A stretch of DNA of 64,000 bases. Origin: Dysidea avara. Its lineage: Eukaryota; Porifera; Demospongiae; Dictyoceratida; Dysideidae. The notes under the pieces were generated by a model. That model ran no database searches. It was given only the letters and a program-made list of their open reading frames with translations, and was not told the DNA's origin. Location of the stretch: positions 21,021,226-21,085,225 of the forward strand of contig NC_089276.1 of the NCBI RefSeq assembly GCF_963678975.1. Direction: 5' to 3'. The first letter of the stretch is position 1, and every line of letters begins with the position of its first letter. Both the position numbers and the translations under genes were made by a program. Positions 1-64,000 of this stretch are shown here, piece by piece.

Positions 1-650
1 TGTACATAATAACACCTTACTATAGGGTTTCCTTTCCCTGGTTTAACAGTAGGATAGGTGTCATTGTCTAGGGCCCCTTTACAAACTTTCCATACCTCTG
101 CAACCTATCTACGTTCTTATGCAATTAAATATTTCGTTCAGTTACTATAATGTAACTTGTAATATCTCCAGCATAGGCGGTGGAAAGGGGGGGGCTAGGT
201 GGCTGAAGCCCCCCCCCCCTCAGAATGATATCACACCGAAATTATCTTTCTTGGAGTGGGGCTGAAAACCGTGATAAAGATCGAGATACTCTAATAGAGC
301 AGTCACTCTAATAAAGTAGTCAGTGTGTAGCGAGCTATGTAAGGATTTTTATGTACTTTATCAGCTAGAAATGGTAGCTGGTGAGGTGGAAAGCTCTTGT
401 CAGTTGGTTGTGACCTTTTTTTTTTTTTTTTTGGTCTCACCTTACCAAACTATAGAAATAAGTCTGGGTCAGCCCAGCCCCCCCTCATATCAACTACTTC
501 CTCCGCCGCTGATCTCCACCAACTGTTGCATACCTATATAGCTCAATGGCTGTTGCTTTCGCAGGCATGCTCCATACTCATGTATATGCATGTTCATTGG
601 TTACTGCATGCAGGTAGGAGGCTGGGTGCATATATCAAATAATTAATGAC
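1..650. other. Non-coding flank with poly-G/poly-C and dispersed motif
   Basis: No exon is recognised. A G-run and a C-run face each other near 186-221. The dispersed motif (GAGATACTCTAATAGAGC) lies at about 282-300 and is followed by a second, weaker unit to about 320. A poly-T tract lies near 415-432. The short open frames here are low-complexity and show no domain. Confidence 0.6.
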
Positions 651-857
651 ATGGTAGATATTAATGTGCACCAACAGTTTAGACCAAGCAACACCACAAC
701 TAGAGGTCACCATCAAAGATTTCTGCAGTTGCCAACAAGGGTAGATGCTTATATGAACTCCTTCTTTCCTTTTACAATAAAATTATGGAACCAACTAGAT
801 TATTGTATTATCCAAGCTCCATCTCTTGATTTATTTAACAATTATAAAAATTTGTAA
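651..857 (+). pseudogene. LINE remnant: C-terminal end of a non-LTR reverse transcriptase
   Basis: The 68-codon frame matches the usual extreme C-terminus of CR1/Jockey/L2-type LINE polymerases: an RGHHQRFL stretch, then TRVDAYMNSFFPFTI, KLWNQL, a SLDLF motif and a stop. Only this tail is left, with no palm motif upstream, so it is a 5'-truncated dead copy. A (TA)n tract at about 907-938 follows the stop and may be the microsatellite tail typical of such elements. The family is inferred from the motif order. Confidence 0.7.
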
Positions 858-1445
858 ATAAGTAGCTAACTACATATGTACGAATATACTCATGATTGAG
901 TTTGTACATTAACAAATATATATATATATATATATATCAACATTTACCAGCTTGTTTTGGGGATACATACCTCCAATCCTCAGTTGCACTTGCCTTCGTC
1001 AGTACATAGTATCTGTGTGCACAAGAGTACTCTTGTACTTTAAACTTGAAAGCATCTGCATACAATATAAACTGCTACATGTCTAAAATCATTGCAGGCT
1101 TTTATACTACATAAGTAACCTCTTTAGCTCTAATTGCAAGTTTACTCGTGCTTATACCAATGTCTGTATGTATAGTACTTGGCTGTATTCAGACTTGGAA
1201 TACAACTGTTACTGCTGCTTATGGGCTTTTACATTTTGTTCTGCTTACATGCTTGCAAAAATGCATATCAGTATTTACAAAGTCACTTAATGCTCACTGA
1301 TATGTGCATACATTTGTTGTTGCATACAGGTAGTTGGCACTCGCATACAATCAATTGTCAGGCCTACTATTTACATTGCATTCATGTCATATTTACACAC
1401 TCCTTTATACTTATGCTATACCTGCACACTCCTTGGTAATCACAG
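858..1445. other. Intergenic or intronic DNA upstream of the sushi array
   Basis: This stretch contains the (TA)n tract and simple AT-rich DNA. I find no signal-peptide exon that could start the sushi protein. A hydrophobic frame beginning near 1179 starts at TTG, not ATG, and does not join the sushi frame. Confidence 0.45.
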
Positions 1446-1561
1446 TCCAGGAGACACATGTACATTCACATGTGATGATGGGTTCGAAATTAGTGGTACT
1501 CAGAGTAGGACATGTCAAGATGGTGGAACCTGGAATGGTGTAGATGATACTCTGTGTACAG
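1446..1561 (+). pseudogene. 5'-truncated sushi module (module 1)
   Basis: The sequence matches the other modules from the SPGDTC stretch to the last cysteine, then a GT donor at 1562. The first third, with two cysteines, is missing, and the DNA upstream does not resemble the introns before modules 3 and 5. The only nearby AG (1444-1445) would give phase 2, which does not fit the phase-1 array. It looks like a breakpoint of the tandem duplication rather than a working exon. Confidence 0.6.
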
Positions 1562-4500
1562 GTACAGTAAGTTACACTACTTGTAGATTTCAAAACAGTT
1601 AAATGCGCCAAACACTTTAAAATACACCATGAAGAAAAGATTAATTGAACAGGAAATCAAGTAACTAGGGCAGTTTACTGGCAGCAAGTGAAAATCTTTG
1701 AAATGTTATTGAGTTTCTCTATAACATGCAATTCACTTTCTATTTCAAAAAATCTTGCAATAAAATTGTCCCATTTGCAGGTTTGGTAATACTCACAGAG
1801 CTCATAATAGGCATTTGACAACCCAATTTTTGGTGTTACCTTATAGTAAATAAAATTAAATTGTACTAATTTTTGCTACAAAAGTGTGGTTATGTCCAAA
1901 TGACTCAATGTTACATCCTACTACAAGAGAGTCATGACATAATGCACATGTACGTGTGTGACACACACCCACAATTGCTCCAAGTGTTTTGATATGAAGA
2001 TTTTTTATTGATGTATCTTTGTTTGTTCTATTAGTTATAACATGTCTGGTACTTTCTGCTCCTGAAAATGGAATGATTAGTTGCTCACCAGGAAATGATA
2101 GTCCAGGAGACACATGTACATTGACATGTGATGACGGTTTTGAAATTAGTGGTACTCAGAGTAGGACCTGTCAAGATGATGGAACCTGGAATGGTGTAGA
2201 TGATACTGTGTGTACAGGTGAATTACATGACCAGCAGATTGCAAAACTGATACAGTATAAAGCCACTAACATAAAATCAATGCCAAAGATATCATATCAG
2301 TGATCATCACACACACACACACACACACATACACACACACATGCACACGCACGCACGCACACACACACACACAGTGTTACTAATAAACTGGTGAAGTTCA
2401 GGCTAGCCAGTTATGCTTTGAAAATAGCCTGTTGTGCTTTTGAGCAGTGCTAAAAATCCAGCTCAAAATTATGCTGGCATATTTGGAGAAAGCCTGGTTC
2501 CAGGGTCAAGCACTGTCTAGTATCTGAGAGCTCTAAGCCACAATGCATTTATAGTGTATGTTGAATATCCATCTTTCTACACTGTAAACTGCTTTCAATT
2601 CGAAATTGTCAGTTTGAATAAATTTACAATAATAATGATTTGCTGTTGCTGTCTGAGGAGAATATAATCCTGCATTCACAATATCCTTAAAAACACAATT
2701 GTTTTGTTTACAGCATCAAAATAGTATAATGCTTATTTTAATATTAAATGTGAATTACATTAACAAGCTTGTTAAGTGGCTTTAAGTGCAAAATTAGATT
2801 CTTCTTCAGTGTACTGTACATTATAATTTGACTAAATGTTATATTCTGTTCATTGTAATTACATTATCACATATTGTCTTAGTTATAACATGTCCGGTAC
2901 TTTCTGCTCCTGATGATGGACAGATCAGTTGCTCACCAGGAAATGATAGTCCAGGAGACACATGTACATTCACATGTGATGATGGGTTTGAAATTAGTGG
3001 TACTCAGAGTAGGACATGTCAAGATGATGGAAAATGGAATGGTGCAGATGATACTCTGTGTACAGGTACAGTAAGTTACATAACTTGTAGATTTCAAAAC
3101 AGCTAAATGCACAAAACGCTTAAAAATACACCATGAAGAAAAGATTACTTGAATAGGAAATCAAGTAACTAGGGCAGTTTACTGACAGCAAGTGAAAATC
3201 TTTGTAATGTTATTGAGTTTCTCTATAGCATGCAATTCACTTTCTATTTCAAAAAATTTTGTAATAAAAATGTCCCATTTGCAGGTTTGGTAATACCCAA
3301 AGAGCTCATAATAGGCATTCGACAACTCAATTTTTGGTGTAACCACAGCACCATTGCATTTACAACAAATTTTACTAATTTTTGTTACAAAAGTGTGGTT
3401 ATGTCCAAATGACTCAATGTTACATCCAACTACAAGAGAGTTACGACATAATACACATGTACATATGTGACACACACCCACACTTGCTCCAAGTGTTTTG
3501 ATATGAAGATTTTTATTGATGTATCTTTGTTTGTTCTATTAGTTATAACATGTCCGGTACTTTCTGCTCTTGAAAATGGAACGATTAGTTGCTCACCAGG
3601 AAATGATAGTCCAGGAGACACATGTACATTGACATGTGATGACGGTTTTGAAATTAGTGGTACTCAGAGTAGGACCTGTCAAGATGATGGAACCTGGAAT
3701 GGTGCAGATGATACTGTGTGTACAAGTGAGTTGCATGACCAGCAGATTGCAAAACCGATACAGTATAAAGCCACTAACATGCATATCAATACCAAAATAA
3801 TCATCGGTGATCATCACACATACACGTACGCATGCACGCATGCACACACACACGTAAGCAAAGCAAAAGAAAAACAAAGCCTCCGGCAGCCATGCGAAAC
3901 ATAGCTATTACCACCCCACTGGGATGCCTGTGCACCACTCAGGCACTTAAGCCTTGTGCAGCAAATCCTCCTGGGGCAGGGCTAGTAACCCGCAGAAGGA
4001 CTGTCCAGGTATCATGGAGAGAGGTTGTGGAACCTTCCACAACGACCTCAACACCACTAAGTGAGACAAGGACACTTGGGCATTTGCTTTCCCAGTTTAC
4101 ACCAGGTACCCATTGATGTTACAGCTGGGTGGGCTGCTTCCCCAGTTGACACCAGGCCACCAGGTCCCCATTTAAACAGCTGGGTAGACTGGAGCAATGT
4201 GAGAAAGAAAAGTTTCTTGCTCAAGGAAACAACAAAAATACCAAAGTGGTTCAAACGGGAATCGAACCTAGGACCTTCGATTACCAGGCCGATGCCCTAA
4301 CCACTTGGCTATGCTGCACACACACATATACTCATGCATGCATACAGTGTTGTTCAGTATTGCACCAATTATGCTTTGAAAATAGCTTTTGAGCACTGCT
4401 CAAAAATCCAGCCTATTATACTCAAAATTATGCTTTCTAGAGTTGGCTGTTTTATTAGAGTATATCAGTGGTTCCTTACTGCATGCTGAATTAGAGTAAA

Positions 4501-7500
4501 TGACTAGAGTATGCCAATCTCATTTCCATGAAGTGTGAATAATCAGCCAAGAAATAATAATATTGCATGCTTTCTTGATATGAAATGCAGTATTACAATG
4601 TAGTGTGTTAAGGTGTGCATTGCAGATTTTAAACAAAAATCTTGAAATCTTTAAACTTGTCCTATTATGCTGGCATAATTCCTGTTGCTTTTGATAGCCT
4701 ATTATGGTCAAAATTATACCAATACAATTGGTGCAAGCCTAGTTCCAGGGTCAAGCACTGTCCAGTACCCAAGAGATCTAAACCACAATGCCTTTATGGT
4801 GAATGTTGAACATATATTTAGCCCATGTTTCTACAAAATGACCTACTATAAACCACTTTCAGTTGGAAATTGTCAGTTTGAATAAATTTACAATAATACT
4901 GATTTGCTGTTTCTGTCTCATAATACCCTTAAAAACACGATTATTTTGTTTACTGCATCAAAATAGTATGCGTATTTGTGACTGGATCTGTGAAAACCGG
5001 TCTTATCGCCCAAGACAAGAAGTTTGATTTTTTCACACAAACACAAAGCTTAATAAATGCACTATTAAATTTCACTGTCACAGAGTAAAGTGGTCTACTT
5101 TTTTTTCAAGCTCAGTGGCGAGCCGTATGGGTGGTCTGGGGTCTTGATGGAACCCTGGCCAACCAGGAGATGGCTGTGTATGGCTGTACAACTCCATGGT
5201 ATTGGACAATGACCTGTGCTGTAAATTTCCTTTCATTTTAGCCAGTTCTGAGCCCTAGATGGTCCATAGCTTGGCCTAATTCATCCCAACATACTCCTTT
5301 TCAATTTTTGAACACCATCTTTCCCGCCTTCCAGGCCCTCCCTCCCCTTTTGGAGCTCACCGATACAGTCAACCTTGGTTTAAAAACTATCTAAAATGAC
5401 GGGAAACTAAGCTGTTGACTACTTCTTCAGTGGATGATCTGGAAGATATGAAATTGTTGTAAAATGTGTGAAAATTTGGTATGCGTAGCTACCACCAATG
5501 GCCAGCTACAACACTCTGAATATTTAAAACCGGCATTTCTCGATACTTTTTAATGGGCGATAAGACCGGTTTTCCCAGAGACAATCACATTTTAATATTA
5601 AATACAAATTAAATCAGCAAGCTTGTTAAGTGACTTTAAGTGCAAAATTAGATGCTTCTTCAATGTGTATAATAATTTGACTAAATGTTATATGCTGTTC
5701 ATCGTTATTAATTACATTTTCACTTGTTGTCTTACTGTAGTTATAACACGTCCGATACTTTCTGCTCCTGATAATGGACAGATTAGTTGTTCACCAGGAA
5801 ATGATAGTCCAGGAGACACATGTACATTCACATGTGATGATGGGTTTGAAATTAGTGGTACTCAGAGTAGGACTTGTCAAGATGATGGAACCTGGAATGG
5901 TGCAGATGATACTGCATGTACAGGTGAGTTACATGACTAGCAGAATGCATAACAAATACAGTATAAAGTCATTAACAATTTAACATACATATCAAAACTT
6001 TAGTACTAATTTTACCACAAAACAGTTTTGCTTCTGTCCATGTACAACAAAGATACAAATGTGGAAAATAAATCTTTCCAGGTTGTACATTAATTTTATG
6101 TGATGAACACTCAATATGGTTTTCTTGATTTCCAGATATTGTGTCTTAATATGAGGATAATTTGAATTTGATATATGTAGCTAGCTACCATTTATCCATT
6201 CCATTAATCACAACATGTCCGATACTTTCTGTTCCTGGTGATGGACAGATTAGTTGCTCACCAGGAAATGATAGTCCAGGAGACACATGTACATTGACAT
6301 GTGATGATGGGTTTGTAATTGAAGGTACTCAGAGCAGAACCTGTCAAGATGATCTGACTTGGAGTGGTTTTGATGATACTTACTGTTTAGGTAAGTTACA
6401 AAATTAACCAATTGTAAAACACAGGCAATCCCACTAGTGCATTAACATGGATAAGTAATTCAGTTTGCTGTGCTGCCCACAATAAAAGTGCTGTTACAAA
6501 ATTTATTGGTGATGCATGATGAAACTGTAGTGAGTATCTGCATGCCATGCTTGTTGGCTGGGTGTAGCAGTAATATTATTATACTAATATAACTGTATAA
6601 TTTGATACTTTTGCATTCAGTATTCCTATAATTATTTTAATGCTCTTTCCTTTAAAGGTAACTGTGCTGTCTTTGTAGTGATGAGTATACTAGTTTGTTT
6701 AATTGCTAGGTAGACCTAAAAAATGGTACATGTCAATGATTCAGTACCACTGCATGCCAAACTACATTAAGAGCATTTGATACTCTCTTAGTACCAGTCT
6801 GTGGTTTGGATATAACCTGGAATTTCACACAGTCAACAATGAATTCCAGTCACAACAATTTAAATTAACATCTGTAGTAGTTTACTACACAACAGTGGTG
6901 GTAGAAGTGGTTGATGTGAAAAGGGAGGCTGACCAGAGTATGGAATTTCTGGTGTAGCCATTGTGGCTTTCACAATGTCTCAAAGTTCAATTTTTAGGTA
7001 CAGTTTGAAGCATTTCGACTCAAGCACCAACTTTTTAGTCAAAAAGTATTTAAAACAGGCTATTTGCAGTAATAAAACTGGTTTTTAGACAGGGATAATA
7101 AACACAAAGCATTTATAAACAGTACAAAGCAGCCTTTAGACACCTGGAAACACTTGGTGCAGTGGTAAGATAACAACTCTCAAAAGTAAGAAGTCAGTGG
7201 TTTGATTCCTGCCATATAGGCAAAAAAAATTTCATTTTTATGGAATACATTTTATGAAGCACTTTGACTGCTCTATTAGGGTATTTGAGCATTCTATTAG
7301 AGCTTTTTCATGGTTTTCAAGAAAACAATTTGGGGCGAGATATTGTGAGGAAGCTTCAGTCCCCAAGTCCCCCTCTTTCTGCTGCTTATGCTATGCAATA
7401 ATAGTTATTACAATTTTCTGTACACAAAATAATGAACTATGGCTCTCACTGTCACGATACTTTATAAGGTTCCTCCCTAAAATAAATGACAACTGATAAA

Positions 7501-10500
7501 ATACTACCTTTAAAATCCATCATAGAAATATCATACATTATGAAATCATCTTTACAGAATAGTCTTGGTCAGAGACAAATGTAACAGTCGGTCACCAGAC
7601 ATTTGCCGTACAAATAGCGTGTCTGACCATAACTCAGTTTGCTCAGACATGATGTCCCAGCTATCAAAAGAAAAGGGATGGAGCCTAAGGAATGTTTGGT
7701 TTATGGCTTGTACTGTTAATTATAACTACCACTTGGTTGCTAGGAGACACTACATTCTTACAACCCAAGGGGGTGGCCATGAATGTACTAGGCCTACTCC
7801 CATTCAATTAGGGCAATTGGAAACAGTGGAAACGGAAACTGTAAACGGAAAATGGAAATGATCAAATTGTCATAATTTTTTTATAAACGTACCCTAGAGT
7901 AAAACCCTTGCTTGGTGGCCACTTCTTAAAGACCACCTTCTTATAAAGACCACCTCTGTACAAAGACCACTTTGTAACTAGATCTCAGAGATGGCTAAGA
8001 CATACTGACCTTATAAGACCACTCCATGGTCACCTTTTATAAAGACCACCCTCTTTACAAAGACCACCTCTCACATTGTAATAATACCTAGGTTCCAACC
8101 ATCTACTTCATGACTCATCAAAACAGCTAGACTCTTACGGTCCTAGGGTAAAACCTCACTTAGTGTCACTTTTAAAGACCACCTCTGTACAAAGACCACT
8201 TCTATACAAAGACTACATTGTAATTAGGTTTTGAAGATAGATAAGGTGCCACTTCATAGTCACATTAAAGACCACCTCTTTACATGATAATATTTGATAA
8301 GCTTCAAACATGTATTTCATGACTCATAGAAAGAGGTAAACCCATATTTTGGTCCACACTTCATTCAAGTCATCTACCATTATCACTTAGTTTGTACCAA
8401 AATGTGTTAAGTCCTTAGTCCATGCAAGTGAAATGTGACTAGTACACTAACCTACTGTATCAACAAAAAATAAGGTCTCATGAAGAGATGATGACCTTAA
8501 GAATGTAGTATTTTTAGCTGACCTAGCTGTCAGTTTTGATAAGTCATGAAATATATGCCTGGAACCTAGGTATTATTCAATGTGAGAGGTGGTCTTTGTA
8601 AAGAGGGTGGTCTTTATAGAAGGTGACCATGAAGTGGTCTTATAAGGTCAGTATGCCTTAGCCATCTTTGAGATCTAATTACAAAGTGGTCTTTGTACAG
8701 AGGTGGTCTTTATAAGAAGGTGGTCTTTAAGAGGTGGCCACTAAACAAGGGTTTTACTCTAGGGTACCTTTATATGACAATTTGACCATTTCCGTTTTCC
8801 ATTTCCACTTTCCATTTCCGGTTTCCGTTTCCACTGTTTCCAATTGCCCATTCAATTAGCAATGTTACAGTAACTCACAACAAGAGCAATGAATGATGTG
8901 AACAGTTGATACCAGAATTAATAACCATATACAATCTAACTATTAGTTGAAATGTTCCACTCTGTTGTACCACAACCAATCAAGCCTGTACATGACAGGA
9001 CATTATGACCAGTCTACTGCAAAACATTATATCTGTATCTGGTCTTGGTGTACCTACAGTAGCATCAAATTAATATTAAAGGCCTAATATTATTTTTTTA
9101 ATGCCAGAACTCAATTTTTTGTCTACTTGAAGCAGTGAACTGCCACCATGTTATGCCACAATAACAAACTCATATGTGACATATGCCTTTTCTGCTACCA
9201 ATAAGTGCTTTCCTTATACCTTTTTATCTTCAGTTGCGTGGTCATCTTTTTCTTCATCAAGGAAACCATACCAAGGTGTTATTTTTGTATTGACACTTTC
9301 TTAGAGGAGGGTATTTAAACACCACAAAACTATTTGAAGCACTTATGAGAGAGTAGATGCCTATATAGCCACACTAAAAAAAAACAACAATCATGTGGCA
9401 AACCTCAGAACACACCGCAATGCTCTTAAACAATCAGATCTCGCCCCTTATAATCTAATGTAGCTGCTATCATCTGCAGTTTTTCTGTGAAAATAAGACA
9501 TGGCAATCATGCCCCTTAATCTATTGTGTAGCTCACTTGAGATAAACAGTAAGATCAAGATACTCTAGTATAGAACTCACAGCCACAAGTGTATAACAAA
9601 AAAGTTAACAAACTACTGCAATTAAAATTTTTTAAATGAAGTAGCTAGAATTCCAGTGATAAAAAGTAGTGAAACTAAAACTCAACAACATAGCTATGTG
9701 GCCACTTTGGCATTACACAACATGCCAGTGTAGGGATTTTTGCACATACTGTAACTATGTTGTCAAGTCTTGTTTCACTACTATTTTAGTCCTAGAATTA
9801 CTTGAATACATATGTGGTGTTGGCTTCAATCGTTTCTTTAATTAAGCACAACTACACTTTTGCTGGCCACAAAAGATAGGTTATGGATTATATGAACAAA
9901 GGCCCAGTGTCTAAACATATATATTCATCCTGTATATATATACAGTATGTATATCCATAACCATTTAATAATACTTATATTAGGTTGTATTGATATTGGA
10001 AGCATCACTGTTCAAACCAAGGCTAGAGGTGATAGAGCTACCGTAACATTTTCATCACACCAGGATGCCACTTTTACATGCCAGTTAGATAGTGGAACAG
10101 CAGCCACTTGTAAGTTGAACCTTAATTGATATGTACAGAACACATATATTATGATTCCATACATACAGGGTAGGTTAGGAATAGTAATGCATTATACTTG
10201 ATAACATTGTTATACATGCCTACAACTTTCTTTAGTTAAGCAGATGAAGCTGCACAGCTTCTTTAAATAATAAAAAGTGAATGATACCAATTGCAGTAGC
10301 AACTCTTAATATACACCACATACACAATGATTTATATAATTGGACACCATTTGTTTTTGCAAGATGTAAATCATTGGAAGTAACAAAGAGCTGATTACTT
10401 GAAATCATTGAACTACTGATGTTTTTGCTAAACTCCACCCTAAACTTATAAACTACAGTACATAATGAACTGTGTATATATCTACTCTTTAAATTATATA

Positions 10501-10632
10501 ATTTCTCTAGGCACAAGTCCTATAGTGTACACTGGACTAAGTGTTGGACGTCATTCAATCACTTTGGTGTCCACATGTCCTGGTGAAACAAAAGGAATAT
10601 CCAATACATCAAATTTCAGAATCCGTGGCTAG
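1446..10632 (+). CDS. Multi-sushi (CCP) domain protein, 5' end not seen, C-terminus present
   Basis: This is an extracellular or secreted-type gene read as eight exons: a truncated module ending 1561, then 2035-2217, 2883-3065, 3543-3725, 5741-5923, 6181-6390, 9984-10109 and 10511-10632. Each complete sushi exon carries six cysteines in the selectin-type order (TCP, ISC, DTC, FTC or LTC, RTC, final C), with the WNG tryptophan before the last. All internal borders are phase 1, so exons can be added or lost without frame change. The last two exons encode a beta-type domain that ends at TAG 10630. Joining the sushi exons to these last two across a 3.6-kb intron is inferred from matching phase and strand. 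No signal peptide or membrane segment is visible. The protein may be adhesive or complement-like, but its role is unknown. Confidence 0.7.
2035..2217 (+). CDS. Sushi module 2 exon
   Basis: A 183-nt phase 1-1 exon between TTAG and GGTGAA. It encodes one full six-cysteine CCP domain with the TCTLTCDDGF core. With modules 4 and 6 it forms the TLTC subtype that alternates with the TFTC subtype. Confidence 0.8.
2290..2375. repeat. (CA)n microsatellite
   Basis: An interrupted CA tract with CG and TG variants in the intron after module 2. The paralogous tract after module 4 (about 3815-3855 and 4317-4330) is split by a SINE. Confidence 0.9.
2883..3065 (+). CDS. Sushi module 3 exon
   Basis: A 183-nt phase 1-1 exon with a TCTFTCDDGF core. 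It is nearly identical to modules 1 and 5. The intron after it also matches the intron after module 1, showing that exon and intron were duplicated together. Confidence 0.8.
3543..3725 (+). CDS. Sushi module 4 exon
   Basis: A 183-nt phase 1-1 exon of the TLTC subtype. The last exon base is A rather than G, giving an A-GTGAGT donor that remains a good consensus. Confidence 0.8.
3860..4322 (-). mobile_element. tRNA-derived SINE inserted in the CA tract of intron 4
   Basis: Read on the minus strand, it starts with a tRNA-like head. The A box TAGCCAAGTGG is at 4301-4311 and the B box GGTTCGATTCC at 4258-4268; the loop between them could present GGT (Thr-like), though the anticodon stem is poor. 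The body follows, with the phrase CAGCTGGGTAGACTGGAGCA and its repeat, resembling the conserved central domains of widespread SINE superfamilies. It ends near an A/G-rich tract at 3855-3880. CA repeats flank both sides. The paralogous intron after module 2 has an uninterrupted CA tract, which acts as the empty site. Confidence 0.7.
4340..4760. repeat. Palindromic ATTATGC repeat family copy
   Basis: It contains the hairpin-forming phrase TTTTGAGCACTGCTCAAAA followed by repeated ATTATGC and AAAATTATGC. Related copies lie at about 2415-2480, 34050-34200 with 34370-34470, and 51985-52335. In this intron the repeat is split or expanded relative to the paralogous intron after module 2. Confidence 0.6.
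4977..5589. mobile_element. Non-autonomous inverted-repeat element (613 bp)
   Basis: The ends are imperfect inverted repeats of about 35 bp: TGTGACTGGATCTGTGAAAA at the left and its counterpart at the right, both running into AACCGGTCTTATCGCCCA. The paralogous intron after module 2 lacks it, so it inserted after the sushi unit duplicated. No transposase frame is present. The TSD is not clear. Confidence 0.75.
5741..5923 (+). CDS. Sushi module 5 exon
   Basis: A 183-nt phase 1-1 exon of the TFTC subtype, complete with six cysteines, between TGTAG and GGTGAG. Confidence 0.8.
6181..6390 (+). CDS. Sushi module 6 exon, diverged, shifted acceptor
   Basis: A full six-cysteine domain, but the most diverged copy (VIEGTQ, DLTWSGFDD). 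The acceptor used by modules 2-5 is mutated: TTAGTTATAACA has become TTAATCACAACA. The nearest AG giving phase 1 is at 6179-6180, so the exon would be 210 nt with about nine extra residues at its start. The donor GTAAGT follows at 6391. Confidence 0.65.
7140..7225 (+). repeat. tRNA-like SINE head
   Basis: An A box (TGGTGCAGTGG, 7155-7165) and a B box (GGTTTGATTCC, 7199-7209) have tRNA-like spacing, followed by an A-run. The arms do not fold into a clean tRNA, so a tRNA-derived SINE fragment is more likely than a tRNA gene. Confidence 0.45.
7811..8849. mobile_element. Foldback element with 9-bp TSD (Mutator-like size), 1,039 bp
   Basis: It begins GGGCAATTGG and ends CCAATTGCCC, with inverted arms of roughly 320 bp. 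Exact 9-bp duplications ATTCAATTA flank it (7802-7810 and 8850-8858). The subterminal DNA is made of GGAAACGGAAA-type repeats. Inner arms repeat AAAGACCACCTCT many times, and a third, partial copy lies at about 8138-8340. There is no transposase frame. A 9-bp TSD is usual for Mutator-like elements; the assignment is inferred. Confidence 0.85.
9984..10109 (+). CDS. Penultimate exon of the sushi-type gene
   Basis: A 126-nt phase 1-1 exon between TTAG and GTAAGT. It encodes a beta-rich segment with FTCQLDSG and AATC. This is the first half of a domain of the type F-x-C-x-L-D-G then C-TSP-Y-x-GL-x-x-G-x-H, common in modular extracellular proteins. Confidence 0.65.
10511..10632 (+). CDS. Terminal exon of the sushi-type gene
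   Basis: It opens after CTCTAG in phase 1, continuing the previous exon to give C-TSPIVYTGLSVGRHSI, and ends at TAG 10630-10632. No membrane helix or GPI-type tail is encoded, which suggests a secreted product. Confidence 0.65.
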
Positions 10633-11056
10633 CTAACTGGATTGATGTACTAGTAGTCTGGACTGATACTACACTTTACACTTTGTAGACACACTTAACT
10701 TTTTATGTGCTGTCTCTATGCATACGCAGCATTATACCAGTAGATATAACTTACAAAATTGTGTTGATTGTACATTGTTACAATTATACAATTGGTAGTT
10801 ACAAAGTAAATTGGATAACATCCATTGATTGATATGGCATATACAGTGATGTAGTTAACATACTGTACCTATTATCATTAGATTTTTATACTTGTACAAA
10901 TTGTAGTATGGTACGTGGGCGGATCAAAGACTGCTTCCAGTGTTGTATACCAGCATATAAATGGTCAACACCTTTAAGCCACACAGTCTGGCCTCTAATT
11001 GGTTCAAAGGTAACAAAAGAGATTAGCCATTCCCTTGATTTTTCTACCTTTTCATT

Positions 11057-11394
11057 GCACTGAGAAAAAAGAGGGATATAAGATGGTATTTCCAGTGGTT
11101 TATTGAATACAAAAAAGCTTGATATAACCTGTAGTATACTAACAATCTCATGTAAGGCTTTAGTTAATGTGTTAAACATACTGAAACCACATATGTGATG
11201 GTATAGTGTGGGAATTATATTAGATATAAGCTATTTCAGGTAATGTGGTAAATAAACTGAAACCATATATGTAATAGTATAGTATGCATTATACTAAAGT
11301 ATAACATGAGTATAAAACAGGGTTTATATTAAGGCTTATTTGTATTCAATAAGCCACTGGAAATACCATCTTATATCCCACTTTTTTCACAGTG
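11057..11394. mobile_element. Inverted-repeat element, about 340 bp
   Basis: The left arm 11057-11113 (CACTGAGAAAAAAG...) matches the right arm 11338-11394 in reverse over about 55 bp, including GATGGTATTTCCAGTGG. Inside is a short direct repeat (CTGAAACCACATATGTGATG and a variant near 11248). No coding frame and no certain TSD. Confidence 0.65.
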
Positions 11395-11954
11395 TTGTCT
11401 ACTCTTGAAGAGTGCAATATTACACCTGTTGCTTCTACTAGCTTCCAAGCTAGCACATAGAAAAAGTTCAGAGGGAGTGCAAGAATCCCCTAAATTCACT
11501 TGTCTGCTGCCTACATTGTACTGTACTCAAAATGTGGTAGGCTCATTCTAATCTCATCATCAAGTTGCTTATACATATCAACTTTAAATTATAGGCACCG
11601 GTCCAGTGAACATCCTCTTGTCCAGATTATAACCAAAGTCTTGGAAGCATTGATGGGTGGTGATGACTATACAAAGGCAATTATTATGCCATTATGCCGA
11701 TCATGAAGCTATAATGTCAACTTTTGCTAGACTGGAGAAACAATATACAGTGTCAGTGAAGTATATCTCTTCCTACAATCTCTACAATGTCTCTTAACCA
11801 TGTCAGCATGAGCCAGTTATGTTAACATGAGTCAGCACTTAACAGTGTGTTTATATTCATTGTTGCATGGCACTGAGCGTTTTGCCAATTTTTTCTTCAC
11901 CTTAAAAACAATTGATTAAGTAACATATAAAGTTACTTATATACCAAAAAGTAT

Positions 11955-12238
11955 GTTAATATTAATTACTTGACTAACCTTTGACGTGTCCAGGGAGGTG
12001 CAGCACTGGTCGCTCTTCGCCACCGACCAACTGTTGTTGGTAGTGGTGGTTTTGGTATGTGTACTTGGTCCCGGTTGCTGGGTTTGATTTAAAGAATTTT
12101 CTGTCTTAAGATTTCTTTTTGGGATCAATTGCCTACCGGGTCTTATATTTTTATTTTTCAGATGTGCTGATACTTGGGCAGGGAAGGACTTTGGTGCCCA
12201 GAGGCATTCTACGCACCAAAGGCCTTCCTTTAAGCCAT
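11955..12238. repeat. Split direct repeat B, outer copy
   Basis: Nearly identical in direct orientation to 13411-13694. It contains the phrases GACGTGTCCAGGGAGGTGCA and CCTACCGGGTCTTATA. Minus-strand frames found in both copies look alike only because the DNA is duplicated. Confidence 0.85.
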
Positions 12239-12505
12239 GATTGGGTCTAAATACTAAAACAACCATCCTAGAGACCAGGTACTATCACATTCCCTCTATC
12301 AGGAATGGAGATGCTGCGAATGCAGCTAGAGCTTTTAAAAAGCTCTGTTTTTCAGAATGGCGAGACCAGCATTGGCACTGGGCGGCCGAATGCTGATCTG
12401 GATTCTGAGAAGTGTGGAAGAGGCAGCATTTGCTAAGAAGCAGTGTGCTACACTCTTCGCAACGAGGGGCTGACACTGACCAGCTGTGGCAGAGCTGCGT
12501 GCCAA

Positions 12506-12715
12506 GACTCCTGTTGGGGGAGGTGGCATTGACTCATGAGGGGGGGGGGGGGGGGTCACATGCCAGGCACTCCCGTTCTTGTATCACATCTGTTGGGGGA
12601 GGTGACATTGACTCATGAGAGTCGCATGCCAGGCGCTCCCTTGCTTGAATTACACCTGTTGGGGGAGGTGACATTGACCCATGGAAGTCACATGCCAGGC
12701 ACTCCCTGCCTGCAG
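12506..12715. repeat. About 64-bp tandem repeat with a poly-G interruption
   Basis: Three to four units share CTGTTGGGGGAGGTGACATT, then GACTCATG, CACATGCCAGGC and ACTCCC. The first unit carries a run of more than 15 G. A partial unit (CTGCCAGGCACTCCCTTGC) recurs near 12857. The array lies between the split repeats of the DIRS-type element. Confidence 0.8.
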
Positions 12716-13410
12716 TGAGCAAAGGAGTGCATCGTGTGTATCAGTAGCTGTAACAACAACAAAACAAAAAATACAGTATGCAATATTGGCTAATAACTGC
12801 AACAGATTTGGCATGGCAGAGCTGTGGAAGTTCTGGTATTGGTCCGTGATACAGTCTCCTGCCAGGCACTCCCTTGCGTTTGGCATCGCTGCTTGGTAAT
12901 GGTCCATGATAGTCTCCAGGCTATACTACCACTTAGCATTGGCAGTATAATAGGTTCACCTGCAGGGAGCTAATGAGTACATCAATGCACAAGTATGATA
13001 GTATCATGTGATGACAATACAACAGAGGCGCAGTACTGGCTAGTTGTGTCACCACCAGTGTGCCTGCTCGAAGGAGTGCTACCACTGAAGCGATTAATAG
13101 AGGGTGGAGTGCAATGTATATGTATATATATGTGTGTGCTATACCCTGTATGTGGATCAACCACGTACATTTTTATTGGAATTTATTGTTGTAGGCATGA
13201 TGTTGCTGTGAAAACTGGTATTTGTGCATAAGAGGGTTGGGATGGGAGGGTAACACTTGTCTAACAACTAATGCCACGTGCTACTGCGCATGTGCTAGGA
13301 TTCTTATTAGTGCGTCGTTATTCTTATTAATGTCTCGTGTCTAAGAGTGAATGCTCGAGGCCGCCATCAAGTTCAACATTAACTTTGTTTAAAGGTATTT
13401 TAAACTACAT

Positions 13411-13694
13411 TTAATATTAATTACTTGACTAACCTTTGACGTGTCCAGGGAGGTGCAGCACTGGTCGCTCTTCGCCACCGACCAACTGTTGTTGGTAGTG
13501 GTGGTTTTGGTATGTGTACCTGGTCCTGGTTGCTGGGTCTGATTTAAAGAATTTTCTGTCTTAAGATTTCTTTTTGGGATCAATTGCCTACCGGGTCTTA
13601 TATTTTTATTTTCCAGATGTGCTGATACTTGGGCAGGGAAGGACTTTGGTGCCCAGAGGCATTCTACGCACCAAAGGCCTTCCTTTAAGCCATA
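13411..13694. repeat. Split direct repeat B, inner copy
   Basis: Direct copy of 11955-12238. A C-rich tract at about 13707-13732 follows it. Block C (13249-13286) lies just before it. Confidence 0.85.
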
Positions 13695-14073
13695 GAAAGG
13701 TGAGCCCCCCCCCCCCCCCCTCCCCCCCACCAGGCACACAGGTGGGTGGGGGGAGAGACCTTTCAACCAAGTATCTAGATTATGTGTTTTGGAGATACCG
13801 GCTGTTTGGGAACAGCACTTATGGCAGGTGTGCATGCCAACAAATTGTGTAGGTCAATCGTTATAGCGTGAAGCCACTTTGCGGTAGTGTCAAGACAAGC
13901 ACGGTAGCAACATGAAGTGACTGTACAACACTATCAATATGACATATGCAGTACTAGTAGACAGTCCTTAGTACATATAAATACACCAATTACATGCTGA
14001 GGTTGTCAAAAAGGAGTCAGTGATGACCAGCTGCGATGATCTTGGACATATTTGCTACCTCACTGGGAGGAGG

Positions 14074-15000
14074 TCAGATATACCTGTTAAATGCGTTGCT
14101 TTTCCAGCGGCCAAGAATTTGTATGTGAGAGTCAGGCAGTTTGGCTAGAGATGCAGACGTTGCTGCCCCAATCCGAAGGCTATGTGAGTTATAGCGGCGC
14201 TTATCGAGTTTGAGGCTGACCATCAGGGACTGGAGGCCTGCACGAAACATGGCTCCCGTCCAGCCATTTCCTTCTTCAGTGATGAAGAGTGGGCCTGGTT
14301 GTTCACTCCTTCTGCCGAGGTATGAAATCATTGCTTTTATTGGACATACCAAGCTATCTGTGGCACCCATGTGCACCTTGGCACCCTGCCTGAATGGGTC
14401 TGTTTTGGATTCTTTGAGGGACAGTTGCAGGAGACGGGGTTTCTTCCTGTTGTCAACTGCAATATCCTTGAGAGATAGGTGTCGTGATGGATCATAGGAG
14501 CCTTCTGTAGGAATTGTAAACTCGCTGACTCTTAAGAACCCAAAAAAAAGGCAAGACAGCACATAGCCCAGAGTGTGGTATTATAATAGTAAGGAGGTTT
14601 CTTTGATAGGAGGGCTTTTATGTTATAGAGCATCTGGATGGTAATCGGCAGTCGGGTTTTTCCTCAGTGCATGCCTGCTTGGCGCTTTTTGATTCCCCTT
14701 AAGATGAGATGGAGCCTAGGAGTGATTTGGCGGTTGAAGTGGTTATGAAGCCCCTTGCATACATGCATGTGTCTAACTGCTGATAGATACACCTTGATAG
14801 TTCCCTGCGAGATGTTGGAGGTAGCTAGGTGCGATATGAACAGAGTTAGGGTGCACTCGGATGTTGGGATCGGGTGAATCCTTGCCATTTTGCAGAAGTT
14901 AACATATCGTCTTCGTCCAGCCGTGTAGGTGTTTCTGCTGGATTTGGCCAGCCCATGATGTAGTAGCTTTTGGGCTTTGTTCAGTAGATTGTTGAGGTGA
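14074..15000 (-). pseudogene. Tyrosine recombinase (DIRS-type), broken
   Basis: The N-terminal core-binding part (LLHHGLAKSSRNTY, then RRYVNFC and a segment to KKRQAGMH) reads from about 15000 to 14664. A TGA follows, then the same frame resumes. A run of T near 14545 then shifts frame into the catalytic domain (to 14074). The first arginine is in FLRVSE, a lysine in KESKTDP, H-x-x-R in HSLRIG, and the likely tyrosine nucleophile ends LGRWKSNAFNRYI. It would catalyse integration of a circular DNA copy. One stop and one frameshift make it inactive. Confidence 0.85.
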
Positions 15001-15206
15001 GTACTCCTTGGTAGGTCTACAAATGGAATTTAAGTATATATGTGTGGCCTTGTTTGCAAGTGTCTATTGGGATTTTGTAACAAGAATGGCAAATAAATTA
15101 TCAACTAAGTTAATCATACAGCAATTACAATGAACAGCATAAATCAATTACACTGAACAACAAGTGTGTGGTCAATTATGTTGTAGCATTGTTTTATGTG
15201 AGCTCA

Positions 15207-16090
15207 TTAAGTATGTGGTTTTTTATTTCTTGCAGGTGGAGACCCTTGCAGTGTATTGATGGTTCGCTTGAAGTGACGAAGAAAGGAGGGAGAAGTCCAG
15301 TCTTGTCTCCGGGGTGATATGAGCTTCAACAGTGACATTAGGATTGATGCAGGGGAGCGGCAGGTGTGAGGGTGTAGCTTTAAGAATTCTGTTGATCTGT
15401 TTCTGGATAACTGGTCTGCGGCAGTATTCGACGTGCCTGGAATATGGCAAGCTGAGATCTTTATATCAAAATGAGCTGAGAAGAACCAGAGACAGCGTAA
15501 GAGGTGCATGACCATTATTTCCTTTGAGGATCCTTTGGTAATGGAGTCAACAACACTGCTGTTGTCACGGTGGAATTCCACTCTGCTGCCTGATAGTAGT
15601 GGTCCCCAAATAGCGCAGCTTAAAACAATTGGTGCTAACTCCTTCGCCATTACGGTATGTCGATTTGTGCCCAGTCTTTTGACCATGCTAGTTGCAGCCA
15701 CTGAAATCCAAATACTGCTCCACAGCCCCAGGACCCTGATGTGTCTGAGGAAATTATATAGTCTGGAGTGGAGCCGTTGATAAAACTGAGCCTGTTCCAA
15801 TGTGTGATGAAGAGGTGCCACCACCTAAGATCTGCGCGGAAGCCGCTTGTGAGACGCGTAAAGTGAGATAATTTTTTGAGGCGAGCTGCTAGTCTGTACA
15901 TTCTGGACACAAAGGTCCTTCCTGGTGTTACCACCTTAGTGGCATGCTGCAGCAAGCCTACCAGGGATAAGATATCCCTTTTTGGTGTTTTTCTGCGAGA
16001 TAGCCAAGCTGAAACTTGGTTCTGGATTCTTGAGAGTTTTTCATCAGGTAGGCGGGCCAGCATGAGTTGAGTATCCAGAGAGATTCCCAA
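15207..16090 (-). pseudogene. Reverse transcriptase thumb and RNase H region, frameshifted
   Basis: From 16090 the frame gives FLGISLD and then the RLPDEKL thumb typical of DIRS elements, followed by the RNase H start (IISSDTSGSWGCGAVF). A one-base shift near 15655 moves to a second frame carrying KELAPIV, HRDNSSVVDSI and HIPGTSNTAADQLSRN, which supply the remaining RNase H acidic residues. It ends near 15207. The palm/YxDD region is not here. Confidence 0.8.
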
Positions 16091-16095
16091 AAAGG

Positions 16096-16470
16096 TTAGA
16101 GATTGGGGAAGGGGCTTTCAACCTTCTCTAGGGCAAGAGGGTAGTTCTCTACTGTGTTAGGGTGTTGAAGAGCACAACTCAGGTTTTGCTTGACGGATTT
16201 CAATGGAGTTAATTGCTCTTTGAAGCCAATGCGAAAGCCCTCTGTGATACCGGAAATAAAAAAGTCGACCAATGGTCTGTTAGGGTGATCTACCAGCAAT
16301 TTTTTCCAGTTGCTTGCATCTAGTGGTGTGTTGACTGCCCTGGCCGCAGGTGGTACTTTGACATCAGATAGCTGGTGGCTCAGGTGATTGGTCCAAGATG
16401 AGATCCAGTCACTGTAGTTACAACGCAAGTCCTTAGTGTGCACACCAATAATATGTTGTTCCGACAACAC
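16096..16470 (-). pseudogene. N-terminal polymerase segment of the DIRS-type element
   Basis: The frame contains TPLDASNWKKLL and LVDFFISGITEGFRIGF, the stretch that precedes the reverse transcriptase palm in DIRS polymerases. It then runs into the thumb region within a few bases at 16090-16110, and in another frame. The whole palm has been deleted. Confidence 0.75.
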
Positions 16471-16623
16471 TGCGAGGGGATAAGGTGTCGATAATTAGAC
16501 TGTCAGCATTGTGCATACTTATCACCACACATAATATTGCATAATATTATATTGACTAAATAGTGTTATTGCACAACAAATCATATGGAAAGAAAAGAAA
16601 CTACTATCAGTATTGGCCTAAAG

Positions 16624-18297
16624 TCAGTTAACAAAGAAAGGAAAAAACAACAAATCAATCAAGTCAAGATTGGTTGTGCTGCCTGTCCTTCTGCCTGTAT
16701 GGACACTGGGAGGCCTTGTGATTCTTGTCTTGGGCTCTGGGATTATGAACATATCGGTAGCAAATATGCTTGAAGCGGCAGGGCGACCGAGAGCATCCAT
16801 TAGGATTTTCGTTCCAGTCCAGGCAAATTGGTTGGTATTGATATTGGCGTTGTGACCGTTGGGAAGGTTTGAAGCATAGGGGGTGGAGCCTGCCTGCTGA
16901 CGACTCTGAATAGCCCTTTCTGGGGAAGTCATATTCCAGAGTGTAACATCTATAACAGACCATAGAGCATTCTGAGAGGCCGATGCTTTTAGGCGAAAGC
17001 GACGATCATAAATAACCCACTTGCCTTCGCGACAGTCCATTGATGCCCCAATTATTAGGCTCTGGTATCCTAGGAGGTCAGCAATTCTCTAGGGTTTATG
17101 GTGGGAAATAATTGCCATATATACTGCAAAGCACTGGATCCAATCAATTATATCTGTCACTGTAGGAAGTCGCTTGCATGATGCGACCTGCCCTTCATTA
17201 ATGTTGAGGTCAGCTGAGTCCAGGTGGCTTGGCAGAAGTTCTGCCATCTCAACAAACAATCCATCCTCCACGCGCTTCATCAGTCTGGATGGGATGGGAG
17301 GGAGGCCATTACTTATTAACACTAGTGGGCATGACTTCTCCGAAGGGGATGTATCATCCGAATCATGGCTGTCAATGCTAAGGAGATCATCGGAATCTGG
17401 ATGGACTTCCAACTGCCGGATATGAGGGAGTTCACAGCCATCAGTGGACTCGTCTGCAGAACAGGACACAAGAGACAATGAGAAGGGTGGGGGTGGGGAT
17501 TGAACAACGTCTGATTTTTTAACATTATATGGCCTGCATTAAGTAAACATAGTAAGAGGCTTAGGCATGGTATTATGAGATACCCCTTGAATGAGGCTAG
17601 AGCATGGTGCATACTACAATTGGAAGGCTTTTTTTTTTTTTTTTTTGGAGGAACAGTAAGAGGCTTAGGCATGGCGTAATAAGGATGGCTATTAACTGAA
17701 GGCTAGAACATGGTGCGGGCTACATAAAGTATGGTGTACATATAAAGCATAGGCTTGTGCATGGTGCGCCTTACAAGAAGCCTTTACATGGTGCGCGTTA
17801 TAAAGAAGGCTTTGCATAGTGCACTTTATTATTTTGTAAAACGAAACATTACACGGACATAACACGCACTACTACATGACTTACCAAAATCCTCGTGGTC
17901 GGCGTCTCCTTCGTTGGAACTGTCGTCCGTCTCAGGAGTAGGCGTTGTGCGAGTAACGCGACGACGGGTTGCTTGGCTAGGCTGGTCTGTGTTCTTCTGC
18001 TTGTGACGACTTGCTCTCTTCTGGCGTGTAGAGGAACTTGGGGTGGCCTCCCTCCGCAGACTGTGGCATGCCCCTGACCACTGCCGACACGATGTCCGGA
18101 ATGTCAGCAGTTGTTAAGGGACGCGTCTTTGATCTCTTCTCTCGTCGGGCTCCGGGACTTTCAGCTTGTCTTCCCCGCTTCGTTCCTGCCTTAGCGGAAG
18201 ATTCGGTGGCGGGCGAGACAGCGGATGATCTAGTTTTTAACAGGAGGCTTCTTAGGCGGGGATTTCTTCTTCTGCTGAGCGTTTTTTCCTGTTCCAT
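16624..18297 (-). pseudogene. Gag-like region of the DIRS-type element, in pieces
   Basis: Three frames in order. 18297-17977 is a basic N-terminus ending in a LTTADIPDIVSAVV motif. 17478-17089 is acidic, then LPPIPSRLMKRVEDGLF and TDIIDWIQCFAVYM. 17040-16624 with its overlapping frame 16963-16664 encodes KWVIYDRRFRLKAS and a cysteine/histidine cluster (CLDWN, GCSRSPCRFKHIC, H, C). Stops and shifts separate them. 17540-17830 between pieces is a degenerate repeat of AGGCTTAGGCATGGTG-like units, possibly an insertion. Confidence 0.65.
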
Positions 18298-18354
18298 TCT
18301 TTACGGACGATTTCGATTTCTTTCCTACTGCCTTCGTAGGCATCTTGATAACTT

Positions 18355-18530
18355 AGTATTCATTGTAATTCTAGCACTTATTGTAACTTACCACTTACTG
18401 TAATTTAGCACTAGTTGTAACCTAGCACCTATTGTAACTTAGCACTTATTGTAACTTAGTACTAATCATTATTGTAACCTAAATTATAGGCACTTATGTT
18501 ATTGTAACTTAAACTAGGCACTTATGTGTA
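18355..18530. repeat. Degenerate 17-bp tandem repeat
   Basis: About eight units of TTGTAACTTAGCACTTA with drift. Just after it is CCCTGTTGGGTGTTTGCTAA and an A/T-rich AATAAATAAA tail, which resembles the 3' end of a LINE. Block C of the DIRS-type element follows. Confidence 0.7.
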
Positions 18531-19243
18531 CGTACCTTGTACATTAGCGTAAAAACCCTGTTGGGTGTTTGCTAATCAATAAATAAATAAAATAAAAATA
18601 AAACAATTGATAACACTTGTCTAACAACTAATGCCACGTGCTACTGCGTTTTGCCAATTTTTTCTTCACCTTAAAAGCAATTGATTAAGTAACATATAAA
18701 GTTACTTATATACCAAAAAGTATGATAAGTTGTAGAGCTGTTAGGAAGAGATACTTGACTGAGCTTGAGGCTATTGATTTCTAAAGTTATAATAAAGTTT
18801 CATAGAATTTGACATAGCTTAGAGCCATAATGGCGTAATCTTCACATCCAGTCTTGTACCACAAGTTAATACTCCCAAAACTTTGGGGAATGCTTGAACA
18901 AAACTAGATGTAGAACCACCAGATGGGCGCTTATAATAACAGACTCAAGGTAGGGTCTAGGTAATACTGTAGGTCAAGATTCATTCGTTCAAAATAGGGA
19001 TGTCATGGAACTTGTGAGCCCTCTCCCAAAAACTGTCACTCCCAGTAAAGTTATCATTACAATGCTGTGACAGAATTGATGCAATTTGACAACAATGCTC
19101 AGGGACAGATAAGCCGCAGATTTAGGATTTACAAAAGGGGGGGCTAACTCAAGGTGCTAATCTCTCATGTCATGTGAAGGTATGTGAAGCACACCAGCAT
19201 GCTGGAACTAGGTGCTATTTTGGAAGACATTTCCACAAATCAT

Positions 19244-19341
19244 TTAAAGCATAGCCTTGCTCGTGCTATATGAAAAATAAAGCACTCGGCGCTTGGCCTT
19301 GTGCTTTTATTTTTCATATAACACTCGCGGCTATGCTTTAA
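19244..19341. repeat. Near-perfect 98-bp palindrome
   Basis: TTAAAGCATAGCC ... GCTATGCTTTAA closes a hairpin whose stem continues through ATATGAAAAATAAAGCAC. The loop is short and GC-rich (TCGGCGCTTGGCCTT). No coding role is seen. Confidence 0.75.
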
Positions 19342-19559
19342 CATAATACGTATTGCCATACTTAATGACTGTACATGCAAGTAGACAAATCAGTTATTAA
19401 TGAAGGCCTTTTAAATAGATCAAAGTATACTAACTGCTGGCTACTTGCACAGTGGGGGCACGGAAGGAGGGCAAGAGGCTGTTTTAAAAATTGCAAAGGA
19501 AGGTGTAGGGATGAATTAGGCCAAATTATGGGCCATTCAAGTCTCAAAACTGCAATATT

Positions 19560-19800
19560 AAGGAAAATGCCTACCTTACCATTATAAGACCATTGTTAGA
19601 GTATGCTGGGACCCCTATCATAAATACTTAATATAATTGTGACATCAAAAATCCAATGATGTGCTGCAAGATGGGTTATTTCCGATTATACAGTAGTTAT
19701 CGTAGATATATTACACTTTAAATGGCCAACCCTATACAAGAGAGAAGACATATTAATAGATTAAGCCAACTCCATAACATCAGCTCACTCCTGCGATAAG
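19560..19800 (+). pseudogene. Highly decayed LINE reverse transcriptase fragment
   Basis: Fragments in shifting frames recall the thumb region that is intact at 52811-53704 (minus): RPLLEYAG, then CCKMGYF for the RAARWV position, and RRYITL/MANPIQERRHINRL for the WPSLQHRR position. Stops interrupt it. This is a dead relic. Confidence 0.5.
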
Positions 19801-21227
19801 ACTGATTTATCCACATTTATGGTTGGGTCCCAATGTATTATTATGTCACATTAGTTGTCCTACATGTAAAGCAGGTATACCAATGCTTTTGTTTGTACAG
19901 CGCGTTGAAGGCACTGGTAGGGAAGATTCACTGAATAATTGAGCTACATTCCTGTCAAAACCACAGACAAACAATTAGTGTTTGCATCATTAATTTGCAG
20001 AATGGCATAAGCAAAAATTCATGTTTTTTTTTCAAATTAACATCACCATGTATGCTACAGGGTACATAGCTACTGTACATGGTGTCTTGGCCTCTGTTTC
20101 CCACATTAAAACATTTACTGTGGAGAATGTCCTGCATGTAGGGTAGGTACCAATATTAGCAATTGCACACCTCTATAATGTAGCTATTAGCAACAACAGT
20201 GTGGTGAGTGTAATGTGTCAAAAGGTTATTGATAAGGCTTGATTGCAAATATTCTTGATTGTTGGTAATAATAGAAATCAAAATGTAGGTGATGTTTACT
20301 TGAATTCTATTAAAACAAATAAAATTCCACCCTGGAACACTTTTAAAGTGTACCATGACACCTCAGTACTCAGAGAGCACCTTTGGGAGTATTGCAACCC
20401 CTTTGTAATACCTTTCAAGTGGTCCTAGAATATTCATAGGGAGTACTATGACACCTTTCAAAGGAATTTAAACAGCCATTAAAACACCACCATAAAAATG
20501 TTTGGGATACTCCCTATTTTTAACAGTATAAGGAATTGATTTGTGCTCCATATAATTATATATAAATTAATTTTCACTATGTCAAATATGGTTGTCTATA
20601 CTAATAATAGATACATGATTTCACTCAAGGAATAGCATCAATTAGCCAAACTGCTTTGAATATGTGTGTGGCACTTCAAGTGTCAACATGACCACGTAAA
20701 GGATGTATCACAACCACTATAGGATGTGTCATTACCACAATCAGGATGTATTATGACCACTATTAGCATGTCCCGAATTGCATTGATAGTAAACAATTTA
20801 ATCACAGGAATTACATCAATAAAAAATTACATCAATAAAAATTTACATGCATATATGCATGGTGCTATTATATGCATGTATGCAATTATATGCATGTATG
20901 CTAAAACTCATACATAACCATATCACTGGCTAATTGCACACCATATTTGCATGGAGTGTTGTTGCTGTTTACTTAGTGCAACTATTTTACTAGGTAGTTG
21001 ACTATACAGTAAATTAACAAGGACAAATTAAAGATGGGAGAAGGTGCAGATCAACTGGAGCTCTTCACTCCAGGAGCTTATGCCTGCAGAGTAGTTATAG
21101 GATCCATTCCAAAACTAATAATACTGGTATGTATAACTGCTTAATGTTTATTGAATGTAGAGAGGATTCCCGATCCTATTAAAACCCCAAAGGAGTCCTC
21201 TGGGATTTTCTTTCTGCATTCCACAGA

Positions 21228-22709
21228 TAGGGTCCGCAATCCAAAAAATCAACTTCTACAAATCAATCCCCCTACCATTGTGGGATGTTCATTGTAGTAT
21301 CCCATTGCTTGATCCACCATGAAACCGTAGGCACGATTGTTATCTTCACAGAAATATTGTTTTCAGTATCTCGCAAGATGCAAACTTCATTTTTAAAATT
21401 TCGTGCTCCACACAAAGGACCGGATGAAACTTGCTACTTAGCCAAATCGTATCCAGAGTTGTTGTAGTTGAAAACTACGCACAGAAATAAGTAAATGATT
21501 TGCTGGATGCCCGGCACAGGGTTGCTTTCTTTGAAAAAACAGACAAAGAGATACGAAGTTTCGAATTCAAACTACCCTACCACCCAGGGCAAGAGAAGCC
21601 AACTCTTCCTCATAGTGTTTCGATACGGTTGGGTGCATAGTCTGTCTATGCTGTTAGTTTGGAAAAGATCTGAGACTTCTCACCATCTGGGTGACGAGTG
21701 TCAAAATTTTCTGCAGCATTAAAGGATTGTGTCACGCTTTCTAGCCATTTCCAGCGCTCCTGCAACCACAACAATCATCAATTATAAACTAAAACTATGG
21801 CAAAAGATGTCCCTGAACGTTTGGTAGCAGCGGTTGTCAATTATTATTTCATCCACGGCTTCCACGCCTCGTTCTAAGCTATGCATCAAGGGAGGCAGCA
21901 AAATCGTCCAAATTTGACTTCACCTCTCACGCTCCACAGCAGCTTCAAATCTTCACTAGATCACCCTACATCACTATTATGCTGCAAAACATCCAAAAAC
22001 AAACCGAAAAAAGTACAAAATCTTTCATTTTTGATTCGAGCTGGGTGGAGCTCCTGGTGAGCTGCTGGTATACTGCATCATATGAAATCACAGAAACACC
22101 AACTACTACTACTACTACCAAACGTTTTGATCCATCATTCTAAACAAAATTAAGTGACCAGTGTGGCATCAGAAGTACTGGAAAGCGCTTTGGTACCGTT
22201 GAGAGAATCCCTTGAAATGACGCACGAAAATTTTGACGTTCTTCACCCAGATGGTGAGAAGTCTCAGATCCTTTCCAGACTAACAACATAGACAGACTAT
22301 GCATCCAACCTTATCACATCACTATGAGGAAGAGTTGGCTTTCCTTGTCTTGGCTGGTAGGGCAGTTTGAATTCGAAAATTTGTGTTTCGGTTTCTGCTT
22401 TTTGAGAGAAAGCAACCCTGTGCCGGGAACCCAGTGAATCATTTGCTTATTACTGTGCGTACTTTTTAACTACATTAACTCTAGATAATATCTAGCTAAG
22501 CAGTAAGTTCTATCCCGTTCTTTGTGTGGAGCACGAAATTTTAAAAACAATTTTTGCATCTCACGAAATACTAAAATCGATATTTCTGTGAAGACAACAA
22601 TCGTGCCTCCGGTTTCATGGTGGATCTAGCAATGGGATACCACAATGAACACCCCACAATGGTAGGGGGATCGATTTGTAAAAGTTGATTTTTCGGATTG
22701 CGGACCCTA
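21228..22709. mobile_element. Foldback DNA element with 7-bp TSD, 1,482 bp
   Basis: It starts TAGGGTCCGCAATCC and ends GGATTGCGGACCCTA. Arms of about 500 bp are inverted over most of their length (21228-21740 and 22195-22709). Exact 7-bp repeats CCACAGA flank it (21221-21227 and 22710-22716). The loop contains an (ACT)n tract. No transposase is encoded, so it depends on another element. Confidence 0.85.
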
Positions 22710-24747
22710 CCACAGAGTTTAGTTGCAAGATTTGACTGGTGGGGACTATTCTACGGAACGTAACGGAACGGAACGGAATGATGGACTAAACCACGGAACG
22801 GAACGCTTTCTCAAATTGAAGCTTGCAATTTACCATTGCTGAAACTTCCCTTATAAGTTAGCAGTGACATCTCCAGTGGGTGGTTAAACATAAGATTAAA
22901 AGAATTAACGGATCGATTGTGGGTTTTTGTTGGTTGTCATTAGTAACGAAGTATTATTGTGGGATGAGCTGTATCAGTGATGTTCATCCATACGGAAGGG
23001 AACTTTATGTGAGCTGTTTTTCTTATTTAGACTTTAGAAAACAGTTTTGGCCGGTCTTTCAAGTCATAAGTCAGTGTATAAATAAAGCAAGCAGGAAGAT
23101 ACTGGTAACAGGAAAGAGCCAGCTGAATTAAACTTCAAGAATTTTGTGCAGTGTGTGAGGAGCAAATATTTTGGCAGACCGCAAGGAGGGTATATTCTGC
23201 AAACATCACTGAAGTGTAAGCATGGAGTTATTTATATATTAACAGCTGGTGCAGTGGACTAATGCCGTATTCAATAGTGAGCTGATTTTATCTGTTGCAC
23301 AATTCAAGGATGTGTCTGACTGCTAGCCTTGAATCAGGCTAAATGCCAAAACTCCAAGATCAGCCAAATCTCTATTATAAGCCGCATGTGAAACCATGCC
23401 CGTAGCCACCAGGCAAACGTGATTTGGACCAGGATGTGTGTGTAATTTCAATGTATCTAGTCAGACCTGAAATGGAACACTCACATTAATTACATACCAC
23501 CTAAGAATCCTAGGATTTCTTAAGTGTAACATTTCACATGCTTAACTTCAAACAAAACAGGTTAAATTTGTTCGTCTATTTTCAAGTGATTCCCAGTCCA
23601 GCTGGTCCATGAAATTACAATGGGATCACATGTATTTGTTACAGTGCGGGCTGTCCTGTGTTGGATCTACTCTAGAGTTTAGATTTCAAGGTAGACTCAC
23701 TGCCAATGTACTGACACTAGTACTGTTGTAGCATGTTTAAGTGGAGGACAAATGAAATAGTAATGCTAGATTATTTATGTATACAAATTTTTCATAATGA
23801 AATTGATATCCCATTTTGATTTGTACTTACACTTTGCAACATATTCAAGAGCAAGAAGCTACCACACTTAATCTCCAACCACTGTCATTAATTAACCAAG
23901 ATCTCACTAGCCTGTAATCAAGACACACGGTAGTGTGTCGTGCGGCCCAAGAAGCCGGTGCGTAAAACCCGTGAGTATATTGACAGGAAGAAAGAAAACG
24001 CAATTTTCGCACCTCCGTAGCTCTGTGCTTCCTTGGTGAAACAAGACGATTTTTGCTGTGGACATTCCCTCCAACTGCAGCACTCCACATTCCAAATTTG
24101 AGCGAAATCGCTTAGCGCGTTCCCGAGATATGCGACTTCAAAAATTGGCTCAGTTTCTTCGTTTTTTTCTTTTTATTTTTCTTTTTCTTGTCGCACACTT
24201 ACAAAAACTGCTATAAAACGCGAACGCGTTATCCGATTGCCTTGAAATTTGGCACACAGAAGGGGATATAAAGGCGCATCTCGGTACCAACTTTGGCTGG
24301 AATACGATAAACAGGCAAAGAGTTATAAGCGATTATTAACGAAAAATAACACCAATATGTTGTCACGCCTACAGGGTAAACCGCCTATGGGAAGAAGCTG
24401 AAAATCGGTGGGTGGATAGGTTAACTATTGAACCTCAAACCTTTTGTGGTTTGAAAGAAATCGAGCTAAAAACCAGGAAGATACAACGAAAAAACCAACA
24501 GTGTGTAACAATTACGCAATCGAGATTAGCTAATAAAAAAACGACTGCTTGTCACGCCTACCAGATAAACCGCTTAGGGTAATGCTTTGAAAATCGTTGT
24601 ACAGATGGAGTAATCATCTTAGAAAGGCTCATCAATGGTGTAGAAGAATCAGACTTAAAGCCACGGAGTTATAACACGAAATCCAACTTGGTGCGGCAAG
24701 TGCGAGATCGAGATACTCTAATAGAGCAGTCATCCTAATAGAGCAGT

Positions 24748-27700
24748 CACCCTGAAGAGAATTCAAGAGATCAGCTAGAAATAAGAAACCTGTATAGAGA
24801 TCAGCTACACACAAGTCACCCTGTAGAGAGATCAGCTAGAAGAAGTTACCTTGTAGGGAGTTCATGCAACTATGGAAAGAGATAGTTCAGCTAGAAAAAA
24901 TCACCTTGTAGAGTTCAGCTACAAAGAAACCACCATGTAGAGAGTTCAGCTACAAACAAATCGCCCTGTGGAGAGATCAATAGAAGAAGTTACCTTGCAA
25001 AGAATTCAGCTACAAAGAAACCATCATGTAGAGAGTTCAGCTACAAACAAATCTCCCTGTAGAGAGATTAGCTAGAAGAAGTTACCTTGTAGAGAGTTCA
25101 GCTACAAAGAAACCATCATGTAGAGAGTTCACCTACAAACAAATCTCCCTGTAGAGAGATCAGCTAGAAGAAGTTACCTTGTAGAGAGTTCAGTTACAAA
25201 AAAACCACCATGTAGAGAGCTCAGCTACAAACTAGTGACCTTGTAGAGACATCAGCTAGAAGAAGGTACCTTGTAGAGAGTTCAGCTACAAAGAAACCAT
25301 TCTTTAAAGAGCTCAGCTGCAAACAAATCACCTGTAAAGAATTCAGCTACAAATAAATCACCCTGTAGAAAGATGAGCTAGAAAAAGTTACCTTGTAGAG
25401 AGTTCAGTTACAAAGAAACCACCATGTAGAGAATTCGGCTACAAACTAGTGACCCTGTAAAGACATCAGCTAGAAGAAGTTACCTTGAGAGAGTTCAGCT
25501 ACAAAGAAACCATTATTTAAAGAGCTCAGCTGCAAACAAATCACCTATACAGAATTCAGCTACAAACAAATCACCATGTAGAGAGATCAGCTAGAAGAAG
25601 TTAACTTGCAGAGAGTTCAGCTACAAAGAAACCATCATTTAGAGAGTTCAGCTTCAAACAAATCACCTGTAGAGAGTTCAGCTACAAACAAATCTCCCTG
25701 TAGAGAGATCAGCTAGAAGAAGTTACCTTGTAGAGAGTTCAGTTACAAAAAAACCACCATGTAGAGAGCTCAGCTACAAACTAGTGACCTTGTAGAGACA
25801 TCAGCTAGAAGAAGGTACCTTGTAGAGAGTTCAGCTACAAAGAAACCATTCTTTAAAGAGCTCAGCTGCAAACAAATCACCTGTAAAGAATTCAGCTACA
25901 AATAAATCACCCTGTAGAAAGATGAGCTAGAAAAAGTTACCTTGTAGAGAGTTCAGTTACAAAGAAACCACCATGTAGAGAATTCAGCTACAAACTAGTG
26001 ACCCTGTAAAGACATCAGCTAGAAGAAGTTACCTTGAGAGAGTTCAGCTACAAAGAAACCATTATTTAAAGAGCTCAGCTGCAAACAAATCACCTATACA
26101 GAATTCAGCTACAAACAAATCACCATGTAGAGAGATCAGCTAGAAGAAGTTAACTTGTAGAGAGTTCAGCTACAAAGAAACCATCATTTAGAGAGTTCAG
26201 CTTCAAACAAATCACCTGTAGAGAGTTCAGCTACAAACAAATCTCCCTGTAGAGAGATCAGCTAGAAGAAGTTACCTTGTAGAGAGTTCAGCTACAAAGA
26301 AACCACCATGTAGAGAGTTCAGCTACAAACAAATCGCCCTGTGGAGAGTTCAATAGAAGAAGTTACCTTGCAGAGAGTTCAGCTACAAAGAAACCATCAT
26401 GTAGAGAGTTCAGCTGCAAATAAATCTCCCTGTACAGAGATCAGCTAGAAGAAGTTACCTTGTAGAGAGTTCAGCTTCAAACAAATCACCCTGTAGAAAG
26501 ATCAGCTAGAAGAGGTCACCTTGTAGAGAGTTCAGTTACAAAAAAACCACCATGTAGAGAGCTCAGCTACAAACTAGTGACCTTGTAGAGACATCAGCTA
26601 GAAGAAGTTACCTTGTAGAGAGTTCAGCTACAAAGAAACCATTCTTTAAAGAGCTCAGCTGCAAACAAACCACCTTTACAGAATTCAGCTACAAATAAAT
26701 CACCTTATAGAAAGATGAGCTAGAAAAAGTTACCTTGTAGAGAGTTCAGTTACAAAGAAACCACCATGTAGAGAATTCAGCTACAAACTAGTGACCCTGT
26801 AAAGACATCAGCTAGAAGAAGTTACCTTGAGAGAGTTCAGCTACAAAGAAACCATTATTTAAAGAGCTCAGCTGCAAACAAATCACCTATACAGAATTCA
26901 GCTACAAACAAATCACCATGTAGAGAGATCAGCTAGAAGAAGTTAACTTGTAGAGAGTTCAGCTACAAAGAAACCATCATTTTAGAGAGTTCAGCTTCAA
27001 ACAAATCACCTGTAGAGAGTTCAGCTACAAACAAATCTCCCTGTAGAGAGATCAGCTAGAAGAAGTTACCTTGTAGAGAGTTCAGCTACAGAGAAACCAC
27101 CATGTAGAGAGTTCAGCTGCAAAGAAATCACCCTGTATAAAATTCTGCCACGAACAAATTGCCCTGTAGAAAGATCAGTTAGAAGAAGTTACCTTGTAGA
27201 GAGTTCAGCTACAAAGAAACCATTCTGTAAAGAGCTCAGCTGCAAACAAATCACCTGTACAGAATTCAGCTACAAACAAATCACCCTGTAGAGAGATCAG
27301 CTAGAAGAAATTACTTTGTAGAGAGTTCAGCTACAAAGAAACCACCATGTAGAGAGTTCAGCTGCAAACAAATCACCCTGTAGAAAATAAAGCCACAAAC
27401 AAATTGCCCTGTAGAAAGATCAGTTAGAAGAAGTTACCTTTTAGAAAGTTCAGCTACAAAGAAACCATTCTGTAAAGAGCTCAGCTGCAAACAAATCACC
27501 TGTACAGAATTCATCTACAAACAAATCACCCTGTAGAGAGATCAGCTAACTTGTAGAGAGTTCAGCTACAACGAAACCATCATTTAGAAAGTTCAGCTTC
27601 AAACAAATCACCTGTAGAGAGTTCAGTTACAAACAAATCTCCCTGTAGAGAGATCAGCTAGAAGAAGTTACCTTGTAGAGAGTGAAGCTACAAACAAATC

Positions 27701-28618
27701 ACCCTATTGAAAGATCAGCTAGAAGAAGTCAACTTGTAGAAAGTTCAGTTACAAAGAAACCACCATGTAGAGAGTTCAGCTACAAACTAGCCACCTTGTA
27801 GAGACATCAGCTAGAAAAGTTACCTTGTAGAGAGTTCAGCTACAAAGAAACCATTCTGTAAAGAGCTCAGCTGCAAACAAATCACCTGTACAGAATTCAG
27901 CTACAAACAAATCACCCTGTAGAGAGATCAGCTAGAAGAAATTACCTTGTAGATAGTTCAGCTACAAACAAATCTCCCTGTAGAGAGATCAGCTAGAAGA
28001 AATTACCTTGTAGAGAGTTCAGCTACAAAGAAACCATTCTGTAAAGAGCTCAGCTGCAAACAAATCACCTGTACAGAATTCAGCTACAAACAAATCACCC
28101 TGTAGAGAGATCAGCTAGAAGATGTTACCTTGTAGATAGTTCAGCTACAAACAAATCACTCTGTAGAATGATCAGTTAGAAGAAGTTACCTTTTAGAGAG
28201 TTCAGCTACAAAGAAACCATTTTGTAAAGAGCTCAGCTGCAAACAAATCACCTGTAGAGAATTCAGCTACAAACAAATCACCCTGTAGAGAGATCAGCTA
28301 GAAGAAATTACCTTGTAGATAGTTCAGCTACAAACAAATCACGCTGTAGAAAGATCAGTTAGAAGAAGTTACTTTGTAGAGAGTTCAGCTACAAAGAAAC
28401 CATTTTGTAAAGAGCTCAGCTGCAAACACATCGCCTGTACAGAATTCAGCTACGAACAAATCACCCTGTAGAGAGATCAGCTAGAAGAAGTTACCTTGTA
28501 GATAGTTCAGCTACAAACAAATCTCCCTGTAGAGAGATCAGCTAGAAGAAATTGCCTTGTAGATAGTTCAGCTACAAAGAAACCATCATGTGGAGAGTTC
28601 AGCTGCAAAGAAATCACC
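24748..28618. repeat. 30-31-bp minisatellite, about 125 units, with higher-order structure
   Basis: The basic unit TGTAGAGAGTTCAGCTACAA plus a variable 11-bp tail occurs in several forms: tails AGAAACCACCA, ACAAATCACCC and, in the 30-bp form, GAAGTTACCT after GATCAGCTAGAA. Forms alternate in ordered sets, and longer blocks repeat, for example the CTCAGCTACAAACTAGTGAC block at about 25222, 25771 and 26563. Each unit has TGTAG and CTACA at the ends of its core, able to pair. Stops in many units preclude a long protein. Confidence 0.95.
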
Positions 28619-28889
28619 ACTGCCCAAATTTCAAGGCAATAGCTCTTTCCAATCTGAAGTTATCAATTGTCAAAGTTGGCAAATTGGATGTGTGTGGAAG
28701 GCCCCTTTTTGCAAATCCGGTCACATATGTATTATATATATAATTTGTACATTTACTGATAAAATATTTAAAGTATATCTACTTCATCTTTACTTCTTCC
28801 TGTAGTAAAGAAAAAAAACATAGGTTAAAAAAGTCCCAAAGCTGGCCATAGGCCGGCTTTGGGGTATACAAATACAAAAAGAAATGAAA

Positions 28890-29205
28890 TCTAATCCAAA
28901 ACAGCCAAGCTGTAAAAAAGTGTGCGGCCCTCAGAAAGGCTATGGTGAAAAAAGATGTGAAATCCAAGGTGGCGGCCAAGAAATGGCTGTGATGGTAGGT
29001 TAATGGTAAAATTTTAATAACGACAATTCAGGTGAATTTTTGTGCCGCTTCACAAAATTTACCTGAATTGTCATTATTAAAATTTTTACCATTAACCTAC
29101 CATCACAGCCATTTCTTGGCTGCCACCTTGGATTTCACATCTTTTTTCACCATAGCCTTTCTGAGGGCCGCACACTTTTTTACAGCTTGGCTGTTTTGGA
29201 TTAGA
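28890..29205. repeat. 316-bp palindrome, tail of composite copy 1
   Basis: The arms start TCTAATCCAAAACAGCCAAG and close with its reverse complement. The centre is near 29046 (GTGCCGCTTCAC). Related palindromes lie at 39199-39508 and 42632-42861, and a half copy at about 45007-45180. Confidence 0.9.
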
Positions 29206-29267
29206 TTCACCTTACTGTAGTGATTTTATTGATTCATCTGTATGTTTTCTTCATTTTCCTTTGAAGT

Positions 29268-29526
29268 TGTACCAAGAGTTCATAATAAGGTGGAGAGTGT
29301 CTAACTTGAATGCATTCACCAAACACCCTGCTTAAAGTAACACCTTGGCCTTATTTCAGAACAAAGGCTTTACCATCTTCAGCAACACTAATCAACAGTT
29401 TTCTATCCCCCAGTAAAGGTGTTGATTTGATGAAAGGTGAACTTTACGCAGGGTGTTTGTACAGGCCATACTGAGAGTTAGACACTCTCCCCCACACAAA
29501 TCAGTATTACGAACTCTTGGTTGTAC
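29268..29526. mobile_element. Small inverted-repeat element
   Basis: The ends GTACCAAGAGTTCATAATA and TATTACGAACTCTTGGTTGT face each other, and inner parts also pair (GAGAGTGTCTAAC with GTTAGACACTCTC; CAAACACCCTGC with GCAGGGTGTTTG). About 260 bp with no coding frame. Confidence 0.75.
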
Positions 29527-30579
29527 AGTATAGGTAAACAAAGATAAGTTTCTCTCCCATCTTATTCTAGGATTTCTATTGACAAGGAAAATTCAATTAT
29601 TTGTATACAGGCTCAAAATTGAGAAAATATAAAGAAAGTGAATTAATATTATACAGTCAGTTTGCTTTTGGATATTTAATGTCTCCAACCACAACAAAAA
29701 TTCGATGAATCCATGCATCTCATCACTGGTCATCTGAACATTCTGAAAGTGATACCTCACTCAATCAACCATATATTCTGTTTATTAGACTGAATAAAGT
29801 CATGATTACCTAAACAATCACTTAAGTTTTATAATTATCCTATTCCATTTTCCTGGAGGTTCCACTGATAAAATGCAATTTCAGCAATGATAGCAGCTAG
29901 CCAAGCTGCAAGTTGATTCAGAAAGCATTCCATTCTGTATAATAGACCCCATCCAGAATAGACCCCATCCAGAATTCAACTCAGTACTCAGGCTGAGATA
30001 TCTGACAATAGTCCACTACTCTGTTAATGAATCATTGATGTTCACACAATATAGCCTCCTTGAGGTATCTGAATGTTTGCTCCTCACACACTGCACAAAA
30101 TTCCTTTAGATTCTGCTTAGACTGAGTTGATTCAGCTTGTCACCATACTTGTTTCCTTTGTAGTGTAGCTATACACATACTGATTTATGCCGATCAGAAA
30201 GGCTGGGCCTCAGACTGTACATTCTAAAGTCAAGTAAGTAAAAATAACTCACATACTAGTAAAAACAAGTCATGCATTAAGTTCCCTACTTGATATATCC
30301 GAAGATGAACACACTGAGTCAGCTATTCCCACAATTAGTACTTCGTTACTAATGACAACCAACAAGAACCCACAATCGATCCTTAAATTCGTTTTATCTT
30401 TCTTGGGGTACGTTTGATTACCTGCTGGAAGTGCCACTGATAACTTGTACAGCAATGGTAAGCTGCAAGCTTCAATCTGAGAAAGCATTCCGTTCCGCAG
30501 TTTAGTCCATTATTCCGTTCCGTTCCGTTCCGTAGAGTAGACCCCACCGATTTGACTCCCTGTGTTAACCTTCTCACAG

Positions 30580-31840
30580 GGACATGACTAAAACACGGAA
30601 CGGACTTGGAAAACGGACTAGCAAACGGACTGGAAAGAACTTACCTGAAAAGGTTTTTTGGCCGTAGAAATTCACTGTACAGGTGCTAGAAAGAATATAA
30701 CACGCAACAACGACCTGAAACAAACCTCTGAACTGCTCTGAACACGATGTCGAAGTTTGCTCAAGCCGATATTAAGCCCTGCGCTTAAAGATAGTCTGAA
30801 ATTAAATTCATTTTGTGTTTAATTAAAAGCGCACTTTCGTTTCGCATGTGTAAACAAGACAAGACACAAGCTTTAAGCCTGTTAAGACACTATGTTACTT
30901 GGAATTCATGGTCTGGTTAATTGCTGCAATTAGTTTGACGGCTGATCTTCAGTTTTACAGGTGACAGCCAGTGTTGGGCAAGTTACTTTGTAAAAGTAAC
31001 TAGTTACATATTACATATTACTTGCAACAGAACTATTTAGTTACAGTTACATATTACCCATAAAATAAAGTAACTGTAATAATATTACATATTATATTAC
31101 TTTGTGTCCACAGCCTTAAGCTGTCACGTGTGAAACTACCACCTTATCACGTGACATGATTGCGTTGTTGGACAATGTACAAATCTTGGTTATAAGTAAG
31201 AAGCTAGTGAATAAGCTTCATTCAATAGGCCTCGTTACTCCATTGTGGTTAGGCGTTACTCAGAGGATTACTAACGAGATTAGTAACTTCTTTACTTTTA
31301 GTGATAATATTACGTCATATTAGACTCGTTACAGTAATTATATTACTTAGGTAACGCGTTACGTTTGTAAGTAAAGTATCTTGCGTTATATTACCTGTTT
31401 TCATAGCGTATTTCGTTATAATACTTTGTTACCACAAAAGTAATAATATTACGTAACGCGTTACTTATGTAACGCGTTACTCCCAACACTGGTGACAGCT
31501 CGTGACAGGTAGGCTTCGTGGCGGCCACGTTGTATTTAATCAGCTGGCAAGAAACTGGCTACTACAAATCTTTGTTTGCTTAAACTGTTAGTAGCTAACC
31601 GACAACTTCGCTGTCACAGGCGCTCAAACTGGCAGACTGGCGCTTTGTAAATTATCTCAGGGTAGTAATGGTGGATCGAGCACACGTTTAGAGGTTTGTT
31701 TAAGGCTGTTGTTACGTGTTATATTCTTTGTAGCAGTGATTTAGTGAGTTTCTATGGCAAAAAAAACGTTTTCAGGGGAGTTCCTTCCAGTCCGTTTGTG
31801 AGTCCGTTTTCCCAGTCCGTTCCGTGTTTTAGTCATATCC
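30580..31840. mobile_element. Foldback element with 9-bp TSD, 1,261 bp
   Basis: The left end GGACATGACTAAAACACGGA and the right end pair over about 165 bp. Exact 9-bp repeats TTCTCACAG flank it (30571-30579 and 31841-31849). Subterminal ACGGAACGGAC repeats link it to 22738-30548, which ends only 31 bp away. It is interrupted by a nested element at 30969-31491. Mutator-like by TSD length; no transposase. Confidence 0.85.
30969..31491. mobile_element. Nested hAT-like non-autonomous element, 523 bp, 8-bp TSD
   Basis: It begins CAGTGTTGGGCAAGTTACTT and ends AACGCGTTACTCCCAACACTG. Exact 8-bp repeats GTGACAGC flank it (30961-30968 and 31492-31499). The interior is rich in GTAAC/GTTAC palindromic repeats. 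An 8-bp TSD with CAGTG ends fits hAT elements. It inserted into the older foldback around it. Confidence 0.85.
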
Positions 31841-31957
31841 TTCTCACAGTGAGATAACATTCACTTTTGTTTTTCTTATTCTTAAAATTAACTTACAATT
31901 TTAAACCAAGCTAGCACATGCCCACAGCTGGCCGTGGGCGCGTGCCTGGTTTACTGA

Positions 31958-32230
<273 letters not shown>

Positions 32231-32239
32231 TGAACGATA

Positions 32240-34960
32240 TATATTAGTTAAATCAAAATCAATGATTTCATGGGGTAAATAGCTAATTGTTCCAATTGCG
32301 GATCTCAGCCCACAATCGCGAATCACAAATCAACGAATCCCGAGCGATTTCACCCACGCAAATAATTAAAACTGTTTCAAATCACGTACAGATTGTAAAG
32401 CCAAAGGTGTCGTACCCCTCGTCAATCTACCCAAGTAGAAAAAAAAAAACGGGAACGGGACGGGGACCGAAAGCGGGACAAACTACGGAAAATGTCTGGT
32501 TGTGGTCGCACGAGACTGAGGTCTCATCAATATTGTAATGTATTTACATGTTTCCTCATTTAATAATGATGGTTCTCTCTCTTACATGCAGGTTGGACAG
32601 GTTAGATTTTATAGCACAATGTTTCTTAGCAACGTTGTTTGGATATTTTCGATTGAAACACTCTGACAGAGCAGTCAGCTGAATTAAAATATACTATAAT
32701 AGAGCTGTCAATGTTTTGTTAACTATCCCACCAGGGACCCACATTGATGGCCTGTGAATTGATGGGCTATAGCTGTCATAGATTAGGTAGCTATCGTATA
32801 TACTAAGTCATCAACATTGTGAAAGTTAGCTAGTCCTTGAAATCATAAATAATATTAAAATATTCAACCATTATCTGGTAGCAGTAGATGCAGTTTTTGT
32901 AGTCTATAATATAGCACTGTCAGTTAACTAGAGTACCTTGTGATTCAGTTTTCATCAGTATAGTGAGAAGTCATATGATGGGAGTATGTATGCAGCACTG
33001 GTATGCTTGTCAAGCTGAAGTGGCTCCCCAAGAGGAGTCCACATGCATAACTGTCCTCAGTCTCCTACTTTGGAACCATACACCTATATACACATACTGC
33101 AGCTACCACATATCCATCATGTGAATCTTTTCCTGAGGTTGCAGGTGCAGCTTCCCGCATCTATGTTCATGCAGGCACTGTCAGTTCTACCTATGTTTGT
33201 ATACATATACACTACGTGAGAAAAATTATTAAATGGTAAAAGCAGCTTGCAAGTAAGAAGTAAAAGCAAAATAAGGTCTGTATTAAATTTTCACACAGGT
33301 ATAACTCAACTTGAAGAGCAGCTTTGACACTTTGTTGAGAGAATTTGCAGGAAAAAACACAGTCAAACTATAAAAACAGTTCAAAAGATACGTACTTCTG
33401 TGTGTAATATGCTGTTAAAAGAGGTTTGTTTAACCATAGATCCTTTATACCCCAGATGTATAGGATCTAAGGTTTAACAAGCACTTCCTTAGCTGTGTAT
33501 AACAACATAATTGAAGAATTACAAAACTTTTATGAATTTTATGAAATCCAAAATAATTATGTATTGCAAAACCAAAAAATCTATTGGCTAAAATAACATG
33601 GTAAAAATACATAGTTGGTTTATTCCAGATGAGAAAGATGGTGTCTGGTTTTTAGAAGTAGCACAACATAAATGTGTTCCTTACACTTGTAGTTTAAATT
33701 CAATAAATGCTGCGTAGATATTTCCTTGGTTAGCCCTATTTGACATTCAAAAACTGCGTGATATAGCCTAGTGACAGACTGACAGTTTCAAATAAAAAAT
33801 TTCCCTCCATGGCTGCACAACCATTGATTGTGTAACTGTCGCGACAGTTACACAATAGAACTAACTGTAGAACTAACTGTATTAACTATAGTCATTTGGA
33901 TACTTATTGTTGTACGCCTATCTGTAATGTACGTGCACACTACACATTAAACTTTGAGTATGACACGAGGTGGTATTCTACGCAAGTTGAATCCCTCTCT
34001 ACTCCGCCAATCCTGAGTCGAACCTGGCCAAGATAGGAATGCTACTAGGCATGAGGCTATTATGCTCCAAAAATTGAGCATTATGTTTTTGAGCAGTACT
34101 CAAAAAATCACCCATTATGCTTTTGAGAATTGCCCATTATTCCCAAAATTATAGCTACCATAATTGGCTAATAATGCCAGTTCATTGCTGTATCAGGCCA
34201 TTTTTAAGCTACAAATAGTCTTGAATTCTTTAGCTGGTTGCTGTATTAGAGTATTTCATTTCAATGTGACTGCTTTATTAGAGTAAATAATATTCAGTGA
34301 CTGTTCTATTAGAATTTCTGACTGCTCTATTAGAGTATCTCGATCTTTTTTAACGGAATTGTGCAATCTGCAGATTTTCCTACTGTTAAAGCTTTATAAT
34401 CACCTCAAAATGCTAGCATAATTCTTGATTCCCACACATACCTATTATGCCCGAAATTATGCCGGCATAATCGCCGCATCCCCAAATGCTACCACAGCAT
34501 TTGGATGCTGTGACCAGATAAATGACCATGTACTATTATTTTCACTCATATAACCCCCCCCCCCCCCCCCCCCATTACAATAACTACTGGAGGCAAGAGT
34601 TCATAATAATTATCAACAGTGAATTTAATAATAATTTTTATTATTATAAGAGGGTGGATGGTGTGGTTTCGTTCAAATGGGCTAATATACTAACATCCAA
34701 GTACAGCAATCATGCATGTTTAATGCAAATCATCAGTATTAGCTATAGCCCTGCCATTAGCTATTTCAATATATATTAACATCATTGTGGCATTATAGCT
34801 ATAGTCTTGTCTATAGTTTTGCTTTTAAAGGCTACTTTTATAGCTGCTTTAATTGGTATGGTTGTGTCATATAGTACTATATATTGGTGCATGGTTAATC
34901 TTTTCATTTCATTGATTTTAGGGGCTATCATTGATTATTATAGCTTATCAGGTGGAGCTG
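32240..34960. other. Intergenic stretch without recognised genes
   Basis: It contains the dispersed motif near 32660-32710 and 34300-34352, the ATTATGC repeat at 34050-34200 and 34370-34470, a C-run at 34552-34573 and a short inverted repeat (TAGATCCTTTATACC / GTATAGGATCTA) near 33438-33472. A B-box-like GGTTCGACTCAGG (minus) lies near 34010-34025, but no A box is clear. Confidence 0.5.
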
Positions 34961-34963
34961 AAC

Positions 34964-37900
34964 ATGGCTGTAGGTAGGGCTGCTGAGGTTGAGCCAACAG
35001 CAGTGTGTTACTTTTTTGATGAATATGATGATTACTATGGCTACCGTATTTGTGTTAACCTGATATCTGCTGGCATGATTAACATCCTTCTGTGTATCAC
35101 CTTGCTGATCATTGACCTGTTTATCCCATGTCTCAATTCTGGGGTAAGTTTATATACATTCAGCTACAGTACTGCATAATACATACCACTGATCAGCTGC
35201 CTATATAGCTACATCCATTGGTGCAAGTATCTGGATGCATGTAGCTAAGTCTTCTACAGACTGTTGTTAGTCCTTGCTGTATCTACTAGTATACTACGTA
35301 TTTCTTTACAGTACACTCGGCTGTCCCAGTTGTTCATAATGATCTGGGCCACAGTCATGGCAGTCTACATGTTGATCACTAGTGCATTGATAGCTAACCT
35401 CTACACCAGGTTCTGTGATCGTGAATGTTGTGAATGTGCAGAAGAAATATATACAAAGTTCATTATATTCCCAGTTTTTGGATTTTTCATCATGGTTGTT
35501 TGGGTAAGTTAACTGTACTGTATGTGTAGTCACATAATATAGATCTGCTGCAGTGAATGTATGGGATATTATTATACTTCAGTCATTCAGGAAAAAGAAC
35601 TAGTCAGTGATAAATATATACACAAATGAGCTATGTACACCTCTGCACTAAGATATGTTATGTGCATACAACTTTCTCTTGCAACTAATTAAGAAGTTTA
35701 AACATCACTTTAACCAGTGTGGCACTGGAGGGATAATTGCAGAACCTTTACAAGGTGGCCAAGTGGAAGTCTTTGAGTCAAGTGTCAGTCATGGGTATAG
35801 AGACTGATTAAGGGTTAATGTCTCCTAGTATATCTTTCAGTGTAAGTGACCTCTCGTTTCACAACTTTTTATGAAACTTAAAAGTCCCTTGTACATACTA
35901 GTAATATTTATAGTGGCAATAAATTCAAAGGAGAAAACATGGCTTGATTTCACTACAAACTTTAGCTATATAATTTACTCAATTTTGTACCATTTGTTTG
36001 TTTCCACAGAACCTTACTGCAGTGTTTGTTATTATATAGAGTGCTTCGATTAACAAGTTTATACAGGCTATACATTAACAGTTTTATCATATCAGGGGCA
36101 GCTCCAGTAGTGGGGTTTTGGAGGTTTCTAGAAACTGGTCAAGCAAAATTGAGATACCCTAATAGAGCAGTCACCCTAATACAACAATAATCTCTGGGGT
36201 ACATGCTCCCAAACCAGCATGTTTCACATGTTAGTGTACTTCTCATGCTAAGGTACAAGTGTATACAATCCTTTCTACAAAATTATGTACTATAAATCCA
36301 TGTAGCTATGAGCCCTGGCATCACAAAGTCTGGATTGGAAATCGGTCAAAATTCCTGGAGCAGGCCATACACATAGATATGACACTTATTGAAATTGTAA
36401 ATATCAAGACACACGATAGTGTGTCGTGCGGCCCAAGAAGCCGGCGCGCCACACCGTGAGTATATTGACAGGAAGAAAGAAAACGTCATTTTCACACCTT
36501 TGTATTTCGATGATACCTTATCCGATTGGAACTAAATTTGCTACAGAGTTGTCCGCCAGCTAGGGGAGTTTACATTCCACATTTGAAGGAAATCGCTCCA
36601 GCCATTTTCAAGATACGAGCTGCCAAAGTTTCGTTTTTTTTCTTCGTTTTTTTTTCTTCTTCGTGTTTTCGCACACTTGCAAAAATTGCTATAAACCGAA
36701 AACGTGTACTCTGATCGCCTTGCAATTTGGTGCACAGAAAGGGAGTCCAAAGGTGAATCCTAGTATCAAATTTGGTGCAAATTCGATGAACGGTTCAGGA
36801 TTTATTACCGATTATTCGCGTAAAACAAGATCGATATGTTGTCACGCCTACAGGGTAAACCGCTTCATGGAATGAGTTGAAAATTGCTATGTAGATGGAG
36901 TAACCATCGTAGGAGTGCCTTTTGGTGGTTTGAAAGGAATCGAGATAAAGACCATGGAGATATGACACAAAACCCAACCTATGTCACAATTACGCGATCG
37001 ATTTTTATGAATAAAACAGTATAAGTTTTTACGCCTATTAGGCAAACCGCTTAGCGCAATGAACTGAAAATCGGTGTATAGCTGGAATAATCATCATAGA
37101 AAGTCCTTGCAGTAGTACAGAAGAATCGGATTACAAACCACTGAGTTATGATTTGAAAGCCAACTCCGTGTAGCAAATGCGAGATCGAGATACTCTAATA
37201 GAACAATCACCCTAATAGAGCATTCAGCTAATTTATTTACTCCATTGTAGAATTCTATTACATTGCAAGTTATTCTGTAGGGAGTTCAGCTGCAAACAGT
37301 TAATCTTATAGACAGTTCAGCAAGAAGCAAGTCACCCTATAGAGAGTTCAGCTACAAATATATCGCTGTAGTGATTCAGAACATTACAAGTCACACTGAA
37401 GAGAGTTCAGCTATAAACAAGTCATGCACCCTGTAGAGAGTTCGGCTACACTCTCTAGAGAATTCAGCTACAAACAAGTCACTGTGGAGAGAGTTCAGCT
37501 ACAAAGAAACTACCCTGTAAAGAGTTCATCTATACAAACAAGTTACCCTATAGAGATCACCTGCAAACAAGTAACCCTAAAGAGAGTTCAGCTACAGACA
37601 AGTTACTTTATAGTTTATACAGTGTTCAGCTACAAGTAAGTCACTCTGTAGAGAATTCAACTACAAGTAAGTTACTCCGTAGAGAATTCAGCTACAAACA
37701 AGTCACTCTGTAAAGAATTTTGCTACAAACAAGTCACAGTGTAGAGAGTTCAGCAACCAAAATACTACTCTGTAAAGAGTTCAGCTATACAAACAAGTTA
37801 CTCTGTAGAGAGATCAGCTAGAAACAAGAGAGAGCTCAGCTAGAAGAAGTCACCCTGTAGAGAACTCAGCTGCAAAGAAACCCTGTAGAGAGATCAACTA

Positions 37901-39764
37901 CAAACAAATCACCCTGCAGAGCGTTCAGCTATAAACAAATCACCCTGTAGAAAGTTCAGGTACAAACAAATCACCCTATATACAGTTCAGCTACAAAAAA
38001 AAATCACTCTGTAGAGAGTTCAGCTACAAAGGAGCCATCCTGTAGAGAGTTCAGCTACAAATAAGTTATGCTACAGTGAGATCAGTTTGAAACAAGAGAT
38101 TCCATCTACAAACAAATTAACCAGGTGTAGAGAGTTCAGCTATGAACAGATCATCCTGTAGACAGTTCAGCTAGATACAAGTCACCCTATAGAGAGATCA
38201 GCTAGAGGAAGTCACCTTGTAGAGAGATCAGCTAGAAAAAAGTTGTCTTGTAGAGAGTTCAGTAACAAAGAAACCATCCTGTAGAGAGTTCAGCTACAAA
38301 CAAATCACCCTGTAGAGAGTTCAGCTGCAAACAAACCACCCTGTAGAGAGTTCAGCTACAAACAAATCAACCTATAGAGAGATCAGCTCGAGGAAGTCAC
38401 CTTGTAGAGGGATCAGCTAGAAACAAGTCACCTTGTAGAGAGTTCAGGTACAAAGAAACCACCATGTAGACAGTTCAGCTGCAAACGTATCGCCTGTAGA
38501 GAGTTCATGCAGTTAGAAACAAATCACCCTGCAGAGAGATCAGCTAGAAGAGGTCACCTTGTAGAGAGTTCAGCTACAAAGAAACCATCATGTAGAGAGT
38601 TCAGCTGCAAAGAAATCACCCTGTAGAGAGTTCAGCTACAAAAAGATCATCCTGTAGAGAGTTCAGCTAGAAGAAGTCACCTTGTAGAGAGTTCAGCTAC
38701 AAAGAAACCATCATGTAGACTCTGAGAGTTAAGCTGCAAACAAATCACTCTGTAGAGAGTTCAGCTAGAAGAAGTCATCTTGTAGAGAGTTCAGCTACAA
38801 AGAAACCATCGTGTAGAGAGTTCAGCTACAAAGAAACCACCATGTAGAGAGTTTAGCTGCAAACAAATTACCTGTAGAGAGTTCAGCTAGAAACAAATCA
38901 CCCTGTAGAGAGATCAGCTAGAAGAGATCACCTTGTAGATAGTTCAGCTACATTTCAAGTCACCCAGTAGAGAGATCAGCTGCAAAATAATATCCTGTGG
39001 GGAATAATGGGCATGTAATTAATATATGTATATAATTTGTATAATTACTAATAAAATCAAAATTAATTGAAGTATTAAAAATCTTCTTTAAGTTCTTTTC
39101 TTCTTCCTGTGGTAAAGAAAAAAACACATGGGTTAAAAAAGCCCCAAAGCCAGCCATTGGCTGGCTTTGCAGTATACAAATACAAAAAGAAGTGATATCT
39201 AATCAAAAATAGCCAAGTTGTAAAAAAAGGTGCGGCCCCCAAAAAGGCCATGGTAAAAAAAGATGTGAAATCCAAGGTGGCGGCCAAGAAATGGCTGTGA
39301 TGGTAGGTTAATGGTAAAAATTTTAATAACAACAATTCAGGTGAATTTGGTGCCGCACAAAATTCACCTGAATTGTCATTATTAAAATTTTTACCATTAA
39401 CCTACCATCACAGCCATTTCTTGGCTGCCACCTTGGATTTCACATCTTTTTTCACCATGGCCTTTTTGGTGGCCACACCTTTTTTACAGCTTGACTGTTT
39501 TTGATTAGGTTATCTTAACACAAATTCACTACAATTTTGACCTACATAGCATGTTAAATGGTATTGTCATTTATAGCACCGCACATATGAACATGCAAGA
39601 GAGAATGTAAACCACATAAGACATGGGTACATATATTTTATTTACACATGTATTGTATACATACGTAAGTCAAATTCTGTACAATGTATATACAAGTGTG
39701 TTTTTCTTATATTTAGGTAGTTATGGCTATAATCTCACTGATAAGGTTGATCATTGGCAAATAA
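34964..39764 (+). CDS. Small multi-pass membrane protein, three exons, 139 aa
   Basis: Exons 34964-35143, 35312-35503 and 39717-39764 join in phase 0 with GT-AG borders. The start is ATG 34964, with an acidic N-terminus rich in tyrosine and aspartate (FFDEYDDYYGY). Three hydrophobic segments follow: about residues 31-55, 67-91 and 110-138, the last split by intron 2. Between the second and third is a cysteine cluster (FCDRECCEC), possibly for palmitoylation or metal binding. The stop is TAA 39762-39764, after a short basic tail (LIIGK). I do not recognise the family. Intron 2 (4.2 kb) holds composite repeat copy 2. An upstream non-coding exon is possible. Confidence 0.7.
37240..38990. repeat. 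30-31-bp minisatellite, about 55 units
   Basis: The unit is the same as at 24748-28618 but more variable, with tails such as CAAGTCACCCTG and AAGAAACCATC. The first third is the most degenerate, and the last third resembles copy 1 closely. Confidence 0.9.
39199..39508. repeat. 310-bp palindrome, tail of composite copy 2
   Basis: Arms CTAATCAAAAATAGCCAAG and its reverse counterpart, centred near 39353. It is closely similar to 28890-29205. Confidence 0.9.
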
Positions 39765-40089
39765 GATGTTCAATATAGACCACTACGACAAGATACAAAG
39801 AACTACTCAACTTTATATTCAGTTATTACTGCTGTATCATGCATTGCTATAATTATTTTAATTATCTGTATAGTAGCATTAATTTTGTTGACATATTGAA
39901 CAACAGTATAGAAGCTGCACATGTTGTTATAACGTTTTATTGTTGTTGTAGAATAGCTACCATGGCTATTACTATTACAAAGACAGGCTCACTCTATTGA
40001 CATATTTTAAAATGTGTTGAAAAATTGATTGTATTAAATTTGCTGTATGTTGAAATGATAATTAATGCCTATCAACTAATTATATGTAC

Positions 40090-41490
40090 CTGCAGGGGAG
40101 GATCCAGGGAGATTTCTGAGGCTCCGAAAACTGGTCAAGTATATTCAGGAAATTAAAACTGATCTTGTAGTGATTTGCAAGGCTGTCAAAGGTTCAGATC
40201 GAAATACACTACAGTAATTATAGAGCAGTCAACTAACCTAATAGAACAGTCATGTTTTGTAATCTTTTAGACCTGTACCAACAGAAAAACTAATCTAAAA
40301 TAATATTATTGTATCTCAGAATGTTTGTGAAAAATTTCCTAGGGGCATGCCCCAGACCCCCACCTGTATGTCCCCACCGGCATGCCCACCACCGACCCTC
40401 ACCGGCATGCCCCAGACCCCTAAATTACATGTAGCTCTACCTGTTAACTCTTTAGCCTGCTCCTGATGCTGTGCAGCAGAAACAGTCTATAACTGTCAAT
40501 CAATTCCTAACATATGCTTAAAAATGTCTGCTTTAAAGATTTTTAGTCAAAATTGTTACCTGATTCAATCTCAAAGTACATAAATTTTGAGAATTTCCTG
40601 GGGAAGCATGCCATCAGACCCCCCATCAGACCCCCCATCAGACCCCCCATCAGACCACCCATGGTTTAAGTGTGCATGCAACAGAAAATTTGGAAACTAG
40701 TCACCAAAATTCCTGAGCCACCCTTGACCTGTAGCTGCTGCATAATCACAGGTTATATGTAGAGATGTAGCAAGCTGGGCTGTGTTTGTGTACTCATTGG
40801 CTTAGTATCATGATATATTTGCATAGCTGTTTTATCAGCAAAAATAGGATAATTAGCATCTAGTAAAGATTTCTGAGAATTTCTGAAATCTAATTAACAT
40901 AACATTATCACTAATATCATATAGTTTGGGACATGTTGCACTCACATTCATGCACATTCATGTACAGGGTGTAGGTATGGTGAAAACAGGTGAGCAAGTA
41001 TGTTTAGGAAAGTGTAATAGCCAATGTGCAGTGCTGACCAAAAAAATGAAAATATGAAGCAAAAATATGCCAGTACTGGTAGAAGTCCAGTCCACTGTTT
41101 GTACCTTCCAGCTACATGTAATACTATCATACTATGTGTGGGGTGGTTTTTGTCTTTTGGGTGTAGCAGACGACCCTCCCACACAAATAAAGCAGTGCTT
41201 GCTTCTGCTGGCACAATATGTGGTGTGAGGTACAGGGATAACTGGGGCCATTCCTTAGGAAATATTTGAGATTTTAAACACCCTCAGATAGAATTGTGAA
41301 CTATAACTAACTACATAGTTAACATATGTAGCTATAAATGTGACTGTTCTATTAGGGTAGTTGACTGCTCTAATTATCTTGATCTGAACATTTGCACCTC
41401 TGCAAATCAATACAAAACATATTTTAATTGCCTGAATGTACTTTACCAGTTTCTGGAAATCTCAGAAGCCCACTGGAGTTGTCCTGCATG
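40090..41490. mobile_element. CAGGGG...GGATCCAGG-type inverted-repeat element, long copy
   Basis: The left end GCAGGGGAGGATCCAGGGAG and the right part near 41435-41490 pair imperfectly across about 50 bp (TTTCTGAGGCTCC with GGAAATCTCAGAAG). The dispersed motif lies near each end (40195-40250 and 41340-41390). Inside are a short tandem repeat CCCCATCAGACC at 40609-40660 and a doubled GGCATGCCCCAGACCCC. Confidence 0.5.
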
Positions 41491-41559
41491 CATGAGCTGC
41501 TCTAGGAATTTCAATAACAAGTTTCTGATGCAGATTCTTTGTAGCTATTTCCAGAGTTT

Positions 41560-42630
41560 ATGTATGGCTACTGTGGATAGCATCAGTTAAGTAGAAAGGA
41601 AGGCATACACTATTAGTTAAGTTATAAGTAGTTAGTTGTAATTAATTTGTAACATGTGTAGTTATTTAGTACCATATATGTTATGGGCTTCGGCTCAGAC
41701 CATTAATGCAGACTTGTTGCATTAAAAAGCCTTTAATATAAAACAAAAAATAAAAATACAATACTGTTAATAGTTGCATACAAATCTAGGAGGTCTGGGG
41801 GGGATGCCCCTCCTGGAACGTAATATAAAAGTTACACCCTGTGAGTAATACTACTATGTAGTGTTACTATGTTGACATTAGAATATAAACCATCATTAAA
41901 ATGTTACAAAACACATACAATTACGACACACTGATGTGCAAAAAGCACAGTACAGGAAAGTATGAAATAAAAATACTTAACCACTATATACAGTAGCTAC
42001 TGCACACATAGTGACACTCAAACAAGAACAAGACAAATCAAAACTTACACTACTTTAGTGTTAATCAGCCAATCTCATGCTAAAAATATTCATTAGGAGC
42101 AGCTATACTAATTGCTTTGTAAGCAGCTTCATCCCAACGTGGTTCTACAAATTTGCTGCAGACTGTTGAATAGTTGTTGTTTGTAGGGCTATATGTAACA
42201 GAGTCTGAAAGATAATCACCCAAGCAATCGATTTCAATAGACACTATAGACTAACATAGCCTAACTGAGCTAACTATGAGATTAACAGCTAGCTAATTGA
42301 TATTCACTCTTTCTGAACTCAGACTTGTGTTCATGAGTGGCATGGAGGTGCTCAGCAGAGTTGAATGGACATGTAGGTTCCCACTACCAGAAAAATGCCT
42401 TTCCCTTTGCCATGACAAGTTAAATCACCCCCATGGAATGTACTATGCAAGTAATTTCATGGGATATCATCGATTGCATCAGACTTTCATGGTATTTTCA
42501 TGCCACTGTAGAGATTCCATGATTACAATATCATGAAATGCTAAAATTCAGTGAAAAACCATGGGAATTTTCATAAATAGCTTGTGCCAATTTCAAATAT
42601 TTGGTAGAGTATGCTCTATAGCTAATCAAT
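41560..42630. other. Non-coding stretch with a LINE-like tail
   Basis: 41690-41760 (GGCTTCGGCTCAGACCATTA ... AAAAGCCTTTAATATAAAAC then A-rich) resembles a retroposon 3' end. Nothing else is recognised. Confidence 0.35.
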
Positions 42631-42631
42631 T

Positions 42632-42861
42632 CAAAAATAGCCAAGCTATATGAAAAGGTTGTGGCCTGTGAAAAAGTTGTGAAATCAAAGGTGGCAGAAT
42701 GGCTGCACTGATGTTAATGATAATAATGCCTTTGTGCATTATTAAAAATTATTATCATTAACATCGTTGCTGCCATTTCATGGCCACCACCTTTGATTTC
42801 ACAACTTTTTTGTCCAGGCTTTTTGAAGATTGCACCCTTTTATACAGCTTAGCTATTTTTG
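42632..42861. repeat. 230-bp palindrome related to the composite tail
   Basis: Arms CAAAAATAGCCAAGC and GCTTAGCTATTTTTG, centred near 42740. Like the composite tails it is next to a phrase AAAGCCAACCATAAACTGGC (42899-42918). It has no adjacent minisatellite, so the palindrome can exist alone. Confidence 0.85.
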
Positions 42862-44310
42862 CATGGATTTCACTTCTTTAAATACTGTAAATATACCCAA
42901 AGCCAACCATAAACTGGCTTTGAGGTTTGTTTTACACAAATTTTTCTTCTTATCTACAGATGTAATGAAGATAATATAAGACTTCATATAAAGTTGTATT
43001 ATAGTGCCTGTATTTATTTGCAATAGTGAAAGTAAATTCCTTCCAAGTTAGGTGTACATGCATATGACTGTACTATTTGTCTAATAGGATTTAACAGTGG
43101 CTATTCTATTAGAGTATCTCAATTTTTCATGTAAAAAATGTTATAAGTTACGTACAGTTGCTCAATTTATAGCAAAGCAAGTCCTGCACCTTTTATGCTA
43201 GAATACAATTTTCAGCCTGTTGTAATACAGCAGAAAAGGCATATAGCCTGTGATCCTGCTCGTGTAATTAAAAAACTAAATCATTAAAGATAATAATTAT
43301 CAAATTGAAGTTATTTTGATTCAGTCAATACTACTTCTGAATCATTGGTATGTTATTCCAAGCATTTAGCTATTGATCTTATGGTTACTTCAAACAGTTC
43401 TTTGAGCATGCAGCTTGAATAATTTGAGATTTTGTTTAGGGTTGAAATGATCATGTACTTTCTTTAGTTAATGATCAAGCACTCACGGATACTAGCTACT
43501 TGTAGTCGCCATTTTACATGTTTTATACTGACTTTAAGCAGTTAACTGCTTTTTCAAGTAACAACAATGATACACACACTGTATTGAAGTACTGATGTTT
43601 GTGTTCCTGACAAGAAATTATGCCAATCAATCTTCATTGTGTCATTACCTGATGGCAAGTGCATCATGTAAGCTGGGTCATGTGATCTTAACTGTTACAA
43701 GTACTTGATTATATACCAATTTTACTATACAAGTACCAAAATCCTTAATGAGTACTTGCAGTAATTTGTTTCAGCCCTAGTTGTGTCCTCTTGTAACACT
43801 AGACAATTGCTGGTGAAAAAACACTTTGGGCTGTAAACTGACATTGCCATGTAAATATTGTTACATCATCACAATGTCTTCAGTAAGATAGTGAAGGGAT
43901 ATCTGGAGCACTTTGACAATCATCACATTTTAAATTGAAAAAAAAGTTCTGGAACATATTTGATAGCTATAGCTCTTCTTTGTAGCTACCCTCTCCAACA
44001 TCTGACATGCAGTCACCATTAAAAACACATCTCTGTACCATAACACATTCAGTGGTAACTCTTCTTTGTACCCTCTTTTCCTGTTTCTAGCTTCCACTTC
44101 CCTTGACAATGTCCCCGTCGCTGTTTTTATCCCATCCTGACAGGTGCTGGAGTTACCTTTTTTGGGCACACTTTTGTTGTTATATAAAATTAACAGGAAT
44201 TGGTTCCATAGATTGTAGAGGGCGCTTTTGCACCCTCTACTATCTATAGAACTAATTGTCATGATTCTAGTAGTCCAAAGTTAGAGTTAGGGTTGGGATT
44301 TGGGTTCAGC

Positions 44311-44783
44311 TTTATCTTCTTTAATATAGGCTAGATAATTGTTTTATATTGTCTTGCATTTAAAATGGTCAAAATTCATGGAGCTGGCAGCTAGTAGTGG
44401 TACCACAATGGGTAGGACTCTGAATCCACATGAAAAGAAACGAGATCACACACAAAATTTAAAAAAAAATTTTTTTTCATGTTAAGTTAAAGTCAAAAGT
44501 GTGTCCAAAAAAATAATATGCATGGCCCAAGAGTATTTTGGGAGGCACACTTTTGATGTTAATTTAAAACCTGAAAAACTAAAATTCTTGAGAATTGGGA
44601 GCTTGATATCACCACAGATTTATAAACCCCAGGTACCTGGAGTTTATAAATCTATGATCTCTTAATACATCAGAGTGCTAACCGCTCTGCTACCGCTGCT
44701 AGCTGCCAGCTCCCTGAAATTTTGACTATTTTAAATGGAAGACAATATAAAACAATGATCTAGCCTATATTAAAGAAGATATA
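44311..44783. mobile_element. Inverted-repeat element with a tRNA-like arm
   Basis: The arms 44311-44394 and 44696-44783 pair (CTTTAATATAGGCTAGAT, TTTAAAATGGTCAAAAT). In the right arm, on the minus strand, TAGCAGAGCGGTTAGCACTC resembles a tRNA A box and D arm, but no good B box is seen. The centre also contains TTTATAAACCCCAGGTACCT and its inverse. Confidence 0.5.
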
Positions 44784-45006
44784 TATTTTAAAATGTTAAT
44801 TTAAAAATGAAGTAGGAATCTATGCAATAAAATGTAGTGAAACAAGAGACGAATAGTGTATGTATACATATAGGTATGTATTTTTAAATGTACGTATGTA
44901 TGTACATTAGTCATGCTGTGTATAAAGCATTCCACATACTTACTATACTATATCATAAGTATGTATGTTTTCTGCAACATTTAAATTGCTTGTAATTCTA
45001 TGTATA

Positions 45007-45180
45007 AACCAAAGTGGCCAAGCTTTTAAAAGGGTGTGGCTTTTAAAATTATTTAAAAGTTGTGAAATTGAAGATGGCAGCAAAAAAATTACTGCAACAA
45101 TGTTAATGTCAATCAACTTTAATGATGATAATGGCGGTACTGTCATTGTTAAAATTAATATCATTGCATGCAGTCATTTC
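45007..45180. repeat. Half copy of the palindrome family just before Ig exon 1
   Basis: CAAAGTGGCCAAGCTTTTAAAA and GTTGTGAAATTGAAGATGGC match one arm of the 42632 palindrome. The copy ends 12 bp before the first Ig exon, so the acceptor region may derive from it. Confidence 0.5.
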
Positions 45181-45192
45181 TAATATATGTAG

Positions 45193-45459
45193 TACTTCCT
45201 CCGTCAATTACAACTCAACCTTCTTCGCAGTCTATCAATGTTACTCAGATTGCTAGATTTATTTGTCGTGCTAGTGGCTACCGTATTTTGTATCAATGGA
45301 GAATTGGGTCCGGATCATTTCCTAGTAAAGTGACTGGTATAAACACCAATACCCTGGTGATCTCAGATGTGAGATCATCTGATGAGAACACATACACTTG
45401 TATAGCAAGTAATGAGGGAGGAAATGCTTCATCACGGACAGTTAAATTGACAGTTAAAG
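45193..45459 (+). CDS. Ig module 1 exon
   Basis: A 267-nt exon with the canonical first cysteine (FICRASGY), tryptophan (YQWRIG) and second cysteine (YTCIASNEGG). Acceptor TGTAG, donor GTAAGA. Confidence 0.8.
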
Positions 45460-48400
45460 GTAAGATTGATACAGTAAGCAACTGTTAAATGCTTATATGC
45501 AATTTATTGTTCTACAAATTGCTTGTTTAGGAAATGTAGATCCTCCAACTATTTCAAGGCATCCAACTAATATGACAGTCAAACTAGAGAACAGTACTAC
45601 CATGGTGTCTCTGCGATGCGAGGCAAACGGAGCAACATCATATAATTGGGAGAGACAGAGTGGTAGTATTCCATCTCGTGCCACATGGATTAATACTAAT
45701 ACTCTTACGATCATTAACCTCCAAATAAAAGATGCTGGTTACTACCGATGTGTAGCTATTAACAACAATGGCCAAAGATATTCTAAATATTGTAGGATAA
45801 TTATTAATGGTACAAACAAATCAAATAGTTGTATTACTTGTGCATATATAGCTCCTCAATAACATTATCTCTACTTGTACAAGTAGATATTGCACTACAC
45901 ACAACAGTACTACTTAGCTAGTAGTATATGATAGTTTGGGGGTTAGAAAATGTAGGGGGTTTCTTAGGGGGTTGTAGTTGAGGTGAGAGAAATTTTGTGT
46001 TATTTTGAAAGTGCATTACAGAATAAGCTTCACTTCATCTAACCAATCAGGAGCATGGGTTTCAAAATGTTCAGGAAGAATTTTACACAGTGCTTTGAAC
46101 ATTCAGACATCAGGCCAGGATTCCGTTATGGAGTAGTACTCTTATCTCTAGTTGTTTTCCAAGTAATTATATTATTGCAAGGAACAATACTATATGATGA
46201 TACCATAATAAAGCAATCATTTATCTTGTAGGCAGACTGGCCAAAGATTTATTACAAGAAGGAGAATATCTGAAGTCTTATTATAACATACTGCATAGTC
46301 CCTACCAATACTACTCAACATCTCAACATATATCCTAGAATATGTACATGTGTGATTTTAGTTGTTACCCATACTATTGTAAATGTTACTCAAATATGTA
46401 TCAAAACCTATTGTACACCTGACTGTTTTGTTGGATTTATATTAGAATATCTGGTGATCCAGATCATTTTTAGTTAGCTAGCATGCAGCTGAATAACTAA
46501 GACTTTTAATATTGAGGTGAATATGTGTTATAACATCTCATGTTTATACATAGTGGCATCTCCCAAGCTGATAAAAGATAAAAGCTCCTGCATCACAACA
46601 TGTTAAACTCACACAAACTGCTATATTTACATATTCAGCTACTGGTTATAGTGTTCAGTATGAATGGACAGTTGGGATCATTTCCTAATAAAGTGACTGG
46701 TATAAACACCAATACCCTGGTGATCCCAGATGTAAGATCATCTGATGATAACACATATACTTGTGTGGCAAGGAATGAGGGAGGGAGAGTTTCATCACAT
46801 ATTGCTCAATTGACTGTTACAGGTATATGATGGCAATATGTCAATTTAGTTTAAGTCACATTTTGGCTTTTAATTGTATAGGATTACCAGAGGTGACTGT
46901 AGAGCCATCTATCCAGAAAATAAAAGTGACACATAATGCTACATTCTTTGCAAGAACCAAGGGCATAGGCATGGAGAATTTTGTGTATCAGTGGAGAAGA
47001 TCAAACCGAATCGTTCCTGGAGAAACTGATCCCACTCTTGTCATCCATAATGTTGCAATCAAGTCTTCAAATTATCATACATACTGGTGTGAAGTGAGAA
47101 ATGAGTACGGGGACTCTGTGACTTCTGAAAGGGTTAAATTAATAGTCACACGTGAGTATTATTTTATTGACCTACTTATTGTGAATTTGCATGTATACAA
47201 TCTAGGAAACGTACCACATTTCTCTATTCAACCACAAAGTCAAACTGTATTATTTAATCAAAAGGAAAAGTCTGTTTCTTTACGTTGTGCTGCTATTGGA
47301 GCTAAGTCATATGCGAGGGAAAGAGATGGGGTGGTAGTACTCCATATCGTGCCATTGGAGTGAACACTGACACTATCACTATTGTTAACATACAACCAGA
47401 GGATGATGGCATCTGCCGATGTGTAGCTACCAATGCTAGTGGTACTAGTTATTCCAAATATGCCACATTAAACGTTACTGGTATGTATGTCACTGGAACT
47501 GTATGGTAGCTATTGCCTTGGAAATAAGTACCATACTGTCCAATGCAGTGTGTAACTCTCACCTTTAACACAATAGTATCACTATAAACAGAAATGCATA
47601 CACTAAGTATATTACAGTCGAATTCTTAGTCCTTCAGTGTCCATTTCATTATGAAGAGGCTAAATTGTACTAGTTTTCTAGCCCTTGTTTTGATACAGGT
47701 GTAGAGTACTTACTATAACAAATCACAATAGAATGTACTATTGCATGAGTATGTTTAAAGGATGCATCTACACATAATTTCATTGTTACAGTACCTGTAC
47801 CGATAATCACAAGCCATCCAAGAAATGTAACAACCCCAGTTTATACTACTGCTACTTTCACCTGCAAAGTTAAAAGTTCTGTAAGAGTGAAAATTACATG
47901 GAAGAAGCACCATTCTAGTCTTCTGCCAGTAGCAGCCAGAATAAAAGTTAAGAAGTCAAGAAATGAAGTCACTAGTACTCTGAAAATTACCAGTGTTATT
48001 GGCTATTATTCTGGAGAGTATTACTGCATTGCACAAAATAAGTTTGGACGTGTCACTTCCAAATATGCCAATTTAAATGTTGAAGGTAATTTTAAAAGTG
48101 TTTGTGTGTCATGAATAGCAAGCATTGCATCCATACTCCATTTACTTACAGTTCCATGTCCAGTGCTACTTGTAGCACCAGTAAACACTACAACACTAAC
48201 AGGAGGAAGTATACATCTGAAATGCTTAGCTTTTAGCCTTGGTAGTTTGAAGTATGCTTGGAAGAGGATGGAAGGCAAGAGTTTACCAGCAACTGCACAA
48301 AGGATCCCTACTATAGATGGCTCACACATTGTGGATACATTAAGCATTACAAATGTACAGCATGCTGATGAAGGATGGTACTGCTGTCTTGCTAGCAATG

Positions 48401-50311
48401 AATGTGCTAATATAACAGAAATATGTGCCTGGCTGGAAGTGGAAGGTTAGTGTTTATTGGATGACCCCGTTATGTAATGTAGCTAAATGCTCTTGCAGGA
48501 ATATCCGTTGTTCTGCAACCAAACTCCGGAACATTTAGAGTGGGAAGCATAAATATCAGTACACTACACTTCTCTGTTGTAGAGATGGGTCCGACATTCT
48601 ATCAATGGGAGAAGTATCAGTTATTTAATAATAGTTGGATAAAGCCTTCCAGTCGAGCAGTTAATACCACATCGCCTAGCTTGGTGTTTAGTGTAATCAC
48701 TGAAGAAGATGAAGATGTCTATCGTTGTGTTGTTACTAATGCAAATGGTGATACAGTGGTGTCAGAAAATGCTACTATTTCTGTATTTGGTAAGACATTT
48801 GCAAAGATCTTAACTGTTAAATGATAGTGACTATGACAGATTGTATGCACTGGTTAAAATCATATGCAGCAGTATATACAAGTATAGGAATTTTAATTTC
48901 CCATAGGAGTCATCATACAGTACAATAGTACTGTACAAGTACACAAAAAACTTTGGAATTTTCAACTAGAGTAGGGATCATAGCACATCGATAAAAAGTA
49001 TCGAAACAAGCTGGAGTAGTGCAAGATATTAAATCACAGTAAACAATAAGAAGTGTCATGTCCCTACTGTGCATTTCCATTATGGTATCTTGAGCACAGT
49101 AGGGATATAACACTTCTTATTGTTTTACTGTGATTTAATATCGTACACTACTCCAGCTTGTTTCAATGCCTTTTCTCGATGTGCTATGGTCCTTACTCTA
49201 GTTGAAACCTCTAATTTTTGTGCACTTGTAATGAAACAGGAGAAGTTGCCTATACACCTTCAACTATACAGTGAATGTTTTAATCCTTACTTCAGTCCTA
49301 TAGCTTGTCAAACATTGTATACAGCCTTGACTAAAGTGGTTTGTAATGTAATCGTGACTGATGAACCCCATTAAAGGATCAAATTGAGCCAGACATATAT
49401 ATATTGATTAACAAATTACTGAAAGTGAAGTAGCTACACTGTAGTTAGCTTCATTTTCAGCTATATTCTTCCCATTATACAGCATAACAAACAAAGAATG
49501 ATATGAGAAACACCTCAGCAATGAAGCAATCCAGTGACTAAGGAAATTACATACAGTTTCCATTATAAACACAATGCTCACCACCAGAAAGCCATTATAC
49601 ACACTACTGTGAATCAACACCTATGCAGTAGCAGAAAAAAGAATTTGGACACAAAAGAGGATAAAGGTAAATCCATGAGGCATCCATTGTAGCTGCTGCA
49701 GTAGGCAAAAGCTCACAGTTTGTGCCTAAGCAACGGTGAACAGTGAAGAAATCAAGCCTGTAGCATTACCCATAGTTGAGGTATGCTTGGCTGAAAACAT
49801 AAGTTAGTTAGACAGTTATACTTAGCCTATGAGCTCATGTGACATATTCACCAAACGTTAAGTTACCAAGTAGTATTTAAAAGTACTACAAATTATGCAT
49901 GCATATTCTTTGCTTTGTAAAATATGCAGGTTAGTAAAATTTTCAAAGTGAAAATATTTGAGGGAGTCAACACATAAAGTAGTCACACATATAAATGTTG
50001 TACAGTGATTAGTACCTACTGTATGTATGTACATCTAGATCCTCCTAAGCCAAGAAAACATCCCAACTATACTTCATATCATGTTAGTATTGATTCACTG
50101 GTGACACTGAATTGTACAGCAGATGGATATCCCACTCCAACCATAACATGGTATAAAGATGGCATATCAATTGCAGAACCTGAAACAGCCTATTCTGCAA
50201 TAACCATTAAAACTGATCTTGTGAATGTTACAGAGTATAAGTGTATAGCTACAAATGTTGCAGGAGATATGAAGTACAATGCAGAAGTTAATATCACTGT
50301 GAATATTGAAA
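45193..50311 (+). CDS. Multi-immunoglobulin-domain protein, partial, with decayed modules
   Basis: Nine exons, one Ig-like domain each and all phase 1-1, run in the plus direction: 45193-45459, 45531-45809, a frameshifted module ending 46822, 46882-47151, a frameshifted module at about 47207-47481, 47792-48085, 48152-48445, 48499-48789 and 50039-50311. Most contain the late Y-x-C motif and an LxI/LxV strand before it. The signal peptide and the C-terminal or membrane exons are not seen, so the gene is longer or broken. Such arrays usually serve adhesion or recognition at the cell surface. Two modules with frameshifts mean that either they are skipped or the gene is a pseudogene. Confidence 0.65.
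45531..45809 (+). CDS. Ig module 2 exon
   Basis: A 279-nt exon with LRCEANG, YNWERQ and YYRCVAINNNG. The donor is a weak GTACAA. It carries N-x-S/T sites. Confidence 0.75.
46557..46822 (+). pseudogene. Ig module 3, frameshifted
   Basis: The first half reads in one frame (ATGYSVQYEW), the second half (GSFPNKVTG to YTCVARNEGG) in another. The shift is near 46673-46680, and an earlier break lies near 46600. The first cysteine is replaced (FTYSATG). The second half is nearly the same as module 1, so it is a decayed duplicate. Confidence 0.7.
46882..47151 (+). CDS. Ig module 4 exon, first cysteine missing
   Basis: A 270-nt open exon with YQWRRS and YWCEVRNEYG. The first-cysteine position reads FFARTKG, so the usual disulphide cannot form. 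Confidence 0.7.
47207..47481 (+). pseudogene. Ig module 5, frameshifted, core tryptophan lost
   Basis: LRCAAIG is in frame, then the core tryptophan codon is AGG (Arg), and an extra G in a GGGG run near 47327-47330 shifts frame. The rest (NTDTITI, CRCVATNASG) continues in the second frame to a GTATGT donor. An assembly error in the G-run could mimic the shift, but not the lost tryptophan. Confidence 0.7.
47792..48085 (+). CDS. Ig module 6 exon
   Basis: A 294-nt exon with FTCKVKSS, ITWKKH and YYCIAQNKFG. Acceptor TTACAG, donor GTAATT. Confidence 0.8.
48152..48445 (+). CDS. Ig module 7 exon
   Basis: A 294-nt exon with LKCLAF, YAWKRM and WYCCLASNEC. Extra cysteines (CC, NEC, EIC) suggest an additional disulphide. 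Confidence 0.8.
48499..48789 (+). CDS. Ig module 8 exon, first cysteine missing
   Basis: A 291-nt exon with YQWEKY and YRCVVTNANG. The first-cysteine strand reads LHFSVVEMG, without cysteine. Confidence 0.75.
48934..49230. mobile_element. Palindromic mariner-type MITE, 297 bp
   Basis: The arms CAAGTACAC and its counterpart pair along almost the full length around a centre near 49078 (CATTTCCATTATGG). TA is present at each outer end, fitting a TA target. It lies in the intron between Ig modules 8 and 9. Confidence 0.75.
50039..50311 (+). CDS. Ig module 9 exon (I-set/C2-like)
   Basis: A 273-nt exon with LNCTADGYPTPTITWYKDG and YKCIATNVAG, the most canonical of the set. It ends in phase 1, so at least one more exon should follow, but none is seen downstream before 52 kb. 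Confidence 0.8.
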
Positions 50312-50339
50312 GTATGCGTGTATTTGTAGTATTATAAAG

Positions 50340-52550
50340 TCACAACCATTTAATTAAAGTATATAAATAATCAGCAACAGAGTATCCCACACATCCAATT
50401 GAAAATTATTTGGTATATTGCAACAAGCCATGGTTAAAACAACTGCAATAGAGTAGTCATTATTAAAAACATACTCTAATAGTACAGTCAGGTAAGACAA
50501 TCCAAACTGTTGTACTTGATAAACTCTTTAATATAGTTAACAGGGGAAGAAGAGACACCGTTATTTAGGTGGGGAGGGGGGCTTGGGTGTAGCTAGGTTT
50601 ATCTAAGGGATGACATGTCTTTTGCACACTAGCATGCCAATTTTGGGGGGGGGGGGGGGGGTCTGTGGGAATTTTGAAAATTATGCCCTCAGAGATTGAA
50701 TGAATTTATCCGAATTCTATTAATATTAGTTTGACTGTCATTTAGCAATCTTGAGGTATTTATATTATCAATTATTATCCAGTGTACCTATAAAGGGGTC
50801 TGGGGCATGCCACCCTCCCTCCAGGAAATTTTAGAGATTTAGACTCTCAAAATTGAATCTGAGATTAATTTTAGCAGTCATCTTTAATATTATATGTGTT
50901 GACTGTTGTAATAGGGTAACTGCTCTATTAGGGTATATTGACCTTAATTCAAATAGAATCCAATTGATTCACTGGGATTGCGGGTAGCTAAAGCATTTTA
51001 TAGTTTGGTGTAATACAATCAGCACAATTGTTCAATGACAGCTATAGATAATTTTAGTGGGGGCTAAGCCTCTCCATAATCTTTTTGACAAGGGATACAG
51101 CCCCTCTTTCCCCTTCTCTGCCACCCCTGATAGCTAATAGTTTTAAGGGAATATTGAAAAGATTAATGAAAAGTTTTTTTTTCAGCTTTTGATTCAGAAT
51201 GTTTCATGCAAGGTAATTAATTTCCTGTGTTTGTAACTGCAAATAAAGTAACAATTTTCAATATTAGTTCCAGCAATTCATCTACAAAATACGTAATAGT
51301 ACATAACTAACTCTCCTTCATGGTTAACTGCTACACATGACATTAGTAGTGTAATGAATGTAGATTGATTGATAAGGCCACGCAAAGTTAATTATATATT
51401 TCTGGTCCTACCAATTTCCCAAAATTGACCAGGTGACCAGATTGATTTTATTTTTGCAACTTTTTCATGTGGTACACTACATTTTGACATAGCAGTACAT
51501 GGAATTACAGAGAAAAACAAAGTAATGCATAAAGTTACTGCATCTTTATAAGAAAAGGGTGTTTACAAGACATGAAAACCTTTCAACAGATATAAAATGT
51601 GACCGGGCCTGCGAAAACAGGGCATGTGGGCACAAACTACACCCAATAACTCTACAGGTGATATCTTAGTACTGGAAAAGTATATTTCCATTCTGTAACT
51701 TGCATCATGATGCCAATTAAATGCTTACTACAAGCTGAAAATTGCAATGCCATAGCATAATGGTACAAAAAGTTATGAGTGATGAAAGTGTGAAAAAGTA
51801 GGCAAAAATCATGTGCCCACATGCCCTATTATCGCAGGCCCGGTCACAAATATTACAAAGTATTGTATGGTGATTGTGCAATCCAGTCAGCAAAAATGAC
51901 CAGGAAGGGAACCAGAAACATATAATTAACTTTTCATGGCTAGGGACCCGCCGATTATGTTGGCATAATAGGTGCCTGAAAGCATTGAGCATAATAGGCA
52001 GGAAACTTGTGCAATGCTATAAATTCTTGCTTATCAAAATACATAACCAACAAAAAGATCGATATACTCTAATAGAACAGTCAGTAACTCTAATAAAGAT
52101 TATCAGGTAGCTGACTGTTCTATTAGAGTATATCGATCTTTTCTGTTACATGCATTTTGACAAGCAAGGATTTACAGTCTGTGCTTCAACCACTTACTGC
52201 TTTTCCATAAAATGCAAAGTTATTAGAAATACATGGGAACTGAGGTAAAAATATTGAGCATAATTTGAGCATAATAGGTAAATATTGAGCATTAATTTAA
52301 GTATAATAGGTAAATTTTTGAGCAGTGCAGCATAGCATAATACAGGGGCGGATCCAGGAGCTGGCAAGGGGAGGGGCACAAACAGGCTCAGTTATAGGTG
52401 GTTGGGGAGAGCCAGATTCTCTTGTTAGTTGCTGCATTTTGAAGCAGCAAATAATCACCTCTTAGTAGTGTCTCACAGTTGATTTTTGCCATTCTGGCCT
52501 TTTTGGATGGTTGTGAAGTCTTAAAAGCTATTTAAAAGGCTCTGAATATC
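50340..52550. other. Non-coding stretch rich in dispersed motifs and repeats
   Basis: It holds the dispersed motif at about 50445-50490, 50905-50945 and, as a facing pair, 52062-52140. A G-run lies at 50643-50661, the ATTATGC repeat at 51985-52335, and a CAGGGGCGGATCCAG start at about 52343. No C-terminal Ig exon and no minus-strand lipase exon is recognised. Confidence 0.5.
51598..51848. mobile_element. 251-bp palindromic MITE, TGTGACCGGGCC ends
   Basis: TGTGACCGGGCCTGCGAAAA and GCAGGCCCGGTCACA face each other, with a second paired block GGGCATGTGGGCACA. A related end (CCGGTCACAT) occurs at 28709-28718, and the ends of 4977-5589 are similar. No clear TSD. Confidence 0.75.
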
Positions 52551-52559
52551 TTTTTAATA

Positions 52560-53842
52560 GACCTTATTCATTTAGAACAGTAAGCGCCCTCTAATGCCAT
52601 GTAAAGCCATACAAGGGTCCAAATTCACCATGACGATAGTGTTTTGGACGCCATTTTGACTTCTAAAACTGGGCAAGCACGACCGTTGCTATCATGTTAC
52701 CATAGTTATGATTATGATTATGATTATGATTATGATTACTGAAAACACAGTTACAAACTGATATGTTCAGGTAAGGAAAAAACATTACAAATCACATAGA
52801 TGAGAGTCAGTTATAATTTATCTAAAAATACTTGTAGAGATTGGGATTCTATTGTGTCAGTTGGTAAATTGTTCCAATCGCGGATAGATTTGGGGTAATA
52901 GCTGAATTTATAATGATCTGTTCTAGCAAACGGAATCTCAAAATGGAAGGGGTGGTGGTGGCGGGTGGGATATGTGGTGTTGGTGAAATAATTTGGGACT
53001 GTTAAGACTGATGAGGAGTAAACAATGTTGTAGAATACTTTTAATCTAGTCACGTATCGTCGGTGTTGAAGTGATGGCCATTGTAGATCTGCTAACATAG
53101 ATGTAACACTACTGTTATATCGGTAGTCTGACTTGACCCAACGAGCAGCACGTCGTTGTACCATTTCTATACTTTGTATCTCCTTCTGCAAGTAGGGGTC
53201 CCATACTGCCGATCCATACTCCAACAGTGGTCTCACTATACTGGTGTAGGCTAAACATTTAGTTTCTGCAGAACATCTATAAAGGTTACGTTTAACAAAG
53301 TTTAGCATCCTTGTTGCTTTAGAGATAACTTGATTGATATGAGGTGTAAATGACATTTTTGAGTCTAAGAGAATTCCTAAATAAGGGTGTTGGGTAACTC
53401 GCTGCAAAAAGTAATTTCTGATAGTATAGTTGAAAGTAGAGGAGGATGTTAGTCTACTACAGGTAAGTACCACACACTTGGAAGTGTTTAATTCCATTAA
53501 CCAAGTTTCAGTCCACTTTAATATAATGTTGAGGTCATGTTGTAATAATAATTGATCTTGCTGACTATTGATAGTTCGATATAATATGCAATCATCTGCA
53601 AAAAGTTTCAAATGGGATGAGATGCCACACTTGATGTCATTAATGTAGAGCAAAAACATCAATGGGCCAAGAACAGTTCCTTGGGGAACACCTGACTGAA
53701 CTTGTTATGGTACTGCAAATGGCGAATTTGGCGGAGAATTGCGATGTTACCATGGTTTAGATACTGCAAATGGTGAACATTGGCGGACAACTCCTTCACA
53801 ACGGGTTATAAGTGCTACGAAATTAATTCAGTGAATAAGGTC
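52560..53842. mobile_element. TA-flanked inverted-repeat element interrupted by a LINE
   Basis: The ends GACCTTATTCA and TGAATAAGGTC are inverted and flanked by TA on both sides (52558-52559 and 53843-53844). The LINE fragment 52708-53704 occupies most of the inside. Confidence 0.55.
52811..53704 (-). pseudogene. 5'-truncated LINE reverse transcriptase (CR1/Jockey/L2 type)
   Basis: The minus-strand frame opens with VQSGVPQGTVLGPL at about 53701, then LLYINDI, the catalytic FADDC motif, the thumb (FLQRV...YLGILLD), RPLLEYGSAVWDP, QRRAARWV and the C-terminal WNNLP-type end. The stop is near 52811. Upstream of QVQSG a TAA follows and endonuclease and fingers are absent, so it is 5'-truncated. 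A (TTATGA)n tract at 52704-52740 is its tail. About 290 codons remain open, which implies a recent insertion. Confidence 0.85.
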
Positions 53843-54021
53843 TATAGCGATGCGATAATTAATTCTAAAGGCGCTTAGTACGCACGACGGTGCTGGGTGG
53901 CAATTTACAGCTAGTTTGACTGGTGTGCTTTGGTTTCAGGTGAATTTGTAATTTATGCTAGTAATCTGTGAAATTGTGGAGAGTAAAGATGGGACACAAA
54001 GCAGTTAATACTGTAATGTAC

Positions 54022-55430
54022 CCTTCCATAGTGTAATAAATTTCCAGCCTTGAGGTAGTCATACCGGTGAAATTTTTCAGTATAAACTTGCTATAGCGCA
54101 TCATAATTAAATCATGGTATTGTATAGGTTTGACCTTACCCTTGCAAAATGTACTATGTTCTTCTCTGAAGTACCAGCAGGTAAATGTGATAGATAAACT
54201 GGCAGACGAGTCTATAGGGACAGGTACAATCATCATACAGTGTCGATGTATATACCTTATTAAGCTGTTTGTCATCAAATCCTGTAATCAAAAACAAAAT
54301 GTTTCTGCACACTTCATCAATCACTGGTTTGGGGCACACTTGGGATGCTATGAAGTTGGTGAACTCATTACTGGGAAGAAATTCTGTTCCTCCAATCAAG
54401 TTGAAGAAACGCTACACACAAGAAAAGACAGTGGTTATATGAGTAAATGCTGCCACATATATACTCATATAGTGACTTACAATAAACACTTCGTTGTATA
54501 CAAACTTTGATAAGGGACGAAGTGCCCCTTGGAGATTTGACATTCTTGCCACTGGTGCTAGGGCAATGAATAGTTTCACTTTGTCTGCCAGTTCTGGTTG
54601 TGTGGAGAACCCTGCAAATCCCATCATAGTTCCTTGAGAATAACCAACATATACCAGTTTCTCTTGTGCTGTTTCTTGTAGGACATAATTCAACATTGCA
54701 GGAAGATCATACTTGGCGTGCTCATCAAACCTGTAGTAATTTTATGAGATCATGTGATCAGGATAACTATGTACTTACGAGAAATCCCAGAACTCCTTGT
54801 CAGAGGGAGATAGCCGGGTGTGGTTTCTTGAGTAAGTGTTACCGCGAACGTTACCCATCCATACATCAAATCCTGCATCAGCTAAAATGAACCCTAAGCT
54901 CTGATTGGCTAAGTTGATAACCCATTCAGCACTTGAACATACAAGGCCATGTTGTAGGAAGACAACCGGCTTCTGAACTGCCCCTAATAATATTAATATA
55001 GAATTTCTCACACATGTATATAATGTCCCTTCACATACCGAGACTGCTATTATCTCCATGAGGAATTCTATGTATTGTCAATATATAACCATCTTGTGTA
55101 GTGACTTGATGTGTTTCAGCTGGGTATCCTTTACTAGTGATCAATTCCACCTATTAATATGTAATGGCCACTCCAGCACAACACTGTTGTTGACTACTCA
55201 CCGTATCTCTGTTTAAGTCGGGATCTACCTCTGTATTGATTGCTATAAAAATATAGCATACATCTTTCAATTGCACAGATAATGAGCTACGCATGCACAA
55301 CAACTGGAAATAACTAAGTTTTATATGCAGCACAAATCAGTATACATGCAAACATGATGGTAAACATGTACAACGTACCATGTACATTAGAAGTGACAAC
55401 CAATAGCAGTACAACCACAGTGACTATCAT
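54022..55430 (-). CDS. Acid lipase (lysosomal/gastric lipase family), C-terminus not found
   Basis: Eight minus-strand exons: 55430-55379, 55242-55202, 55150-55039, 54983-54779, 54730-54481, 54411-54256, 54211-54140 and 54090-54022. Phases match throughout and give about 319 residues. Exon 1 is a signal peptide ([18 protein letters not shown]). Exon 3 has [17 protein letters not shown], exon 4 FLQHGL and [14 protein letters not shown], exon 5 the nucleophile elbow GYSQGT, exon 7 [13 protein letters not shown], and exon 8 [13 protein letters not shown]. The family hydrolyses cholesteryl esters and triglycerides. The family is usually about 400 residues; the last 75-80, with the catalytic Asp and His, are missing here. 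Introns are short (about 45-140 bp). Confidence 0.9.
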
Positions 55431-55569
55431 TGTTGTAATATTCTCTTCACCAAATCTTTCTTTAACTTCAACTAATAAACAGCTACATAATATGATGTGC
55501 ATTTATACACAACACACAGGAAGGCAGTGTCCTGATGTAACTTCCTATCAATTTTCCTTATAAGATCTA

Positions 55570-57830
55570 CACTCTTGCTCTCTACAGCTGCAGCACATAT
55601 GCTATTATGACCTAGTGTCATGTCATCGCGTGGTCACAGAAAATTTTACTGTTTTGGTATGTACGTAACTATTAACAGATGGGTTTACATATAAATTTAA
55701 ATTAGTTATCACAAAATTATATGTAGAGCAGCATCTGTTAAACCCATTAGAAAAATTGTGCTCATTATCACATAACTCTGCACAGTTGCTTATTATACTT
55801 TTACATGATACGAGACATGATTTAGATAGTTGTAGTTGAACATTTCATGTGACATACTGAGAGTAGTCTGAAGTGATTTTAAGTAGGGCTAAATAAAGTT
55901 ATTTTAAACATGTGCATAATGTAACTATGTTTGAAGTTGTAGGTTCTTCAGGGTCACCGTTTTGCAACTACACTGTACATTGCATACAACCAAGTAACAA
56001 TACTATGATAGCTACTATTGAAAAAGTTGTGTTCGCAGGTAAAATGGAATGTTACATTTAGTTTACATGATTAGTTTTTATTCTCCATAATATCATCATT
56101 TTTAATTGTTTGCTTTTGATGTCAACAAGTATATCATCCATCCATTAAACAGGTGGAGGATGATACATAATTTGCTAAGTAGACTTATTATGGCTTAATA
56201 TCTTCTAAAACCATGACCTAGGTTTTCATCATTAGCAGGTCCCTGATAACTGTACATTGTGTTTAATCACTAGCCAAACTGTTACTAGCCATGTTACACA
56301 TTACAACTGTTCATGTTTAGTACTAGCCAAACTGTTACTAGCCATGTTACACATTACAACTGTTCATGTTTAGTACTAGCCAAACTATTACTAGCCAAAA
56401 CTATTACTAGCCAACCAGAACTTATTCTTATGTATCCAGTTAATCACTGTATTACTAATAGTACAACTGTGAATTACTTGTTGATACTGTTATTATAATA
56501 GTAGAGTGTTGTGTTTTGTTATTGTCATTTTAGCTTTGTATATGCATCTAAGGGCTGTGCCCTAGACCCCCACTGCTGTGATTGCCTGTCATGTCAGAGT
56601 AGACCTCCTTGAGGAATCCTTCTTACAACCCTACATTTGTGTTACTGCGTGATAAAGTCCCCACATTATATTATCAAAGCTATTTTGTTAATTATGACAT
56701 CACATTTCACCAATGGATAAGGTCCAATAGGCTATCAGTATTGTTTAACGTTTGGTCAAAAGTGAGTTACAAAAGCAATTACAGTAAAAAAATTCAGGTT
56801 TCTGTGCCCCATTACAAAGCTTATGATAAGAATTCTCTGTTGTCCTGCCACAATGTCCTGGCAAACCAAAATTGATTGGACATGTGGAAGATGGATGCCC
56901 AATATGTCCACTGTAGCATAGCAAATGAACATTATAGTGGTAAGATGTCACATGCCTTACTGCAGCTGTTATGTGGTTACAGTACACTAGAGGATTGGCA
57001 ATAGTACATTTGTGGTCAATCCCTTTTGTCGTAAGAATGTATACTATCTCCTGGCAATCAAGTGACTGCTATTGCTGATAGCATGCCAGCCAGCCCTTAG
57101 GCTCCTTCCTTGTACTTTGATGGGACACTGTGTCCGGACAAATTGCATTATGGTCAGACATCTATACAATTTGACCAGATTTTGTCCGGTGTCCAGATGT
57201 TATCATAAGCTCTGCATTAAAACAAAGTCAAATTCTTTGTATAACTAGTTAGTCACTTATTATATCCTTTAAAGTTTGCACAATTAAGGTACATAGTAAA
57301 GTATTGGTATGTCATATCTAATGAGTCTAAGGTTATTGGTAATAATCAATCCATGTAGTAGCTAATAGCTAAGTTTAAAAAAATATAGCAATATCCCACC
57401 ACATGACACTTGATTAACATGACACGTCAGAAAATGAATTAAGTGATATCTAGCTAGACTAATTAATCAAATTGCATTCCAAATTCTGCTAGCTCCATTC
57501 CATTGAAAAACAATTTCTTATTGCAAATATTTAATGTGAACTTAGTGCGCATATGATTCATTTCATTACTGCAGTTACAGAATTTTAGATGGAAAATACA
57601 GTAGTGTGTATAGTGCGGCAATCAAGCAAGTTGATTTTCCATAAAAATAATAAATGTAAACAGAAAATAAAGTTTTTCATTAAGAGAAAGTATCAGTTAA
57701 TCAGATGAAATTTCTGTGTAGTTTCCAATTGCCATCACATTCAGCTAATCAAAACAGGTGATAATTTGTACCCTGCCTGCACTTTCACCAGTGAGTCATG
57801 GTACAGCCTCACGTAAGTTACTAGTCCTGC
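55570..57830. repeat. Segmental duplication, copy 1 (direct)
   Basis: Collinear stretches recur at about 59560-61600: AGAGCAGCATCTGTTAAACC (55726 and 59728), ACAGGTGGAGGATGATA (56151 and 60460), TTAGCAGGTCCCTGAT (56233 and 60539), TTATGACATCACATTT (56692 and 60708) and GGTGATAATTTGTACCCT (57757, with variant 61560). No gene is recognised in either copy. Confidence 0.65.
56270..56411. repeat. About 60-bp tandem repeat
   Basis: Two full units and a degenerate third share ACTAGCCAAACTGTTACTAG, then CCATGTTACACATTACAAC and TGTTCATGTTTAGT. The duplicate region near 60560 does not contain it. Confidence 0.85.
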
Positions 57831-59560
57831 CTCAGGAGGATTTGCCTGCACTAATTCATAGCACCTGAGTAGTCACACCCTGTGCTGGTTCATGGGTTGG
57901 CTTAATTGTGCTAGCACGGTAGCTGAAGGCCTTGTTTTTGCTTTTTTGTGCACAAATGCATTTGGCTATTTATAAGGATGAGTCTATATTTTGCTTTTTT
58001 CCACATATTTTTTCTTTCCAGAAATTCTTTTTTATCTGAACTGTTTTGCTGAATATAATTTGCTCAACATTTACCTATATTGCTGAGGATTAATGAATAT
58101 TTATTCAAAGCTCACAAGCATCTGTGACCATTTTATTAGAGTATTTCATAACTTTATTAGAGCATGTATCTCAATCTCTTTCATGCATGATGTGCTAAGT
58201 AGCTGTTCAACAGTATCCACTTTTCAACCCACCTATATCTGCCAGCAATTTGCTCATTGCTTTTACCATCCTATTTTTCTAAATAATATTATTTTGCTGG
58301 CAAAATGGGCTCTTTCCCACTAAGAAAGTAGCTAAATACCAGTGGTTTAGATAGTCTTTGCAAGAAAGTGTATTATGCCCCCTATTATGTAAGTGTTTCT
58401 AATGAATAAAAGAATCAGATCTAAAAAGGGACTCCGTTCTATGAATTATAGTTTTCGAACTGTACTGTGCACCTGTGAAGGTTAAGTTGCTTCTTGTAGA
58501 TACTGTGAGTGAGTTAGACTATACTGCTTTCGTCATGTTCACTTTAATAGGATCTTGCCTGCAAACGTTTCATTGAAGTGCAGCCCAGGTATTTGTTGTA
58601 GTGGTTAAAGAATTTTTGTAAGAATACATGATAAAAAATGCATGTTGAATATGGCATGATGGGTGTGTGAGATATAACTGCTTTATTGGGAATAACCATA
58701 GGTGGCTCCAGGATTTTTGGCGACTGATTTCTGATCAAAAGCACAACTAGATTTTAGGTGAAGACAAAAAAAAAGGTCAACACCTCCTAAGAATGGCTAT
58801 TCTCCACTAAATAAAATTTTTATCACTGCTAAAGCACATAAAAATCTTTATTCACAACTTCATAGTTTGCTACACTACTTCTCTGAATACTGTGACTGCT
58901 ATACAGCTGTGTTAGAGTGACTGACTGCACTATTAGAATATCTCGATCTAAACATGACCGGTTTCCGGAAACCTCAGAAACCCCCCTGAAGCCATCCCTG
59001 AATAACATGTTACTAGCGGTTTGAAGATGACAACAGATATGGCAATAGCTGTCCATCTTGTATGTATGCGGTCACAAATACAATTACATGAGGAATGCAC
59101 AACAGCATCTGTTAGATCCATTAGGCAGCTGGACATACTCATTACCTGTACAGCTTCTTCAGTATAGAAATGATACCTCTGATTCTTTTAATACCTATTC
59201 ATATAGAGAAGATCAGAAGACAGCAAATTGTTAACACATGCACATTGCACTGTGAAGTTATCTATGTACAGTTTTTATCTGTATAGGCTCTAGACTTCAA
59301 TGTTGAAGAGCTGCACAGGTCTATACTGTTGTGTTATAATAAAAATACAGAATAATATGCTACCAAGCATGCTATACCTACTGTATATTCAGCAGGTTGC
59401 ATTATATACAATGTACCAAAAAAGTCAAAGTTTACATAAACAATCACAATTGATTTTTTTAATGGTCTACTATTGGCATCAACAAGTGTCAGAAGACCAT
59501 TAGACAGATGGAGGATATTATATAGTTTCCTGTGTAGTTTTAATTATTAGTATACTTTTT
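57830..59560. other. Non-coding stretch between duplicated segments
   Basis: It contains the dispersed motif at about 58125-58170 and 58915-58950, and an inverted-repeat element roughly 58685-59003 with ends GGTGGCTCCAGGATTTTTGG and CCCTGAAGCCATCCCTG, a diverged member of the CAGGGGCGGATCCAG family. Confidence 0.5.
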
Positions 59561-61600
59561 AATGCTCTGACTTACATTGTGTATATTCTTCACCAATGTC
59601 ATGTCATCATGTAGTCATAGGAAATTGTTCGTCATTTACTGTTTAAATATTTTATGTATGTATCTGTTGACAAAATTAATGGGTTTGCATGTAATTTTAA
59701 ATAAGTGATCACAAAATTATATGCAGAGCAGCATCTGTTAAACCCATTAGGCAGCTGCACTAAACAATCTATGCTCACACACAACTCTGCACAGTTGCTT
59801 ACACTTTTATACGTGATTGAGGGTAGTCTGAAATGGACATTACAGCTAAATAAACATGTGCATAAATGTATACCAGAGAGGTTAAAGACATATTAAAGTT
59901 TTAGGTTGAAGCTGCTATGCACGGAAACTACACTGTATACAACCAAATGCTAAGATAATAATAGTACTATGATACTATGGTAAAAGTTGTATTAGCAGGT
60001 CAAATGGTATGTCAGGGGCGGATCCAGAGTTTCGAAAGAGGGGGGGCACCTTTCTGAAAAACAGTTGAAGACCAAAAAAACTTGCTGAAAACCAGTTGAA
60101 GACCAAAAAAAAAAAAAAAAAAAGGTCACAACAATAATAGCTAGTTATCCTTACCTACTATATCTATCACGTCTGTTATGTAAAATAAAATCCTATTTGT
60201 AGCTTCATAGGTAAGCTACACTGCCTCATGAACATTGTGACTGCTTTATTAGAGTAATTGACTGCTCTATTAGAGTATATCGATCTTGTATGCAATTTCT
60301 TGAAGGGGGGGGCATTTGCCCCAAATGCCCCATCCTGGATCCGCCACTGTATGTTACATTTAGTTTACATGATTAATTTTTATTCCCCATAATATCATCA
60401 TTGTTAATGGTTTGCTGGTGAAATCAACAAGTGTATCATTCATCATTGTAGGCCATTGGACAGGTGGAGGATGATATGTAATTTCCTGTATAGATTTATT
60501 AATGGCTTATGACGATAATCTTCCATTGCTGTGACTTCATTAGCAGGTCCCTGATTTACATTGTGTATACTGTAATTATAGCCAAATTGTATGTACACTG
60601 TTTGTGATCGATGCCTTAAGATACTAAGTAGACCCCTTTGAGAAATCTCTGTTAACACATCTCTGCATATGTGTTACTGTGCGATGAGGTATAACGATTT
60701 TGTCAATTATGACATCACATTTTGTCAATTGTGACATCATATTTTATTGACAGTATGTGTTAGTGGTGTAAGCATGATAATGTGTAATTTGTAGCACCAA
60801 AAGTGGTATATGCACAAAAATGTAAAATATGCTGAATTACTTGACCAGCTAAGACTAAAATAGGGACTGTTCTTGGTAAAAATACTGCCGGGCTGAAAAT
60901 GACTTGTAATGATAATGAACTAGTTATAACAAAAGCTGATTGAAAGGGCTACAGTATATAGCTACGCTAGTATATTTATACAAGTCAAATTACTGGCTAT
61001 TTACACACTATTTTTGTGAGTAGCTATTGTATAGGCTGCAGGTAAAATATTTGAATTTTCTGAATCATAAGAACACAAACATACCTTCATGATATTTACA
61101 TACACATTTTATGGATGAACAAATTGCTTGATTTTTGCATTGTATGCAATAACGTATTTTCCCTCTAAAAACTGCACTAATGAAATAACTTATATGTACA
61201 GTTCTTGCTTGCAATAAGAAAATGGAATGGAGCTTACAGAATTTGGAATGCAATTTGGTTAATTAGTATTGATAACACTTAATTCATTTTTGACTTGTTA
61301 TGCTAATGGTCAACTATGTAAACAAGTGTCATGTGACAGGATATTATTGTTATAATAAAAATTGTAACCTTAGACACATTAGATATGGCATACTATAATG
61401 ATAAATTCATACTTTACCCCTTTTCTATGTACACTGTGTGCAAACTTGGAAGGATATGCATAATGATAGCAAAGTTTTTTTTCATTAAGAGTAAGTATTA
61501 CTATGATTAGTCAATGGAATTTCTGTGTTGATTTCAATTGCCATCATGCACATTAAACAGGTGATGATTTGTACCCTAACATGATGTCATGTCAGTTATG
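59560..61600. repeat. Segmental duplication, copy 2 (direct), with an insertion
   Basis: Collinear with 55570-57830. It is interrupted at 60013-60349 by a small element; copy 1 at about 56042-56062 represents the empty site. Confidence 0.65.
60013..60349. mobile_element. 337-bp element with CAGGGGCGGATCCAG ends and 5-bp TSD
   Basis: It starts CAGGGGCGGATCCAG and ends CTGGATCCGCCACTG. Five-base repeats TATGT flank it (60008-60012 and 60350-60354). The paralogous segment has ATGG-AATGTTACATTT uninterrupted, confirming insertion. It carries a facing pair of the dispersed motif at 60238-60287 and G-runs behind each end. Confidence 0.85.
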
Positions 61601-61886
61601 CTGTTGTCCATAATTACTATTGCCTGTCATGTCAAATTGAAAAAAAAAATACTGGTTTAGGCTAACAGAGGTCTGTGGGGTAGAAGGAATATTTAACATA
61701 AACTGTGCAGCTTAATAATCAGCACGATATTAATTAAAAGCAGAGAATTGCATATTTTATGAGTATAAATGTGTTGTGCCATGGTCATGTGTAGCTATGT
61801 CTACATGGAGCTCATTGTGGCCGAAGGTGATTTGTATAATTATAGTTATGTAATAAGTTAGTATGTACCCTGTTAACTTACAGTAA

Positions 61887-62214
61887 GGCCACTTCAACTA
61901 AATCTTTTGTTTCTCGGGCGATATTCAGCCAAATAAGTCGGTAGGTCGGTAAAATAAAAATAGGCTATTTTGCTAGCTGAAGAGTGATATTGCGAGTCAA
62001 ACAGTGGCTAAGCTACATTACGGTTGCTGTATCACTTGTGAGTAGGCAGATATATGTTGAGATATTTACTTTTTGAGAGCTTAAAGATAAATTTGCAACT
62101 CCTTCGTGGTGTTATCACTCTTTGTAAGGTGATCACGTGATTAACATAATTATTTTTGCTGAAAAATACAGGGTCGGTTGGGCCCGAGAAACAAAAGATT
62201 TAGTTGAAGTGGCC
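61887..62214. mobile_element. Harbinger-type MITE, 328 bp, TAA target
   Basis: The ends GGCCACTTCAACTAAATCTT and AAGATTTAGTTGAAGTGGCC are near-perfect inverted repeats of about 33 bp. TAA flanks both sides (61884-61886 and 62215-62217), the 3-bp target typical of PIF/Harbinger elements. No frame inside. Confidence 0.85.
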
Positions 62215-62217
62215 TAA

Positions 62218-64000
62218 ACATTGTAAAATTGATACCTGGTGCAGGGGATGTCTGTGCTCATGCACACAAAACCTATCTGTAATTTTACAACATAATTGTG
62301 TTATAGTGTCGCCACCCGCCCTTTGTGAAAGGCTGGGTGGCACCAGATCTAGAAATTTTCAGAGGGGTTTCAGACTTCAGCCTAGCTGTAAGTCGAAGAC
62401 CACAAAAAACAACAACTAAAAGGTCACAACCTGCTGTTCAACACCGAAATTGTGATTTCAGAGGCAAAAGTATGAAGTTTCGCCAGTAGAAAGTTCTTCT
62501 ATAACACCAGAGATGTCAAGGTTCACAATCACTTAGGAGTGAGATTTCCCAGAAGAGATGTAGATTTACAATTAATGTGCAACAGAGCCCCCATTGTCAT
62601 CTTAGGAAGGCTCTGCACAAGTTAGCTACCATGCACAAAGCAACATACAAGTTAATAGAGTAGTTGTCATTTACAGGATGTAATGGTGTAATGGATAATA
62701 GCTGGTAGTTCCCATAATACATAAACAAATTAATGCATCTAATATATTAGTGCAGTTGGATAGCTAAATTACTTTTCCTCAAATTCAGCTGCAGTCAGAG
62801 TCACTTCATGGCTAGCTCTCAGCTTTAGATAGAACCCATCACACAATGAATGGTAGTACTGCCACACAGTCCATCCTTGTAATCCCGCCAAACTCGATCT
62901 AATGCCTACTTTAGTGCTATTTATAACTTAAATGTTTAAAAATAGAAGCAAGCGCCTATAAGTATAATTACTGTATTCAGTTATAAGCGCACGTAGTTAG
63001 ACTTGGAGCTTGTAATTGATGGCAAATGTTGAAGAAGAGTATAGCCACTCTGCAATGCATGAGATTAGCAGTTCCAGCGTGTGAGCATGAGATTGCATGC
63101 AGTTGAGTGAGACTCACGCCCAATGCGTGAGACTTGGTATGTCTGTAACACACTGTATAACTCGTGGTAATTTTATCACCCACACGACGACTCGTCAATA
63201 AATTTGTAGGACCAGGTGTCCTACAGACCTTCAACACTTGTGCTGTAAAGCCTTAATAATAATAATTTGGGGCGCACGCTATTTTCAGAGGGGCCATTGC
63301 AACCTCCTGTATCCGCCACTGCTAATTATGTTAGTGTAAGTCGGGGAAACTTTGACGGAGGTAAACTTTAGCAAATAGCCAGCTAAGTTGCACTTGGTGA
63401 AACAAGCTTTGACAAATTCATGCAGCTACATGCAGGGGCGGATCCAGGGCCCCCCCCCACCCCCTTCATATTTAGATATTTAGGCTTTACTTGATCAATA
63501 TGCTGAGTATTATAATGAAATTTTGTTTTAGCATAATTATGTGATCACTAATAATACAAAATTAATACTCATAAAACCACCTTATAAACATCTTTCCAAG
63601 GTATTATCAGTGGATTTATGCTAAAGTTTATTCAACAAGGACCTTTATCAGCATTGGAGGTGTACGAGATCGAGATACTCTAATAGAGCAGTCAGCTAAC
63701 TACTCTAATAGAACATTCACTGGAAACATGTAGTTGGTTGTTATGGAATTTTTCCAAATCTGCCTGCACCTATACATACAATGAAGTGCATTGGTCTGTT
63801 TAAAGGGCTTCATTCATCTACTTGTGTAGTTAATATGTATGGCAATATTTAATTCAGGTACACAATTTCCATTGAAAATGCTCTCAGATTCAATCTTGTA
63901 TTGTTCAAATTTTAAAATTTTCCACTTTCAACATTCTTACTCTAACATGCACCTATTCAGTGTTGTGCAATTGTGAGAGGGGTGCATCATGTACTTGGTT
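62218..64000. other. Non-coding right flank with element ends
   Basis: An end TATCCGCCACTG lies near 63310-63321, a start CAGGGGCGGATCCAG at 63434-63448 followed by a C-run, and a dispersed-motif pair at 63668-63720. 63040-63130 is a degenerate repeat of GTGAGACT or GCATGAGATT phrases. No exon is recognised. Confidence 0.5.

Follow-up and report, generated by a model that had tools for sequence, protein, structure and literature searches.

The window, the whole stretch of 64,000 nucleotides of Dysidea avara contig NC_089276.1 that was analysed, contains two copies of one repeat element on the forward strand. Copy 1 (TC...GA) occupies 23918-29205 and is bordered by A (23917) and T (29206); copy 2 extends from 36404 to 39509, its last base having been placed by hand count on the tail string. 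An earlier note had described both as five parts in the same order (start hairpin, head, junction motif, minisatellite and palindrome); this order was confirmed and the element itself stood, while the left borders had been set 3-4 bp too far inside. The features were as follows.

23918..29205, +, copy 1 in full, TC to TTAGA, flanked by A 23917 and T 29206
23918..24717, +, head of ~800 bp, without an open frame of at least 120 aa
23922..23939, +, 5′ terminal hairpin GACACAC-GGTA-GTGTGTC, 4 nt from the TC start
23940..23948, +, GTGCGGCCC motif, recurring inverted close to the 3′ end as GGGCCGCAC
24718..24753, +, junction motif CTAATAGAGCAGTCACC, present in 2.1 copies
24766..28618, +, minisatellite of 30-31-bp units, higher-order periods 61, 122 and 183
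28614..28725, +, right half of a different dispersed repeat, whose whole form has ends TATGTGACCGGATTTGC...
28835..28863, +, internal hairpin with a 13-bp stem, fold z -6.05
28888..29205, +, terminal palindrome of copy 1, centre 'flip'
29182..29194, +, 3′ hairpin ACAGC-TTG-GCTGT, 5-bp stem, 11 nt before the end
36404..39509, +, copy 2, anatomy as copy 1
39195..39509, +, terminal palindrome of copy 2

Folded as DNA, the 5′ hairpin gave z = -2.23, and 6 of 200 shuffles folded equally well; the 3′ hairpin was weak alone (z = -0.61). The inverted motif GTGCGGCCC/GGGCCGCAC is 9 bp long, a length reached by 35 of 2000 mononucleotide shuffles, and begins at nucleotide 23 from the 5′ end and nucleotide 33 from the 3′ end. 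The stem of the internal hairpin carries paired changes between copies and has been lost from some of them. No stop-to-stop frame of at least 120 aa was found in copy 1 or copy 2, and no Rfam match (ribozyme or known RNA motif at the start hairpin) reached the gathering threshold within the window.

Using BLAST, the heads of the two copies were 73% identical and the tails 87% identical, the alignment of the tails beginning only at 28733 in copy 1. Copy 2 is a diverged subfamily with the same anatomy. The copies have no common flanking DNA: similarity starts and ends at the element borders and the flanks are unrelated, so the copies did not arise as one segmental duplication. In copy 1, 28614-28725 was assigned to the other dispersed repeat. 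The long palindromic tail was retained as a near-palindrome of 319 bp (copy 1) or 315 bp (copy 2), before which the 13-bp-stem hairpin stands as a separate structure.

Family size, ends and insertion sites

Exact-match searches of the 551-Mb Dysidea avara genome returned 4,789 matches to the 32-bp start and 4,263 matches to the tail motif (controls, 0), and both window copies are members of one interspersed family of several thousand copies. A listed tail lay downstream of 40 of 100 listed heads, against 2.7 expected, and the array was present at 18 of 20 sampled unlinked heads and 19 of 20 sampled unlinked tails. Searched for separately, head and tail were therefore not mostly apart, and the proposal that the array lies inside the mobile unit held, as did its variable length (1.7-5.3 kb from head to tail motif in the 40 linked copies). 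The family total, calculated as 4,789 exact heads multiplied by the mean of ~4.3 kb from the 40 linked copies, was estimated at ~20 Mb, or 3.7% of the assembly. An equal spacing of 322 bp between neighbouring copies was judged coincidental, since the sequences filling the gaps of L110 and L111 differ.

The best 30 heads included 29 that start with TCAAGACAC directly after an A, which corresponds to a 5′-TC start. Right ends read GGATTAGA followed by T, giving an element end of TTAGA, with CTRR absent. Direct repeats outside the AT measured 0-2 bp in 21 of the 23 copies with two ends, and empty sites, which keep one AT, were provided by three nested insertions into sibling copies. These junctions show insertion between A and T without a longer target duplication, and are compatible with a 2-bp AT duplication. 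Imperfect repeats of ~20 bp are common to both flanks of pairs L003 and L065, which drive a left-right flank similarity over 25 bp greater than in permutations (P = 0.0002); they were read as older target repeats because they are absent in 21 of 23 pairs. AT-richness is confined to the 3′ flank, which makes the target preference one-sided: the right flank was 80% AT compared with 65% further out (P = 3.8e-7) and the left flank 66% compared with 63% (P = 0.18).

A cut-and-paste element of the ISL2EU type (PHIS superfamily) that duplicates 2 bp (AT) and uses the C...G ends and inverted GTGCGGCCC as terminal repeats is very unlikely. In its favour, AT lies on either side of every insertion, as at ISL2EU sites, the three empty sites formally fit an AT duplication, and the genome is rich in YqaJ-domain genes of the kind typical of ISL2EU (150 scored of 622 candidates). 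However, the target of ISL2EU is A/AT/T and its terminal repeats usually start with GG, whereas here the base before AT was A in 12 of 58 cases, the base after AT was T in 15 of 57, and the ends are CAAGAC/CTAATC. The one-sided preference also differs from ISL2EU, and stacked 5′ ends (below) are unexpected from cut-and-paste.

Terminal palindrome and stacked 5′ ends

The palindrome arms were 98.6% identical in copy 1 and 92.7% in copy 2. Its centre occurs in two orientations, with 758 and 721 exact matches genome-wide, and an exact inversion of the centre was also present in an older subfamily (L023 compared with L042). In the best-matching tail lineage, flip was found in 20 of 21 exactly scorable copies; the centre is therefore not reset each cycle, and a random choice of flip or flop at every cycle was not supported. 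An intermediate between Helitrons and parvovirus-like rolling-hairpin replication, in which fold-back priming would, in some cycles, copy the long terminal palindrome of a rolling-circle transposon anew and thereby flip its centre, is unlikely. Copying of the palindrome of a Helitron-like element by fold-back priming, rolling-hairpin style, with the centre flipping and the arms homogenised, must be called very improbable: although it would accommodate both orientations, the inversion in the older subfamily and arm identities of 92.6-99.3% within 11 copies, the predominance of flip in one lineage speaks against it, likeness within copies was not clearly above that of the same arm between copies (91-99%), and arm-arm recombination would invert the centre too.

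At 25 junctions, shortened 5′ ends of 28-81 bp were stacked in front of a further 5′ end. An A was present at all 18 long junctions and at only 3 of 7 short ones, which counts against the prediction of A. Template jumping can yield stacked 5′ fragments, and a retrotransposed element, in which RNA would be copied at a nick and template jumps would produce the stacked ends, could share the one-sided target preference; this is extremely unlikely given 21 of 23 pairs without target duplication, a defined, palindrome-bearing 3′ end that lacks an A-tail, and no reverse-transcriptase frame in copies 1 and 2. Segmental duplication, or unrelated repeats side by side by chance, as the piece of another repeat inside the copy 1 tail might suggest, was rejected, since the flanks of the copies are unrelated and thousands of copies have the same ends and different flanks.

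Classification, proposed mechanism and known relatives

The element is probably a high-copy, non-autonomous, Helitron2-like rolling-circle transposon. This reading is based on its discrete ends, AT insertion without longer duplication and asymmetric target preference, together with terminal hairpins, stacked 5′ ends and an array that travels with the ends. Counting against it are TTAGA in place of CTRR, a 3′ hairpin that is weak alone, an inverted motif beside and not inside the 5′ hairpin, the flank repeats of L003 and L065, A missing at 4 of 7 short stacked junctions, and a search for a RepHel gene with these termini that found none among the Helitron ends read (three 3′ and two 5′).

In that search for the autonomous Rep/helicase partner envisaged earlier (150 Rep matches listed of 230 candidates), the readable Helitron ends, three 3′ and two 5′, all differed from those of the element. 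The exact 32-bp start with a different next base occurs at 17 places, none within ~100 kb of the listed Rep/YqaJ matches. The Helitron at C1:9286572, with a tail motif 7.5 kb downstream, was rejected as a partner: this locus (L101) comprises a remnant of a Helitron, which has a canonical end of its own, and a separate complete copy of the element.

Spread by rolling-circle copying is most likely. A Rep/helicase supplied in trans would nick after the A at the TC start, one strand would be peeled off through head and array until halted by the 3′ hairpin and palindrome, the latter a putative oversized terminator, and the strand would then be joined into an AT-rich target patch. Aborted starts joined to a fresh 5′ end could generate the stacked termini, the array may grow or shrink between transpositions by tandem-repeat slippage or unequal exchange, and the palindrome centre may occasionally invert in a source copy, the inversion then being inherited. 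Thousands of near-alike copies with readable ends constitute a natural experiment in Helitron-like start, stop and target choice, with the stacked 5′ termini as a record of failed or repeated initiation and the two-state palindrome as a record of how a transposon end gets copied; in addition, it is clear from the family how a minisatellite can be scattered across a genome.

Known systems were compared using the literature on rolling-circle and related elements (PMC4778049, PMC4482050, PMC4067079, PMC8268682, PMC7492417, PMC5148889, PMC3627910). The described Helitron2/HINE-type anatomy combines hairpins at the start and the 3′ end with internal tandem repeats, and insertion leaves no target duplication; the general kind is already known, and the suggestion of an undescribed type was not supported, although the element's palindrome is unusual. 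It has the 5′-TC start and A/T insertion without longer target duplication of the Helitron superfamily. Canonical Helitrons (Helitron1, Helraiser) are also alike in the 3′ hairpin ~11 nt from the end, and Helraiser, an active Helitron, in AT-richness that is strongest on the 3′ flank; unlike them, the element lacks a CTRR-3′ end and has, in addition to a long palindrome, a hairpin at the 5′ end. HINE/DINE-1 elements (non-autonomous Helentrons) are likewise high-copy and non-coding, with a 5′ hairpin and no target duplication, and, including oyster elements with satellite arrays, share the central tandem array and 3′ palindrome. Their target is T-rich (TT) whereas AT is used here, and their 3′ palindromes are short (5-10 bp, mite families) compared with ~320 bp.

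Helitron2 and FoHeli1/FoHeli2 (non-canonical Helitrons of Fusarium) are alike in a 5′ TC(A) with a tip hairpin, a hairpin near the 3′ terminus (weak here), an inverted motif upstream of it and no target duplication. Multiple 5′ termini of tens of nucleotides are likewise shared, the first 31-85 nt being repeated at the 5′ end of FoHeli and 28-81 here. In Helitron2, the 5′ member of the asymmetric terminal inverted repeats lies 0-2 bp from the end as part of the hairpin, whereas here the motif follows the 5′ hairpin; the end is ATTTT there and TTAGA here, and the long palindrome and minisatellite are extra. A long palindrome with two centre orientations was not met in the available parts of published Helitron2/HINE descriptions (open-licence PMC literature). 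The unusual features of the element are its TTAGA end and a ~320-bp terminal palindrome with its centre in both orientations.

Anatomy, copy number and linkage of parts

Five shared parts had been described in the two units of the window, and each was present in both: a start hairpin, a head of ~800 bp, a junction motif, a 30-31-bp minisatellite (the array) and a palindromic tail.

23918-29205: copy 1
36404-39509: copy 2
CTAATAGAGCAGTCACC: junction motif, present in both units

The two copies were compared by BLAST against the window, using the head with its left flank and the tail with its right flank as queries; similarity started and stopped at the element borders (heads 73%, tails 87%).

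Head and tail were searched separately in the genome holding the window (550.8 Mb, 108 contigs; window at C5:21021226-21085225), as the earlier note had proposed. The 32-bp start including the leading A gave 4,789 exact matches and a 34-bp tail motif 4,263, and the same patterns read backwards gave 0 matches genome-wide. Of 100 listed heads in C1:0-9.8 Mb, 40 were followed on their own strand, at a distance of 1.7-5.3 kb, by a listed tail; under random placement the mean was 2.7 and the maximum 8 (500 trials), and the opposite-strand and upstream controls gave 3 and 4. Because exact motifs overlook mutated partners, unlinked parts were sampled. The array lay directly upstream of 19/20 tails (20 of 29 sampled), the remaining one (locus L124) having an opposite-orientation head there instead, and followed 18/20 heads (20 of 60 sampled), the other two being L134, close to another kind of tandem array, and L138, close to unrelated DNA. 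With this linkage, the proposal that the array travels inside a mobile unit was upheld. L134 (C1:51480-52080) has an exact 5′ start, and ~600-1200 bp further in an array with a unit of about CACACAAGATTACAAGACAC takes the place of the 31-bp one.

The window also contains the following features, among which the immunoglobulin and Sushi domains point to animal DNA.

3452-3904 (+): Sushi-domain exon
14074-17702 (-): adjoining open frames, apparently a DIRS-type tyrosine-recombinase retroelement; Phage_int_SAM_4 match at 14664-15029, its neighbours, without a Pfam match, read by eye as recombinase and polymerase
28614-28725: within the copy 1 tail, right half of a dispersed repeat whose inverted ends read TATGTGACCGGATTTGC...; the repeat also lies at L102:1707-1950 and L105:2042-2300
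42620-42980 (-): degraded relative of the palindrome and preceding hairpin, by eye apparently lacking the minisatellite
45470-48114 (+): immunoglobulin-domain exons (open frames, domain search)
52811-53704 (-): reverse-transcriptase fragment

Element ends and target sites

With a slash marking the border, the 5′ end was A/TCAAGACAC in 29 of the 30 best heads, with differing flanks (L026, the exception, lacks the first bases), and the 3′ end was ...GGATTAGA/T. Target duplications were sought in 23 two-ended pairs (17 readable right ends among 20 linked copies fetched, plus six earlier pairs), and direct repeats outside AT measured 0-2 bp in 21, 5 bp in one and 7 bp in one. The 5/7-bp pairs, L065 (with L066) and L003 (with L051), are flanked by imperfect ~20-bp direct repeats, unlike the other 21. 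Left-right flank similarity over 25 bp exceeded permutation (P 0.0002), an excess for which these two repeats suffice; at 10, 15 and 40 bp, P was 0.03-0.05. Empty sites, also sought by the earlier note, were available because three insertions had struck sibling copies; compared by eye, each keeps one AT.

L067: GTAGAAGA-AT-CAGACTT
L013/L052: ACAA-AT-TATATAT
L097: ATACAT-AT-ATT (imperfect match)

Insertion between A and T and duplication of a 2-bp AT would both fit these sequences, and flank composition helps to choose. The first 10 bp of the right flank are 80% AT vs 65% further out (P 3.8e-7, 57 flanks); the left flank does not differ from background (66% vs 63%, P 0.18, 59 flanks). A symmetric transposase complex would not be expected to leave such one-sided AT-richness.

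Terminal structures and stacked 5′ ends

DNA folding gave z -2.23 for the 5′ hairpin, which lies 4 nt from the end. The 3′ hairpin (5 bp, 11 nt from the tip) is weak alone (z -0.61), and a hairpin with a 13-bp stem precedes the palindrome (z -6.05). Among 33 distinct copies inspected by eye, without counting, this stem carried the paired changes CTGGCC/GGCCGG, CTGGCC/GGCCAG, CCGGCC/GGCCGG and CCAGCC/GGCTGG, and was lost in several. Close to the two termini the motif GTGCGGCCC recurs in inverted form over 9 bp, a length reached by 35/2000 mononucleotide shuffles.

Palindrome arms are 92.6-99.3% identical within a copy (11 copies) and the same arm is 91-99% identical between eight copies of different lineages; since these ranges are similar, they are weak evidence that the arms are homogenised. 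The asymmetric centre occurs in two orientations, flip (758 exact matches) and flop (721 exact matches), counts that share at least one palindrome (C1:32228495). Orientation is mostly inherited, because 20/21 exact centres among the best-matching tails (L031-L060) are flip. Separate inversions were found in L043 (flop on a flip-lineage tail), in L111 (innermost part only) and, in an older subfamily, between L023 and L042, which have one 22-bp centre in opposite directions. Arm-to-arm recombination would be the plain way to explain the inversions, and fold-back copying the bold way.

Among the 30 best heads, L008, L014 and L016 are each preceded by a truncated head that stops after its first 80, 78 or 62 bp. 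Simple nested insertion is ruled out for these because the right flanks of L016 (L112) and of L008 and L014 (L040, L043) do not resume the truncated head. Pattern searches found 25 stacked junctions genome-wide (18 in a longer class of 57-81 bp, 7 in a shorter class of 28-50 bp), positions being set by match length, so that any indel would shift them; runs of stacked ends occur at C1:31680735-31680918 and C11:14248414-14248479. In the longer class, the truncated copy would have continued with an A at 18/18 junctions (10 distinct lengths; 45% expected); the same rule, predicted beforehand for the shorter class, fitted only 3/7 (23% expected). An A at the junction is favoured in the longer class and is no absolute rule. 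Fusarium FoHeli elements repeat their first 31, 65, 73 or 85 nt (PMC5148889).

Autonomous partner and known element groups

Helitron Rep domains are plentiful (at least 150 hits among 230 candidates), and many of the hits lie within long open frames. Helitron ends were defined at 3′ from two copies and L101 and at 5′ from two copies (TCTATATTAT... at 5′, hairpin-CTAG at 3′), and none of these matched the sponge family. At 17 places the exact family start is followed by another base than usual; neither Rep nor YqaJ was near them among the matches listed. YqaJ domains are very abundant genome-wide (622 first-look candidates; many of 150 scored in open frames), a sign that ISL2EU-type transposons may have been active recently.

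The family is most probably a Helitron2-like, non-autonomous rolling-circle family. It is unusually abundant and has a minisatellite and a long terminal palindrome that occurs in two orientations. The suggestion of an undescribed element type was not borne out: compared with the Helitron2 anatomy in the extracts cited, it would be a variant within known rolling-circle elements. ISL2EU, an AT-duplicating cut-and-paste group, is described in the cited extract as using A/AT/T targets and repeats usually beginning GG (PMC4482050), both unlike this minisatellite-carrying family. HINEs have subterminal repeats, central tandem repeats and a 3′ palindrome (PMC4067079, PMC7492417, in part), and the sponge family's central array and 3′ palindrome resemble that layout; membership is ruled out by target, since HINEs, as these extracts describe them, use T-rich sites and the family uses AT. 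Its terminal hairpins resemble the 5′ and 3′ hairpins given for Helitron2 in the passages cited, and its 9-bp inverted motif may correspond to the asymmetric inverted repeats described there (PMC3627910). Its AT target and 3′-flank AT-richness are like those of Helraiser, for which the cited passages report AT target dinucleotides and AT-richness strongest at the 3′ flank (PMC4778049).
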